Assembly: GCA_028281635.1 (NCBI GenBank)
Contig: JANQJM010000141.1
Location: forward strand, 1-64,000
Length of the DNA: 64,000 nucleotides
Reading direction: 5' to 3'
Origin: Pseudomonadales bacterium
GTDB lineage: Bacteria > Pseudomonadota > Gammaproteobacteria > Pseudomonadales > Pseudohongiellaceae
The notes under the pieces were generated by a model. That model made no database searches and was not told where the DNA came from. It worked only from the letters and a program-made list of their open reading frames with translations. The position numbers and the translations under genes are program-made. This document shows, in pieces, positions 1 to 64,000 of this stretch (the stretch's first letter is position 1; the number at the start of each line of letters is the position of its first letter).

Positions 1-1
1 T

Positions 2-1201
2 CAGCTACGAGATGCCGGGCAACTGAACTTAGACGACCCTGCATCCAAGTATATTTCTGAACTCCAGAACCTAAACTATCTGACAACTGACTCTCCGGAA
101 ATAACCATCCGACAGCTTTTAATTCACGGCGCCGGATTTCCCTATGATGATCCTTGGGGAGATCGCCAACTCGCTATTTCTGACGCGGAATTTTTGGAAC
201 TGTTGAATGCAGGACCTTCTTTTTCTACACCAACTGGATCAGCGTATGAATACAGCAATCTTGGCTATTCAATACTTGGCCAAATAATTCAGGAAGTGTC
301 TGGAACCTCTTTCGAAGAATACACCACGCAAAACATACTCCTACCGCTGGGAATGAATAACTCAGTCTGGGAGTATGATAAGGCCGCCACTAGTGATCTA
401 TCGCTCGGTTACAACTGGATTGGCGAATCATTCGTAAACATACCATTGGAACACCATGGGGCGTTTGGTCCGATGGCAGGGCTTATTACGTCAATTGAAG
501 ATTTCACCAAGTATGCTGCTTTTCACTTGTCAGCATGGCCGCCAAGAGACGATCAAGAGTCAGAAGTACTCAGACGCAGTTCTTTGCGTGAAATGCATAC
601 ACCACAGCAATGGAAAACATTTCGAAAACTTAGTTCTTGCCCGTTCGTCATTTTGTATACCTATGGATTGAATTGGGCTGAGGAATGCGATGCTGACAGT
701 TATCTGTCACACAGCGGTGGCCTTCCAGGCTTTGGAAGTGATTGGATTTTTTCACCACAATACGGACTAGCGGTGATGGCGTTCAATAATCGTACTTATG
801 CGGCGCCTGCAAGCGCGAATCGAGCGATTCTTAAATACATTATCCAAGAAGCTGAACTAGAACCTCTGGAGCAACCAGTTTCTTCCGTCCTGGTCAGCAT
901 GAAAGATGAACTTGTGAAAATTCTTCTGGATTGGAACGGTTATCAAAAATCTGAAATCTTTGCAGTGAATTTTTTCATGGACAATAGGCGGCAAGATTTG
1001 GTTGAAAATTCACAGAGGCTTTCTCAGGAAGTAGGAGAAATTATTGGCGTGTCAGATATTCTTGCAGAGAATCAACTTCAAGGTAGTTTTCAAGTTCACG
1101 GTGAAAAAAAGGACTTGAGGATTTCGTTTGGGCTTAGTCCAGAACCTCGTCCTTTGATACAAAGACTCGATATCACCCTCATCGAGAACTCGACTGACTA
1201 G
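2..1201 (+). CDS. Serine hydrolase, beta-lactamase (class C/PBP4*) family, 5' truncated by window edge
   Basis: Frame is open from base 2 (QLRDAGQLNLDDPASKYI...TIRQLLIHGAGFP) into ORF 194-1201; YSNLGY and HSGGLPGF motifs typical of the family. Confidence 0.85.
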   Translation, partial: QLRDAGQLNLDDPASKYISELQNLNYLTTDSPEITIRQLLIHGAGFPYDDPWGDRQLAISDAEFLELLNAGPSFSTPTGSAYEYSNLGYSILGQIIQEVSGTSFEEYTTQNILLPLGMNNSVWEYDKAATSDLSLGYNWIGESFVNIPLEHHGAFGPMAGLITSIEDFTKYAAFHLSAWPPRDDQESEVLRRSSLREMHTPQQWKTFRKLSSCPFVILYTYGLNWAEECDADSYLSHSGGLPGFGSDWIFSPQYGLAVMAFNNRTYAAPASANRAILKYIIQEAELEPLEQPVSSVLVSMKDELVKILLDWNGYQKSEIFAVNFFMDNRRQDLVENSQRLSQEVGEIIGVSDILAENQLQGSFQVHGEKKDLRISFGLSPEPRPLIQRLDITLIENSTD

Positions 1202-1270
1202 TTTTGCAACGAGCCACTAAGTCGCATCATTCGGTATCAAATCACTTCTTGTTCGCTAAACAGCTCTGTC

Positions 1271-2752
1271 TTACCGGGCAAACTCCTGCACCCTAAGTAA
1301 CGCCCTGATATTACCCTGAATTGTAGACGTCGCTTCAGCCGGAGCAATTTCAACAGCCTGTGTAAGCAGGTTTATCGCCAGCTGCCAGTCTTCCTGGTCA
1401 GCGGCCATCTGGGCGTGCTCGGTAAGTGCTGAAAGGGCCACAGACTCTTCTCTCGCGGCCCTCTGGTAGTAGATATCAGCTTGCTCGAAGTCCTGTTCGA
1501 GCTTCAAAAGTTGGGCAAGTGACAATAGTGCCTGCCCGTCAGTGGGATTGGCGTCGATTACCCTTCTCAATGCAGCCGCGGCCTCAATACGCTGGCCTGT
1601 TGCCAGTAAAATCCTCGCGTTCCTGGTTTCCAGTGTATTTTGCCGAGCCGTGTTTAAGCGACCATCATAAGCTTGCGCAATTTCTTGCCAGAACGCCTCT
1701 GCTGAATCCCAGTCTTCAAGAGCTGATAGCTGATCGAACTGTGCTATCACTGTTTCAAATTCGGGCAGGCCTGATTGCTGCAGGCCATTCGTGAAAGCGG
1801 TTAACGCCAGCTCAGGCATTTGTTTGTTTATGAACATGTTTCCCAATAAGGCAAAACTGTCACTTGTAAGCAAACCAAATCTGTTTGCAATTAGAATGGT
1901 GTTCAACGCTCCTTCATAGTTATCGTCCTGCAAAAATGCGTTTACTTGAAGCATGTAATAGCTGGCATTGGTCGCATCTCCGGCAATGAGTTCATCGAGT
2001 ACTGCAATTGCTTCTGAGGTTGCGCCTGTATTTAGAGCGCTCAGGGCGAGAGAGTAGCTTGTAGATTCATCTTCCGGATTAGAAGCTTTGGCTATACGAA
2101 AAGCACTAAGAGCCTCATCATAGTTTTCTTCCAGGTAGTGACAGATGCCAAAACCCTTGAAGATAGATCCGTTACTTCCGCCAATTTCAAGTGCGCCATG
2201 GCCAGCGCTAAATACTTTGGGGCAGTCTTCCTGAAGTAAATAAATTTCCATCATTCGAACATAGGCATCCACATAGGCAGGATATTTTTCAATCGCCTGC
2301 AGGTAGTATTCCAATGCGAGATTTTCGTCACCTCTGAGCTGATAGAGTTGCCCAATTGCGAACTCAATATTCGCAGAATAGACATAGTCATGCTCGCCTG
2401 CGCCGCGCACGCGCCGGTCTTCCTGAGCTCGCCTCCTCACTTCATCCTGAATGAAATCCAGCGCAGCATCTAAATCTTGCAGATACATCTCCGAAACGAC
2501 CTGCAAAATTACGCTTTCGCGGGGGTCGAGGCCAGGTGCGCCAGGGCGCAATCCGACTTCAAAGCTACGGTTGAATTCTCTCAGAAATGCTGGATTATCA
2601 AGCGAGATATTCAATTCATCCAATGACACTTGTCCAACAGTTGTTTGAGGGAGAAGCAGTATCCAGCACAGTAGACAGTGGCGGCCGGGCTGATAGTTCT
2701 GGCGCACAGTGGTTGCTAACGACCTCAATATTGAATGCAGGGTATTGCTCAT
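1271..2752 (-). CDS. TPR-repeat periplasmic protein, C-terminal member of TonB cluster
   Basis: TPR-like repeats; likely start is the internal Met at 2752 (MSNTLHSIL..., signal-like), immediately after stop of upstream gene (TGACATG) rather than the long ORF start at 3055. Confidence 0.7.
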   Translation of the reverse strand: MSNTLHSILRSLATTVRQNYQPGRHCLLCWILLLPQTTVGQVSLDELNISLDNPAFLREFNRSFEVGLRPGAPGLDPRESVILQVVSEMYLQDLDAALDFIQDEVRRRAQEDRRVRGAGEHDYVYSANIEFAIGQLYQLRGDENLALEYYLQAIEKYPAYVDAYVRMMEIYLLQEDCPKVFSAGHGALEIGGSNGSIFKGFGICHYLEENYDEALSAFRIAKASNPEDESTSYSLALSALNTGATSEAIAVLDELIAGDATNASYYMLQVNAFLQDDNYEGALNTILIANRFGLLTSDSFALLGNMFINKQMPELALTAFTNGLQQSGLPEFETVIAQFDQLSALEDWDSAEAFWQEIAQAYDGRLNTARQNTLETRNARILLATGQRIEAAAALRRVIDANPTDGQALLSLAQLLKLEQDFEQADIYYQRAAREESVALSALTEHAQMAADQEDWQLAINLLTQAVEIAPAEATSTIQGNIRALLRVQEFAR

Positions 2753-2753
2753 G

Positions 2754-4283
2754 TCATTCACCAGTGCGTTGTGCCACATCGGACATGGCCCTGAATTTGC
2801 GGACATAAAGCTCATCAGGAATTTCACCTCTGGCGACCTTCTGATTCCAGTCGCGCAACATAAGAGATACTGCCAGGCCAAATTCTTCTTTTTCAATGTT
2901 GAGCATTGCTCTACGTTCGAGTGATGTATTGTCACAACTTCGAGAGCTGGAAATGGCTCTCTCGGAATGAGAATCGCTCTCAAGCATCTTTCCCAGCTTG
3001 TATTCAGTTTCTGAGAGTAATAGTAGCGCCTGGCAGTTGAGAGGGTCTTCGGCAATTAACTGCTCCAGAATTTCTTCGGCAGATTCCAGATTGCCAAGCT
3101 GGTGTTCAATACCAGCCACCATAATCCTTGCTGGACTACTTGCTGGGTTATAGTCGAGACCATCTGATCGACGAACCAGCGGTGTTACGACAGATTCACC
3201 AAATGAAGCAGCAGTGTTCAACCCATCAGCATGCAGTTTGGATTTCAGCGCAAACTCCAGATATTTTGTGCTCTCTTTATTGGAATCGAAAAAAGTTCGT
3301 AGCTCCTCATCGTCGATACTACTTGCAAGACCGGCCCTGATCTTGAGTCCTGTTAGACTAGTCTGCTCGGCTGCAGTCAATTCACCAAATCGGGATTTAA
3401 TTTCCAATAGCGCCAGGAGTTCCTCTTCACTGCCTTCGACTCGCTGTTCGGCAATCAGGATTTCTAGCTTAAGTCTCCTTGCTTCAGATTCATTTTCAAT
3501 CTGGTTTGTCAAAGACAGTGCATGTTGAAACTTCGAAAGCTTCACAAGAGAGCGTATTTGTATCCGTAATACCTGCGGGTTTGACTGGTCCAGCAACCTG
3601 GAAAGTGCTGCTGATTCTGCTGCTGTGTTCCAGTCCCTAGCTTCAAAGGCACAGTAAGCCTGCACGTTTTTGATGTACACAGAAAACGCCCCTAGCCTCA
3701 CTGCTTCGTGCGCAGCCTCCAACGCGCCGGGGCAATCTCCGGTTAAAGCGAGTGCATAAGCTTTGTTCTTGTATGCCAGTTTGAAGTTCTGAAATTCAGC
3801 AATGGCCCTGTCATAAGAGTCGATCGCAAGCCCATACTCTGACTGCAGAAAGTAAATGTTTCCCATCAGATAGTAGGTATCTGCTACCGCATCTTCATCG
3901 AGATTATCTTCGAAATAGCCCTCTTCAATATCTTCATTGTTTTCCATGTAACTGATGAGAAAACGCCTGTCCATCCAGTCTTTGGGTTCGAAGAAGTTTC
4001 TCGCTTCTGGATCGATTTTCGGGCGAGGCGGAAAAGACTCCAGGTCCCGGTTGATCGTCCCCAGCTGATAATAAGGGATAGGGTTAGGGGTGAATTCGTT
4101 GGTTTCCAGCCGATCCGGGCGGGAACCAATCCAGTCATAAACCCCCTGCACGCGGGCCTGGAATAGGGGGTCATTCCAATCCGCTCTATAATGCGGCCAA
4201 TCTTCCTGTGCGGAAGACGAGAGCCAAAAAGCCAGAACGCAGACAGCCAGTGGCAGATGGAATTTTTTAAAGCGCATCAACAT
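2754..4283 (-). CDS. TPR-repeat protein with signal peptide, TonB2-cluster type
   Basis: Signal peptide MLMRFKKFHLPLAVCVLAFWLSSSAQ; TPR repeats (YYLMGNIYFLQSEYGLAIDSYDRAIAEF); directly downstream of tonB. Confidence 0.75.
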   Translation of the reverse strand: MLMRFKKFHLPLAVCVLAFWLSSSAQEDWPHYRADWNDPLFQARVQGVYDWIGSRPDRLETNEFTPNPIPYYQLGTINRDLESFPPRPKIDPEARNFFEPKDWMDRRFLISYMENNEDIEEGYFEDNLDEDAVADTYYLMGNIYFLQSEYGLAIDSYDRAIAEFQNFKLAYKNKAYALALTGDCPGALEAAHEAVRLGAFSVYIKNVQAYCAFEARDWNTAAESAALSRLLDQSNPQVLRIQIRSLVKLSKFQHALSLTNQIENESEARRLKLEILIAEQRVEGSEEELLALLEIKSRFGELTAAEQTSLTGLKIRAGLASSIDDEELRTFFDSNKESTKYLEFALKSKLHADGLNTAASFGESVVTPLVRRSDGLDYNPASSPARIMVAGIEHQLGNLESAEEILEQLIAEDPLNCQALLLLSETEYKLGKMLESDSHSERAISSSRSCDNTSLERRAMLNIEKEEFGLAVSLMLRDWNQKVARGEIPDELYVRKFRAMSDVAQRTGE

Positions 4284-4287
4284 GTTG

Positions 4288-4947
4288 CTAATTTGCCGTA
4301 ATGGTTAAGGGCAACCGGATAAAACGTTCAACCGGTTCGCCGTCAACTGTAGGTCTGCTGTAGCGCATGCGTGGTATGGCTTCCCTTACCATCTTGGCAA
4401 GTTCTGGGTCGGGATGATCGATTCGTTCAATGCCGACGAAAACGAGAGAACCATCCTTCAGCCACTTGACCATCAATTCCGCAGTAAATTGTGTGATGCC
4501 TTCCCTGTCCATATAGTCTGAATTCAGAGTCGGTCTCACCAGAAGAATTGGTGGCCTGTCTATTCCTTCAGTGCCAAATCCCACACCTTCCATGTTGAAA
4601 GTCACGCCGCTGCTTGAGCCAAGGTCGAATCCACCTAAGCCCAGATCCGCACCTCTTCCAATGCCAATATCGTTTCCGAGGGAGACAGGCAGAAGTCGCA
4701 CTGCAGTGGGAATCGATTCAAGATTAATTCCCCCTTGCGAGCTACTGGCAGCATCAGAACTTTGTGACTGCAGCGGAGGCGGAGGAGGCGGGGGCGGAAC
4801 CACATCCACTTCACGCACAACCAGCACCGAACTGTCCTCAACCTCACTCAATTTCTGAGACAAGGGAAGCACCGCAAATAACAATGCAACGATCAATAGC
4901 GTTAGCAGATTCGTTCTTGTCACTATTCGCTTGACGAGGCCAAACAT
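4288..4947 (-). CDS. tonB: TonB-family energy transducer
   Basis: N-terminal TM, PPPPPPPP tract, C-terminal TonB-like domain; follows exbD. Confidence 0.85.
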   Translation of the reverse strand: MFGLVKRIVTRTNLLTLLIVALLFAVLPLSQKLSEVEDSSVLVVREVDVVPPPPPPPPLQSQSSDAASSSQGGINLESIPTAVRLLPVSLGNDIGIGRGADLGLGGFDLGSSSGVTFNMEGVGFGTEGIDRPPILLVRPTLNSDYMDREGITQFTAELMVKWLKDGSLVFVGIERIDHPDPELAKMVREAIPRMRYSRPTVDGEPVERFIRLPLTITAN

Positions 4948-4961
4948 ATCAATGCCTGCGA

Positions 4962-5375
4962 TTATTGGTAGTTGGCTGTGGCGATGTTTACAGAGACTGC
5001 ACCGCCCAGCTTCGCTTCATCTATGACTCTTACCAGTAGGTCGGCGTTGACGGTGCGGTCGGCCTGAATCACGACAGGCAGATCATCCCTCGACAACAGC
5101 CGCTCGACAAGTGGTCTTACCCCTGCGGTCCCGATGTTGCGCCCGCCGTAAACAATCTGTCCGGTTGAGGTGATGGCGATGAGTATGCTCTGACTATCAA
5201 GTTCCTGTGCTGAAATCGCCTGTGGCTTGTTGACATCAACTCCAGTCTCCTGAACGAAGGTGGTCGTTACAATGAAAAAGATGAGCAGTATGAAAACAAC
5301 ATCGATCAGAGGAGAGATATTGATTTCACCGGTTGCAGCTTCATCGTCCTGAAACAATGATTTACGCATAGACAT
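4962..5375 (-). CDS. exbD: ExbD/TolR family biopolymer transport protein
   Basis: EINISPLIDVVFILLIFFIVTTTF, canonical ExbD N-terminus. Confidence 0.95.
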   Translation of the reverse strand: MSMRKSLFQDDEAATGEINISPLIDVVFILLIFFIVTTTFVQETGVDVNKPQAISAQELDSQSILIAITSTGQIVYGGRNIGTAGVRPLVERLLSRDDLPVVIQADRTVNADLLVRVIDEAKLGGAVSVNIATANYQ

Positions 5376-5879
5376 CTAGCCCTTTGCTTTGTCCAGTTTT
5401 AACAGCTCGTGCTCTATCTGCTTGATTCGCGAATCAACAAACATCAGCATGAACAAAGCTGGAATTGATATAACCAGGCCAGTTTCTGTAGTAATCATCG
5501 CTTCAGATATTCCGGCTGCCACCTGATCGAATACATCCCCTTCGCTTTGCGTTAATCCCCTGAACGTAGTCAGCATTCCCATTACCGTGCCCAGTAGTCC
5601 GAGTAACGGTGCGGTTGTGGTCAAAACCTGCAGTAGGCTCCTTCGCCCACGCAGGAATTGCAACTGGTCAGCTCTGAATTCATCGATACCCGCGAGTATA
5701 ATCTGCTCAGTAAGAGGTTCTTCCGCGGTTCCCGATACGCGGGGGAGCTTCAAGAGTGTATCTATGGCAATCCAATAGAGGAAAAACGCCAACCCAGCGA
5801 GCGCCAGCATCAAGCTGCCACCTGCCTGCACTACGGCGACTAGATCTTGAAGAAATTCACTCATGATTTCCTGCGTCAT
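5376..5879 (-). CDS. exbB: MotA/TolQ/ExbB proton channel family protein
   Basis: TTTAPLLGLLGTVMGMLTTFRGL...GISEAMITTETGLVISIPAL. Confidence 0.95.
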   Translation of the reverse strand: MTQEIMSEFLQDLVAVVQAGGSLMLALAGLAFFLYWIAIDTLLKLPRVSGTAEEPLTEQIILAGIDEFRADQLQFLRGRRSLLQVLTTTAPLLGLLGTVMGMLTTFRGLTQSEGDVFDQVAAGISEAMITTETGLVISIPALFMLMFVDSRIKQIEHELLKLDKAKG

Positions 5880-7266
5880 CAGGGACTGACAGACCGTTAG
5901 TGAAGATCAATGCGAATTTCTCCATGTCTCCGAGGATCGATTTAATGCGGCGACTTAATAGAGCGTGAATCAAAAGAGCCGGGATCGCCACTATAAGGCC
6001 AAATTCTGTCGTTATCAGGGCTTCTGAAATGCCGGATGAAAGCATTCGCGAATCCCCGGTGCCGAAGATTGCAATTAGATTGAATGTGTTGATCATGCCA
6101 GTGACCGTGCCCAGTAAACCCAACAGCGGTGCAACTGCAGCGGTCGTTGCTATGACCGGCAAGAGCCGATTTAAGATCGGTCTTGTTTCGAGGATGTTTT
6201 CGTACAAGATTTCTTCGAGCAGCTGCGGAGATTCGCTACTGTTGTTGACGCCGGCAACCAGCATCGGGCCGACTGGTGCTGGTAAATTCGCAGCCAGTTT
6301 GGCCGCTTGTTCCGGCTCCGATTGACGAAGTTTATTCAGCACTGCTCTGACCTGCTCAGTTGTAGGTAATGTGATGCGGAGTATTTGTGCTGCTTTGTAT
6401 ATGGAAATACTCAAGGCAAGAACTGCAAAGAACAAGATCGGGAGTATCCATATGCCGCCACGGCTGATCTGGCTGTACAGGCTATCGCGACTTTCCGAAA
6501 TTTGCGCCACTACCCCTTCTGAGACATCAGCTGACAGTTCGACAGGCATGCCATTAGTCAGTTGGGTTATTGGTTCAAGTTCGTCTCCAAGGTTGAGAAT
6601 TCGTGCGTATAAACCTTCTTCCGCTGACTCAATGCCTCCCAACTCCCGGTCGTCGCTTATGAAATAAACCAGTGGGCCGAATCGGGTAAAGGTACCTCCA
6701 CGAAGGCTGCCATCCTGAGTCGCGATATCGCCTTGATATTGGCTCCCGCCAAATGCAGATCGAACCCTGTCCATGCCAGCGTTTACGATGGAAAGCTGGG
6801 CATCGACAGCGGCCAGACCTGAGGGCGCATTCGATGATTCGCGATAGGCTTCGGTAACTTCCGAATGAGTAGCAATCTCTGAAATCCTGAGATTACTTTG
6901 AAACCGATTGGCATACTCATCAAGCAAGTTCAGTATGTAGAGGTTCTCACTCTCCCAGGCCTGGATACTTGCGGTCAGGTCGATGAGGCTCAATTCTCTG
7001 CTATCGCGAACCGATTGCAGACGAGCTGCTTCTCTCCTCAGTTCCCTGATTTCGCCCTCAGTCGAGTTCAATTCAGAAATCAGTGGAATTTTCTCTGTCG
7101 CAATTTCTTCTCTTACGGTTGCGAGCGTTAAGAGAGATTGTTCCAGGTCTGATTGCACAGATTGGCGAACTTCTTCAAGGGAAGTCGGTTGAGCGACTGT
7201 GTTCACCGAGACTTGCAAGACTATACCCCATGCAAGTATGCGGCTGATCGTGGCTGCAACTCTCAT
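5857..7266 (-). CDS. Long MotA/TolQ/ExbB family protein, TtpC-like (coiled-coil N-terminal extension)
   Basis: N-terminal signal and coiled-coil region, then LLPVIATTAAVAPLLGLLGTVTGMINTFNLI...ISEALITTEFGLIVAIPALL; overlaps exbB. Confidence 0.85.
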   Translation of the reverse strand: MRVAATISRILAWGIVLQVSVNTVAQPTSLEEVRQSVQSDLEQSLLTLATVREEIATEKIPLISELNSTEGEIRELRREAARLQSVRDSRELSLIDLTASIQAWESENLYILNLLDEYANRFQSNLRISEIATHSEVTEAYRESSNAPSGLAAVDAQLSIVNAGMDRVRSAFGGSQYQGDIATQDGSLRGGTFTRFGPLVYFISDDRELGGIESAEEGLYARILNLGDELEPITQLTNGMPVELSADVSEGVVAQISESRDSLYSQISRGGIWILPILFFAVLALSISIYKAAQILRITLPTTEQVRAVLNKLRQSEPEQAAKLAANLPAPVGPMLVAGVNNSSESPQLLEEILYENILETRPILNRLLPVIATTAAVAPLLGLLGTVTGMINTFNLIAIFGTGDSRMLSSGISEALITTEFGLIVAIPALLIHALLSRRIKSILGDMEKFALIFTNGLSVPDDAGNHE

Positions 7267-8111
7267 TGCCTCACCTGCATCGGGAGCTCAATTAGACGGG
7301 GAGAAATCCGGGATTCATAAACTTCTACCGCGATGAGTATCGCTGATGCCATATCATCTTCTCGTTGCCATTCCCACCCGAACTCGTCAGGTACTCCGAT
7401 CCCTGCAATAGTTCCACTTCCGTTTGCGTAGAATGCTCGCGACAATCCGAGATACAGCACTTGCACTTCTACTTCGCGACCGGGATCAACCTCAATGGCT
7501 TCAGTAGTCAGAACTATCGTGCTGTCAAAGGCTTCAATCTCCGACAGAATGCCGAGGACAGCTTGTACCCTTTCACTGAGAGACCTTGTACTGGTTTGGT
7601 TCTCACTTCCCAACAAACTGAACCGCGGGCTTAGCTCTCGTTGCAGAACCAGAGGAAGCCTGGGTTGCAAAACCAGCAGTTGACGTTCGTAATTGGATAC
7701 TTCGGATTGCAATGATGCCGAAATCTCCTGGTAGGCTGTAAGTTGCTCTACCAGAGCTGCTCTTTCTTCGTCGGCCCGACTGGCTGTTTGCTGTGCCTGC
7801 TCAATTTGCTCTTCCAGAATTCTGCGTTCAGTATCAAGAATGCTGAGCAAATCCTCGATGGAGGATTTCTCTTCTCTCCACTGTCGATTCTCCTGGGATA
7901 TAAGTTGCTCTAAACGTATCCACTCCTGTACTGCTTCTTTGGTTTCATCGAGTAGCTCTGCTGCGAAAGTCTGAGGAGAAACGGCAACCAGGAATAAGAG
8001 AAATATAGAATGAACAAATCTATTCCTGACACCTTTTGTGCTTGAGTTGTAAATCACGTAGTAGGGCACTCCAAACATTTGTCTAACGGTGTGCCGCAAG
8101 AACACCGGCAA
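7263..8111 (-). CDS. DUF3450-family protein of TonB2 cluster
   Basis: Secreted coiled-coil protein with YERQLLVLQPRLPLVLQ-type core; 4-bp overlap with TtpC-like gene; true start may be internal. Confidence 0.8.
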   Translation of the reverse strand: MPVFLRHTVRQMFGVPYYVIYNSSTKGVRNRFVHSIFLLFLVAVSPQTFAAELLDETKEAVQEWIRLEQLISQENRQWREEKSSIEDLLSILDTERRILEEQIEQAQQTASRADEERAALVEQLTAYQEISASLQSEVSNYERQLLVLQPRLPLVLQRELSPRFSLLGSENQTSTRSLSERVQAVLGILSEIEAFDSTIVLTTEAIEVDPGREVEVQVLYLGLSRAFYANGSGTIAGIGVPDEFGWEWQREDDMASAILIAVEVYESRISPRLIELPMQVRQ

Positions 8112-8195
8112 GATGGATAACTATAAGGGTCTAGCCGAACATGCGTCATGCCTGATTTCTCAGGCTGGTTCCGTTGGTTTCACCGGTCCTTTTTG

Positions 8196-8840
8196 TCACC
8201 GGCAAAGTTTAAAAACGAATAGGAATGCAGGGCGTTCATCGCATTCTTGCTTCTTCCTGGTTAAGGCGGCGTCCAATCTCAGGAATTCCAACAATGCCTC
8301 TTTTATCTCAGGGTTTTCATTGGCTACTCGGGCGACATTGTTTCTAAGCCCATCCCAATCCGTCTGGTGCTGCCTCGCGACGTTCGCAGGAGTTTCCAAA
8401 AGATTTAGACCTATGATGCTTCCTTGAGCATTGTCGGCCAGCGCCCGTTCAAAGAAGACTGGCCAGCAAAAATCTTGAGGAATTTGTGAGTTTGTCCAGC
8501 GTGTTTTCCTGCAGTCTACATCATATTTATCTACCTCGTTCACTGCACTGTAGTCATCAAAAAGTTTGTTCCTGATCTGTTCCATCTGTGATCTTATGCT
8601 AGAGGAAGACCTTTCTGCAGTTACTACAATTTCTTCAATTGGGATGCTTCGAGTGATTTCATCGAATGCTTCAGAATTTCCTTCTCCTGTTTGATTGCCA
8701 GACTGAGAGTCCTCCTGAATACTTGATTCATTGGGATCTTCTTGGTCTTGAGCAAAGACACTGGTGCTGCCCGCAGTAGACATTCCAATGACAGCGACAG
8801 CGATAAAACTAAGTATCTTGCGTTGAAATAGATCAATCAT
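8196..8840 (-). CDS. Small secreted protein with TonB-box-like motif and four-cysteine domain
   Basis: Signal peptide; IEEIVVTAERS; Cys-containing C-terminal domain (CRK...FCWPVFFE...ECDERPAFLFVFKLC) similar to C-terminus of the 9001-11127 product. Confidence 0.75.
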   Translation of the reverse strand: MIDLFQRKILSFIAVAVIGMSTAGSTSVFAQDQEDPNESSIQEDSQSGNQTGEGNSEAFDEITRSIPIEEIVVTAERSSSSIRSQMEQIRNKLFDDYSAVNEVDKYDVDCRKTRWTNSQIPQDFCWPVFFERALADNAQGSIIGLNLLETPANVARQHQTDWDGLRNNVARVANENPEIKEALLEFLRLDAALTRKKQECDERPAFLFVFKLCR

Positions 8841-9000
8841 TGCTCGCCTCCATTTTCGGTATGTACCCCGAATTTATATGTTTCTGCCCATGCAGTATTC
8901 GATCTTGGTTCTTTAGTAGAGAGAGTAGAAGTTGATCCTGTCATCTAAAGGTTGAGGGACCTTGTTAGGAAATTCTATTTCCAACACTCTCAATCAATCG

Positions 9001-11127
9001 TCATGAACATCGCCGAAAGACAAATAGCACCGGAGGTTTGGCCAGGCATTCTTCCCGCCTGCTGTGATAAACCTGTTCCAGCTGCGCCAGCTTGGTCAGC
9101 GAGTCATAGACATCCGGTTGCTCCATTGCGATCACCAGAATATTGTTCTTGAGGCTTTCAAACCTCGATCTATTTCTAGCCTTCAGCGTAGCGATTGGTG
9201 TAATTCCCTGTAAGTTCATGGATTGACCTCCATAGACTGCTCTAACCATACCAGCACCGTTGATAACGGCCTGAGCATCTGCTGCGACAACATCCTCGAA
9301 GAATTGTGGCCAGCAACGGTACGCACGAAGCAGATCTTCATAAAGCTCTTTCTTTCTGCAATGAACTTGAAATTCCTTAACCTGATTGTGTTCGTTGTAT
9401 GTCAAGTAAAGCATCCTTTTAGTTCGCCGGATTTCAGAGCGAAGTGAGTACAATGAACGTCTTGCGGTTACCGTAATTTCTTCAACGGTAGTGGGCGCAC
9501 TGATTGTCAATTCTCCAGTTTCATCGATGTTCAGTCTTAACTGGCGAGACTTCCCCGGTTCAGCCGATTCTGCAGGGATCGGTAGTTGATTCGAGGTTTC
9601 GGATTCAGCGCTTAACTGGTGAGGGCCAGAAGGAAAATACTCCTGGCCTGTCTCTGGTGCCTGTTGCTTTATCTCCCGCACCAACTGAATCGGTTCCAAG
9701 TCGGCAGCCAATACTCGCCCGGAGGAATCACGTGGCGATATCTGTATTTGTAAGGGTTCCACTCCTGTCGCGAATCTATTCGATCGCTGGTATTCAGAAA
9801 TTGGTTTGATTGTCGGTTCTGCTCGGACTATGTCTATGAACGCTGATTGTTCCTCACTGACTTCCGGCACACCCGAGCCAGAAAGTTCTACTACATTAGG
9901 TTCTGCAGCACTGGAGAAAGTTGGGTTTACTTCCAAATGCAACTTCTGTTCTTCAGTTACTATGGATTCAGCGATAGCCTGTGATGGGAAGGGGTACTGT
10001 GGCCAAACTGGTGCCCATGCCGAAGGTAGCACCAGCATCAAACACAGCATCAGCAAACAGAATCTTGCATAGGTGCCAGTAGAGTGATCGAGATTAGAAT
10101 CGAGAAGAATACGCACCCTGGCCTTAAGGTCAGTAGACTGCAGCCAGGCCAGTGAATGTAAATTTAGTGAGTTGTGTCGCAGTGACTTCGAAAGTTCTAC
10201 CAGATTGGTGGCATAACTTCCTGCGAGTTCGGCCCTGTTTTGGCTGTCATAGTTTACTACCCAGTCGTCGCAGGCCAGTTCTCTTTCAAAGCTGATTTTA
10301 CGATTGATGTAGCGAACCGCAGGATGCCAATAAAGGAATATTGATGCCACAGCCTGGATTAGTACGATAATCGTATCACGTCTTTTTATGTGCGCCAGCT
10401 CATGCAGTAAAACTTGGTCAAGAAGAACATTCGAGACGTCAGGCCGTGTCATGTGACTCGGCATTAAAATCGTAGGATGAAAGATCCCTGTAGCAAGTGG
10501 GTTTCTGACCTGACTGCTATGCTTGAGCCTTGGGGCTCTATTTAACCTGATATACGTTCCAAGTTTTGTCAGCCGAGAGTAAAGCTCACCGCTCACAGGT
10601 TCAGATGAGGCAACAAGTCTCCTTAGGTCCTGGTAAGACTGAATCGTCGTTATGATTCTGAATATTGCCCCTGTTAGCAGCAGGAGCGAGAGTGAGATGC
10701 CTATCCAGGAGAGGGCCTTGGAATTCGAGAAGAACTCCAGAGAGATTCGCCAGAGTGGGGCTTGCCATTGAGTTGATGGCGGATTTGCTTCTCCAGCACT
10801 AATTGGGTCTGACTGATCTGCAGCGAGAGGTCCGAGTCGTTCAGCATTGTCGATAGATCGTACTGGTGGGGAAATTATTTCTGTTAGAAACTCGTTGGAG
10901 TTGGATTCCAACTTCGCATTTAAAATATTTGCCTGAAAGTGTGGCGTTATAAAACTCTGTAGAGGTAAGAACAGGAGTAATACCAGAACGCTAAACCAGA
11001 CATTGTGCCTGGTGGTTGCATTAGCAGTGATTAAACACAGCAATCCTCTGGTCAGGATCACAATTAACATTCCCAATACCAGATAGTTTGCTATCAGTAA
11101 CGAAAAGAATTGAAACTTTTCCAGCAA
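9001..11127 (-). CDS. BlaR1-type M56 family membrane metallopeptidase with unusual C-terminal TonB-box-like/Cys domain
   Basis: Multiple TM helices, HELAH zinc motif, ERELACDDWVV; C-terminal VEEITVTARRS + CRK...RCWPQFFE...ECLAKPPVLFVFRRC. Confidence 0.88.
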   Translation of the reverse strand: MLEKFQFFSLLIANYLVLGMLIVILTRGLLCLITANATTRHNVWFSVLVLLLFLPLQSFITPHFQANILNAKLESNSNEFLTEIISPPVRSIDNAERLGPLAADQSDPISAGEANPPSTQWQAPLWRISLEFFSNSKALSWIGISLSLLLLTGAIFRIITTIQSYQDLRRLVASSEPVSGELYSRLTKLGTYIRLNRAPRLKHSSQVRNPLATGIFHPTILMPSHMTRPDVSNVLLDQVLLHELAHIKRRDTIIVLIQAVASIFLYWHPAVRYINRKISFERELACDDWVVNYDSQNRAELAGSYATNLVELSKSLRHNSLNLHSLAWLQSTDLKARVRILLDSNLDHSTGTYARFCLLMLCLMLVLPSAWAPVWPQYPFPSQAIAESIVTEEQKLHLEVNPTFSSAAEPNVVELSGSGVPEVSEEQSAFIDIVRAEPTIKPISEYQRSNRFATGVEPLQIQISPRDSSGRVLAADLEPIQLVREIKQQAPETGQEYFPSGPHQLSAESETSNQLPIPAESAEPGKSRQLRLNIDETGELTISAPTTVEEITVTARRSLYSLRSEIRRTKRMLYLTYNEHNQVKEFQVHCRKKELYEDLLRAYRCWPQFFEDVVAADAQAVINGAGMVRAVYGGQSMNLQGITPIATLKARNRSRFESLKNNILVIAMEQPDVYDSLTKLAQLEQVYHSRREECLAKPPVLFVFRRCS

Positions 11128-11141
11128 CTGATTTCTCCAGC

Positions 11142-11522
11142 TTATGTTTTGCTTTTGTTAATCAAATCCCTAATTTGCGCTATTTCCGAGGCATCCAGTG
11201 CCTCGTCTTCGAGAAGATTCACAACCAATGACTGGGGTGAGCCATGGAAAAAATTGGACAGCAATTGGTTTATTGCTGCAGTTCTTGCTTTGTTTCGCTC
11301 AACAAGCGGTTTATAAACGTAGGTTCGGCCAGATACGAAATGCTCAACGTAGCCTTTGGATTCCAGAACTCTTAGCATCGTTTGTACGGTCTTGTATGTC
11401 GCAGATTGACTCTTTTTCAGAACCTCGGTCACATCTCTTACGGACGCCTCTTCGAGTTCCCAAATCACGTCCATAATCTTCAGTTCACCATCCGTGAGAA
11501 TTTTTGATGCCTTTCTTGCCAA
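11142..11522 (-). CDS. BlaI/MecI/CopY family transcriptional repressor
   Basis: LTDGELKIMDVIWELEEASVRDVTEVL...ATYKTVQTMLRVLESKGYV; C-terminal GSPQSLVVNLLEDEALDASEIAQIRDLI. Confidence 0.95.
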   Translation of the reverse strand: MARKASKILTDGELKIMDVIWELEEASVRDVTEVLKKSQSATYKTVQTMLRVLESKGYVEHFVSGRTYVYKPLVERNKARTAAINQLLSNFFHGSPQSLVVNLLEDEALDASEIAQIRDLINKSKT

Positions 11523-11549
11523 ATCTACTCCGAAGTCGTTATTCTTTAA

Positions 11550-11588
11550 GACATAGATCAGAGTAGCTTCTGTACATCACTGTGTCAA
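11550..11588 (-). promoter_or_regulatory. Candidate sigma70 promoter with overlapping inverted repeat upstream of the BlaI-type gene
   Basis: Minus strand TTGACA (11588-11583) N17 TACTCT; imperfect inverted repeat GACACAG / CTATGTC flanks it. Confidence 0.4.
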
Positions 11589-11829
11589 TCAAAGCGATGC
11601 AGACAACAAACCCTGAATTAAAAACGTTAGAGATTGGTCAAGAGATAAGCCACCGAGATTTTTACACTACTGTCGGTGCCGGTGGCATACAGTGAGAGGC
11701 GGGGAGAGATTTGTGTTTCTCTGGTGTTGGCTTTTTGGCAAAGGCAGCCCTTCGGGTGAGCCTCAGAGATTAGTACTTTTTCCGGATAGCTTAACAGTTC
11801 TTACTCTGCGCGATTTTCAAACTTGAACA

Positions 11830-12801
11830 CTAATTGTCCTTCGCATCGATGTGGGATTTGCGCATCTTGCGCAACTTTTGCATCTGACTTTCGATTTTGT
11901 TCATCTTCTCACTGAGTTCGCGCTTGGCAGCGATGATTTCATCGTCTTCCCCTACTTCGAACTCTTTGTAGGATGAATACAGTTTCGATTGCTCTTCTTT
12001 TAGTTTTCCAGCGCGATAAGTTTTGTACTGACTTACCTGTCGACGCACTGCGAGACCAGGAACCAGCACTATTGACACTGCAAGAATGTATGGAAACGTC
12101 AGCCAAAACAAATACAAAAGCTGAACATAGCTTTTGTACATAAAACTCCAACGCACATTGGCCAAAAAAATCGAAACCAGAATACCCACCGCCCCTATTA
12201 ATAGAGCGAAAAACCAAAGCGAATCACCCAGGGTGCCAATGCCACCAGATCCATCTGGGTCTTCGGGATCAAGCGAGTGCTGTAAACTCGGTGCGAAACT
12301 CAGAACCAGCTTTATCACCGCTGCAATGGAAAGTAGGCCAATTCCCGCCAAAAAACCGGATAGAAAGAAACCGATATAGAACAAGGTCAGTGCTGCAACC
12401 GACTCATGAATAACAGCTGGAACCCCCAGCAGATGGCCGATGCCAGTATTTAAGGTTGCGAAGCTAAGACCTGCCATGATGAACCGGCTGTCGCTAAGCC
12501 AGTTGTCCACAATCTCTTGCGTGAGCTTTGTTTGGCCTTCAAATTTATCGATGGTAGCCAGGCTTTTGCGGAAGGCCATAGTGGCCGCATACAGCGCCAT
12601 GATGCAAGTAGACATGATGGCGCCCAGAACCCAGAGTGATTGTTCGAAGAAGGCCACTTTGTTGGGAATAGCCATGAATAAGGCAAGGATATAGATCAAG
12701 CCGACACTGAGAGACAGGCTCACCTTGGCAGTCATGCTCAGCATATTGCCATCACGGTAAGGGTCGTAGAACGGATAGAACTCTGTATGTTGACGGTCCA
12801 T
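11830..12801 (-). CDS. Polytopic membrane protein with C-terminal coiled coil, unknown function
   Basis: Several hydrophobic segments, then basic/charged coiled-coil tail (EDDEIIAAKRELSEKMNKIESQMQKLRKMRKS). Confidence 0.7.
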   Translation of the reverse strand: MDRQHTEFYPFYDPYRDGNMLSMTAKVSLSLSVGLIYILALFMAIPNKVAFFEQSLWVLGAIMSTCIMALYAATMAFRKSLATIDKFEGQTKLTQEIVDNWLSDSRFIMAGLSFATLNTGIGHLLGVPAVIHESVAALTLFYIGFFLSGFLAGIGLLSIAAVIKLVLSFAPSLQHSLDPEDPDGSGGIGTLGDSLWFFALLIGAVGILVSIFLANVRWSFMYKSYVQLLYLFWLTFPYILAVSIVLVPGLAVRRQVSQYKTYRAGKLKEEQSKLYSSYKEFEVGEDDEIIAAKRELSEKMNKIESQMQKLRKMRKSHIDAKDN

Positions 12802-12889
12802 GGTTGTTCTTATTTCTTTCGATTTCGGACGCTATATTGGTCGATACACGCAGCTATAACAATTGCGCTACGGTAATTCACCCGGACTT

Positions 12890-12919
12890 ATTCTAGTAAG
12901 TGGCGCCAACCTTTTTCAA
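12890..12919 (-). promoter_or_regulatory. Candidate sigma70 promoter for 11830-12801
   Basis: Minus strand TTGAAA N18 TAGAAT. Confidence 0.4.
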
Positions 12920-12967
12920 TGCCCCCAATTATATGACCGAGGAGCGAAAAATTCCGTTCCTCAGGTC

Positions 12968-13585
12968 TCAGTTTTCCAGGTTATCGGTCATTGCGACTGC
13001 TTCTTCTGCTGCGGTTGGGTGCCACGGAGTTAATGGGAATGGCAGTTGGGAACTTATAAGGCTATGGTATTTCTGGTGTGGATTGATTGTATTCCTTAGA
13101 AAGAAGTCAAATTCTGGATGATTTGTAAGAAAAGAAGAACGGATGCCGAAGCCATTACTACTATAACTTGACCATCTATACATCGCCGCGTGGTTCACTA
13201 GACCTTCAATCAATGGTTGCTGTTCGATTGCGATCTGACTTTGAAGAACCTCGCCTTCGGTTGTAAGGGGCTTACTCTTTCTATTCTTACCAAGACAATC
13301 TGAAGCCCGTGTAAATCGATCACCATAGTACTCACGATACTGACACATTACCGTATCCAGTAAACGATTAATTCCGGTAGGAGTCCCGGGCGTAACAAGT
13401 AAAAGCACTCGATTTGGTAACACACAGTAGGCATGCAGACAGACCTTGAATGTCTTGAGGCTATTAAGCAGCCGACATATGTAGTATTGGCTGCAGGCGT
13501 CATCATAGAAGCAACCTGCAATGGTCTTCTCTTGTTGTGTTAAAAAATGCGTTATCCCCGGTTGATGATATCTAAGAACACGCAT
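12968..13585 (-). CDS. Y1/REP-associated tyrosine transposase-like protein lacking catalytic motifs
   Basis: Family scaffold (FKVCLHAYCVLPNRVLLLVTPGTP...YRWSSYSSNGFG...LTNHPEF) with PNHVHLL replaced by PNRVLLL; starts 5 bp after the ABC exporter stop. Confidence 0.7.
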   Translation of the reverse strand: MRVLRYHQPGITHFLTQQEKTIAGCFYDDACSQYYICRLLNSLKTFKVCLHAYCVLPNRVLLLVTPGTPTGINRLLDTVMCQYREYYGDRFTRASDCLGKNRKSKPLTTEGEVLQSQIAIEQQPLIEGLVNHAAMYRWSSYSSNGFGIRSSFLTNHPEFDFFLRNTINPHQKYHSLISSQLPFPLTPWHPTAAEEAVAMTDNLEN

Positions 13586-13589
13586 TTAA

Positions 13590-15659
13590 CTAACCCAGCC
13601 TCAATTCATTGTCTGCATGAGCCACTAGCTCTGGATCGTGCGTAACCAACACAATTGTCATGCCCTCGCTTTTTAATTCTTGCAGCAGGGAGATTGCAGC
13701 CTCCCTGTTCAAATGAGAGAGGGCTTCATCCAACAATAATAGTTTGGGAGACCGGTAGAGGGCACGTGCTAACAGGACACGTTGTATCTGGCCAGCAGAC
13801 AAGATGCTTCCTAGCTCCCCTATCTCTGTGCAAAATCCAAGCGGCAAGTTTTCCACCATGCCACTGATTTCCAAACGATCGCAGACTTCAACGAGCCTGG
13901 TCTGGTTACCTGCATCTCTCCCCAGGTTAATGTTGTAAGCAAGGTCCCCAGCTAACAGATCATCCCCATGCAACACTGCACTTACTTGGGCTCGCAGTTC
14001 AGTTTTTCCGATACTAGCTAGATCTCGCCCTCCAATACTTATAGTGCCGGTGTATATCGGGTCCAGCCGAAGTATTAGTTTTAATAGAGAAGTTTTGCCA
14101 CATCCAGATCTCCCTGTAAGGGCCGTAGTTTCTCCTTCAGTGAACGTAAAACTAATGTCGTTGAGAAGGTTTTCAGCCAGCCCATGATAGCTCAATGACA
14201 GGTTTCGAAGCACAACATCACCTGATAGTGACTGACCAATGAGTGAAGGTCTGGAGGATAGTTTCTCACCTGAAGTCAAAAGGATGTCAGAAACTCGCTC
14301 AAGTTCGAGGTTTACAAGTCGTATCTCACTCAATTTGGGAAGCATCGCAAGCACTGAATTGGAAAAGTGCTGCTTAAGAAAGACAAAACTCATGAGCTGC
14401 CCCAATGTCATTCCTCCGCTGATAACACCTGAAGCCCCCAGGTACACCACACAAATGTTTTCTATGCCTAGCAGCAGGGCCTGTACAGAATTCAGACTCG
14501 CTTGAAATGAGTCTAGTTTGTATCCAGTGTTTAATTGTGACGCATAGGTCGATTCCCAATCTGATAGCCTGTCTAATTCGATTCCATTGACCTTCGTAGT
14601 CCTGATTGTTCGTATATTCTCCATGAACCGGGTCTGCTGCTTTGCGCCGGTAGTTAGCGCAAGCTTCCTCAAACCACCCTCATGAGGTAGTGCTAACACG
14701 CGCAACAGTGCAACTACTGCGACTGCACTCAATACTATCGTTGCCAGAGTAGGACTATATACAAACAACAGTACAAGCGTGATCACAGAGAACAAGCCAT
14801 CGACGACGACCGTGATCATTTCTTGTGTAACCAGCTTGCGAATAGTCTCCAGAGAACCAAATCGGGAAACAATATCCCCAATTTCTCTACGACTGTAAAA
14901 ATCCAGAGGTAAGGAAAGTAGGTGATATGCGGAGTTTCCAACGAGTTGAAAGCCAATTCGATTGCCAAATTGCAACAGGAATAGACTGCGCAGCTGAGTC
15001 AATGCAACCTTCATCACAGTCAGCACTACGAATAGTAATGCAAGCATAAGGATAAAATCTGAATCACCCTTACTTAACCCCTGATCGATCACTAGTTGCA
15101 AATACAATGGATTGAGCAGCGCTAAAAATTGCAGCACGAGAGTCATAATGAAAACTTGCAGAGCACTAGTCAGGGAGAGATCAACACCGTTAAATAACTG
15201 CGAGATTCTGATATTTGGAACCTTGGGGGCCTCTTGAAAATCGGCTGTGGGAGAGAATTCAATACCGATTCCGGTAAGATGAAACGGGAGTTCTTTAAGG
15301 CTGTAGGATCGAGGCCCGGATGCAGGGTCGTGAATCTTTGCCCCTCGCCTACCCAACTTCTTCAAGACCACAAAATGGTCCATATCCCAATGCAGGATCG
15401 CAGGTAGCTTCAATTGTTCAAGATCTTCCATCTCAAACTTGATTGCACGACCTCGTAGGTTTAATTGACTCCCCAGAGTTAACAGTTCTTTAGCGGAACT
15501 TCCCAGTGCCGCAGGGCCGAACTGGTTTCGCAAGCCATGTAGATCAACATGATTTCCGAAGTAGCTCGAAACCATCGCAAGACAAGCAAGGCCGCATTCA
15601 CTGTTCTCTGCCTGATACACCATTGGCAAAGAACGCATCCCCATCACCCAACCGCTCAA
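13590..15659 (-). CDS. Peptidase C39-containing ABC transporter (PCAT, bacteriocin/RiPP-type exporter)
   Basis: C39 motifs ENSECGLACLAM, HWDMDHFVVL, IHDPASG; Walker A GRSGCGKTS; signature LSAGQIQRV; Walker B LLLLDEALS. Confidence 0.95.
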   Translation of the reverse strand: MSGWVMGMRSLPMVYQAENSECGLACLAMVSSYFGNHVDLHGLRNQFGPAALGSSAKELLTLGSQLNLRGRAIKFEMEDLEQLKLPAILHWDMDHFVVLKKLGRRGAKIHDPASGPRSYSLKELPFHLTGIGIEFSPTADFQEAPKVPNIRISQLFNGVDLSLTSALQVFIMTLVLQFLALLNPLYLQLVIDQGLSKGDSDFILMLALLFVVLTVMKVALTQLRSLFLLQFGNRIGFQLVGNSAYHLLSLPLDFYSRREIGDIVSRFGSLETIRKLVTQEMITVVVDGLFSVITLVLLFVYSPTLATIVLSAVAVVALLRVLALPHEGGLRKLALTTGAKQQTRFMENIRTIRTTKVNGIELDRLSDWESTYASQLNTGYKLDSFQASLNSVQALLLGIENICVVYLGASGVISGGMTLGQLMSFVFLKQHFSNSVLAMLPKLSEIRLVNLELERVSDILLTSGEKLSSRPSLIGQSLSGDVVLRNLSLSYHGLAENLLNDISFTFTEGETTALTGRSGCGKTSLLKLILRLDPIYTGTISIGGRDLASIGKTELRAQVSAVLHGDDLLAGDLAYNINLGRDAGNQTRLVEVCDRLEISGMVENLPLGFCTEIGELGSILSAGQIQRVLLARALYRSPKLLLLDEALSHLNREAAISLLQELKSEGMTIVLVTHDPELVAHADNELRLG

Positions 15660-16900
15660 GAGATTTTTCCCCGCAGGCTGCGCAATGGTTTGAAGATAAA
15701 CTCAATCAGAGACATCTCAGCAGTTATGAAATCAGCCCCCAGCAGCAGGCCGGATTGCAACGGGAATACGTCGGAGCCTTCTACAAAGTGCTGCTCCGGA
15801 ATAGCAAGTACAGGAAAAAGAGGCTCCGGTGAGCTCGAGATCGGAATTCGGTGTTCTCGTGGATCCAAAGGGGATCGTCCGATACTGTCAATTTTTGCGG
15901 CGTACCGTCCGTAACTCTGAAAGTCGAACGCGTCATAGCGCAACATCAATTCCTGACCAGGTGCAAGTTTAGCGACGACGGTTGACGGTACGTAAATCTC
16001 CGCCAACAGAGTCCGGCTGTCCGGCTTTAAATAAATTAAGGGTTGTCCAGCTGAAACCGATTCACCTTCAACTACAGCAATTGTGGAAACAATACCGTCT
16101 CGTAAAGCAAGAACTGTCAATTGTTCCTGATGCTCATTCAAGGACAATTGATGCAACAGATCAATTTCAGACGCTCGAATTTTTGAGAGACTAATGCCGT
16201 ATTCATATTCTGTTGTGGCGAGCCGGTTTTCCAGCCGAACAATTTCCGACTGCGATTGTTGTTGCTTTTGCCTGGCGCTCTGTATAAGCCGTACCAGACT
16301 CAGGCGTTCAAATTGTTGTTCACGAAACTGAGCTTCTGGTATAGAGCCGCTGAGCATAAGTGTATGTTGTTTCTGAAGTAACGAATCACTAATGACCAGT
16401 TGTTCTTCCAGAGTATCTATACCCATCAGAGTAAATGTTAGCTGCTTACGGAGCTGCTCAATTTCTTTGTCCACACTAACCACGAACTGCTGATGAGATT
16501 CTCGTAAGAGATCGCGTTCTTTACCGAGGTTTTGAATTTTTAATCGGATGAATTTTTCTTGTTGAGAGTTTAGTGATTTCCCATCGACACCGAAAAGTCG
16601 TCGAGAAAGTGTTACCACCACCTCACCAGCGTTAACTTTGTCGCCAATTGAAAAATTCAGCTCTTCAACCAAGGCCTTTTCGGGGGCAACAAGTTGTTGC
16701 TCAACTTCACGTGCAATCAACCGTCCCCGGGCAGATTGCGTCTCCCGATAGTTCAGAGAGCTCATCAATACAACCAGAATTACTATTAAACTGCACAGCA
16801 ACCAAATAAGTGGGAGATAGGCAGAAGACTTCTGCAACATGGCCTGTGCGCGTTTTCGATGCATTCGGTAGTTAACAGCTTCAGAGCGAAACAAATCCAT
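15656..16900 (-). CDS. HlyD-family membrane fusion protein
   Basis: N-terminal TM, RGRLIAREVEQQLVAPEKALVEELNFSIGDKVNAGE, long coiled coil, beta-barrel region; overlaps C39 ABC start; Met at 16900 preferred. Confidence 0.9.
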   Translation of the reverse strand: MDLFRSEAVNYRMHRKRAQAMLQKSSAYLPLIWLLCSLIVILVVLMSSLNYRETQSARGRLIAREVEQQLVAPEKALVEELNFSIGDKVNAGEVVVTLSRRLFGVDGKSLNSQQEKFIRLKIQNLGKERDLLRESHQQFVVSVDKEIEQLRKQLTFTLMGIDTLEEQLVISDSLLQKQHTLMLSGSIPEAQFREQQFERLSLVRLIQSARQKQQQSQSEIVRLENRLATTEYEYGISLSKIRASEIDLLHQLSLNEHQEQLTVLALRDGIVSTIAVVEGESVSAGQPLIYLKPDSRTLLAEIYVPSTVVAKLAPGQELMLRYDAFDFQSYGRYAAKIDSIGRSPLDPREHRIPISSSPEPLFPVLAIPEQHFVEGSDVFPLQSGLLLGADFITAEMSLIEFIFKPLRSLRGKIS

Positions 16901-16907
16901 GGGTCGA

Positions 16908-17792
16908 CTACTCTGTGGCGAAGTAAGCTGGAAACAGAGACAGGTAGCGCCACTGCCATGCATATTCCAATAACGCTGTTTCTAAAATAGTCGCCAAATT
17001 CTGAGTAAGTCGTTCCACTTTTTGCTCACGACTCTCTCCGATTTTTAGCGATGGCTCTAGTTGAGGAAAAGCTATGACCTGGTTCATTCCCCGAACTTCC
17101 ACATTGAGCACCGGCACCATGGGCACTTGGGACAGTACTGAGAGCGTTGCTGGACCACTTGGAAATACTGCTTCTCGTCCAAGAAGCTTCACTTGAGTGC
17201 AACGACCAAACCCGGGCGGCAAATCAGCAAAAGTCAGTAAAGTGGTATCAGGAATCTGCAGCAGCCTTATTAGCTGGACAGCGCTGGTTGCAGATACAAT
17301 GAGTTGTTTTGGTTGACGTGTTCGTCTGTGACTAAACCCTGCCCTCCAGTTCGCGAGAAACTCGGGTGTAGATTCGAGTTGAGTGAGAAAATACTGCTTT
17401 CTGGAAGCCCCCTCAAATGAGGCCACAATATTTGGCCCGTAAACGAAATCACCGAAATGAAAACTGACAATAAGTCTTGATCTGCTGTCTTGTTGCAGAA
17501 GTTGTTGATACTCATCGCTCTGCTCAAAACGAAACGAATCAATGTGTTTGTGAACAGTAGATGGGGAAAGTCGTCTGTTTCTGTACTTCTCTACCTGCGC
17601 AAGATAGCGCCAGTTTCTATCAAGTAGTGCTTTAACTTCCTGCTGTGGTTCGCGGAGGATTCTTGAAAGAGCCGAACGAAGTGCTTGCGCCTGACTTGGG
17701 CTGTTCGTGCCATGCCAAGCTCGACGTAAAAGAAGCGAGCAAAGACTGTTAACGGAAAGGCCATCCCAAGCCCTTCTGCTGTTGTGATTCAT
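16908..17792 (-). CDS. LpxL/HtrB-like lysophospholipid acyltransferase-superfamily protein
   Basis: VSFHFGDFVYG motif region, then FADLPPGFG...VKLLGREAVFPSGPATLSVLSQVPMVPVL as in the family. Confidence 0.65.
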   Translation of the reverse strand: MNHNSRRAWDGLSVNSLCSLLLRRAWHGTNSPSQAQALRSALSRILREPQQEVKALLDRNWRYLAQVEKYRNRRLSPSTVHKHIDSFRFEQSDEYQQLLQQDSRSRLIVSFHFGDFVYGPNIVASFEGASRKQYFLTQLESTPEFLANWRAGFSHRRTRQPKQLIVSATSAVQLIRLLQIPDTTLLTFADLPPGFGRCTQVKLLGREAVFPSGPATLSVLSQVPMVPVLNVEVRGMNQVIAFPQLEPSLKIGESREQKVERLTQNLATILETALLEYAWQWRYLSLFPAYFATE

Positions 17793-17912
17793 CGCTGATG
17801 GTTATCCTTAACGTGACAGCAATGTCAGATGATTAGTTACTCAGGTTCCATTTAGAGTGTAGGTCACGATGGTCAGGTTCGCCAATGGAGATTATTGTGT
17901 TTGCATGAATTT

Positions 17913-18236
17913 CTAAACTTTCACTCTTACCGCAGTACCACTAACACTCACCATCATCATGCCACCATGTTGACCCACAACCTCGTAGTCGATATCGATA
18001 CCAATAATGGCGTTGGCACCCATGGCCCGAGCTTCGTCTTCGATTTCCTGGAAGGCGATGTCGCGGGCTTTACCGAGTTCGTCTTCGTAGGCACCGGCGC
18101 GACCACCGACGATGTCACGAACTGCTCCAAAGATATCTTTAAAGATGTTGGCCCCAAGAATGGCTTCGCCAACCACGATCCCGAGATACTCTTCAATCTC
18201 CCGGTCTTGAAGTGTATTTGTTGTAGATCTGATCAA
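17913..18236 (-). CDS. YbjQ family (UPF0145) heavy-metal-binding-type protein
   Basis: [43 protein letters not shown]...[11 protein letters not shown]. Confidence 0.95.
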
Positions 18237-18340
18237 TTTGGTATTCCTCCAGAACTACCTCTCCGAAATAAGACATATCGCGATTGCGATAAGCTTAAAG
18301 AGGGGAAAGATTGACTTTATTTGCATGAGCCCAATCAGGC

Positions 18341-18769
18341 TTAACGAATGCTATTGACGATGGCCAGCCACATGACAAGCACACTGAGATTGCCTATACC
18401 GAACACAACCAGTCGATGCATCACGTTGTTATATCCAAGATGAATGCAGGTGTGTACAACCCTGGCTGCAACAAATACCCAGGCCGCATAAACAGCGAAG
18501 GGTTCGGTCATGTCCAGGGCGACATAAAGCACGCCGGCTGCGTAGAACAATACGGGCACTTCGAACAGGTTGGCAAAGTGGCGGCTGGTTTTTGCCACCA
18601 TGTCGGGAACCTGCTCCCCCTGGAACATGGAATAATAGCTAAGGGAAACTTCACCTTTGCGAACTGAAGCGACTCGCGTGCGTAAGGTGAACAGCAGGAT
18701 GACGAAGGTCAGGATGACCATAATGAACATTGGATAAATCATGTGCGCTCCCTGGACCATCAGGTCCAA
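18341..18769 (-). CDS. MAPEG-family membrane protein
   Basis: Short 4-TM protein; SRHFANLFEVPVLFYAAGVLY; ARVVHTCIHLGYNNVMHR. Confidence 0.85.
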   Translation of the reverse strand: MDLMVQGAHMIYPMFIMVILTFVILLFTLRTRVASVRKGEVSLSYYSMFQGEQVPDMVAKTSRHFANLFEVPVLFYAAGVLYVALDMTEPFAVYAAWVFVAARVVHTCIHLGYNNVMHRLVVFGIGNLSVLVMWLAIVNSIR

Positions 18770-18858
18770 ATTTCGTGGCGTGGGTGTCGCCAGGGTCAGT
18801 ATAATTCCCGGGCGCTAAGGACAACAGGCGTATCGGTTAATTTCTTCTGGAGTCTTCC

Positions 18859-20187
18859 TTGATAGCCAATCTATACAAAGATCATGTAAACCACCTGAGT
18901 CAGCTATACAGTCGCGGCATGGAGGCGCTGCAACAAGCGGGAATCGATGCTGACGGTGTGCTGCTGCACAGTGGAAGAGAGCGACATTACTACAGCGATG
19001 ATCGGGGGATTAGCTTTCAGGCCTATGGGCACTTTCTGCATTGGCTGTCAGTCAATTGCCCGGATCAGTTTCTGCTAATCCGGCCCAATGAAGCACCCTG
19101 CTACTTCCAGATAGTGCCGGCAGATTTCTGGTATGAACAGGATAGTCAGCTGGATCCGTTGTGGCATGACAATTTTCAGCTGGAGAGACTGGCAAACGCT
19201 GACGAGCTAGAGAAACGATTGCCTGCGGGGCGCTTTGTTTACTGCGGTGAAGCAGAAGCTTTTGCCACTGACCTGGGTATGGATTCTGAGTTGATCAATC
19301 CACCTGCGCTGCTGAATCTTCTCGATTTCAATCGTGCCTACAAGACTGAGTATGAGCTGGCACAACTGCGTGAAGCCAATCGTTTAGGTTTGTTAGGTCA
19401 CGATGCAGCGAGAGAATGTTTCCTGGCCGGTGGTAGTGAATACGATATTCACATGAGTTATCTGGGCGCCTGCAAGCTGTTGGAAGATGAGACACCTTAT
19501 ACAAATATTGTGGCGCTGGATGAAAAGTCGGCAATTCTGCATTATCAGAACAAGCGGCGGGTAACTGCCACTTCCAGTCAGGTACTGTTAATCGATGCCG
19601 GTTATCGGGTGCGCGGCTATGGCTCCGATATTACCCGTACCACAGCCAGGGACTCGGCCCATTCTGTGTTTCTCTCCTTGTTGGAGGGAATGGAAACTAT
19701 TGAGCAGGAACTGGTTGCTGAAGTTCAGCCTGACAAGTCATATGTTGATATTCATCTGTCGGCGCTGAACAAGATTGCGCAACTGCTGTTGGATCTTGGA
19801 ATCTGCAAGGGTTCACTGGAAGAATTGGAAACTCATCGGATTCCCCAATTGTTTATGCCCCATGGCGTAGGCCACTTGTTAGGTATTTACGTGCATGACT
19901 CCGGCGGACATTTGCAAGATGAACAAGGCACACTGCTCGCGCCGCCAGAGCACTCACCGATGCTACGTAACACCAGATGCATGAATGAAAATATGGTGTT
20001 CACCATCGAGCCTGGCTGCTATTTCATTCCGCTGCTATTAGAACCGGAACGCAACACTGAACGGGGTAAGTTCATCAACTGGGAACTGGTTGACGTGCTG
20101 ATGCCGCTGGGAGGTATTCGGGTTGAAGACAATGTACGCGTACTGGCCGACGGCGCTGAAAACCTGACCCGCGCTCCCCTGCTTTAG
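18859..20187 (+). CDS. pepQ: Xaa-Pro dipeptidase, M24 family
   Basis: IDAGYRVRGYGSDITRT, MPHGVGHLLGIYVHD, FTIEPGCYFIP; full-length match to PepQ architecture. Confidence 0.92.
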   Translation: MIANLYKDHVNHLSQLYSRGMEALQQAGIDADGVLLHSGRERHYYSDDRGISFQAYGHFLHWLSVNCPDQFLLIRPNEAPCYFQIVPADFWYEQDSQLDPLWHDNFQLERLANADELEKRLPAGRFVYCGEAEAFATDLGMDSELINPPALLNLLDFNRAYKTEYELAQLREANRLGLLGHDAARECFLAGGSEYDIHMSYLGACKLLEDETPYTNIVALDEKSAILHYQNKRRVTATSSQVLLIDAGYRVRGYGSDITRTTARDSAHSVFLSLLEGMETIEQELVAEVQPDKSYVDIHLSALNKIAQLLLDLGICKGSLEELETHRIPQLFMPHGVGHLLGIYVHDSGGHLQDEQGTLLAPPEHSPMLRNTRCMNENMVFTIEPGCYFIPLLLEPERNTERGKFINWELVDVLMPLGGIRVEDNVRVLADGAENLTRAPLL

Positions 20188-21461
20188 GATTGCGCCAATA
20201 GTTCGCTCACTATCCTGGTAAGCTGGGGCAGTGCCTCCCGATTGTCGTTTACCAATCGACTGCCTGCCTTGCCCATGGCCTCGCGATGCTCCGGATCATT
20301 GAGCAATTGCTGAAGCTGCTCAGCCAATCCGTTGCTGTCCTGAACAGTAATCAAAGCACCCGCCGCCTCCAACTGTTGACAGATAGTTGCGAAGTTGAAT
20401 TGAGATGGACCTACCACAATCGGCAAACCTACCGCCGCAGGCTCCAGAACGTTCTGGCACCCAGTATCCACCAGACTGCCACCCACGAAGGCGATATCGG
20501 CCAGTTGATAGTAGTTAAGTAACTCACCCATTGAGTCGCCCAGTACCACGTCGGTGGTGGACTCCAGGCTGGCAGCGCTGCTGCGCCTTTTTACAATCAG
20601 CCCTTCGTCGGCACACAGTCTCGCCACCTTGTCGAAACGTTCAGGATGTCGGGGCACAAGAAGCAGCAATGGCTGTGGTGCGTCCTTCTTGATCTTCTTG
20701 AATGCGGCAATAACTTTTTCTTCTTCGCCTTCTCGGGTGCTGGCGGCAATGATTACAGGTCGATCACTTGCTTTCACAGATTCTAATAGCGCACTTGCCG
20801 AGTCCTCGTTGCCGCCAACTTCAACATAAAACTTGAGACTGCCAGTGACGCTCACAGCGTCAGCATTAGCACCCAGCGCAAGAAAACGATCAGCGTCTGA
20901 CTGGGCCTGTGCCGCGATATGATCCAGGGCTTGTAGCATACGCCTGGTGAGCCCTGCGAAACGTCGATAGCCTGCCGCGGATTTTTCGGACAAGCGGGCA
21001 TTAGCGAGCAATAGTCTTACGCCTTGCTGCTGCGAATAATGCAGCATATTTGGCCACAACTCGGTTTCCATGATGATCAGCAAGCGTGGACCAAGTTGTC
21101 TGATGAAGCGCCGTACAAGAAAACCCAAATCGTAAGGAACATAAACATGAAACAGCGAATCGCCAAACATTGCTCGCACACGATCCGATCCGGTTGGCGT
21201 AGTGGTCGTAAGAACAATGTTCGTTTTCTGTGGTTGTAAGGCTTTGACCAAAGGGGCTGCTGCCACCACTTCGCCGACCGACACGGCATGAATCCAGATG
21301 GTTGGTTTTTCATCAGACCAGTTTGCAGGCGAATCGAATCGTGCAAAGCGCTCGCCAATGCGATCCCGGTATGCTGGAAGAGCGATCGATTTTAGATAGA
21401 GGCGAAGAATAATAAACGGAACCGCCAGCAGTAGCAGGACACTATAGAGTTGACGGAGCAT
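20184..21461 (-). CDS. waaA: 3-deoxy-D-manno-octulosonic acid (Kdo) transferase
   Basis: IWIHAVSVGEVVAAAPL, FVGGSLVDTGCQNVLEPAAVGLPIVVGP; internal Met at 21461 is the expected start. Confidence 0.93.
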   Translation of the reverse strand: MLRQLYSVLLLLAVPFIILRLYLKSIALPAYRDRIGERFARFDSPANWSDEKPTIWIHAVSVGEVVAAAPLVKALQPQKTNIVLTTTTPTGSDRVRAMFGDSLFHVYVPYDLGFLVRRFIRQLGPRLLIIMETELWPNMLHYSQQQGVRLLLANARLSEKSAAGYRRFAGLTRRMLQALDHIAAQAQSDADRFLALGANADAVSVTGSLKFYVEVGGNEDSASALLESVKASDRPVIIAASTREGEEEKVIAAFKKIKKDAPQPLLLLVPRHPERFDKVARLCADEGLIVKRRSSAASLESTTDVVLGDSMGELLNYYQLADIAFVGGSLVDTGCQNVLEPAAVGLPIVVGPSQFNFATICQQLEAAGALITVQDSNGLAEQLQQLLNDPEHREAMGKAGSRLVNDNREALPQLTRIVSELLAQS

Positions 21462-21602
21462 GGGGTGGAGACTATTCCCTGTAATCGGGCCGCGTTTTCC
21501 GATCCATGGGAAATTCAGCCTGATGTCGATATACTTCAGAAGCTCGCGAAGCCAGTCAGGCTCAGCAAGCACTTCCGCTCTTCATGCAGTCAAAGGTAAC
21601 CA

Positions 21603-22817
21603 ATGAACTTGAGCTATTCAACTGACATCGTCATCTTCGGCGGTGGCATCGCTGGCCTTTGGTTACTCAAGCGACTGCGTCTCGAAGGCTATCAAGCGAT
21701 CTTGCTGGAAAGTAATCAGTTGGGCAGCGGTCAAACATTGGCTTCCCAGGGAATTATCCATGGCGGTTTAAAGTACGCATTGAGCGGCAGCCTCACCGAA
21801 GCTGCCAATGCCATTGCGGAGATGCCAGCCCGTTGGCGGCAGTGCCTGGTTGGTGAAGATCCCATCGATTTGCGTAAGGTAACTGTATTGAGTGACCAGT
21901 ATTACATGTGGTCGGCTACCAGTTTTCGCTCCAAGCTTAAAACATTTCTTGGCAGCAAGAGTTTACGAGGTCGTGTGGAAGCTGTCAGTAAAGATCAACT
22001 TCCTGGGTTCTTTGCCAACGACGCAGCGAACGGAAGCCTTTACCGATTACCGGACTTTGTTATCGACTCAGGAAGTCTTATTAAGGAATTATGTAAGGGT
22101 CAGGAAGACTACTTATTTCATATCGATCCACAGCGTATAGATTTTGTGCGCGGTGATGATGATCAGATAACTGCAGTCAGAATAGGGACCAGCGAAGGTT
22201 CCGTGCAGATTAACTGCAGGAAATGTGTGTTGAGTGCCGGAGAAGGAAATGAGACATTGCTTTCTCAATGTGGCATGAGCAATATCAGTATGCAGCGCCG
22301 GCCATTGCATATGGTCTATGTTAAACACAAGGATTTGCCCGCAATCTATACTCATTGTATAGGTGATGATTTCAGTCTCACGCCGATGCTTACGGTGACC
22401 TCACATCGTGATGAAAATGATGCAACGGTTTGGTACCTCGGCGGTGAATTGGCCGAATCAGGAGTCGAGAAATCAGCGGATGAACAGATCAAAGCAGCGC
22501 AAGCACAACTACAGATTTATTTTCCCTGGGTCGATTTGAGCGCAGCCGAGTGGGACAGCTTTATCATTAATCGCGCCGAGGCGCAGATGGCTGACAAACA
22601 AAGGCCGGATGATTCGGTTTTCAGCGAAGAAAACCATGCTATCGCTGTGTTCCCAACCAAGTTTACACTCACGCCTTCCCTGGCCGATAAACTGGTCAGT
22701 CATCTGGAGGCCACGGCTGTCGGGAAAAGTGACCAGTCAACAGCAGGCGCACTAAGGGAGCTACTGCCCCCTCCCCCACTAGGTAGTGCCCACTGGGAAA
22801 ACAATCTCACTGATTGA
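21603..22817 (+). CDS. FAD-dependent oxidoreductase, glycerol-3-phosphate dehydrogenase-like
   Basis: DIVIFGGGIAGLWLLKRLRLEGYQAILLES FAD-binding; GQTLASQGIIHGGLKYAL. Confidence 0.88.
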   Translation: MNLSYSTDIVIFGGGIAGLWLLKRLRLEGYQAILLESNQLGSGQTLASQGIIHGGLKYALSGSLTEAANAIAEMPARWRQCLVGEDPIDLRKVTVLSDQYYMWSATSFRSKLKTFLGSKSLRGRVEAVSKDQLPGFFANDAANGSLYRLPDFVIDSGSLIKELCKGQEDYLFHIDPQRIDFVRGDDDQITAVRIGTSEGSVQINCRKCVLSAGEGNETLLSQCGMSNISMQRRPLHMVYVKHKDLPAIYTHCIGDDFSLTPMLTVTSHRDENDATVWYLGGELAESGVEKSADEQIKAAQAQLQIYFPWVDLSAAEWDSFIINRAEAQMADKQRPDDSVFSEENHAIAVFPTKFTLTPSLADKLVSHLEATAVGKSDQSTAGALRELLPPPPLGSAHWENNLTD

Positions 22818-22825
22818 GTTAATCC

Positions 22826-23611
22826 ATGAGTTCTCTCGCAAAAAGACCGCTGGGCGACACTGGCATTTCTGTATCCTGCCTGGGATTGGGTACGGTGAAG
22901 ATTGGTCGTAATCAGGAAGTGAAGTATCCAAGCACATTTAGTGTGCCCAGTGACAACGAAGTGCAGGAATTACTGGCCCTGACAAAAGATCTGGGAATCA
23001 ACCTGCTCGACACCGCGCCCGCCTACGGTAGCAGTGAACAACGATTGGGCAGACTTCTGACTGATCGAGAGCACTGGATAGTGTGCAGCAAGGTTGGTGA
23101 GGAATTTCTTGCTGGTAAATCTGTTTACAATTTTCAGGGTGACTATGTGAAGCGGCGCGTTGAGCGTAGCCTGCGGGACCTGCAAACCGACTACCTTGAC
23201 ATAGTGCTTATCCATTCTGATGGCAATGATCTCGCCATCCTCAACAACAGCGACTGCGTAGAGGCACTCCAAAAGCTAAAAGAAGCAGGCTTGGTGCGCA
23301 GTATAGGCATGTCCAGTAAGACTGTTGAAGGAGGAATCCGTGCACTGGATCTGATGGACATGGCCATGGTGACCTACAACACCGAAGCCACGGACGATGA
23401 GTCGGTGATCGACTATGCCGCCAAACACAATAAAGGTATTCTGATCAAAAAAGCCATGAACAGCGGCCATCTGTCATTGGTAGAAGGTGGCACTGACAAA
23501 GCACTGGATTTTGCGCTATCGAAGAAAGGGGTGAGCAGTGTGATCATCGGCACTATCAATCTTGAGCACCTTCGATCCAATGTGAAATCAGCGAAGTCAA
23601 TAACTGGTTAG
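22826..23611 (+). CDS. Aldo/keto reductase
   Basis: INLLDTAPAYGSSEQRLG, VCSKVG, DYLDIVLIHSDG. Confidence 0.92.
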   Translation: MSSLAKRPLGDTGISVSCLGLGTVKIGRNQEVKYPSTFSVPSDNEVQELLALTKDLGINLLDTAPAYGSSEQRLGRLLTDREHWIVCSKVGEEFLAGKSVYNFQGDYVKRRVERSLRDLQTDYLDIVLIHSDGNDLAILNNSDCVEALQKLKEAGLVRSIGMSSKTVEGGIRALDLMDMAMVTYNTEATDDESVIDYAAKHNKGILIKKAMNSGHLSLVEGGTDKALDFALSKKGVSSVIIGTINLEHLRSNVKSAKSITG

Positions 23612-25038
23612 TTACCAGCCTGTTTCATTTTCTCTACGATTTCTGATGTAGAACAATCATCGAGAAATTCCAGCGCCTGTACTTCACCACCGTAGGATTG
23701 TACAAACGCACCGCCAACAACTTGATCGATGGTATAGTCTCCGCCTTTAACCAGAACATCAGGCCGCAGTGCTTCCAAAAGAGGTTCGGGTGTGTCCTCA
23801 GAAAAACAGGCAACCCAATCCACAGCCTCTAATCCTGCTAGTACTGCCATCCTACGTTCAACAGGATTAATAGGGCGACCTGACCCTTTCAATCTCTTTA
23901 CTGAAGCATCATCGTTGATAGCAACTACCAATCTGTCGCCAAGCTTTTTGGCCTCGGTAAGATAGCCAACATGACCAGCATGGATGATGTCAAAGCAACC
24001 ATTGGTAAAAACGATTTTTTCGCCATGGTCACGAGCATCCTGAACAGCGATAGACAACTGCTCGGAAGTCATTACGCCGCGACTGGAATCGAGTTCACCC
24101 AGAATTGCCCGGCGCAACTCTGGTCCACTTATCGCTGCAGTACCCAGTTTACCAACCACCAGACCAGCGGCGAGATTTGCCAGGGCGGTGGCGTCAGCCA
24201 TACTCTCCCCTGCAGCCATAGCAGCAGCCAATACAGAGATCACCGTGTCGCCTGCACCTGTGACGTCGAACACTTCCTGAGCTCTGGCCGGCAAATGCAG
24301 CTCGGGTGAATCAGGTCGTATCAAGGTCATGCCGTGCTCGCCGCGGGTGATCAATATGGCCTGCAATTGCAGATCACTCACCAGCTTCAAGCCTTTGCGG
24401 ACTAACTCCTGCTCGTTGGCACAGGGCCCAACGACTGCTTCGAATTCATTAAGGTTAGGCGTGATAAGGGTCGCGCCCGAATATTTTTTGAATTCTGTTC
24501 CTTTGGGATCGACTATAACCGGAATATTGTTTGACCTTGCCAGCTCGATTAAGGGCGTCACATTCTGCAATGCACCCTTGGCATAGTCAGAAAGAATGAC
24601 CGCTTGTGTGTCATCAATTAAATCCTGTGCCTTACCCTGAATGGCAGCGACATCGTCGACCCAGAATGGTTCTTCAAAGTCAGCACGAATCAACTGTTGA
24701 TGTTGACTGATGACACGTAATTTGGTGATGGTGGGTTTGTCATCGCAATGAATGAAGTCGCAGTAAACGCCTGCGGCATTCAAACGTGAAAGCAACTCAT
24801 CAGCGGCTTCATCTTTACCTACAACACCAATTAAGCGGGTTGCGCTACCCAATGCGGCAACATTCAGAGCAACGTTACCAGCACCACCGGGGCGAGCTTC
24901 CTGATTGCCAACCTTTACTACGGGAACCGGTGCTTCTGGTGAAACTCGATTGGCACTGCCATGCCAATAGCGATCAAGCATCACATCACCAATAACCAGT
25001 AATCTGGCGTCCTGAAAGGGAGGCATGTCCAGTTTCAT
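23608..25038 (-). CDS. hldE: Bifunctional heptose-7-phosphate kinase / heptose-1-phosphate adenylyltransferase
   Basis: PfkB-type kinase domain plus nucleotidyltransferase FTNGCFDIIHAGHVGYL; start placed at Met 25038 (MKLDMPPFQDARLLVIGDVMLDRYW). Confidence 0.95.
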   Translation of the reverse strand: MKLDMPPFQDARLLVIGDVMLDRYWHGSANRVSPEAPVPVVKVGNQEARPGGAGNVALNVAALGSATRLIGVVGKDEAADELLSRLNAAGVYCDFIHCDDKPTITKLRVISQHQQLIRADFEEPFWVDDVAAIQGKAQDLIDDTQAVILSDYAKGALQNVTPLIELARSNNIPVIVDPKGTEFKKYSGATLITPNLNEFEAVVGPCANEQELVRKGLKLVSDLQLQAILITRGEHGMTLIRPDSPELHLPARAQEVFDVTGAGDTVISVLAAAMAAGESMADATALANLAAGLVVGKLGTAAISGPELRRAILGELDSSRGVMTSEQLSIAVQDARDHGEKIVFTNGCFDIIHAGHVGYLTEAKKLGDRLVVAINDDASVKRLKGSGRPINPVERRMAVLAGLEAVDWVACFSEDTPEPLLEALRPDVLVKGGDYTIDQVVGGAFVQSYGGEVQALEFLDDCSTSEIVEKMKQAGN

Positions 25039-25197
25039 TACGATTCTCCTATGACCCGGGTGGCCCCGAGACGCGGCAGATAATAACACAGCCTACGGGC
25101 TATCGGTTTGTGTTCGTAGTTTAGCGCTTCAGGCTTTCGTCCAGCACTCTCTGGTACAATAGCGCCGCCAAGCCTTAACCATAAAACACCTTGCTTC

Positions 25198-26142
25198 GTG
25201 CCTAAGCCAGATTCTCAAGATAACGCAGAGCCGATCTCCTTAAACCAATTCCGCTCACCACGATATTGGCCTACCTGGATTGGCATCATCAGCATGCGCC
25301 TGGTAGCTCACTTGCCGTTTTCGGTTCAGATCAGATTGGGACAACTGCTGGGTTTACTCTCTTACTACCTGGCAAGAGGTCGGCGCCATGTTTGTGAAAC
25401 CAATGTACGGCTGTGCTTCCCCGAGCTCAGCAAGAAAGAACAGCAACAACTTGTTAAGAAGACATTTCTATCTAATGGCATCGGCTTTATTGAGATCTGC
25501 ATTGCCTGGTGTGGGAACAAAGATCGCTATCGAGAAAAAGTAACCATACAGGGTATGGAACATGTAGACGCTGCACTTAAACAAGGTCGCGGAGTGTTTC
25601 TGGTGGGATCACATCTCACAACATTTGAAATCGCGGGTTTTCTATTCAGTATGTTTGGTGATCTCAATTGCACCTATCGTCGCAATGACAAGAATCCTTT
25701 GTTTGACGCGTTTATGTTCAATGGTCGCAGACGATTGTATGAGGGCGTCTACGAAAGAAAAGATATTCGTGGTGCCATGCGCTGCTTAAAGGAAGGCAAG
25801 ATGCTCTGGTATGCACCGGACCAGGACTACGGTGCCCAGCACTCGGTTTTCGTTCCCTTCTTTGGTAACCTCGCTGCTACGATCACTGCGGGCAGCCGCT
25901 TCGCCAAGTTTAATGATTCGCCGGTGCTTTTTTTCAGTCATTACCGAAAACCGGATAACTCGGGTTATGAGATCTACTTCAGTCCTGTGCTAGAAAATTA
26001 TCCAAGTGGCGATGACGAAACCGATGGCAAGATTATTAACCAGTTAGTTGAAGATGCTATCCGGGTGCAGCCCGATCAATACCTGTGGCTGCATAAACGA
26101 TTCAAAACGCCACCACCGGGTGAAACAACAAATCCTTATTGA
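25198..26142 (+). CDS. lpxL: Kdo2-lipid A acyltransferase, LpxL/HtrB family
   Basis: VGSHLTTFEIAG (HX4E), TCTYRRNDKNPLFD, YAPDQDYGAQHSVFVPFFGNLAATIT; GTG start. Confidence 0.9.
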   Translation: MPKPDSQDNAEPISLNQFRSPRYWPTWIGIISMRLVAHLPFSVQIRLGQLLGLLSYYLARGRRHVCETNVRLCFPELSKKEQQQLVKKTFLSNGIGFIEICIAWCGNKDRYREKVTIQGMEHVDAALKQGRGVFLVGSHLTTFEIAGFLFSMFGDLNCTYRRNDKNPLFDAFMFNGRRRLYEGVYERKDIRGAMRCLKEGKMLWYAPDQDYGAQHSVFVPFFGNLAATITAGSRFAKFNDSPVLFFSHYRKPDNSGYEIYFSPVLENYPSGDDETDGKIINQLVEDAIRVQPDQYLWLHKRFKTPPPGETTNPY

Positions 26143-26156
26143 TAGATTTATAAGCA

Positions 26157-27671
26157 ATGAGTAATTTGAGTTGGCAAAGCATGGACGTAAGACTGTTTTC
26201 AGTCGCTGCCAGCTTATTACTTTCGGTTTTTGTATTCTTTCTCCCCGATATACCTAACGACGATTCGTATACGTACATTAGAACCGCCGAGATTTTTCTG
26301 GAGCAAGGTTTAGGCGCAGCGATTAATAATTACACCTGGGCAGGTTACCCTGTGCTTATCGCATTAGTTAGCATGCTTGGAATTCCGCTATTCACTGCCG
26401 CTTACATTGTCAATGGCTTGTTTCACGCGCTATTGGTCTATTCCTTCATTAGCATCATCAAGCTACTTGATGACTCTAAGGAAATTGTGTGGTTAGGCGC
26501 TCTGACCATATTAGTGTTCCCAGAGCTCAACGAATACCGCGAAATGGTCATACGTGACATCGGTTTCTGGGGCCTCTCAATCTTTGGGCTTTGGCAGTTC
26601 TTGCTTTTCTACCAGGATCGAGAGCTAAAGCGGGGACTGTTCTTTTGTCTGGCTCTTGGGGCAGCACTGATTTTTCGTATAGAAGCCATTCTCTACCTCG
26701 CGTTAACTCCGCTGTGCCTACTCTTTGACAGCCACCGAGAGGCTCATGAAAATCGGCGGGATACTCTGCGGCTCTTCGGTGTAGTAGCGGCCTTCGGCAT
26801 TGGCACTTCCATGCTGTTGTTAGTCGCTGGTGTAAATATCTTCGCACTAATGCTTGAGTTCGTGTCGGTTTACCAACCATTCCTGGTCAATGCCATCAAT
26901 CCTTCCGAGGCCCAAGTCGCTGCGATGGGGAATGCGATCTTTGGTGATTATGCTTCGATATTTTCACGACAGTATGTCACTGCAGTCGTTGCGTTTGGCT
27001 TGTTGGTCGTTTTATTCGTTAGTGTGTTCTACGCCATTAGCGGACCTTACTTCTGGTTGTTGGTGTACGGTTGGTTTCGAAAATATCTGGCGCTGGATAA
27101 CAAAAAGCTAGTTCCTGTTTTTTGCTTTCTACTGATCAACGCCCTTATTCTTTTGGTGTTTCTCTATATAACCCGATACCTGGAAGCGCGATACGCCATC
27201 ATTCTTGCCTTGATGGTGGCGGTACAGGTGCCATTCGTTGTGAAACACATCATCGATAGTATTCGCGACTCACAATCCCAGCTGTTCGGAACGTATTTCC
27301 TGATCCTATTTTTTTTCTTCTGCGCCATTGATGGCTATATCAGTTTTGGCGAATACAGGGATTGGTTGCTGGATGCTGCTGAGTACGTCGATGTAAATGC
27401 AGGTCCTGATGCTGCCGTGATAAGCAACAACCATACTATCGCCTACTTTTCCGGGAAGGTGGACGACTACGATCAAGTAGTGAGAAACCTAACAGAGTTT
27501 GAAGTGCTGGAAGCAAATCCTGGTGATCTTATCGCCGTCGAAATGTTTTATGAGATGATGGTGTTTGTAAATGATCCAGCGATTAGCCCCTATCTTGAGC
27601 AAATTGCGGCATTTCCTTCCGATGCGGACCCGCGCGCCGCTATTTATCGTCGAGTGAATCCGCCCCAATAG
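26157..27671 (+). CDS. Polytopic GT-C-like (PMT/ArnT-type) glycosyltransferase, putative
   Basis: Many TM helices; N-terminal acidic motif PDIPNDDSYTYIRTAE; location in LPS-core cluster. Confidence 0.65.
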   Translation: MSNLSWQSMDVRLFSVAASLLLSVFVFFLPDIPNDDSYTYIRTAEIFLEQGLGAAINNYTWAGYPVLIALVSMLGIPLFTAAYIVNGLFHALLVYSFISIIKLLDDSKEIVWLGALTILVFPELNEYREMVIRDIGFWGLSIFGLWQFLLFYQDRELKRGLFFCLALGAALIFRIEAILYLALTPLCLLFDSHREAHENRRDTLRLFGVVAAFGIGTSMLLLVAGVNIFALMLEFVSVYQPFLVNAINPSEAQVAAMGNAIFGDYASIFSRQYVTAVVAFGLLVVLFVSVFYAISGPYFWLLVYGWFRKYLALDNKKLVPVFCFLLINALILLVFLYITRYLEARYAIILALMVAVQVPFVVKHIIDSIRDSQSQLFGTYFLILFFFFCAIDGYISFGEYRDWLLDAAEYVDVNAGPDAAVISNNHTIAYFSGKVDDYDQVVRNLTEFEVLEANPGDLIAVEMFYEMMVFVNDPAISPYLEQIAAFPSDADPRAAIYRRVNPPQ

Positions 27672-27700
27672 AAGCTGGTCGCAAGAGAACCTCTGATTAA

Positions 27701-29449
27701 CTACCAGTCGTCGCTGATTTCACGCTTGGTGACCAGTACATCCTCCATGATCATGTAGTTCAGGTCTGTTCCCATGAACATGTTGACTGCATCTTCGGGT
27801 GTACACACCAGAGCTTCCCCAGGTCGGCTCAAAGTGGCATTTATCAGCAGGCCGTGGCCAGTCTTTTGTTGGAAGTGGGTCAGTAGCTTGTGAAAGTCGG
27901 GATTTTTTTCTTTGCGAACCACTTGCGCGCGCGTACTGCCATCGCGGTAGACGATCACCGGATACCGCTCCTGCCACTTACGGCTCACTGGAGTATTGAA
28001 CAGCATGAATTCGTCCTGCCCATTACCGGGTAGCATCTCCGAAGCAACTGAATCCAGAATGCTCGGTGAGAACGGCCGCCAGTGTTCCCGAAACTTTACC
28101 TGCTGATTGATGGCATCGGTGATGCCCATCTGAGTGGGGTTGGCCAGAATACTACGATTGCCCAGTGCTCTTGGGCCAAATTCCATGGCACCGCGAAACC
28201 AGGCCACAAGCTGTCCATTGCTAAGGAGTTCAGCCGCCGCCTCATGCGGATCGTCAATAATTTCCCACAGTGGCTTTTCTCGATGCAGCATGCAGGCATT
28301 TACACACTGATCGGTGTTGAACGAAGGACCCAGCGCCATGGCACTGACTGGCTGGATCTTTATGCCTTCTTCTCTGGCCGCATAGGCTGCAGCACCGATA
28401 GCCGTTCCGGGATCACCGCAGGCAGGATGCACAATCATCTCTTTGACCAGGGGATGGGATTTGATGCGCTGATTCAAGCGAATATTCATGGCACCGGTAC
28501 CCGCCACAGCCAGGCGTCCGGTGTCCTTCAAGATATCGCCCAGATAGTTTTCGATCAGCCTGATCGCAATATCTTCATAGAGTTTCTGTATCGCCGCCGC
28601 ATAATGAACATAAGGGTCCTCCAATAAGTTACCAGCTCTGCGTGGCCCAAGTTTTTCCACCAGCTTGGCACTGAAGTAGTGACCCTTGGACTTGGCCTTA
28701 TAACGACGTAATCCAATGGTGGTTATTAGTCGTGTATCGACTTTAAATTGTTTACCGTCGAATCGTGCCAGGTAAGACAAGTCGTACTTATCTGGATCAC
28801 CATAGGCGGCAATGCCCATGACTTTGTATTCACCATCCAGAATCTCGAATCCCAGGTAATCGGTTAGCGCAGCGTACATGCCGCAGAGAGAGTCTGGATT
28901 GTAGAAGCGTTTTATCTTTTTGATTTTCCCCTGATGACCACTGCCAAGAAAAATCGCTGCGTACTCGCCTTTAGAGTCGTTACAGAAAATAGCGGTTTTC
29001 TCATCTGTTTCCGCCAGGTGATACGCGCTGCTGGCATGAGCCAGCTGATGCTCAACAGAAACCAGCTTTATCTTGTTGGGTGAGATGTGCAGCTTGTAAA
29101 GCAGCGAGCGCAGTTCTTTCATGTAGCGGCGATAGCGACGATTACCGTTAAACAAGCTGTCGATGCTGCGATCCGGTGCGTACCAATGGCGGTAAGCGTA
29201 GTGCCATCTGGCGCGACTAAACAGGGAAACCGGCGCGTAGGGAATGGCTACGTGGGTGACGTCATCTGCACGCAGACCTGCTATCTGCAGGCATTGTCTG
29301 GCGGACAGATAGGGCATCTCATTCTTCGCATGCTTACGCCGGATTAAGCGCTCTTCTTCAACCGCAGCCACCAACTGGCCGTCCACAATCAGTGCTGCCG
29401 CCGGATCATGTCCAATTGCGCCTGCCAGGCCTAGAGTCACGTTGGCCAT
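27701..29449 (-). CDS. Carbamoyltransferase, NodU/TobZ family (LPS core type)
   Basis: DPAAALIVDGQLVAAVEEERLIRRKH, SVEHQLAHASSAY, GPRALGNRSILANP; beside waaG-waaC-waaF. Confidence 0.92.
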   Translation of the reverse strand: MANVTLGLAGAIGHDPAAALIVDGQLVAAVEEERLIRRKHAKNEMPYLSARQCLQIAGLRADDVTHVAIPYAPVSLFSRARWHYAYRHWYAPDRSIDSLFNGNRRYRRYMKELRSLLYKLHISPNKIKLVSVEHQLAHASSAYHLAETDEKTAIFCNDSKGEYAAIFLGSGHQGKIKKIKRFYNPDSLCGMYAALTDYLGFEILDGEYKVMGIAAYGDPDKYDLSYLARFDGKQFKVDTRLITTIGLRRYKAKSKGHYFSAKLVEKLGPRRAGNLLEDPYVHYAAAIQKLYEDIAIRLIENYLGDILKDTGRLAVAGTGAMNIRLNQRIKSHPLVKEMIVHPACGDPGTAIGAAAYAAREEGIKIQPVSAMALGPSFNTDQCVNACMLHREKPLWEIIDDPHEAAAELLSNGQLVAWFRGAMEFGPRALGNRSILANPTQMGITDAINQQVKFREHWRPFSPSILDSVASEMLPGNGQDEFMLFNTPVSRKWQERYPVIVYRDGSTRAQVVRKEKNPDFHKLLTHFQQKTGHGLLINATLSRPGEALVCTPEDAVNMFMGTDLNYMIMEDVLVTKREISDDW

Positions 29450-29498
29450 CTTAGTACCACTCACACTGTGATCGTATTGTACGGAACGCAAGCCTGCA

Positions 29499-30632
29499 TC
29501 AGTCTTTCTCTTTTTCCGTCGCGAACTGTTCCAGTAAATCCACTGCCGCTTCGCTCATCCGATATAGTTCAGGATTCGCGCCGTAGGCCAGGCCATTTTT
29601 AGACCACTGAGCATCAGGCAAGTTGCGTATCATCGACAACAGGCGTTCATCGAGTTCCCTTTGTTGAAAGGGTTCACTACAAATCTCACCGACATTGGCT
29701 TCTTCAATATGAAAGGCATAACCGCAGCTCGCTGTTGTCAGCACTGGCAGTCCCGCGATCGCTGCTTCCAGCAATACATAACCCGCGCTCTCCTGGTAGG
29801 CCGGATGCAAGAGCAAATCAGCACCAGCGAAGAACCGTGGAATATCATCACGGCCAGGCAGCACCGCTACTCGCTCAGCGAGACCCAGCTTCTTGGCTAG
29901 CCGCAAGAACCGATTGGGTTTACCCTGACCGACCAACACATAGCGAACTTTTGCCTTCCATTTGTCCGGCAGTGAGGCAATGGCTTTCAGAGCACGATCA
30001 ACACCTTTGATCTTAAAACCCGAACCCACCTGCAACAGAAGTAGCTCGTCCTCGGGAATCTCAAGCTCCTTACGCAATGATTGTCGCGCATCTATATCAC
30101 GACTCTCCACTTTCCGGTCTTCTGCCATCCCCGCGGGAAGCAGATGCATGCGAGTCTCACTGTGGTGATAGAAATGAAGATAGGCATCCCGCTGCAAAGG
30201 CGATAGAACCAACGACTGGGTTTTGCTTGCTGCGCCGAACACAGCCTCTTCGAAGGCGATAAAGTGCCGGTAACGAGGAGTAAACTTGTAGTAGGCACGC
30301 CGTTGATTTTCTGCCTTGTCGGCGAAACAGGAATCCGCAGCAAAATACACATCGAGATGGGGCATCTTGTTAAAGCCCACTACCAGATCAGCATTCTCTG
30401 CAGGCAAATTCTCTCCGACCCATTCACTAAAGCGCTGGTATAGCTTAAGACGATTTTTTTTCTTTATTGGTACCAGGGTGACATCCATACCCTCTGGAAT
30501 GTCGCCCTGCCAACGCAGGGTAAAGACTTTTACTTCATGACCCCGTTGCATACAGGTGGTGGCGATGCGCATGAAATCTCTTTGCTGCCCACCATAGGGA
30601 AAATAATTGTAGATGAGAAAGCAAAGTTTCAT
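29499..30632 (-). CDS. waaG: LPS core glucosyltransferase I family (GT4)
   Basis: MKLCFLIYNYFPYGGQQRDFMRIA, LLHPAYQESAGYVLLEAAIAGLPVL. Confidence 0.92.
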   Translation of the reverse strand: MKLCFLIYNYFPYGGQQRDFMRIATTCMQRGHEVKVFTLRWQGDIPEGMDVTLVPIKKKNRLKLYQRFSEWVGENLPAENADLVVGFNKMPHLDVYFAADSCFADKAENQRRAYYKFTPRYRHFIAFEEAVFGAASKTQSLVLSPLQRDAYLHFYHHSETRMHLLPAGMAEDRKVESRDIDARQSLRKELEIPEDELLLLQVGSGFKIKGVDRALKAIASLPDKWKAKVRYVLVGQGKPNRFLRLAKKLGLAERVAVLPGRDDIPRFFAGADLLLHPAYQESAGYVLLEAAIAGLPVLTTASCGYAFHIEEANVGEICSEPFQQRELDERLLSMIRNLPDAQWSKNGLAYGANPELYRMSEAAVDLLEQFATEKEKD

Positions 30633-30638
30633 GGGACG

Positions 30639-31697
30639 TCAACCTAGCAACAGATTCTCGAACTGTTGCCAGACATTCTCTGGCCTATGAGACGAAAAAC
30701 AGGCCGGCGTTACAGCGAAGGGTTGTGACTCAAACTCATCGGTGATGCCAGGTCCTGTGTAGCTGCAACTCCGCTTCACGCAGGGCGCGCAGTTTAAATT
30801 GGAATTCATGTGCAACTGATTTTTACCAAAGGTACCGGACAAGCCAGGATCGGTGGGGCCATACAGAGAAACTGTGGGTTTGGAGAGGGCAGCCGCCAGG
30901 TGGCCCAGGCCTGTGTCCACAGCGATGACCCCACTGGATCGGTTGATCACATCTGCAATCCCCGACAGCGAAAGCTTATCCAGGACATGAGCATTAGGAT
31001 TGTCTCTAGCGATGAACTGGGCACGTTGTTTCTCACTGTCATCGCCCCAGGGTAACTTCACTATATAACCGGCATCAGTGGCAATATGTGCCAGGTGTCT
31101 CCAATAGTATTCCGGCCAATGCTTGGTCGCCCAGGTAGTGCCGTGCAGGAATACCACCGTTTTTTCTCCATCATCTGGTTCCGAGTGGCCAAAGCGTGAA
31201 GGATCCAGACCATAATCCACCTCATCCTGAGCATAGCTATGTTTCAAGGCACGTGAAAACAGTTGTCTGACACGATCTACCGCATGTTCGGTCCAGGGAA
31301 CGGAATACACTTTATTGTAAAACAAGGTCGCCAGGGGTTCACGAATTGTGCGATTGCTCAGCCCAATTGTAAGGCCGCGTGATAAGCGGCTAATGACACC
31401 ACTCTTAATCAAACCTTGAGCATCGATCACCATATCGTAGTGCTCACCCTGCAGCGCGTGTTTGAACTGACGAAACTCTTTTCTCAAATAGGTTTTCATC
31501 AGGCTCTTGCGCCAACGCCGAATTGCAACGGGGATCACTTTATCAACGGCAGGGTGCCATGAAGGGACTTCGACAAAGTTTTCTTCGACGACCCAATCGA
31601 AAACCAGATCGGTATAGGAACGATAGGCATCGGTCACCGCTGGCAGGGTATGGATAATATCTCCAAGCGAAGAGACTTTGACGATCAATACACGCAA
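30639..31697 (-). CDS. waaC: LPS heptosyltransferase I
   Basis: MRVLIVKVSSLGDIIHTLPAVTDA; LHGTTWATKHWPE; GVIAVDTGLGHLAAAL. Confidence 0.95.
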   Translation of the reverse strand: MRVLIVKVSSLGDIIHTLPAVTDAYRSYTDLVFDWVVEENFVEVPSWHPAVDKVIPVAIRRWRKSLMKTYLRKEFRQFKHALQGEHYDMVIDAQGLIKSGVISRLSRGLTIGLSNRTIREPLATLFYNKVYSVPWTEHAVDRVRQLFSRALKHSYAQDEVDYGLDPSRFGHSEPDDGEKTVVFLHGTTWATKHWPEYYWRHLAHIATDAGYIVKLPWGDDSEKQRAQFIARDNPNAHVLDKLSLSGIADVINRSSGVIAVDTGLGHLAAALSKPTVSLYGPTDPGLSGTFGKNQLHMNSNLNCAPCVKRSCSYTGPGITDEFESQPFAVTPACFSSHRPENVWQQFENLLLG

Positions 31698-31712
31698 CTG
31701 GGCAGATTCCTT

Positions 31713-32759
31713 CTACGATGAACTGGATGTAAGTTGCTCTACTGCTTCAGTTGCTAGCACGGGTTTCAACTCCGTGAGGCAGCGCAAATGTCCGTAAGGA
31801 CACTGGCGTTTGAAACAAGGCCGACACTCAATATCGGTAGCCAGTAATTTTACCCTTTCGGCCAAGGGCGGTGTAAAGTCGGGGGACGTGGAACCATAGA
31901 TTCCAACGACAGGTTTCTGTAGTGCCGCTGCCACATGCATTAGCCCGGAATCGTTAGAGATAACTGCTGTAGCACGGGACATTAAGTCGATAGCCTGCGC
32001 CAGGGAAGTGGCCCCAGCCAGATTTTCGCATTGGTCCAGGAAGGCAGGGTCGACATCGGCCATTATGGACTCAGTAATCAATTGATCATTGACTGAACCG
32101 AAAAACCAGAACTGCCACCCTTTCCCAACAAGGTTGTTAACCAACTCGGCATAATGTTGTGCCGGCCACTGTTTCGCTTCGCCAAACTCGGCACCGGCAC
32201 AGATTGCCAGCACTGGCTGGTTGTCGGTGAGCTGAAACTGACTCATAGCCGCCCTGACGGAATCAATGTCTACGGCCAGTCGCGGCGCTGGAACATTCAC
32301 CGGTGGACTGCGGTCCTCGGGATAGGCCAGCGCAGCGAAGCGATCCACCATTCTGGGGAAGGCATCTTCATCAAGTCGCCTGCAATCATTGAGCAGCGGA
32401 CGACGCCACTCGCCAAGCCAACCTGTGCGTTTCGGAATTCCGGCATGGAATGGGATTAAGGCTGATTTAAAAGAATTGGGCAAAACGATGGCCTGGGTGA
32501 ATCCTTCACTGCGCAATGCTCTGCCCATTTGCCGTCGTTTCCGCAAGCGCAGCTCACCATGCTCAAGTTCCGCGGGAATACTCGATTCAACCTCAGGCAT
32601 TCGATCCAAAATCGGTCTGGTCCAGTCCGGTGCCATCACAGTGATCCTGCAATCGGATTGCTGCTTGAGGGAGATGAAAAGCGATTGGGCCATCACCATA
32701 TCGCCTACCCAGGACGGGCCGACGACCAGGATGTTTTCTTTGGCAGTTTTCGCAGTCAC
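31713..32759 (-). CDS. waaF: LPS heptosyltransferase II
   Basis: NILVVGPSWVGDMVMAQSLF; CAGAEFGEAKQWPAQHYAEL; VISNDSGLMHVAAAL. Confidence 0.95.
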   Translation of the reverse strand: MTAKTAKENILVVGPSWVGDMVMAQSLFISLKQQSDCRITVMAPDWTRPILDRMPEVESSIPAELEHGELRLRKRRQMGRALRSEGFTQAIVLPNSFKSALIPFHAGIPKRTGWLGEWRRPLLNDCRRLDEDAFPRMVDRFAALAYPEDRSPPVNVPAPRLAVDIDSVRAAMSQFQLTDNQPVLAICAGAEFGEAKQWPAQHYAELVNNLVGKGWQFWFFGSVNDQLITESIMADVDPAFLDQCENLAGATSLAQAIDLMSRATAVISNDSGLMHVAAALQKPVVGIYGSTSPDFTPPLAERVKLLATDIECRPCFKRQCPYGHLRCLTELKPVLATEAVEQLTSSSS

Positions 32760-32860
32760 AGAGTCAAGGCTCGAAGGTATAGGGGCATGTTACAAAAATC
32801 CCTTGCAGCAGTATTTGCCGCTATTTAATCGCAAGGCATTCCAATAAGGGATGATTAAGA

Positions 32861-34666
32861 TTAGTTCTGCATGTCCGGTGTTACCCGGAGAACTTCGTTC
32901 ACCGTGGTGAGACCGGCAGCTACTTTCTGTGCCCCACTAAGACGCAAACTAAGCATTCCCTCTTTATAGGCTTGTTTGCGCAATTCCGGCAGATCGGATT
33001 TGTCATCGGCATAGCGGAATAGAGACTCGGTAAAAGGCATCACTTCGTAGATACCTTCTCGCCCCAGAAATCCTGTTTCCCTACATTCTAAACAACCTTC
33101 CGCATGCATCGCTTTCTTTGGCAGCTTCACTTTCCAGGGTGAGGTTAGCGTTCCCCAGGCTTCCTGACTTACTTCCGTTGTTTGCTTGCAATGAGGGCAT
33201 AACACCCGTACCAGTCGCTGCGCCATAATACCAATTACAGTAGCCTTCAATAGGTAAGGTGGAACACCTAATTCTAACAATCGTGTTATTGCGGAAGGTG
33301 CATCGTTGGTGTGTAGCGTTGTAAAAACCAGGTGGCCTGTAAGGGCAGCTTGTATCGCCATCTCTGCCGTAGGCAAGTCGCGAACCTCACCAATCATGAT
33401 GATGTCAGGATCTTGTCTTAGCAGTGCTTTTACACCGTCAGCGAAACCGAGGTCGATGTTTTCCTGCACCTGCATCTGATTAAAACTGTCTTCAACCATT
33501 TCGATAGGGTCTTCAATGGTACAGACATTCACTTCTTCGGTAGCAAGAGTTTTCAGTGTTGAGTAAAGCGTGGTCGTCTTACCGCTACCGGTTGGACCGG
33601 TGATAATGACGATGCCGTGATTGTTCGAGGTAATATTATTCCATCGTGCCAGGTCGTCATTGATCAAGCCCAGTTCTTCGAATGGCTTGAGCAAAACTTC
33701 TGGATCGAAGATTCGCATAACCAACTTTTCACCGAAGGCTGTGGGCAATGTAGATAGGCGAAGTTCCACTTCATTGCCATTAGGACTCTTGGTTTTAATG
33801 CGGCCGTCCTGCGGTTTACGTTTTTCGGCGACATTCATTCGACCCAGAATTTTCAGGCGACTGGTCACAGCGCTCAAGGCCTGCATCGGCAAAGAGTAGA
33901 CAGTGTAAAGGACACCATCGATACGAAAACGAATGTTCCCCTGTTCACGTCGAGGTTCGATATGGATATCACTAGCCCGTTGTTCAAAGGCATACTGCAG
34001 CAACCAGTCAACTACATTGACGATATGCTGATCATTGGCTTCCGGATCTTTTAATTTGCCCAGCTCCAGCATCTGCTCCAGATTGCCGATGCCTTTGAGT
34101 TGAGTCTGACCTTTAGTAGCGCTCTGAATCGAACGAGAGACGCTATAGAATTCGGTGGTGAGTCGTTTGATATCGACCGGGTTTGAAACGACCCGTTTAA
34201 TTTGCTTGCCGGAGGTGTGTTCCAACACCGATTCCCAGGAATCGAGAAATGGCTCTGCACTGGCGATGACTACGGTGTTGAGTTGATCTTCAACGGCAAG
34301 AATCTGATGCCGTTCGGAAAACTTGTAGTCCATCACTTTGGTGACAGCGGCTACATCGATCTTCAGCGGGTCGATACGATAGTAATCTTGCCCACATTGC
34401 TTACTGAGGGATTGGGTCAGCGTTTCAATGTCGAGGCTGCGGCCGGGATTCTGTTGGTCCACCAAATTCAAATCTGAGACATAGTGCAAAACGTGTTTGC
34501 CTCTGTGTTCAGGCACATGGCGGTTTTTGATGGCGAGATCGACATCTTGTTGAGTGATACGCCCCTCTTCCAACAGCCCATCAAGGAAGTCTTTGAGGTC
34601 CAACGGAGCATTCGGACGCCGCATTTGCGTATTGCCCAGCTTATTCTTCTCTTCAACGGCGGCCAT
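32861..34666 (-). CDS. GspE/PulE/PilB-family secretion/pilus ATPase
   Basis: Walker A GPTGSGKTTTLYSTL, EDPIEMVEDSFNQMQVQENIDLGF, LRQDPDIIMIGEVRD, CPHCK...C..C. Confidence 0.93.
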   Translation of the reverse strand: MAAVEEKNKLGNTQMRRPNAPLDLKDFLDGLLEEGRITQQDVDLAIKNRHVPEHRGKHVLHYVSDLNLVDQQNPGRSLDIETLTQSLSKQCGQDYYRIDPLKIDVAAVTKVMDYKFSERHQILAVEDQLNTVVIASAEPFLDSWESVLEHTSGKQIKRVVSNPVDIKRLTTEFYSVSRSIQSATKGQTQLKGIGNLEQMLELGKLKDPEANDQHIVNVVDWLLQYAFEQRASDIHIEPRREQGNIRFRIDGVLYTVYSLPMQALSAVTSRLKILGRMNVAEKRKPQDGRIKTKSPNGNEVELRLSTLPTAFGEKLVMRIFDPEVLLKPFEELGLINDDLARWNNITSNNHGIVIITGPTGSGKTTTLYSTLKTLATEEVNVCTIEDPIEMVEDSFNQMQVQENIDLGFADGVKALLRQDPDIIMIGEVRDLPTAEMAIQAALTGHLVFTTLHTNDAPSAITRLLELGVPPYLLKATVIGIMAQRLVRVLCPHCKQTTEVSQEAWGTLTSPWKVKLPKKAMHAEGCLECRETGFLGREGIYEVMPFTESLFRYADDKSDLPELRKQAYKEGMLSLRLSGAQKVAAGLTTVNEVLRVTPDMQN

Positions 34667-34853
34667 GGCGTCGAATCTCGCTTACAGGTGGAAATTGGAA
34701 ACTGCCCAAGTGTAACCCTGTGCAGACGAAAAACAAAATACGCAAACAGCCTTCTGTGGCCTAGTTCGCTTTAAAAATCAGTGGGTTGGAAGAGCTGAAG
34801 GGTGGTTGAGTGTTGCAGCAGCCTGAATCAGACTGCCGCTTCTCCACTGAATA

Positions 34854-36371
34854 TCATTCAACCAGTTTGATCCACTCACCCGCTTCTGGCTGACCAGACG
34901 GGTAGTAGCCATTCAACAGTCGTAGAGTTTCTTCTGGATAGTTGGCAATCTTGCTCTGTTGGGCGACGACGGCGAAATCGAAATACTCGCTAGCCTGCAC
35001 GTAGCGAATCTTCATCTCGCTGCCCAACAAGGTTTCTCCGCGCTGAATGGCTCTAAAGGTTCTAATCGACTCCAGCAGCTGTTCGTCGATTTCATCGACA
35101 GCACTATTGTTGGTAATCTCGCCGCGGAATATAAATGCTCTTGGCCTAAGATAGATCACCGCCACGCGCTCTGTGTTACCGGTCTCACTGGAGACATGAG
35201 TGCCAGTATGACCAAGCAGCCGGTACTGAGAGAGTGCCTCAGATTTTTGCAGATTAGTGATACCCAGAACATCTCTAATAAAGACACGTGGCTCTATATT
35301 GTCATTCAATCGCCTTGCTTCTACTTGTAAGCTACCAATGCCTTCTGCTTCTCCGCTGACTGTTGTAAAAGTACTCTCAACATTCCAGTCATCCGGGAAG
35401 ACAATGGTATAGCCCAGATTGGTTTCGTAGAAACGATTGCGTTCATCTTGCGGTTGTGACGAAGCGCTTTCTCCAACAACCAGGCCATCGATATGTTCGC
35501 GGAACTTACTGTCGTCGGTAAGTGTTGCTTCTGATTCCTCCAGTGCGCCCACTGAGGCGATTGCCTGCTGTAGTCGGGTATCGTTACGCGGATGAGTGGC
35601 AAATAGTCCATGGTAACCACCACCACTACCTGTAGTAAGGCGATTAAAGTCTTCCTGGTTTTTCAACACAGTAACCACATCGATCACCGCGGATGGATCG
35701 TATCCAGCATTCAGCAAATACTCTGCACCGAGGCTATCCGCCTCTAACTCCATCTCTCTGCCAAAACCACTGAGACCAGTTTGGGCCCAAATAGAGGCGA
35801 CCTGACTGATTTGATTTCCTGCATAACCGCTGCCTGTCGCAACTGCAGTAACAAAGCCACCTACTTGAGCGGCAGTGCGTGCCAGAGCACCGCGGGCTTG
35901 TTGCTGTACAGCATGACGTGCGGTGATATGTCCTATCTCATGGGCGATTACCGCAGCCAATTCTGCTTCGGAATTCATAAAATTGAGCAGGCCACGGTTT
36001 ACATAGACGTAGCCCCCAGGGAGTGCCATCGCGTTTATGGCTGGACTATCAATGATAGTGAATGTGTATTCCAAATCCGGGCGGTGGCTGGCCGCAGCGA
36101 TTCGATTGCCAACCTCGGTAACGTAGGCCAGCAACTCTTCATCCTGCAAAATAGGTTGGCTGGCTAATACCTTCTCGTGTTCTTCCAGCCCAATTTCTTT
36201 TTCCCGATTTTCGCCCATCAAAACCAGATTGGGGCTGCCGGTTGCGGGGTTTACAGCACAAGAAGTAAGTGTGTTGAGAGCAATTAGTACAGCGACTAGC
36301 TGCAAGGAAAGTTTTAGTCGGATATTTGCAATGATTGCGTCGCCCAAGCTATTGAGACTCAAAACATGCAT
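34854..36371 (-). CDS. M48-family metalloprotease lipoprotein
   Basis: Lipobox LTSC; AVIAHEIGHITARHAVQQQ; LEADSLGAEYLLNAGYDP. Confidence 0.9.
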   Translation of the reverse strand: MHVLSLNSLGDAIIANIRLKLSLQLVAVLIALNTLTSCAVNPATGSPNLVLMGENREKEIGLEEHEKVLASQPILQDEELLAYVTEVGNRIAAASHRPDLEYTFTIIDSPAINAMALPGGYVYVNRGLLNFMNSEAELAAVIAHEIGHITARHAVQQQARGALARTAAQVGGFVTAVATGSGYAGNQISQVASIWAQTGLSGFGREMELEADSLGAEYLLNAGYDPSAVIDVVTVLKNQEDFNRLTTGSGGGYHGLFATHPRNDTRLQQAIASVGALEESEATLTDDSKFREHIDGLVVGESASSQPQDERNRFYETNLGYTIVFPDDWNVESTFTTVSGEAEGIGSLQVEARRLNDNIEPRVFIRDVLGITNLQKSEALSQYRLLGHTGTHVSSETGNTERVAVIYLRPRAFIFRGEITNNSAVDEIDEQLLESIRTFRAIQRGETLLGSEMKIRYVQASEYFDFAVVAQQSKIANYPEETLRLLNGYYPSGQPEAGEWIKLVE

Positions 36372-36407
36372 AGTGCCACCTGTCGGTCGAGTGGTAGCAG
36401 GTAATAA

Positions 36408-37085
36408 CTAGCTACCAATTACAAACTGTTTAAGCTGAGCAGCCAAGCGACTACAGGCATTGGCTTCAACTCGCGCAATGAGTGGAATGGGTACCACCAG
36501 GGCAGGCAGATAGGACTGGCCTGAGGCATCGGTGTTGATCGTTCCCACATTGGTCAGTGAACCGACATCCCAGACACGTGCATCAAAGTTTGCATCATCT
36601 TCCCAGGTGCCGAAGCCGAAACAACCGCCTCCACCTGGTCCAATAGTGCAAGAGATAGAACCTTGTCGGTCTGTGGTTTCAGTAAAACCATCCAACCAGA
36701 CGATATAACGAATGCCGAACTCACCCATTTTACGAGCGACGACATCTTCTGCCATGAGCTGCTCCAGGTCCCTGGTTCGCAGTGGTGCAGTACGCGGTTC
36801 AAACCAGGGGAACATGGCATCAATGAATTCTTGTTCGGGGACTACATTGATTGCGTTTTCACCGCGACTCATGCGGTTACCAACACATTCGACAAAATCG
36901 GCACGGGTTTCATAGTCGCTGGCCTGGCGACGCCCAAGAATCACCACTGATTCATCGCTTTCGATTCCTGTTTCGCCCTGACGGAATTCATCTACGGTGG
37001 TGCTAGTGCAGGCCGCAAGCAGGCCCAGTAGCATGACTGATACTAGTTTTATTCCTGTTGTTGTTTGCTCAGTAATCATAACCAC
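36408..37085 (-). CDS. Hypothetical lipoprotein
   Basis: LLGLLAACTST lipobox; no recognisable domain. Confidence 0.65.
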   Translation of the reverse strand: MVMITEQTTTGIKLVSVMLLGLLAACTSTTVDEFRQGETGIESDESVVILGRRQASDYETRADFVECVGNRMSRGENAINVVPEQEFIDAMFPWFEPRTAPLRTRDLEQLMAEDVVARKMGEFGIRYIVWLDGFTETTDRQGSISCTIGPGGGGCFGFGTWEDDANFDARVWDVGSLTNVGTINTDASGQSYLPALVVPIPLIARVEANACSRLAAQLKQFVIGS

Positions 37086-37105
37086 CCCCCTTGCCGTTCA
37101 ATGAA

Positions 37106-37744
37106 CTACAAGCTGGCTAACCAATCCCGAACTTCGGGGACTTGCGAGAAGGTCAGGGAAAAGCTGGAGGCCAAATCGCGCAGAGCAACCACAGCAGCTT
37201 CATTTATACCGGCTTCGGCAGAACGGAAAGTTTCGGTCGGCGTCTTGCCGTAGGAAGTCAGCACCCAATCCGCAATGTAATCTCCTTCTGGAGTGACCAG
37301 TCGCATGTTGTACTTAATCCAAACCTCGTACACATCGAGCTTGGTCTTGGCTGGCAAGGCCAACTGAAATTCTTCAATCAATGGCATAAACACCGCATCG
37401 ACTTGTCCTGCCTGTGCCTCTTCCATCTGATTCACTTCGACCACCTGATCGAACATGGCGGGTAAGACAGCATTGAACAGTTGCACGTGAGACTGGCCGC
37501 TTTCGATGTTGAATTCTTCACTGCCGGTTTCAGAGTATTCCATGTAGGCAAACTCTTTCAGGGCGTCGTCGTAATACACGGCAACCGTCAATGGAAGCTT
37601 GCTGATATTCGGCGTCGGAAAGCTGCCTTCGATAGTGACATTATTTACGCCACAACCCACTAGTGAGACCGCAAATAGCATGAGCACGCTGACCCCTGCG
37701 TGTTTGCTTACTTGACCCTTCATTATGCTCAGTATTTTGTTCAT
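37106..37744 (-). CDS. Hypothetical lipoprotein
   Basis: LMLFAVSLVGCGVNN lipobox; beta-rich secreted protein. Confidence 0.65.
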   Translation of the reverse strand: MNKILSIMKGQVSKHAGVSVLMLFAVSLVGCGVNNVTIEGSFPTPNISKLPLTVAVYYDDALKEFAYMEYSETGSEEFNIESGQSHVQLFNAVLPAMFDQVVEVNQMEEAQAGQVDAVFMPLIEEFQLALPAKTKLDVYEVWIKYNMRLVTPEGDYIADWVLTSYGKTPTETFRSAEAGINEAAVVALRDLASSFSLTFSQVPEVRDWLASL

Positions 37745-37801
37745 GATGATCGCTATCGAAAGTCTAGATAACCAATATTACGTCCAGGCTGCAGTTCTGG
37801 C

Positions 37802-38812
37802 TCATTGAAAATCATTTAGTCCAACAAATGTACCACCATTACGCTGCGTCATTTCTCGCATCATATTGGTGTAGCGATACGCGCTCTGTCGAAAGCGCGG
37901 TGGCCCGGCGAAAATAGTCGGAAAACCGATGCCATGAATGCGTACCAGCCGGTCGCCATTTGCATCTTCCACGTTGATGCGGTCTATCGTGTTTAGTACA
38001 TCCCGAATAGACCCGCCTGGCTGAAAATCGTCCCCCAGTACATAGATACTAATTTTCTTATCCGGGGAATAAAAGGTATTAATTGCGCGTGTCACACCTT
38101 CTACAGGGCTACTATTACTGTATGGCTGCCAAGTCCGCAAGGTAGAAATGATGTTACTGCGCCCCCGCGGGGTATCCGGCATCCATTCGCCCCGATAAGA
38201 GTTAAACATGTAGTCCCCCATGTCATTCATCACCTGAATACCCTTCACTTCCGGGTATACATCCAGGGTTTTATCGATGACATCCAGCATCTTGTCCCAG
38301 TTTCCAGGGGTGTTGTACATGCTGCCTGAGGTGTCGATCACGAAGATAATGTATTCGCTGTCTACCGGCACACCACCAATGGCGTTGTCCTCGGGCGCTG
38401 CCACATTGGCCAGTAAGCGCTGCATTTCTTCGGTAAGAGACTGACGGGCAATGGCCAGTCGCCCCACTTCATCGGTAATCTCCTCGGATAGCTGATTGGA
38501 GGCATTGAAACGGCCTTCCACATCATTGAGATCGCGGCGCAGGCGAGCGATACGCTCGGTCAGGGCAGACAGCTGCTCATGTTTGGCATTCAGCTCCCGA
38601 TTTAGTATTCGGGTTTCGCCCCGTATCGCAAACAGCTGCTCCTGTAACTCGGTGACCGAGGCCTCCGGAGTGACATCTGAGAATTCAATAGTGACCGGCG
38701 CCGACGATTTGGTAATCATAAGCAGAATGATCATGGCGCCAAACCCACAGGATGCCACGTCCAAAAAGGACACAGTAAAGGAATCTGTTTCTCGGCGATC
38801 TTTTTTGCTCAT
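37802..38812 (-). CDS. Membrane-anchored coiled-coil/VWA protein, MotB/ExbD-like N-terminus
   Basis: SFTVSFLDVASCGFGAMIILLMI TM; heptad region; MIDAS FVIDTSGSM. Confidence 0.8.
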   Translation of the reverse strand: MSKKDRRETDSFTVSFLDVASCGFGAMIILLMITKSSAPVTIEFSDVTPEASVTELQEQLFAIRGETRILNRELNAKHEQLSALTERIARLRRDLNDVEGRFNASNQLSEEITDEVGRLAIARQSLTEEMQRLLANVAAPEDNAIGGVPVDSEYIIFVIDTSGSMYNTPGNWDKMLDVIDKTLDVYPEVKGIQVMNDMGDYMFNSYRGEWMPDTPRGRSNIISTLRTWQPYSNSSPVEGVTRAINTFYSPDKKISIYVLGDDFQPGGSIRDVLNTIDRINVEDANGDRLVRIHGIGFPTIFAGPPRFRQSAYRYTNMMREMTQRNGGTFVGLNDFQ

Positions 38813-38845
38813 TGTTTACTCAGTTTGCCATTAATCCAGTGTGCT

Positions 38846-40072
38846 CTAAATATTAGTGGGGAAAGACACACCGAGATCTTCCGAAATCTCTTCAGTACTT
38901 TCTACGCGCGCCACCGACGTATCCTCTCTTGGTTGTTCCGGAGCGTTTTCCTCCACTGCCGAGGTGCCACCTGGCCAATCCTTGGAGGGGGCAATTAACG
39001 ATCCTCGCGTATATTGTGCCAGCTCCCAGAAGGCGGCGGCAGCGCTGGGATCACCTTCCAATGGCATTAATATTATATTGACCGGAATTCCCTGCAATAA
39101 CTCCCCGATTGCGTCTTCATACAGCTCCAGTCTATCCCGCGGTGTAATCAGAGGGTCGCGAGCTCCCCTATCGTCGATAGTAGGTAAGCCGTCAGTGATC
39201 AGGAAGATATTATCCGGAGGAGGGTTCATATTGGCTATCTCCCGAAACAGGCGCTCGTAGTTAGTGCCGCCCTCGGGTGCGATGTCCATGACCTGCTCTA
39301 CCACTTCGTTCAACTGGTCACGATCAGCCACTTCCAACCAACTGCCTTCACTCCCAGGCAAGGCTGCCCGAACTTCCTCGTTGAAAGCATAGATCTGGTA
39401 TTGACTGATAATGGGCAGCTGAGTAGTAATCCAGTCTACGATTTTGACAACACGTTGCCATTTTGGAGCTTCTTTCTTGTACACGTCAGCCCGCAGGCTG
39501 GTGCGGATGATGTTGACGATGGTGTCATCCAGCATGCTGGCAGAGGCATCCATGACGATCAGAATACGTTGGCCACCCAGATACAGGCCCGACAGATACT
39601 GCCGCTGGCCATCACCGATGAACTGCCGCACACTGGAACCTTCTTGTTCCAAAGCGCTGGCCTGCAGTCTCAGTAATTCTTCCTCTAGTTGCTGCACATC
39701 GGCCCGCAGCTGTTCCACGTCTTCTACGGTGGCGACACTGGAGTTTTCCATCGCCGCCAATTCTTGCAAAAACGTATCAATCTGGTCCTGAATCTGTCGC
39801 GCCAGGCCCTGTGCTGTCACCACATCGAAGTCCACGTCCGACAGTATGTTTCGTAGCTCCACCAAACCCAATTGCCCTTCCAGCACCTCTTCCTCCAACA
39901 AACTGATCTCTGCCGACAGGTCGGGGCTGGTTTCCACATCAGACAAGGTACTGGTGTGATCGAGAATCAGGAAGATCAAAATCACCGCCCCGAAACCGCA
40001 AAACATCACATCCAGAAATGACAGACTGATGGGATTGAATTTGCGCCTGAGGGCTCTGTGTTCGCTAGACAT
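38846..40072 (-). CDS. Membrane-anchored coiled-coil/VWA protein, MotB/ExbD-like N-terminus
   Basis: NPISLSFLDVMFCGFGAVILIFLIL TM; coiled coil; MIDAS IVMDASASM; FLITDGLPT. Confidence 0.82.
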   Translation of the reverse strand: MSSEHRALRRKFNPISLSFLDVMFCGFGAVILIFLILDHTSTLSDVETSPDLSAEISLLEEEVLEGQLGLVELRNILSDVDFDVVTAQGLARQIQDQIDTFLQELAAMENSSVATVEDVEQLRADVQQLEEELLRLQASALEQEGSSVRQFIGDGQRQYLSGLYLGGQRILIVMDASASMLDDTIVNIIRTSLRADVYKKEAPKWQRVVKIVDWITTQLPIISQYQIYAFNEEVRAALPGSEGSWLEVADRDQLNEVVEQVMDIAPEGGTNYERLFREIANMNPPPDNIFLITDGLPTIDDRGARDPLITPRDRLELYEDAIGELLQGIPVNIILMPLEGDPSAAAAFWELAQYTRGSLIAPSKDWPGGTSAVEENAPEQPREDTSVARVESTEEISEDLGVSFPTNI

Positions 40073-41408
40073 TTTGCACCTGGATCAAGGTAAGCACTTC
40101 GTTACTGCCTTCGAATTGAATGCGATCCCCTACCGAGAGTTTGCGCTCCCCCGAGGCCGTCACCCCATTCAATAAATAGGGCATGTCACCACAATCGAAA
40201 TAGACGCCGTCGCCACGATCGGCAATGACACCAAGGTTTTCCGGCAGATTGGCAATGGACAGGGTCAACACGCCTGGGGTGTTGCTATGCCCATTCAGCG
40301 TCTGTTGATTCTGAATACTTATCTGTTTTACCGATATTGCCTGATTGCCATGCAATACATGAGTCGGTTGCTCTGCCGATTGGCTAGCAGACTTCACGTT
40401 TGAGGAAATGTGTTGCGACACCGGCAAACTGTTTACCAGACTAATACCCTGTTCACCACCCGTTATCAATTCGCGGTACTCCAAACAGGCATCGTTGACT
40501 GCTCCCTCATCGATGACAATTAGGTCGAGTGAGGCAGGAAGGCTTGCTTTGAATCCCGGTAACTCTGCCAAGGCCGGACTGACAACTAACTGTGTGTCAT
40601 GATCCGTGGCCATCGCCGTGACTTGCTCATTAATCTTTTTGAAGTGACTGTTCAGGTTAGTAATCAAACTTTCCATCGGCATTTTGGCTGTATGTACTGT
40701 ATCACCAGCGTTCAATTCCAAAATCAGATTGCCGTCCTGTTGCGCCTGGGCCAACCACGCGGGTAACTGGTTATAAAGTTGCTGCTCAGACTCAGCATCG
40801 TGCTGCGGATTGAATCGGCATTGCTGAATGAACATTCCAGTAGCCAGCTGCATCATTAAGTCTGTAAAGTTCTGACTGCCGACACCTGGAATCTGTACAG
40901 TAGAGCCCGAGCTTAACTGTGAACCATCGGTTGTAAGCTTGGTGACTACTACCTGATGCAGTTGCAGGTCAGCGTACAAAACATTGCTTGCGCGAGCGGA
41001 GACTATAGCTGCGGCTACCGCTGAATCGACAACTCCACTTACCTTAAATGGGCTGTGTTGAGAGAGGCCCAGCAGAATAGACAGTTGCTGCCGTGTGAAG
41101 CTGCCCGGCACGGCAATGACCACGTCCGATGCAATATCCGCTTCCTCGGCCAGGTGCTGCAGATGAGCAAAAGCGATGTCGGCATGATGACGGAAATTAT
41201 TGCCATGTTCGATGGGATCGAGATTCAGTTCATGCCAGTACTTGTTGTAGCTGTTGGTTGGTTGCAGACGTGCTTGTTGTTCAGCAAGTTCACCGAGCAC
41301 AAGGTCTTGACCATCGGCTAAGGCAAAACCTGGACTGCGCAACAGCAGCCCGGACTCATCGCCCACGCTGATTGCTTTGTCGTTAAGCTCAATGACTTTC
41401 AAGCTCAT
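40065..41408 (-). CDS. Hsp70/actin-like (ASKHA-fold) protein with C-terminal FHA-like segment
   Basis: DVVIAVPGSFTRQQLSILLGLSQHSPFKVSGVVDSAVAAA resembles the DnaK VITVPAYF...EPTAAA region; C-terminal LLNGVTASGERKLSVGDRIQFEGSNEVLTLIQV. Confidence 0.6.
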   Translation of the reverse strand: MSLKVIELNDKAISVGDESGLLLRSPGFALADGQDLVLGELAEQQARLQPTNSYNKYWHELNLDPIEHGNNFRHHADIAFAHLQHLAEEADIASDVVIAVPGSFTRQQLSILLGLSQHSPFKVSGVVDSAVAAAIVSARASNVLYADLQLHQVVVTKLTTDGSQLSSGSTVQIPGVGSQNFTDLMMQLATGMFIQQCRFNPQHDAESEQQLYNQLPAWLAQAQQDGNLILELNAGDTVHTAKMPMESLITNLNSHFKKINEQVTAMATDHDTQLVVSPALAELPGFKASLPASLDLIVIDEGAVNDACLEYRELITGGEQGISLVNSLPVSQHISSNVKSASQSAEQPTHVLHGNQAISVKQISIQNQQTLNGHSNTPGVLTLSIANLPENLGVIADRGDGVYFDCGDMPYLLNGVTASGERKLSVGDRIQFEGSNEVLTLIQVQNV

Positions 41409-41412
41409 GCAG

Positions 41413-42246
41413 TTACGCCTGTGTTACACCATGAATGTCTGACTCAGAATCGGGGACCTGCAGATGTCGAATAAGTCGTTCGTCGCAATAGTTCTGACAG
41501 TCGAGAACCAGACGATCTTGAAGCTGCTGTAACTGGTGCAGCAGGAACATCAAAAAAATGCTGACTACCAGGGCGACAAAGGTCGAGTTAAAGGCCACAC
41601 CCAAACTCACCGTTACACCAACGATATCACCACTAACTGCCTGATAGGCCTGGCCCAGGGCGGTGCCAATGCCGCGCACGGTGCCAAGGAATCCAATGGA
41701 AGGGATAGCCCAGGCAATGTAGCGCACCAGGGACAGTTCGGTTTCCATGCGATCAGCTTCAGTTTCGCAGGTATCCTTTACGGTGGCTGAAACATCCTGG
41801 ATATTACGTGTGCTTTGAAAGCGATGGAGACCAGCCATAATTGCCCGGGACAATAGAAAGTCTTGTTCACGTTCAGGTAGGGCTTGTACCGGCCGTGCAT
41901 AATTCCGTGCATCTTCAGGCAGGATGCTCATGCCTTGATTCACTTGGATAAGAGTGCGATCCAACAAGGAGCGTTGTCTCAAAGTCTGTTGCGCCTTCAT
42001 TCCAATAATGAACAGCGCCCAGAACATCAGAATTATGCAGGTCTCTTGTTCGAAGTCTCGGAGAATGACAAACACCGAACGCTCAGGCACAAAGTTTTCA
42101 TCGGTTTGCTGCAACAGGGTTTGCTGTTCCTGAATAAGATCAGCATTGGGTCTGATCACTGTGACATAGGTTGCATGCACGATGATGACGCAGAAAATCA
42201 ATGCAACCAGTTGAAAAAACGTTTCGTACAGCGAGCCTTGCTTCAT
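41413..42246 (-). CDS. MotA/TolQ/ExbB proton channel family protein
   Basis: YIAWAIPSIGFLGTVRGIGTALGQAY...VTVSLGVAFNSTFVALVVSIFLMFLL. Confidence 0.9.
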   Translation of the reverse strand: MKQGSLYETFFQLVALIFCVIIVHATYVTVIRPNADLIQEQQTLLQQTDENFVPERSVFVILRDFEQETCIILMFWALFIIGMKAQQTLRQRSLLDRTLIQVNQGMSILPEDARNYARPVQALPEREQDFLLSRAIMAGLHRFQSTRNIQDVSATVKDTCETEADRMETELSLVRYIAWAIPSIGFLGTVRGIGTALGQAYQAVSGDIVGVTVSLGVAFNSTFVALVVSIFLMFLLHQLQQLQDRLVLDCQNYCDERLIRHLQVPDSESDIHGVTQA

Positions 42247-42288
42247 TACTTACTTCCTAAGGGTCTTTCCTGTTTCAATAATCGTGAA

Positions 42289-44358
42289 TTACTCAAGGTA
42301 ACGTGTAATGCGAAATCCCACATCGTCTCGAGGTTCAGCGCCAAAGTCTCTGAATGACAAACGCATCTCAGTGATGGCACCGTGGGCCCAACTGGACCCT
42401 CTAATTGTGTGAAACTGACCTAACTCCGGCCCTAAGGGATCGATCTCCACACCCAGACTGCCAGCAGAGCCATAATAGTCGTGAACCCATTCCGATACAT
42501 TTCCGGCGAGGTCATACAGTTCATAGTGGTTCGGTTCAAAGCTTGCCACCGGTGCCGTGGCGAAATGACCATCGTTATAATCAAACATAACCTCCCCAAG
42601 GTAAGCCTGGGCAGTGACATCGCCGAAATTACCTGCATTCTCCGGTGGTGGAAGTTGATCTCCCCATGGGTATTTGAGCATGCTTCCACTACCGTCGGTG
42701 CGAGCTGTCCAGGCCCACTCCGCCTCGCTGGGCAAGCGATAACCAGTGGCTTCTGGATTAAATCCCACCACCTCTTCGCCCTCGACGCGGTAGAACAGTG
42801 GCAGCCCTTCCTGTTCACTGAGCCAGTTGCAGTAGAGCGCTGCCTGGTTCCAATTAATGCGAACTACGGGCTGATTTTCGTTGTTGAGGGTCAGCCCCTG
42901 AATTGTGCCGGAGCTGTGTTCAGCATCGAACAAGCGATACTCAGCGTTGGTGACCTCGCGATAGCTCATGTAGAACGGTCGGTCCAGTTGAATGTCGCGC
43001 AGGGATTCATTAGGCCGACGACCGGCTTCCCGTCGCGAAGCTCCCATGGTGAAAGCCCCTGGATAAAACAGTTTAAGTTGCTGCCCCGCGACCGTCGTAA
43101 TCACCGGCTGAATCTGTTCCAGTCGCGCCTGCTCCAGTGACTTTAGATTCACACGAATGATCTGATCCAATCCGGGACGGGAAGTGAACTCGGCGCTATA
43201 GGGAACGAAGCCTTCTTTGCGTACCTCAATCTGTTGGCTGACCGCCATCAGCTCCAGTGTCTGATTGGCTAGTCCCCGAAACTCACCATTGATATAAAGC
43301 TCTGCGTCAGCGGGTTCACTAATCACTTGTACGCTGGCAGTGACCGGTGCCAATTCAACCAATACAGAAGTCTCTTCATTGGGTGCGGTCCGCACGGAGC
43401 TCTTGGTGGACTGAAACCCGTTCTTGAAAAAAGTAAGTTCATGGTTTTGATTAGGAGCAAGTGCAACCTCCAATGGGGTGAGGCCCTGAAACTCTCCGCC
43501 GATAGTGACGCTGGCTTCAGTCGGGCTGCTCTGGATAAATACCAGCCCGTCTGCCGGCTCTAACTCCACTGGCGGCACGACTAAGTCTTCACCAGCAATG
43601 ACGTCGAACTCTTCTTGCCAGGCTTTATGCCCGGCAAGCTTCAGGGTCACATCACGTTCACCCTGCAGGATTTCCACATTAAAAGGTGTGACGCCAACCG
43701 TTTCTCCATCCACGATGATGTCCGCACCGGGAGGAGCAGTAGTAAAGGAAAGTGTTGCCCAGGCTGGTTCCAATGTGGCTTCAAAACTTTGCTGCACAGA
43801 ACGGCCTTCGATCTCGATCACAGCGCCATAATCCAGATAACGCTCGTTGCTGATCGTCAGCTGATGCTCTCCAGGCTCTACCAGGACATCAACCAACGGA
43901 GTCTCTCCGATGTCGACACCATCTATCTGCACACGCGCCCCTTCCATCTCCAAGGTGGCTACGCTGACAAGTCCGGGTAATCTGCGCATGGTAAAGGGGT
44001 GAGTCTGCGCTGCCTCAGTATCCACCAGAAGCTGGGTCACCGTGTCGTGATAACCCTCGTTTTGCAACGTTATCTCGTAGGAGCCGGTGCGAATCAAATA
44101 GCGTTGGCCGAGGCGGAAGTTAAGACCGCCATCAATTTGAATACTGGCGGTTATGGGATCGACTTCGACAAAGACTGATCTGGCAGTCAGAACAAACCAC
44201 CCTGACACTGACGATACCAGGACGAACACGGCGACAACCGCATGGAACCAGTGAAATTTATAAGTGAATTTACTCTCGCTAACTTCATGCGGAGTAAAGT
44301 CTATGGGTATTATGGGGTCAAGTGCCCCATTATCTTGGGCGTTGTCGTCTGTGTTTGC
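42289..44358 (-). CDS. PEGA-repeat protein with C-terminal FGE-sulfatase (SUMF1) fold
   Basis: N-terminal TM; about five PEGA-like repeats (PADAELYINGEFRGL); FGE motifs FTMGASRREAGRRPNE, EVTNAEYRLF, YRLPSEAEWAWTAR, YDLAGNVSEWVHD, VGFRI; start set at Met 44358. Confidence 0.88.
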   Translation of the reverse strand, partial: ANTDDNAQDNGALDPIIPIDFTPHEVSESKFTYKFHWFHAVVAVFVLVSSVSGWFVLTARSVFVEVDPITASIQIDGGLNFRLGQRYLIRTGSYEITLQNEGYHDTVTQLLVDTEAAQTHPFTMRRLPGLVSVATLEMEGARVQIDGVDIGETPLVDVLVEPGEHQLTISNERYLDYGAVIEIEGRSVQQSFEATLEPAWATLSFTTAPPGADIIVDGETVGVTPFNVEILQGERDVTLKLAGHKAWQEEFDVIAGEDLVVPPVELEPADGLVFIQSSPTEASVTIGGEFQGLTPLEVALAPNQNHELTFFKNGFQSTKSSVRTAPNEETSVLVELAPVTASVQVISEPADAELYINGEFRGLANQTLELMAVSQQIEVRKEGFVPYSAEFTSRPGLDQIIRVNLKSLEQARLEQIQPVITTVAGQQLKLFYPGAFTMGASRREAGRRPNESLRDIQLDRPFYMSYREVTNAEYRLFDAEHSSGTIQGLTLNNENQPVVRINWNQAALYCNWLSEQEGLPLFYRVEGEEVVGFNPEATGYRLPSEAEWAWTARTDGSGSMLKYPWGDQLPPPENAGNFGDVTAQAYLGEVMFDYNDGHFATAPVASFEPNHYELYDLAGNVSEWVHDYYGSAGSLGVEIDPLGPELGQFHTIRGSSWAHGAITEMRLSFRDFGAEPRDDVGFRITRYLE

Positions 44359-44365
44359 CATGTCA

Positions 44366-45907
44366 TCATCGCCCACTAGTGGCAACTACTCGTTCGACAC
44401 ATCGAACAACAACAGATTCAGGTGTCTGCCCAAAGCCTACAATGAATTCTTCACGTACATCGCGATAACCGATGCGCTTACCAACTGCCACGTAGCGACC
44501 AGGCTTAAGCGATAAAGTTTGTTGTTCAAACAACCCCAGGTTGCCAATGCGCAGCACCGTCACATCGGTAAGATTGTCGGAAACTAGTTGAACCTCGATG
44601 GGGTTTTGCGAATTCAACAGCAGCTGCTCTAACTCATCGAGTTGTGATTCTAATCGAGGGCCGGGATTTGGAATGTCTCTCGCAGTAAAGTAATAGCCCC
44701 GCGTTTGCTGAAACACCTCATCTTCTGCAAAGCGTTCTGGATTATTGATGGCGTTGACCAGGAAAGCGTCGAGGTTAGCTCTTTGATTGGCATAACCCCG
44801 GCCTTCGGTAGCAAAGCTGAGATTAGAATCGATGGCGATTACCCCATCGTATGCTGCTACTGCATCAGCCCAGCGTTCTGATTGCTCCGCCGCATCTATC
44901 TGTCGCCGTAGTTCATTGATCTGGGCATTGGCGACTTCGGTCTCAGTTTGCACAATCGCTGCCTGTGCCTCAGCCTGATTAATGCCCAGGTTCGCGGCCC
45001 GTTGGAATGTAGCGATGGCTTGTTCCGGATCGTCAGCTTCCAGGAAGGCATAGCCCTCAGACATGATGCGGGAGAATTCGTTTTCAATTAGCTGCGCATC
45101 GACAGCTGCGATCTTATCTGGTGCAATCTCATTGTAGCTATCCAGCTCGATAATCCGCCGATACAAGTCTCTGGCAGCTTCAAGCTCTCCATCCTCAAAC
45201 AGATCATCTGCTTCAACCATCAAGGCTGCTACTTCATCGAGGGCCTGCGCTCGCTCCAGACCAATCTGCGCCGCTTCATTGTTAGCGTCCAGCACCAACG
45301 CTAAGGAGAATGATTCCTGAGCAGATTCGGAGTCGGCTGCATCCAACTGATTCTGTCCGTCGATCAATATACGTTGCAGCACTTCATCGGTAGTGGATAA
45401 CAACTCAGCCAGGGCATCGCGTCCGCGTGCATAGGATTCGGTGGCAAGTAAAAAATCCTGTGTACGATAATACTCATCACCAATGGAGGCTTCCTCCAGC
45501 GCGGCATTATAAGACTCCTGACCCCATTCACTCACTTCCAGGGCATCCAATTCGGTTTGCCTTTCCAGCAATTCTGCCAACACATCTTGTGCTTCTTTGC
45601 GCTGAATAGAGCGCTGAGCTTCTTCAAAGGGTGAGATAGCAAGTTCAGGCTCAGCTACTGAGCTTGTGAGTGGAGCACTGACAGTGTCATCGCGTCGCTC
45701 CAAAGGCAACTCGTACTCGGTGACCACCGAAGGCAAGACAAATATCACCAGTAAGGCCACAATGGCGAGACCACCAAGGCCCAGCCACATTACGGGTGAA
45801 GGTTTATCCGATTTGGGAGGCGCGATCTGCTGTGCGATGCGTTCCGCTTCCGCGTCTGCATTGTCCAGCGTCGTCTGCTTTGTATTTTCCAGTTCGTTTT
45901 CTGACAT
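44366..45907 (-). CDS. Membrane-anchored TPR protein
   Basis: Single TM near N-terminus (MWLGLGGLAIVALLVIFVLPSVV); TPR-like repeats; PEGA-like tail. Confidence 0.75.
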   Translation of the reverse strand: MSENELENTKQTTLDNADAEAERIAQQIAPPKSDKPSPVMWLGLGGLAIVALLVIFVLPSVVTEYELPLERRDDTVSAPLTSSVAEPELAISPFEEAQRSIQRKEAQDVLAELLERQTELDALEVSEWGQESYNAALEEASIGDEYYRTQDFLLATESYARGRDALAELLSTTDEVLQRILIDGQNQLDAADSESAQESFSLALVLDANNEAAQIGLERAQALDEVAALMVEADDLFEDGELEAARDLYRRIIELDSYNEIAPDKIAAVDAQLIENEFSRIMSEGYAFLEADDPEQAIATFQRAANLGINQAEAQAAIVQTETEVANAQINELRRQIDAAEQSERWADAVAAYDGVIAIDSNLSFATEGRGYANQRANLDAFLVNAINNPERFAEDEVFQQTRGYYFTARDIPNPGPRLESQLDELEQLLLNSQNPIEVQLVSDNLTDVTVLRIGNLGLFEQQTLSLKPGRYVAVGKRIGYRDVREEFIVGFGQTPESVVVRCVERVVATSGR

Positions 45908-45976
45908 ATCCAGTTCTGCCGGTAGTGGTTAACACTAACCGAGCGCGGGGCCTCTGTAGTTCCTTACAACAGTGTC

Positions 45977-47161
45977 TTACAACTGACCTAGTTCCGCGGC
46001 ATAGAGATCTGCCAGAATTTCTCGCCACTGTTCGTACTGCTCTTCAACCGAACCGGAGAGAGTGATGGTGCGATCATCTAATGTGATCACTTGCGGCGCG
46101 ACAGCATTTTCCAGAGATTGGCCAAGCTCTTCCAAGGCCTCCATGTGCATGCGCGCTTCTGCCTGGCGATCGAATCCGCTCTTGATCAGATAGGCGCCAG
46201 CACCAACGCCAACGGCACCACTCGCTTGGGTACCGTAGTTGCCACCTTGAGTTGCTGCAGCCAGACCACCGATTACGGCAGCTGTACCCGCAATGAATCG
46301 ACGTCTTGCCGAGTCGCGCAAGTCACGCAACTCAATGGTTGCCTGATAGCTCTGCTCTCGCCAAGAATCGTAAGGCAATCGCATTTGTCTCACGTAGGTG
46401 GCGTAGTAATCCTGCACCGTATCAATAAACATGAAGTCGCGTTCACGAATGTCCTGAATGCGATTCAACAAAGGATCGTTTTCTGCAGGTAAGGAAACCA
46501 GCTGATAATTGCCATCGTCGTTTTGCGTGAGATAGTTTGAGAAAGCTTCCTCCGAAAAACGCTGCGCAAACAACATTTCGGAAACTGTTCTGATCTCTCG
46601 AATTTCATCGGAGTCTATATTGCGTTGACGATAGGCGAGAAGATCATTGGCGATCTTGTTGTAGATAACCTGAAACGGATCGCTCTTCTGCCGTTGCTGA
46701 GGGTCATAGCTGAACTGGCTGATGACTTCTTCATATTCCTTGGTGAACCATTGTTGGCCGCGTGAGTCAGTCACTTCGATGCGGACGACCATGGCTTCAC
46801 CATTGGATTCCAAAATCGTGCCCTCGACTCTCACATCCATCGGACTGGTGTCGTTGGGCATCAGGCGCACAATTCCCCAGTTGGCAGAACGCTGCAGTGT
46901 CTCTGCCAGCAGATAAGGTGCGTAACGAGATTCGGCGACGCGAATCTGGCCGTTGGTTACTTCCTCCTGGTCATCGGACAACTCATCCAAGCCAGGATCA
47001 AAAATTGTGACGCCAACATCCAGCAACAATTCTTCCGGTACGTTCTGGCTATCCTGTACCACCGGCGTGTAGGACGTTGACTTAACAGTGTGGGTGGCGC
47101 ATGCAGTCGTAAACAAGGCCACGAAAAGAATTCCCAAGGTCTGCTTTAGAGGCAACTTCAT
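45977..47161 (-). CDS. Hypothetical lipoprotein with glycine-zipper-like hydrophobic segment
   Basis: Lipobox LFTTACATH; FIAGTAAVIGGLAAATQGGNYGTQASGAVGVGAGAYLIKSG. Confidence 0.7.
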   Translation of the reverse strand: MKLPLKQTLGILFVALFTTACATHTVKSTSYTPVVQDSQNVPEELLLDVGVTIFDPGLDELSDDQEEVTNGQIRVAESRYAPYLLAETLQRSANWGIVRLMPNDTSPMDVRVEGTILESNGEAMVVRIEVTDSRGQQWFTKEYEEVISQFSYDPQQRQKSDPFQVIYNKIANDLLAYRQRNIDSDEIREIRTVSEMLFAQRFSEEAFSNYLTQNDDGNYQLVSLPAENDPLLNRIQDIRERDFMFIDTVQDYYATYVRQMRLPYDSWREQSYQATIELRDLRDSARRRFIAGTAAVIGGLAAATQGGNYGTQASGAVGVGAGAYLIKSGFDRQAEARMHMEALEELGQSLENAVAPQVITLDDRTITLSGSVEEQYEQWREILADLYAAELGQL

Positions 47162-48363
47162 TGCTGTTCACCAATACCTGTATAGACTCTATATTGTTCC
47201 CAAAGTGCTTCACGCAACTCTGGATCCGGTTCTGTCATCGCTGCTTCGCGAATCTGTCTTGCTACGACGTCGTCGTCACGCCCGCTCGGAATATCATCAG
47301 GGGGCGGAAAGGTCTCCACATTCTGCTGACTGGAAGATGCAGAAGGTTGACTAACCGCGGCGGCCACACCAGCGGTGGCAGCTGAGGTTGCTTGCTCCAT
47401 TGTTTGCGGCTGATTTTGTGCGCCACCGGCACCGCCGCCACCACCGTCTCCACCCGGGGAGACACTGCCTGCGGCATTACTTTCATTTTGCGCCCGTTCG
47501 CGTTCACTGAGAATGAAACCGTCGAAAGTTTCATAGCCTCTGCGCAAGCGTTCATCGAGAACCGCCGCCCGTTCTGACGCCGTGGTGGCTCCGCCTCCAG
47601 CTGCACCAGCAGGAAGCTGCGAGCCTGCCCCAGAACCCGTGGTACTGTCACGCTGTGCGCCCCCCGATCCGGCTGTGTTTTGCTGTTCAGACCCACCAGG
47701 CAAGGCATTTGGGAGCGTATCAAGCCCATAATCCCCACTTGGAGAGCCTAAACCGCCGCTGGAAGAGCCTTGCCCCCCACTTTGACCATTATTGAGGTCT
47801 CCTGTGGAACTATCGCGTCCGTTCTGGCCGCCGCCACCCTGATCGCCTGGGAATCGTGACTGACTGCCTGCATTCTGCCCAGGTTCCTGACCCTGAGATT
47901 GAGTGGATGACTGACCACCGCCCTGCTGTTGACCCTGTTGCTGATCGCCAGGAGAAGCACTATCTCGACTGTCCTGACCACCGGGTTGTTGCCCTGATTG
48001 TGACGCAGAGGTCTGCGACGCAGCATCTCCTTGCTGCTGACTCTGACTGGGAAAGTTCGCTGTTGGAATCGATCCAGCCGCACCAGAGCTGGCTGATTGA
48101 CTACCCTGAGATGCAGAACTGGCGCCGGAGCTACTGCTTTGGCTAGTGGATTGGCTACTGGACTGCTGGCTAGGTTGCTGGGGAGTACCTTGCTGTGAAC
48201 GGCTGCTGCTACTCGGGCTGGAAGGCGTGCTCGGGCTGGAAGAACTGGAACTGCTGGGAGAGGATGGCATAGGCACACTTGCACTGGAGCTGCTCTGTGA
48301 CGATGCACATGCCACCAGAGCCAAGCTGATTCCACCTAGAACTACCAATCTCAATAGCTGCAT
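47158..48363 (-). CDS. Ser/Gln/Gly-rich low-complexity lipoprotein
   Basis: Lipobox LALVACASS; more than 200 residues of S/Q/G/P-rich sequence; ordered C-terminus RDDDVVARQIREAAMTEPDPELREALWEQYRVYTGI. Confidence 0.75.
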   Translation of the reverse strand: MQLLRLVVLGGISLALVACASSQSSSSASVPMPSSPSSSSSSSPSTPSSPSSSSRSQQGTPQQPSQQSSSQSTSQSSSSGASSASQGSQSASSGAAGSIPTANFPSQSQQQGDAASQTSASQSGQQPGGQDSRDSASPGDQQQGQQQGGGQSSTQSQGQEPGQNAGSQSRFPGDQGGGGQNGRDSSTGDLNNGQSGGQGSSSGGLGSPSGDYGLDTLPNALPGGSEQQNTAGSGGAQRDSTTGSGAGSQLPAGAAGGGATTASERAAVLDERLRRGYETFDGFILSERERAQNESNAAGSVSPGGDGGGGGAGGAQNQPQTMEQATSAATAGVAAAVSQPSASSSQQNVETFPPPDDIPSGRDDDVVARQIREAAMTEPDPELREALWEQYRVYTGIGEQQ

Positions 48364-48425
48364 TAATAATCTCTGTACTGGGTTGCCGTTAGTATGGCTG
48401 GGTGTTTTGAGCTCAACAAAAAACT

Positions 48426-48502
48426 GCCGCTAAATTGAACTTTAAGCGGAGATGGCGAAAATTCGGCGCATTTTACGAGCAAACTTGCCAAACTTTAGCG
48501 GC
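48426..48502. repeat. Perfect 9-bp inverted repeat GCCGCTAAA ... TTTAGCGGC
   Basis: Arms 48426-48434 and 48494-48502; partial third copy TTTAAGCGG near 48441. Confidence 0.6.
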
Positions 48503-48620
48503 CACCCCTAGTCGCTATTCAGCCCGCAATAAGTTCTACGTCAGAGTAGAAAAAAACCCCTTAATCTTCGCTTAACGATAGAGCAAGGATAGCTCTGATG
48601 CTACCTCTAACCGGTTAAAA

Positions 48621-50027
48621 TTAGTACCAAAACCGGACTCTGGCCCGATTGTCATCAGATGGTAATGCAACACCATCCTGTACTATTGGTCGAAACGAAA
48701 ATCGTCTCATTTCTCTGACCACTCTTGCCACCTGACCGGAATTCTCATCAGTCTCTTCACTGAGAACTGTGACTCGCCTCACTTCTCCATTACGTGTCAC
48801 ATTAAAACTAAGATCTACAAATCCTTCCGTTAGTTCGCCAAGCGCCGGGCGGTCGGCGCCACCACGGAACACCGACCGTGGCTCGGTACTGAATGTGGGA
48901 ATGGGGGTTACCTGCCCGAACAAGCGCACCAGCATCTCCTCACCGTTCTCCTCGGCGGCCAATAAATTCCAGGCGCGCAGATACTGTTCTTCAGCGACAC
49001 GACGCTGCTGGAACAGCAGATACCAATCACCGAGATTGGCATAGGCTTCCGCGATTTGGTAAGGATCGTCTGATAACTCCTCGTGAACTGTCACGACTTG
49101 TTGCAGCGCGGCTTGACCCGCACTGAATCCTGCCGGTCTCATCGTCGAGCGCTGATTGAGTCGGGCAGCCAGTATGTCCTGGCTGCTTCGAAAGTCCGGT
49201 CGGTCAATCTCAGACATCAGGTCCGGGTTGCTTGCCACCAAATAGGCTGAATCGGCAATGTTGCGCAAATAGGAAACGAAACGCTCGTCCTGTTGCCCAA
49301 AATGTAAGCCCACCATCCTCACGGCCGCATCGAATAAGATCTGGGCATTACTAAGATGCAGGCCAAGCATCTCGCCAAAGCCGATGTTGAACGCTTGCAA
49401 ATGCCATTGTCCTAATTGCGCCAGTACCGGGATCATACGAGGATCTTCAGAGCCGTAGGCTTTTTGCTGAATATAGAAAAGATAGTTGTAGTACAGGTCC
49501 GCGTTGTCCCAATCCTCCATGGCCATGTAACTCTCGATGAGTTCTTCCACAATGGGAATCTGTTCGGTGGTATGCAGCCCATAGTTAATACGATCCACAT
49601 GCATTGCTCGGTCAAAAGTTGCTACTGCCGTTGCGTGATCGCCTTGCTGCTGCAACAAACTTCCCTGCGCCGTAAGTTGCTCGATGAGTTGGGGATCCCA
49701 GACTCCGCCAGCGTCTTCGATTGCCTGCAGAGTGACTTCGTATTCACTAATGCTCCGCGCTGTTAACTCGTCAGGCGCCTGTGCTTGCTGTTGAGTAGTT
49801 TCCAGCTCAGGTAAGACAGGGTCCGTTCCCGCTTCAAAGACAAAAGGGATTCCCACATAGACCACGCTGTCTCCAGATCGCGCTGGAACTTCTGCCTCCG
49901 CTGCGACCTCGTCAGTGGCTTCTGCTGTATCTGCATCTTCCTGTGCGAAAATGACAGGGGTGAACGCAAGGCCGGTCAGCAGTGCGAATAGGAGTGCAGA
50001 ATTTCTCAAAGGAATACCGATTTGCAT
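48621..50027 (-). CDS. Secreted TPR-region protein with C-terminal TonB-C-like domain
   Basis: Signal peptide from Met 50027 (MQIGIPLRNSALLFALLTGLAFTPVIFA); C-terminal GFVDLSFNVTRNGEVRRVTVLSE...FSFRPIVQDGVALPSDDNRARVRFWY. Confidence 0.75.
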   Translation of the reverse strand: MQIGIPLRNSALLFALLTGLAFTPVIFAQEDADTAEATDEVAAEAEVPARSGDSVVYVGIPFVFEAGTDPVLPELETTQQQAQAPDELTARSISEYEVTLQAIEDAGGVWDPQLIEQLTAQGSLLQQQGDHATAVATFDRAMHVDRINYGLHTTEQIPIVEELIESYMAMEDWDNADLYYNYLFYIQQKAYGSEDPRMIPVLAQLGQWHLQAFNIGFGEMLGLHLSNAQILFDAAVRMVGLHFGQQDERFVSYLRNIADSAYLVASNPDLMSEIDRPDFRSSQDILAARLNQRSTMRPAGFSAGQAALQQVVTVHEELSDDPYQIAEAYANLGDWYLLFQQRRVAEEQYLRAWNLLAAEENGEEMLVRLFGQVTPIPTFSTEPRSVFRGGADRPALGELTEGFVDLSFNVTRNGEVRRVTVLSEETDENSGQVARVVREMRRFSFRPIVQDGVALPSDDNRARVRFWY

Positions 50028-50171
50028 AAAACGTATGATGAAACGAAGACTCACTGACCTTATCGAGTTTCTATAATACTGCAGTGTGAGTAGAACTGTA
50101 CGCTCCGTGGGCGGGACAAGACCAGCGCTCAGTTCAGCGCCCACTAGAGTCAGATGAGAACTTGTTAGCGC

Positions 50172-52199
50172 CTATCCGATCTCTTCGTTGTTTCGTTTCA
50201 GTATCAAGTTCCCCCACTTATCCAGGCTCACGTCCCATCCTGGCGCCACATAAGTTGTCGCTGAGTATTCAGTAATCACCATCGGTCCCGAGAACTTGAC
50301 CCCTACCTGCAGTTCTGCCCGGTCGGCTAACTTTGCTGACTCAGCACAAGCATAGACCTTAGTCTGTCGGAGATTATTACAGCGTTCACCAGAAGTAACT
50401 GCACTGGGAAACTCAATATGATGCTGTGCTTCGCTGATGTGCACACAGAGATTCACAATCTCCACTTCTGTGCTTAGGGCATAGCCATAGCGCTTATTAT
50501 GCAGTGCACTGAACGCAATCGTTGCAGCTGCCACATCAGTCCAAGGTACATTCAAGGTGTAAGACTGGCCTGCATAGCACATATCGACACTGAGCTCTGC
50601 CTTGAGATCGACTGCAGCCAGGCCCTCCGCTGCCAGTTCGTCGCGCCCTTGTTGCTCAAGCTCCATGAACACAGGCTGTAACTCAGCAGCGGTAATCTCT
50701 GACGAGTTTACTCCTACTGTGCGTGTAAACTGCCGCCCGGGTGTGGCAACCAACATCCCCAGTGCGGACAAGACACCACCCCTGGCCGGCACGATGGCAC
50801 GATGCATCTGCATTGCTTCTGCCAGTGCGCAGACGTGCAGGCCACCAGCGCCACCAAAACTAGCCAGCACAAATTCTTTGGGATCGTGTCCACGATTCAC
50901 TGAAATTTCCCTAATCGCTTTTGCCATATGTTCGTTCGCGATATCGACAATTCCCAGTGCAGTGTCTTCGACAGATAGGCCGATTCGATCAGCCAGCTTT
51001 CCCACCACGGTTCTCGCTTTGTCAGCATCGAGCTGCAAGCTGTCTGCGAGGTTCACATCGGCAACCAGTCGACCCAGAACCACATTGGCATCGGTGACAG
51101 TCGCCTGCTCCCCACCCTGTCCGTAACAGGCTGGTCCTGGGGAGGCACCTGCCGACCGCGGCCCGACTTGTAGCATGCCACCGCTGTCTTCAAATGCGAT
51201 TGATCCTCCTCCCGCACCAATGGTATGCATATCCACAGCCGGCACAGCCATGGGATAACGACCAATTCTGCCCTCAGTGGTAATTCCTATCTCGCCTTCC
51301 AGTAGCGCGACATCGGTAGAAGTACCACCCATATCAAAACTGATAAGTTTGTTTTCTCCAATTTGTTCACCGAGATACTTGATGGCGGTAAGGCCGCCAG
51401 CAGGACCGGATAGCAACAGGTGCACAGCCGCGTCTGCTGCTTTTTCTGCGGCAATAGTTTCGCCACTGGATTGCATGATTTGCAGGGGACAGTTTGCTAG
51501 CTGCAATTGGAGTCGTGACAGGTAACCCTGCACAACAGGACCCAGGGCTGCATTAAGCCAGGTCGCTATTCCGCGTTCGTATTCTTTGTAAACTGGAAGC
51601 ACCGCCGAAGAGCGGCTTACGTGAGCGGTGAGTTTCGTCTCTTTAATAGCCGATTCAATTTCTCTTTCGTATTTATCGTTAAGAAAAGAAAACAGTAAGG
51701 TCACTGCCACTGCTTGCGGTTTTAATTCTTCAAGCTTTTGTAGAAGTATGGTCAGCTCTTCCGCTTCAAGCGGTTCCAAAACGGTACCTTCAGCGGAGAG
51801 TCGCCCACCGGTTTCCAGACAGAGTTCGGGAGCAACCGGGGGAGAAATCGGCGGAAACTCCAGGGCGTATAGTGCGGGGCGAGTCTGTCTACCCAACATA
51901 AGCAAATCGCCAAACCCATAGTTCGTCACAAAGGCAGTGCGCGCAGTGTTGCCTTCCAGCGCGGCATTGGTTGCCACCGTACTGCCATGTACCACCTGCA
52001 AGCTGCCGTCTTTTAGATTGTCATTCAGGCCCAGGTCAGCAATACCCTGTAGTATGGCTCTCTCTGGAGCATCAGGGGTGGACAAGGTTTTATGCAGCTT
52101 GACTTCGATCGCGTTTATTTCGTCCTGCAGAACCAAACAAACGAAATCAGTAAAGGTTCCACCCGCATCAACACCCAACAGAATCTTTGAATTCGACAA
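50172..52199 (-). CDS. Hydantoinase/oxoprolinase family protein, HyuA-type subunit
   Basis: LLGVDAGGTFTDFVCL, VVHGSTVATNAALEG, SFDMGGTSTDVALLEG, SVNRGHDPKEFVLASFGGAGGLHVCALA. Confidence 0.93.
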   Translation of the reverse strand: MSNSKILLGVDAGGTFTDFVCLVLQDEINAIEVKLHKTLSTPDAPERAILQGIADLGLNDNLKDGSLQVVHGSTVATNAALEGNTARTAFVTNYGFGDLLMLGRQTRPALYALEFPPISPPVAPELCLETGGRLSAEGTVLEPLEAEELTILLQKLEELKPQAVAVTLLFSFLNDKYEREIESAIKETKLTAHVSRSSAVLPVYKEYERGIATWLNAALGPVVQGYLSRLQLQLANCPLQIMQSSGETIAAEKAADAAVHLLLSGPAGGLTAIKYLGEQIGENKLISFDMGGTSTDVALLEGEIGITTEGRIGRYPMAVPAVDMHTIGAGGGSIAFEDSGGMLQVGPRSAGASPGPACYGQGGEQATVTDANVVLGRLVADVNLADSLQLDADKARTVVGKLADRIGLSVEDTALGIVDIANEHMAKAIREISVNRGHDPKEFVLASFGGAGGLHVCALAEAMQMHRAIVPARGGVLSALGMLVATPGRQFTRTVGVNSSEITAAELQPVFMELEQQGRDELAAEGLAAVDLKAELSVDMCYAGQSYTLNVPWTDVAAATIAFSALHNKRYGYALSTEVEIVNLCVHISEAQHHIEFPSAVTSGERCNNLRQTKVYACAESAKLADRAELQVGVKFSGPMVITEYSATTYVAPGWDVSLDKWGNLILKRNNEEIG

Positions 52200-52314
52200 A
52201 CCGTTCCTACTTTCAATCGTTTAATGAAACGATTATAACTGCAGCCGTAAATTACTCATCACTTCTCTAGTTGTCGTTCAACACCGCAACACGATTCACG
52301 ACCAGGTCACTGCT

Positions 52315-53130
52315 TTGCCAGAACTCCCAGAGGTAGAAACTACAAAGCGGGGTATTGCACCCCATGTCCAGCAGCAAGTTGTTACCAAGGTGGTTGTCAG
52401 ACAGCCAAGCCTGCGCTGGCCTATTCCCAAAGAACTGGTACGTGACTTACCTGGTAACACGATTCGTTCCGTGAAAAGGCGGGGCAAATACCTGCTACTG
52501 GATTGTTCAATTGCGACTGCACTGATCCATCTTGGCATGTCTGGCAGTCTGCGTATCGTGGATAGTGGAACTGCTGCAGGCAAACATGATCATTTTGACT
52601 TCGAGCTTGGTTCGAAGAAGCTGCTACGCTACACCGATCCCAGACGTTTCGGCTGCTTGCTTTGGCACAGCGGCGCCATCGAAGAACACAAACTTATCCA
52701 GCATCTAGGGCCGGAGCCTCTCACCGACGATTTTGATGGCGACTACTTGTATCAGCAAAGTCGCACCCGCAGTGCACCAGTAAAGGCATTTATCATGGAT
52801 AGCCAGGTAGTTGTGGGTGTTGGAAACATTTATGCCAATGAAGCGCTCTTTCTCGCAGGTATTCATCCGAAGCGAGCAGCCCGCCGTATTTCGAAACAAC
52901 GCTATCTCGTGCTTGCAGATTGCATTAAAGATGTTCTTGGGAATGCCATTGAAGTCGGTGGAACGACCCTTCGAGACTTTACCAACAGCAGTGGCGAGCC
53001 GGGTTACTTCAAACAATCACTGTTTGTCTATGGCCGAGGTGAGATGAAGTGTAAACGCTGTAAGACAGCTTTAAAGGAAATCCGGTTAGGGCAACGCAGC
53101 ACTGTGTACTGCAGTGAGTGCCAGAAGTAG
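52315..53130 (+). CDS. mutM: Formamidopyrimidine-DNA glycosylase
   Basis: [13 protein letters not shown] after TTG start; C-terminal zinc finger [26 protein letters not shown]. Confidence 0.96.
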
Positions 53131-53144
53131 ATCGCAAAAGTAAA

Positions 53145-53624
<480 letters not shown>

Positions 53625-53717
53625 TCAGCGGTATATCTTGCCTGCAAATTCGCAGCTCGCATTCTAGCGAAATGACCTAACCCTCACAATCGAGTGCCGG
53701 GAATAAGTTGAGCGCCC

Positions 53718-54728
53718 TTAGTTGGACGAAATGAAACGCAGGATTCGCTCTTCCAGCCATTGTTTTCTGAGCCCAGCAACAAAGCCCACATGTCCGCCAT
53801 TGTCATGTAGCTCAAAACTCACCGAGTCGGAAAGCTGGTCTGGCTTTGGCAATGCACTGGCCGGAATCATGGGATCATTCAGACTTTGAATCAACAACGT
53901 TTCGGTGTTAATAGCCGCAAGAAATCCTATGCTGCTACAACGCTGGTAGTAGTCTTCAGCATCCGCGAAACCATGTAAGGGCGCGGTAATTCGATCATCA
54001 AAGTCCCAGATAGAATTGATTGAACTGGTATCGCCCAGGGCATTCAGTTTGTCCAACTCTTCGGTTTCTCCGATGCCGAGGAAATATTGTTTCTTGGCTT
54101 CCAAACTCTCCAATAGCCGCCGCGTAAAATAGCGACCATAGATTCGAGAAAACCCCTGCAGCATAGCCCGTGAACAATGAGCCAGGGTAAACGGTGTTGA
54201 AACGGCGATAGCCTTGCTGGGTTGCTGTGTTGCTTTGCTCAGCCCGCACTCGCCCAACCATTTGAGGAGCACATTGCCTCCGAGCGAATAACCGATGACT
54301 ACAAACTGATGTGAGAGATAACGGGATTGCAAGCTCGTGAACACTTCATTCAGATCATCTGATACTCCGGAATGGTAGGTGCGTGCTTTGTTATTCACTT
54401 CTCCACTGCAGCCTCGCAAATTCATCACGACGCTGGTAATGCCCTCGGTGTTCAGTTGTTGCTGCAAAGCCAGCACGTAAGACGACTCTGAACAGCCACA
54501 AAGACCATGAACAATGAGAACTATCGTTGAACTTGGCGCAGGTGATTGATCGCCATTTGAATTGAGAAGTGACCAATCAAGGTCGACGAAATCGCCATCG
54601 CTTAGTTCGATACGCTCCCGATGATGAGGGACCATCTCGGCACCAGCGAACTTGCGCCACAGTGTTTGCGAATGTCCTTCTGGCAACCAGAAAGCAGGTT
54701 TGAATTTTTGATCCACTACCGAATTCAT
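53718..54728 (-). CDS. YheT-type alpha/beta hydrolase
   Basis: FKPAFWLPEGHSQTLWRKF; LIVHGLCGCSESSYV; VIGYSLGGNVLLKWLGE. Confidence 0.92.
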   Translation of the reverse strand: MNSVVDQKFKPAFWLPEGHSQTLWRKFAGAEMVPHHRERIELSDGDFVDLDWSLLNSNGDQSPAPSSTIVLIVHGLCGCSESSYVLALQQQLNTEGITSVVMNLRGCSGEVNNKARTYHSGVSDDLNEVFTSLQSRYLSHQFVVIGYSLGGNVLLKWLGECGLSKATQQPSKAIAVSTPFTLAHCSRAMLQGFSRIYGRYFTRRLLESLEAKKQYFLGIGETEELDKLNALGDTSSINSIWDFDDRITAPLHGFADAEDYYQRCSSIGFLAAINTETLLIQSLNDPMIPASALPKPDQLSDSVSFELHDNGGHVGFVAGLRKQWLEERILRFISSN

Positions 54729-54746
54729 CCTAAGGTGCCAGATGTC

Positions 54747-55337
54747 CTATAAATTCCCCTGGTATTGATAAAGAGCATAACTAACTTGTCCAGCTTGCTT
54801 GGATTTCAATTGCGCAAAATCTTCCGGAAGCTCCTCTGGATTAGTGAGACTACTATTCTCCAAATAGATAAGAGTATTCTCTTGCACAAGACTGGATTTA
54901 ACCAGCGCCTGACAAATATCACTAACCGGGCCTTTATCGAAAGGTGGATCTAAAAAAACGATATCAAAACCACTGGCGTTCTGATTGGCTGCAATCCAAT
55001 TCTCTGCAGTTGTCACATCCAGTTTGGCAGCATCCAGGGCAAGTTCGTCCAGGCTGTCTTGCAAAGCCGCAGCGACCTGTTGGTTGCTCTCAACAAACTG
55101 GACTTCGGACGCTCCGCGCGACAGGGCTTCGATGCCAAGTGCACCACTACCAGCAAACAGATCGAGACAACGCGAACCAGAGATATCATTTTGTAACCAG
55201 TTAAAAAGTGTTTCTCTAATACGATCACTAGTTGGTCGCAGACCATCTGCATCCGGAAATCGGAGGATTCGGCTACGCAGACTTCCTCCAATAATTCGAA
55301 GTTGGTTGCTTTTGCCACGATGGGATCGCTTGTTCAT
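54747..55337 (-). CDS. rsmD: 16S rRNA (guanine966-N2)-methyltransferase
   Basis: RIIGGSLRSRILRFPDADGLRPTSDRIRETLFNWLQ; CLDLFAGSGALGIEALSRGA; FLDPPFDKG. Confidence 0.96.
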   Translation of the reverse strand: MNKRSHRGKSNQLRIIGGSLRSRILRFPDADGLRPTSDRIRETLFNWLQNDISGSRCLDLFAGSGALGIEALSRGASEVQFVESNQQVAAALQDSLDELALDAAKLDVTTAENWIAANQNASGFDIVFLDPPFDKGPVSDICQALVKSSLVQENTLIYLENSSLTNPEELPEDFAQLKSKQAGQVSYALYQYQGNL

Positions 55338-55559
55338 GCGTATTATTTTCAGAGTAAGCAGAGCGGCAAGATGATATGCAATGCGCTGGTTTCGGGCACT
55401 ATCTATTTCCTATTCCCCTATTCCCTAACTATTCCCGAATGTCTGAAATCCCCATTTCAAGCTGAGACTAGTAGCAATATGTATCCGACTAGCCTGGGGT
55501 GATAGCATACATAGCCCGCATCAGCAGATATCAAGCCCTCACTAAGCAGTACAGAAAGC

Positions 55560-56543
55560 ATGTTCGGATTTAGTAAGAAAGAAAAGGACTCCTCAACCAA
55601 ATTGGAAGCGGAGTCAGTCGAAAGCACTGGCTTTTTCGCACGACTCAAGAATGGCTTAAGTCGCACCCGTGGCAGATTCAGTGAAGGTCTGCAGTCCCTG
55701 GTGCTTGGTGAGAAAACCATTGATGCGGGATTGCTGAATGATGTAGAGACTCAACTGCTGTCTGCAGACGTAGGCCTTGAAGCAACCGATCAAGTGATTA
55801 GCAACTTGAAGCAGAAGCTGGACCGCAAACAACTTGCTGATGCGGAAAGCTTCATGGGCGGCCTGAAACAAGAACTGGAAGACATTCTGGCAACGTGTAA
55901 CCAGCCACTTGAAATCAAAACTGAGGAAGGCCCATTCGTCATCTTGGTTGTTGGTGTGAATGGCGTTGGTAAAACGACAACCATCGGCAAATTAACCAAG
56001 CGCTTTCAAGCGCAGGGCAAATCGGTGATGTTAGCCGCCGGTGATACCTTCCGCGCCGCCGCCGTGGAACAGCTGCAAGTTTGGGGCGAACGCAACAATG
56101 TACCGGTGGTAGCACAACAGACTGGCAGTGATAGTGCTTCGGTAATTTTCGACGCACTGCAATCGGCTCGCGCCAAATCGATGGATATTCTCATCGCTGA
56201 TACTGCCGGTCGTTTACACACCAAAGACAATCTCATGAACGAGCTGGAGAAGATTGTCCGTGTTTTGCGTAAGCAAGATGAAAATCTGCCACACGAAGTC
56301 ATGCTGGTACTCGATGCAACCACTGGCCAAAACGCGGTGAGTCAAGCAGAGAGTTTCAACTCCGCTTCTCAGTTGACCGGCATCACCCTGACCAAACTCG
56401 ATGGCACTGCCAAAGGTGGAGTTGTATTCGCCCTGGCAAAAAAGCTTGGCCTACCAATACGATTCATCGGCGTTGGCGAACAAGTGGATGATCTGCGGCC
56501 TTTCGATGCGCATGAGTTTATTGATGCGCTGTTTTCTGAATAG
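55560..56543 (+). CDS. ftsY: Signal recognition particle receptor FtsY
   Basis: VVGVNGVGKTTTIGKL; AAGDTFRAAAVEQL; DTAGRLHTKDNLM; TKLDGTAKGG. Confidence 0.97.
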   Translation: MFGFSKKEKDSSTKLEAESVESTGFFARLKNGLSRTRGRFSEGLQSLVLGEKTIDAGLLNDVETQLLSADVGLEATDQVISNLKQKLDRKQLADAESFMGGLKQELEDILATCNQPLEIKTEEGPFVILVVGVNGVGKTTTIGKLTKRFQAQGKSVMLAAGDTFRAAAVEQLQVWGERNNVPVVAQQTGSDSASVIFDALQSARAKSMDILIADTAGRLHTKDNLMNELEKIVRVLRKQDENLPHEVMLVLDATTGQNAVSQAESFNSASQLTGITLTKLDGTAKGGVVFALAKKLGLPIRFIGVGEQVDDLRPFDAHEFIDALFSE

Positions 56544-56563
56544 CTCTCCAAACAAATCGCTAC

Positions 56564-57223
56564 ATGATCAAGTTTGATAATGTCAGCAAACAGTATGAAG
56601 CCGGCAGGGATGCGCTAAGCCAGGTGAGCTTCGATGTGGCCAAAGGCGAAATGGCATTTGTCACCGGTCACTCTGGTGCTGGTAAGAGCACCTTACTCAA
56701 ACTCATACTCGCCATGGAGAGAGCGAGCAATGGCCAGGTGATGGTAGACGGCATCAATCTCAACCGCCTGGCCAGGGCCAAGATTCCCAAACACCGATTA
56801 CAGATTGGCACTGTGTTCCAGGATCACCAACTGCTGTTTGATCGAACCGTAGGTGACAATGTTGCGCTGCCGCTGCAGATTGCTGGCTTCCCTTACCAGG
56901 ACACGCAGAGAAGAGTCAGGGCAGCCCTGGATAAAGTCGGTCTGCTGCAGAAAGAAAAATTAATGCCTGAAAAATTGTCTGGAGGTGAGCAACAACGGGT
57001 CGGTATTGCCCGGGCTGTTGTGAACCGGCCACGTATTATTCTCGCGGACGAGCCTACCGGTAACCTGGACCCAGAGCTTTCCAATGAGGTCATGAAAGTC
57101 TTCCAACAATTTCAAAGTGTCGGTGTGTGTTTGCTGGTAGCCAGCCATGACCGTGAGCTCATTGCCAGGCTCAACTGCCGCACACTCACTCTTGAACAGG
57201 GAAAATTAATCGGTGACGGCTAA
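56564..57223 (+). CDS. ftsE: Cell division ATP-binding protein FtsE
   Basis: [41 protein letters not shown]; follows ftsY. Confidence 0.96.
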
Positions 57224-58160
57224 GCGAAAGCGAACAAGGCCTCAGCCGTCCGCTGGCAATCAAAGGCTGCAATTGCATCGACAGGTAGCCAGGGAAAGCC
57301 TGCAGAGACTGCTAGCATCCCCCCTTTCCAGTGGGATTACGGTCCTGGTTATTGCTATCGCCTTGTTCTTGCCGGCTCTGCTCTATCTGCTCAATAGCAA
57401 TCTCAATGCCGGATTAGTTGGTGCCGCCGACAACACGCGTTTAACGATATACCTGCAAAGCAACATCTCAAACACCAACGAACAAGCAGTAAGTGAATAC
57501 TTACTTTCGAAATTCGGCTCGGAATCTATTGAATACATATCCGAAGAACAGGCCATGGAGAGTTTTAGTCGCTCCGCGGAGTTAGGGGATTTGCTCACGA
57601 GTTTACCCGACAACCCGCTACCAGCGGCTTTCGTGGTGAGTCCACAACTGGATGACGATACCGAAATCGAGAATCTAATCCTCGAGTTGGAAACGATGGA
57701 GGGTGTTGAGCTGGTGCAATTAGACCGCCTCTGGCTGCAACGTCTGCAGGCTCTCTCCGATTTGCTGACGCTGCTGAGCCGCGCCCTGGCCCTGGTGGTT
57801 CTGGTGGGATTGCTCGCCATTGTTGGCAACACCATCAAACTGTTGATCGAGCATCGACGCCAGGAGATCCAGGTCATTAAGCTTATTGGGGGCAGTAATA
57901 GTTACATCGCCCGCCCGTTTCTCTATACCGGCCTGATGCTGGGGCTCACCGGAGGTCTCTGTGCCTGTTTGCTGATTGGACTTATGGGGCTGAATTTGGC
58001 GACCGCTGTGGCGGAGTTGAGTGATTTATTCGGCGGCAACTGGCGGCTTAATGGACTCGATGCCCTGCAATACCTGACTTTAGTGCTAACCGGTGGTGGG
58101 ATTGGCTGGCTTGCGGCATTGATTGCAAGTTACCGGAATATAGCGACAATTGAGCCATAA
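57213..58160 (+). CDS. ftsX: Cell division protein FtsX
   Basis: Four-TM permease with large N-terminal periplasmic loop; overlaps ftsE end. Confidence 0.95.
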   Translation: MTAKRKRTRPQPSAGNQRLQLHRQVARESLQRLLASPLSSGITVLVIAIALFLPALLYLLNSNLNAGLVGAADNTRLTIYLQSNISNTNEQAVSEYLLSKFGSESIEYISEEQAMESFSRSAELGDLLTSLPDNPLPAAFVVSPQLDDDTEIENLILELETMEGVELVQLDRLWLQRLQALSDLLTLLSRALALVVLVGLLAIVGNTIKLLIEHRRQEIQVIKLIGGSNSYIARPFLYTGLMLGLTGGLCACLLIGLMGLNLATAVAELSDLFGGNWRLNGLDALQYLTLVLTGGGIGWLAALIASYRNIATIEP

Positions 58161-58384
58161 AGACTCTACTTTGTCAGACTTTAAGCGAACTTCTCTGTTT
58201 ATTAAGGCCCGCGCTTGAATTTTCATCTGCTAACCCCCAAATAGAGTAGTCGATTTGAATCAATCTGTCGTAATAACAAATAGGGCACAATATAAGGTAG
58301 ATTAAACTTCCTACACGCCAGCAATGGCGGGCGTTCCAGCCACCTACACTGACTCTCCGGATGGCGCCTGGGAAGGATAAATGC

Positions 58385-58390
58385 TATAAT
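58385..58390 (+). promoter_or_regulatory. Candidate -10 element (TATAAT) upstream of rpoH
   Basis: Perfect TATAAT about 60 bp before the Met at 58450; no good -35 seen. Confidence 0.3.
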
Positions 58391-58449
58391 TGGGTCTATA
58401 TGACGTAATGACTTTACGAACAGACGTCGAGGAATTTGGAATAGAAACC

Positions 58450-59310
58450 ATGAGCACAGGTAAGAGTTTACAAGTTATCGACCCGACTACTCCGGGTCGC
58501 GATTTGACTGCTTATATTGCGTCGGTCAACAGCATTGCTGTGCTGACGCCCGAGCAGGAACTCGAATTGGCCAAGCAGTACTACTATGAAGATGATGTAG
58601 ATGCTGCTCGCCAATTGGTCATGGCGCACCTTCGTTTTGTGGTGCACATGGCCAAAACCTATTCCGGTTATGGTCTTTCTCAGGCCGACCTGATTCAGGA
58701 AGGTAATGTTGGTCTTATGAAAGCAGTTAAGCGCTTCAACCCCGAGGTGGGCGTGAGACTGGTTTCCTTCGCGGTGCATTGGATCAAAGCAGAAATGCAT
58801 GAGTACATTCTGCGTAACTGGCGCATCGTGAAAATCGCAACAACCAAAGCCCAACGTAAATTGTTTTTCAATCTGCGCAGCTCCAAGAAGAAGCTGGGCT
58901 GGTTAAACAACGAAGAAACGGAAGCAGTGGCGCAGGACCTGGGAGTGGATCCCAAGGTAGTGCGACAAATGGAAGGCCGCATGAGTGCCTATGACACTGC
59001 CTTCGATGCCGAGCCCGATAGTGATGAAGACAATGCCTATCGCGCACCGGCTTACTATCTGGAAGACCAGAGCTCTGATCTCGCACTCAGTATCGAAGAA
59101 GCTGAGTGGGAAGAAGTCACCAACAACAGTTTGCACCTTGCTCTGAATGAACTCGACGAACGCAGCCAGGACATTTTGCGTAGTCGCTGGTTAACTGATA
59201 ACAAAGCGACTCTGCATGATCTGGCAGACAAATACAGCGTTTCAGCAGAACGTATTCGTCAGCTGGAAAAGAACGCAATGAATAAGATCAAAGCCAGGAT
59301 GGCTGCCTGA
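58450..59310 (+). CDS. rpoH: RNA polymerase sigma-32 factor
   Basis: [63 protein letters not shown]; start at Met 58450 preferred over ORF start 58390. Confidence 0.97.
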
Positions 59311-59358
59311 TCTTCTTGAGACCAAGAAACACCAAGTAATTTCAATGTTGATTTGATA

Positions 59359-59382
59359 AGCCGCGTACCTCGCGGCTTTTTT
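59359..59382 (+). terminator. Rho-independent terminator after rpoH
   Basis: AGCCGCG TACCT CGCGGCT followed by TTTTT. Confidence 0.88.
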
Positions 59383-59468
59383 CTGCCTGCAATTTGCTAA
59401 ACACAACCGAGAATGTTCACCAAGTCTGCTTGTATTGGACTGGGTAAAGCATCGAAAATGATTCCGCC

Positions 59469-59864
59469 ATGGCTAGAACAACTCTGATACTTGCAGCACT
59501 CAGCGGCCTGCTTGCTGTTGCGTTAGGTGCTTTTGGCGCCCATGGCCTGGAGCCAGTGCTGGAACCCGATCTTCTTGCCACCTTCAACACCGGCGTTGAG
59601 TATCACATGAGTCATAGCCTGGCACTGTTTGGGGTAAGCATTCTGTTGCAGCGGTTTCCCCAGGACAGGGCTCTACAATTCAGCGCAATGGCCTTCATCG
59701 TTGGTATCATCGTTTTTTCCGGTAGCCTTTATATACTGAGCATTTCCGGCATTCGCTGGTTAGGTGCCATTACACCGATTGGAGGTTTAGGATTCCTGAT
59801 CGGATGGGGAAGCCTGGCAAAGTTTGCCTGGGCGCTTGAGCGCGACGCAGCAAGTGACGCTTAA
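59469..59864 (+). CDS. DUF423-family small membrane protein
   Basis: LAVALGAFGAHGLEPVLEPDLLATFNTGVEYHMSHSLAL; FSGSLYILSISG...GAITPIGGLGFLIGW. Confidence 0.93.
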   Translation: MARTTLILAALSGLLAVALGAFGAHGLEPVLEPDLLATFNTGVEYHMSHSLALFGVSILLQRFPQDRALQFSAMAFIVGIIVFSGSLYILSISGIRWLGAITPIGGLGFLIGWGSLAKFAWALERDAASDA

Positions 59865-59887
59865 CGGGAAACCAGAATCAACACAAC

Positions 59888-60088
59888 ATGCAGATTATTG
59901 TGAACGGCGAGACTCGGGAATTTGCTGACAATCTCACACTCAGCGAACTTCTCGGACAACTGGAAATTACCGAAGGCAAACTCGCGGTTGAGATTAATGG
60001 AGAGATCGTGCCGCGCAGTCAGCACGCTACTCATACGGTAGTGAATCAAGATGTCGTTGAGATCGTCCAGGCCATAGGTGGTGGCTAG
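59888..60088 (+). CDS. thiS: Sulfur carrier protein ThiS
   Basis: Ubiquitin-like 66 aa ending in Gly-Gly (IVQAIGGG); next to thiG. Confidence 0.93.
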   Translation: MQIIVNGETREFADNLTLSELLGQLEITEGKLAVEINGEIVPRSQHATHTVVNQDVVEIVQAIGGG

Positions 60089-60121
60089 GACCTTAATGTT
60101 GGAAGGAGTGATTGCGTAAGC

Positions 60122-60913
60122 ATGAGTAGAGTTGAAGACAAGCCTCTGGTGGTAGCCGGCAAAACCTATGATTCACGGCTAATCATCGGCAGTGGCAAGT
60201 ATAAAGACTTCAATGAGAACCTGCTGGCTTTGGAAGCCAGTGGGGCAGAAATGATTACGGTGGCCATCAGGCGCGTAAATCTGGGTCAGAACAAAGATGA
60301 ACCCAACTTATTGGATGTCATTTCCCCGGAGCAATATACCATCCTGCCCAACACCGCTGGTTGCTACACCGCCGATGACGCTGTCAGAACTTGCCGTATG
60401 GCCAGGGAGCTATTGGATGGACATTCCCTGGTCAAGCTGGAAGTGCTGGGTGACCAAAAAACTCTTTATCCCAATGTAACGGAAACCCTGACAGCAGCAG
60501 AGACTCTGGTTAAGGATGGCTTCGATGTCATGGTGTACACCAGTGACGATCCGTTAATCGCTTTGCGCCTGGAAGAGATTGGTTGTGTGGCCGTCATGCC
60601 TCTGGGTGCACCTATAGGATCTGGCCTGGGAATTCGTAACCCTTACAACATTCGAATGATTCTGGAGAACGCCAAGGTGCCGATCATTGTTGATGCTGGT
60701 GTGGGAACGGCATCGGATGCCAGCATCGCCATGGAGCTTGGCTGCGATGGTGTATTAATGAACACCGCCATCGCCGAAGCAGGCGATCCTATCCTTATGG
60801 CTTCCGCAATGAAAAAGGCTGTTGAGTCTGGCCGCGAAGCATTCCTGGCCGGACGTATGCCGAGACGGCTTTATGCCAGCGCGTCATCGCCTATTGACGG
60901 CACTTTTTTCTGA
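60122..60913 (+). CDS. thiG: Thiazole synthase ThiG
   Basis: [67 protein letters not shown]. Confidence 0.97.
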
Positions 60914-60958
60914 ATCGGTCTTTGTCCCGAACTCCTAACGCCAACGACATTTCTGGCA

Positions 60959-61645
60959 ATGAGCGCCCCTAATCCCTCGAAACGGCCCATACGCAGCTAT
61001 GTTATTCGTTCTGGCCGACTGACAGATTCACAGCGTCGTGCCCTGGATGAACATTGGCAGGATTATGTGATCGATTACGAGCCTTCAGCACTGGATTGGA
61101 ATGCGTTGTATCCACAACAGCAACCCCTAAGCGTGGAGATTGGATTCGGCATGGGGGACTCCCTCCTGACCATGGCTGGTGCTCAGAACGACTGTAACTT
61201 CCTCGGTATCGAAGTGCATCGCCCCGGCATCGGCAAACTCATGCATGGTGCGCATCAAGCTGAACTATCTAATCTGAAACTAATGTGCCACGACGCGGTA
61301 GAAGTCATAGAGCATTGTTTTGAAAAAGAGTCGATCGACAGGGTTTTAGTATTTTTTCCGGATCCATGGCACAAGAAACGCCACCATAAACGGCGCATCA
61401 TTCAGCCAGCTTTCGTGTCCCTGATTTCGAGCAAACTGAAAACCGGTGGTTACCTGCATCTGGCGACGGACTGGGAACCTTACGCTGAGCACATGCTGGA
61501 AGTGCTGGAGCATGAGCCCACCCTGATTAACCACTGCGGTCCAGGCAAATTTTGGGACGAGCCTGAGCGGCCGGCTACCAAATTCGAACAGCGCGGCAAA
61601 CGGCTAGGCCATGGTGTCTTGGATTTGTTGTTCAGGAAGGAGTAA
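60959..61645 (+). CDS. trmB: tRNA (guanine46-N7)-methyltransferase
   Basis: VEIGFGMGDSLL; FLGIEVHRPGIGKLM; FFPDPWHKKRHHKRRIIQPAF. Confidence 0.96.
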   Translation: MSAPNPSKRPIRSYVIRSGRLTDSQRRALDEHWQDYVIDYEPSALDWNALYPQQQPLSVEIGFGMGDSLLTMAGAQNDCNFLGIEVHRPGIGKLMHGAHQAELSNLKLMCHDAVEVIEHCFEKESIDRVLVFFPDPWHKKRHHKRRIIQPAFVSLISSKLKTGGYLHLATDWEPYAEHMLEVLEHEPTLINHCGPGKFWDEPERPATKFEQRGKRLGHGVLDLLFRKE

Positions 61646-61663
61646 AGGTGGCTCCGACTCGGG

Positions 61664-62395
61664 CTAGAACCAAAACCGGTGTTCGTGTTCCTTTAGCCAG
61701 TCCACGTAGTATTCGTAGCTGGGGCAAATAGATTGCACCAGGTTCCAGAAGCTGCGGGAATGGTCCATGTGCACCAGATGACATACCTCGTGAGTGATCA
61801 TGTAATCTATGATGCTGTAAGGGGCCAACATGATGAGCCAGTTGTACTGAAGATTGCCCTGTGAGGTGCAGTGTCCCCATTTTGACTTGGTCTTGCGCAA
61901 CTTTATTTCTTTGATTTTGTGTTCAACTCCCAGATATCGGGCCAGACCGTGGGCTCTGGGAATGATGTATGCGCTGGCTTTATCGATTAAATAGTCTTCC
62001 ACCTGCTCCCGTGCTTTCGATGGATTCAGTTTATGGCCCTGAATGATGAACTGATCACCATCGATCAGGATGCGCTTCTTGCGACCTTCACGAAACACAA
62101 TGGTGAGCTCTCTTGCCCGATAGAAGATTTTCCCGCCTCGCTCTATCCTGAGCATCTCGCGCTCGCGCTGCGCTTCTTCCAACAGCCGTTCTTCAATCCA
62201 CTCTGTATTGTCGGCAATAAACTCGTGCACTTCGCGCTTTGAGGCCCGATTGGGGCAACGCACGATCACTTTTCGATGCTGAATATAGAGCGCCAGGGTC
62301 TTGCGGCGACTGCGCTGAATCTCGCAGTCGTAGGGAAGCACATGCTGTTTCCCGATGATCCCTATGTTTAACGGAAGGACTTTAGACCTGGCCAT
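61664..62395 (-). CDS. YgjP-type (DUF45) metallopeptidase
   Basis: KSKWGHCTSQGNLQYNWLIMLAPYSIIDYMITHEVCHLVHMDHSRSFW. Confidence 0.93.
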   Translation of the reverse strand: MARSKVLPLNIGIIGKQHVLPYDCEIQRSRRKTLALYIQHRKVIVRCPNRASKREVHEFIADNTEWIEERLLEEAQREREMLRIERGGKIFYRARELTIVFREGRKKRILIDGDQFIIQGHKLNPSKAREQVEDYLIDKASAYIIPRAHGLARYLGVEHKIKEIKLRKTKSKWGHCTSQGNLQYNWLIMLAPYSIIDYMITHEVCHLVHMDHSRSFWNLVQSICPSYEYYVDWLKEHEHRFWF

Positions 62396-62397
62396 AA

Positions 62398-62940
62398 CTA
62401 TTGCGGCTTCCTGGCAATCAAGTTAGCTACCGCTCGCTGCGGGTTAGGCAGTTCACCCTCGTAAGCGTGAATGATTTCCCAGCCCTCGAATGCGCTTGGC
62501 AATTCTGCTGGCTGCAGCAGAAAGTCTGGATTCGTCGGTCGGCCAAATCGGCGCTGGTTTACCGTAAATGTTTCGTAAAAGATCAAACCACCGGGTCTCA
62601 CGGCTTCTCGAATGTCAGCGATTAAGGGTCGATGCAGGTAGTTGAACACCAGAATTGCATCGAAACTTTTGTTTGCTAATGAGTTCGTCCCTGGTTCTTC
62701 AAAATCCACTTTCCAGGTCGACCCGCCAAGCTCCGCTTGACTGATTAGTTTCTCAACTTCATTCAACGCAGAATCATTGTTGTCGGCAAATGTGACTGGA
62801 ATATTATGCTGCAGAACCACCAAACCGTTACGGCCATTTCCGCAAGCCAAATCCAACACACCATTCGTTATTTCCAGGTCCTTTAACAGCGATAGATGTT
62901 CCGACACTAGCGCCGAAGCACTGGCGTTTAAATGTGACAT
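62398..62940 (-). CDS. Class I SAM-dependent methyltransferase
   Basis: VLDLACGNGRNGLVVLQ; FDAILVFNYLHRPL; RPGGLIFYETF; Met at 62940 preferred. Confidence 0.85.
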   Translation of the reverse strand: MSHLNASASALVSEHLSLLKDLEITNGVLDLACGNGRNGLVVLQHNIPVTFADNNDSALNEVEKLISQAELGGSTWKVDFEEPGTNSLANKSFDAILVFNYLHRPLIADIREAVRPGGLIFYETFTVNQRRFGRPTNPDFLLQPAELPSAFEGWEIIHAYEGELPNPQRAVANLIARKPQ

Positions 62941-63080
62941 GGATAATCGGATAATGCGCTTACGAGTTGAACTCTGAGCACTGCGTAAAATAAGTGAATC
63001 GGACTTCACGCACAATAATTTTCAATCAAACAATGCGACTTTTTTCCAGAAAAGGAAACATGGTTTAACAACCAAAGCGA

Positions 63081-63815
63081 ATGGGCAAAGAACGACAAAA
63101 CAAAGATGAAATTTTCGCCAAGAAAATGGCGCCATCTGATTTCGTGTTTGATGAGAAAGTTGCCGCCGTCTTTGACGATATGGTGAATCGGTCAATTCCG
63201 GGCTACGCGACCATCCTCAGTATGATTGGCGTCATGGCAGATCGTTATTATCAGGCTGGAACAGATATTTATGATCTGGGCTGCAGTCTTGGCGGCGCCA
63301 GCTATGCTATCGCGGAGCAGCTCTCTGCTCGAGACTATTCGATTCGGGCCATCGACAACTCGGAAGCCATGATCGCTCGCCTTCAACAGCGCCTTTTGAA
63401 AGACGATACGCTGCGCATCGATTGCCGTTGTGAAGATATCCTGGACACGGAGATCGAAAACGCTTCTATTGTGGTGTTGAACTTCACTCTCCAGTTTATT
63501 CCCTGCGAACGAAGACAGGCGTTAATAGACACTATCTACAAAGGCCTGACGCCCGGAGGCATTCTGCTGATCTCGGAGAAAATCCTGCTGCCCGACCCGG
63601 AGCTCAACGAACTACTGATCGATCTCTACCACAAGTTCAAAGAGTCCAGGGGATACAGCAAACTGGAGATCAGTCAGAAGCGCACAGCGCTGGAAAATGT
63701 CTTGCTACCGGAAACTCTCGACGCACACCGACAGCGATTCTGCGACAGTGGCTTTCGAGCGTCGGACGTCTGGTTTCAGTGCTTTAACTTTGCGTCCATG
63801 ATTGCATTCAAGTGA
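63081..63815 (+). CDS. cmoA: Carboxy-SAM synthase
   Basis: VFDEKVAAVFDDMVNRSIPGYATI; DLGCSLGGASYAI; NFTLQFIP. Confidence 0.95.
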   Translation: MGKERQNKDEIFAKKMAPSDFVFDEKVAAVFDDMVNRSIPGYATILSMIGVMADRYYQAGTDIYDLGCSLGGASYAIAEQLSARDYSIRAIDNSEAMIARLQQRLLKDDTLRIDCRCEDILDTEIENASIVVLNFTLQFIPCERRQALIDTIYKGLTPGGILLISEKILLPDPELNELLIDLYHKFKESRGYSKLEISQKRTALENVLLPETLDAHRQRFCDSGFRASDVWFQCFNFASMIAFK

Positions 63816-63831
63816 ACAGGAGCCCGAATCC

Positions 63832-64000
63832 TTGAACTTTGATGCTCTTCGCCAACTGATAGCGGGCACACCGCTGAATGCTCTCCAACCCTATCTGGAA
63901 GACTCCTTTTTAGATGCCATCAGGCACGGTGATCATCGGCGCTGGCAGAAGCTGATCGCAGAGCTGCCGCAGATCACTCCTTCTCAGTGTGACTATGGAG
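63832..64000 (+). CDS. cmoB: tRNA U34 carboxymethyltransferase, N-terminal fragment cut by window edge
   Basis: Open frame LNFDALRQLIAGTPLNALQPYLEDSFLDAIRHGDHRRWQKLIAELPQI; immediately follows cmoA; TTG start. Confidence 0.75.
   Translation, partial: MNFDALRQLIAGTPLNALQPYLEDSFLDAIRHGDHRRWQKLIAELPQITPSQCDYG

Follow-up and report, generated by a model that had tools for sequence, protein, structure and literature searches.

Ion-driven 5:2 motors power flagella, the Ton and Tol systems, gliding and Zorya. Here we ask whether a locus in which a channel gene of the MotA/ExbB type lies among VWA, Hsp70-like and lipoprotein genes encodes one more such motor, and what it might drive. The locus lies in a 64,000-nucleotide stretch of DNA (the window) from a Pseudohongiella-like gammaproteobacterium. 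A first-pass annotation had read its genes as a machine that spans the envelope, runs on protons and differs from Ton, Tol-Pal, Mot and Zorya. This reading is well supported, as the genome's ExbD and MotB genes lie outside the locus and the linkage of the locus is conserved; what the annotation had overlooked are the proposed axle role of the VWA proteins, a further gene (t), a TolB-like lipoprotein and a link to kinase and FHA domains. We consider it likely that the locus encodes a trans-envelope machine driven by PMF, of the 5:2 motor kind, with a pair of VWA proteins as its axle.

A compact and conserved gene set

Eleven open reading frames (A to K) run colinearly from 48363 down to 34854, each where the first-pass annotation had placed it; all coordinates are those of the window, and every feature named below lies on its minus strand. 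The packing is as tight as had been described: A and B overlap by 4 bp and F and G by 8 bp, E and F are 4 bp apart, C and D overlap by 20 bp if a TTG start is used (the next ATG leaves a gap of 4 bp), and the remaining junctions measure 20-69 bp. A promoter and terminator scan was uninformative, its site count falling below that of shuffles. All eleven reading frames are real, but the gene list passed over t and includes K, which is optional. Gene t (48621..50144, probably starting from the ATG at 50027) lies upstream of A and belongs to the set as its twelfth member; given the 257-bp gap between t and A, it is possibly transcribed separately.

Conservation of the channel gene together with both VWA genes had been named as a check on the proposal, and the linkage is borne out by 51 full-length loci and by a second class. 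Gene order is kept in the 51 full-length relatives, each of A-J being carried by 48-51 of them (A by 48, B by 49, G by 51, and F, H, I and J by 50 each), with t in 49/51 and K in 37/51. The second class retains a colinear seven-gene core, A-B-C-D-E-G-H, and is without F, I and J. Because the order is held in the full-length loci and again in the second class, the linkage far exceeds chance. It is conserved across many families and two classes, and of 132 loci that have the channel gene, 115 have both G and H together with E. In some lineages I and J have changed sides of the locus and lie on the opposite strand.

The locus is core to a marine genus, with relatives of E in 34 of 37 same-genus genomes and the locus itself in 20/20 of those with a completeness of at least 90%. 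Culturable hosts include Microbulbifer, Parahaliea and Marinibactrum. Plasmids carry essentially no locus (one distant partial match was seen), and no cargo or effector gene beyond the set recurs among its neighbours.

A channel subunit and two VWA proteins

The domain labels of the first-pass annotation were borne out for the channel subunit E, for the PEGA-FGE protein D and the M48 protease K and, with weak matches, for the TPR region of C and the VWA domains of G and H. E (41413..42246) falls in the MotA/TolQ/ExbB channel superfamily by a domain above the curated cut-off (MotA_ExbB, 2.2e-15, 57 bits vs 22.9) and by both transmembrane (TM) threonines. It aligns to the ExbB/TolQ proteins of its own genome (hhalign E 8.8e-7), where Thr189, in a GTVRGIG motif (codon 41680..41682), falls on the TM threonine of ExbB/TolQ; Thr222 (codon 41581..41583) aligns with the second of the TM threonines known from the ExbB/TolQ/MotA family. 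Both residues are invariant (21/21). No PDB sequence relative of E was found at E 0.01.

No ExbD, TolR or MotB gene is present within the locus, nor any match to PF02472 (ExbD). The same genome has six separate ExbD genes and a MotB gene, all outside the locus, and its one MotB_plug match sits on another contig.

G (38846..40072) and H (37802..38812) each comprise a TM helix with an aspartate, and G continues through a coiled coil into a periplasmic VWA domain; the two are paralogous over their full length (hhalign E 1.7e-27, 312 columns). The MIDAS motif DxSxS is invariant in both, at residues 175/177/179 in G, as is D294 of G. Searched against the PDB, the VWA profiles returned chiefly coiled-coil matches and no VWA relative. 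The single N-terminal TM helix with a conserved aspartate that marks the B subunits of 5:2 motors is present in each protein. Asp21 of G (FLDVMFCGFGA, codon 40010..40012) and Asp18 of H (FLDVASCGFGA, codon 38759..38761), both candidate proton carriers, are invariant (21/21 each). More broadly, the motif occurs in 116/121 G orthologues, the other five being masked only by a late predicted start, and in 111/115 H orthologues; among the remaining four, three have it downstream of a mis-called start and one was not resolved.

A MotB-plug PSSM ranked G above 99.65% and H above 99.70% of other ORFs, with the aspartate aligned in 108/111 and 101/101, respectively; this short profile match suggests that the helix of G and H may be homologous to that of MotB. 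An ExbD-type helix was considered too, and dropped: an ExbD PSSM built from same-order relatives did not separate G and H from background, whereas the MotB-plug PSSM did. The SHLS motif is absent from both proteins. We conclude that G and H are probably the axle subunits of the motor.

Envelope proteins of the locus

The remaining genes encode mostly exported or membrane-anchored proteins. A (47158..48363) is a disordered lipoprotein rich in Ser, Gly and Gln (lipobox LVAC), present also in the second class and assigned to no family by Pfam or NCBIfam. The lipoprotein B (45977..47161) joins a TolB-like domain at its N-terminus to a long helical hairpin with a Gly/Ala-rich stretch. The top PDB folds for its AlphaFold model (pLDDT 78) are TolB structures 4r40 and 1c5k (E 7e-4 to 7e-3, prob 1.00), a match limited to the N-terminal domain of ~150 residues; the model contains no beta-propeller.

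Neither C nor D is a lipoprotein; both are transmembrane proteins. C (44366..45907) has an N-terminal cytoplasmic tail, one TM segment (44-62) and a periplasmic TPR region (TPR_2 3.9e-5, weak). D (42289..44385) combines a TM anchor with PEGA repeats (PEGA x5, 9e-49) and an FGE/GldK-type domain (FGE-sulfatase, 3.8e-39). At what we take to be the location of the FGE/SUMF1 catalytic cysteine pair, D lacks the pair, Cys519 alone being conserved across 113 orthologues. Two resemblances suspected by eye, a PEGA-like C-terminal fold in C and an FHA-like N-terminus in long D orthologues, found no Pfam match and were set aside.

The twelfth gene, t, encodes a periplasmic TPR protein (TPR_12 1.3e-10) with a TonB C-terminal-like domain; TonB_C scores 6.4e-7 in the orthologue of locus L183, but only 0.021 for the C-terminus of the window's copy. 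At the other end of the locus lie the lipoproteins I (37106..37744, lipobox LVGC) and J (36408..37085, lipobox LAAC), the latter assigned to no family, and K (34854..36371), an M48 metalloprotease lipoprotein (Peptidase_M48 1.2e-37).

An Hsp70-fold protein and a kinase link

F (40065..41408) is a cytoplasmic protein with an Hsp70 nucleotide-binding fold and a C-terminal FHA-type domain. The window's copy belongs to no Pfam family, and the Hsp70-like label that it had been given is upheld by its AlphaFold model (pLDDT 89), which resembles the nucleotide-binding domains of Ssz1, Hsc70 and BiP (Foldseek, E about 1e-15). By-eye motif placement indicates that the phosphate-binding DLGT/GGGT of Hsp70 is replaced in F by ELND/DLQLHQ; since the phosphate-binding motifs appear lost, F is probably not an ATPase. 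The FHA domain is matched by profile against the PDB (E 0.005-0.06) and by Pfam in 3/18 orthologues, not in the window copy.

Orthologues of C at loci L079, L086 and L087 carry an N-terminal Ser/Thr kinase (Pkinase 3e-30 to 5e-41), and a kinase domain, intact or decayed, is found in 9/108 C orthologues. Some F orthologues have intact FHA domains. Together, the kinase fusions to C and the FHA domains of F suggest that the machine is phospho-regulated in some lineages. In the window's lineage the kinase is gone and the FHA domain of F is eroded.

Relation to known motors

Literature searches for this gene combination returned only PMC12204202 (Mol Biol Evol 2025, Fig. 4c-d), which predicts a TPH-vWA/TolQ-like motor family, with an example cluster in Idiomarina loihiensis, and gives no function for it. 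The AF3-based prediction described there combines a TolQ-like pentamer with a VWA pair bearing a pore helix, and lacks TolR/ExbD. By the features given in the article text, our locus is akin to that family: both have a TolQ-like gene, a heterologous VWA pair, a pore helix with a conserved Asp and the conserved ring Thr, and both lack tolR/exbD and SHLS. The TolB-like lipoprotein, the PEGA-FGE protein, the Hsp70-fold-FHA protein, the kinase and the TonB-C/TPR gene, in contrast, go unmentioned in the article text. The motor core had thus already been predicted, which independently supports it, and the first-pass view that this is not a named system holds for the rest of the set, which was in none of the papers searched. 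Neither the complete set of genes nor its signalling components seems to have been described before.

Like Tol-Pal, the locus encodes an ExbB/TolQ-type ring protein, outer-membrane lipoproteins and, in B, a TolB-like N-terminal fold. Unlike Tol-Pal, it is without TolR, TolA and Pal, its axle domains are VWA, and B, itself a lipoprotein, has a helical hairpin; no TolR, TolA, propeller TolB or Pal was detected by Pfam/NCBIfam among the proteins scanned. It differs from Ton (ExbBD-TonB) in having no ExbD subunit, the ExbD PSSM failing on G and H. With MotAB, ExbBD and ZorAB it shares the channel family, and the helix of G and H resembles the MotB plug, but an OmpA-like peptidoglycan domain, ExbD and the Zorya partners are absent from the locus. 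Of the features of the flagellar stator protein MotB, G and H have the plug-like helix alone, and VWA stands in place of the OmpA-like domain.

Alternative explanations

The pairing of a PMF motor with an FGE-domain protein recalls GldKLMN/PorKLMN, and one A-type with two B-type subunits recalls AglRQS-Glt of Myxococcus gliding, whose two B subunits both bear the aspartate (PMC9389320). A machine for export or surface motility, on the model of GldKLMN (type IX secretion/gliding) or of Agl-Glt, its motor moving or exporting outer-membrane cargo, would also suit the numerous lipoproteins and TPR proteins. GldK/PorK is indeed the nearest curated family of D (4e-32), yet D is PEGA-rich and TM-anchored and at 112 bits stays far under the GldK cut-off of 350, GldL, GldM and GldN are unmatched in the locus, no cargo gene recurs nearby, and the periplasmic domains of AglQ/S are TolR-like whereas those of G and H are VWA. 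We regard this explanation as rather unlikely. Less plausible still is an arrangement in which G and H act as TolA/TonB-like transducers at the ring edge and the axle comes from a TolR/ExbD encoded elsewhere; the six ExbD genes of the genome could provide one, and the text of PMC12204202 proposes such a mode for another VWA family, but G and H lack SHLS while keeping an invariant Asp, and the locus has no ExbD gene.

There is little to commend the idea that separate complexes merely share one operon: in some lineages F, I, J, K and t are absent or sit elsewhere, but A-B-C-D-E-G-H remain colinear across two classes. Zorya-type anti-phage defence, in which a membrane motor senses or signals infection, would draw on the weak match of E to ZorA (PADLOC E 0.0024) and on the occurrence of VWA, Hsp70 and FGE-like domains in conflict systems (PMC7159879). 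ZorB, ZorC, ZorD and ZorE, however, were unmatched by PADLOC in all ten proteins scanned; a nuclease or effector gene is absent; plasmids are essentially free of the locus; and fixed gene order with presence in every near-complete same-genus genome is a core-gene pattern, not that of patchy defence islands. We rejected the defence reading on the PADLOC result and this distribution, and would give it only a very low chance.

A proposed motor with a VWA axle

The gene set, domains, conserved residues, synteny and predicted folds favour a PMF-driven machine with a VWA-pair axle. E would form the inner-membrane ring, with one G and one H, presumably as a heterodimer, serving as the axle. Each of the two would place its single N-terminal helix, which bears the invariant aspartate, within the ring and opposite Thr189 and Thr222. 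The flow of protons may turn or stroke this axle, and the coiled coils could relay force to two periplasmic VWA domains with conserved metal-binding MIDAS serines and aspartates; these domains would act cyclically, by a push or a pull, on periplasmic partners. Candidate partners are C, through its TPR region, and D, whose PEGA and FGE domains are probably peptidoglycan-associated, with the lipoproteins A and B (the latter through its TolB-like domain) at the outer membrane; t, I and J may be accessory. In kinase-bearing lineages, the kinase on C and the FHA domain on F would switch the motor. As to its physiological role, we infer that the likeliest job is a constitutive duty in the envelope, for instance to couple, tether or assemble structures of the outer membrane or the cell wall.

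A bolder proposal, to which we give slightly less than an even chance, is that the locus represents a separate class of PMF-powered trans-envelope machine with an obligate heterodimeric VWA axle, its metal sites gripping partners at the outer membrane and cell wall (the TolB-like lipoprotein and the PEGA-FGE/TPR anchors), and its gating once under a built-in relay of Ser/Thr kinase, FHA and pseudo-Hsp70, since decayed in the Pseudohongiella-like lineage. The locus supplies a conserved gene list for one more ion-driven motor, and its presence in culturable hosts makes VWA-motor function testable. The kinase and FHA fusions would constitute a rare case of phosphorylation control of such a motor.

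Conservation of the locus

A check of the reading frames in the window found all eleven minus-strand genes that the first-pass annotation had described at positions 34854-48363. In transcription order they encode a disordered lipoprotein (A), a lipoprotein (B), a protein with a transmembrane segment and TPR repeats (C), a PEGA-FGE protein (D), a MotA/ExbB channel subunit (E), an Hsp70-like protein (F), two VWA proteins (G and H), two lipoproteins (I and J) and an M48 protein (K), with spacing from a 20-bp overlap to a 69-bp gap. The next gene upstream of A (t, 48621-50144) encodes a TPR protein with a signal peptide and a TonB_C-like C-terminus, a match that is weak in this copy and reaches 6.4e-7 in the orthologue from locus L183. 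The source assembly (4.24 Mb, 257 contigs, the window being contig C9) is 86% complete, and in a scan of named genomes the nearest named relatives of this gammaproteobacterium were MAGs labelled Pseudohongiella or Pseudomonadales.

Among 37 genomes of the same genus, 34 have a relative of E. None of the 20 with a completeness of 90% or more lacks it, and those without one are 72-85% complete (three genomes). Class-wide sampling recovered E relatives in 37/369 genomes (E 1e-15) and phylum-wide sampling in 16/399, 13 of the 16 belonging to one family of another class. The scan of named genomes confirmed at least 585 loci, the best 80 of which include Microbulbifer, Parahaliea, Marinibactrum, Exilibacterium and Haliea. 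Gene presence was counted in the 51 loci with a length of 20 kb or more: E and G occur in all 51, H, F, C, I and J in 50 each, B, D and t in 49 each, A in 48 and K in 37; the flanking genes dn2 and up1 occur in 19 and 14. Gene order is unchanged across these 51 loci; in some lineages I and J are inverted and lie on the opposite side of the locus. A second bacterial class carries A-B-C-D-E-G-H in identical order; F, I, J, K and t are missing there. The first-pass annotation had hinged on linkage outside this genome, and the linkage proved to be kept well beyond it, in the 51 long loci and the second class. Locus L088 (genome G269) holds an E relative at 46% identity, but neither G and H nor any other member of the gene set lies within 20 kb of it.

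A channel probably paired with VWA proteins

E matches MotA_ExbB with 57 bits (cut-off 22.9). In its alignment to the ExbB/TolQ proteins encoded by the same genome (hhalign 8.8e-7), the transmembrane threonines of those proteins coincide with Thr189 and Thr222, both invariant in E. No ExbD, TolR or MotB gene was found within the locus; six ExbD genes and one MotB-plug gene are present elsewhere in the genome. An ExbB-ExbB2-ExbD cluster, possibly adjoined by a tonB-like gene, lies at 4288-8111 of the window and, unlike the A-K locus, contains a true ExbD.

G and H begin with a basic tail followed by one transmembrane helix bearing the motif FLDxxxCGFGA, in which the Asp is invariant; the motif occurs in 116/121 G and 111/115 H orthologues, most exceptions being mis-called starts. 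The helix was compared with ExbD and MotB-plug profiles built from the same order, using other ORFs as background. The MotB-plug profile favours it (ranking only 0.35% and 0.30% of other ORFs above G and H) and aligns Asp on Asp in 209/212 G/H sequences, whereas the ExbD profile does not, as 16-21% of other ORFs outscore the G and H medians. The helix is followed by a coiled coil and then by a VWA domain in which DxSxS is invariant. Most likely these two proteins are the B subunit otherwise absent from the locus. Since they are full-length paralogues (hhalign 1.7e-27) and occur together in 115/132 channel-bearing loci, a mixed G/H dimer is likely. At 38846-38970, G carries about 40 extra C-terminal residues past the conserved ...DWP end, absent from all 20 aligned orthologues.

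The locus is best read as a PMF motor whose axle would end in two VWA heads acting on a peptidoglycan/outer-membrane train that contains the TolB-like lipoprotein B, and which would once have been phospho-regulated. The VWA proteins could instead be transducers bound at the edge of the ring, a reading that the missing SHLS motif and the retained Asp of G and H speak against. As for the task of such a motor, a role in defence is unlikely given that the locus has core status in its genus and Zorya partners are absent; it may be a secretion or gliding machine.

The putative motor core matches the one predicted in PMC12204202 (2025), which describes heterologous TPH-vWA pairs adjoining a tolQ-like gene, without tolR/exbD, and AF3 models that place the Asp inside the threonine ring; no function is assigned in that account. 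PEGA, sulfatase/FGE, kinase and Hsp70 go unmentioned in its main text. Relative to that text, what is new is therefore the broader set of conserved genes with its core of seven, the lipoprotein with a TolB-like domain, the FGE and Hsp70-fold parts, both putatively inactive, and the connection to kinase and FHA domains.

Periplasmic and cytoplasmic parts

The N-terminal domain of B (predicted structure, pLDDT 78) has TolB as its top PDB match (E 7e-4, prob 1.00), over an alignment of only about 150 residues, and is followed by a long hairpin of helices whose tip is rich in Gly/Ala. A solitary second copy of B lies elsewhere in the same genome (L276:9791-10951, contig C143 of G000; E 3.8e-95), without other locus genes. 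D combines five PEGA repeats with an FGE domain; because Cys519 is the sole conserved cysteine of that domain, D probably serves in binding and not as an enzyme. GldK/PorK is the closest curated family, at a score far under the cut-off. C crosses the membrane once, with its TPR repeats on the outer side.

F is predicted to fold as an Hsp70 nucleotide-binding domain followed by a C-terminal beta domain (pLDDT 89). In alignment its phosphate-binding motifs are replaced (ELND; DLQLHQ), so F is expected to lack ATPase activity. Pfam identifies FHA in 3/18 F orthologues and did not detect it in the window copy. An N-terminal Ser/Thr kinase domain is part of the C gene in loci L079, L086 and L087 (Pfam 4e-29 to 5e-41); its motifs are all canonical in L079 (VALK, HRDIKASN, GDFG) and partly altered in the other two. 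Decayed kinase domains in 6 further loci bring the total to 9/108. FHA is Pfam-confirmed in L079 and L087, and its motif is present in L086.

At the distant loci L095, L096 and L267-L269, an E-like channel adjoins FHA-like, PP2C-like or Ser/Thr kinase genes in varying combinations, and L096 also carries an Asp-bearing VWA gene (VWA_2 9e-6) with the helix SALDLFASALGAF. These five loci possibly represent a sister system with explicit phospho-signalling. Trypsin-like genes are also among their neighbours. Beside another distant channel relative, the protein at L270:2-565 has a helix, FVDMLISMIGALIFILG, that resembles the plug motif.
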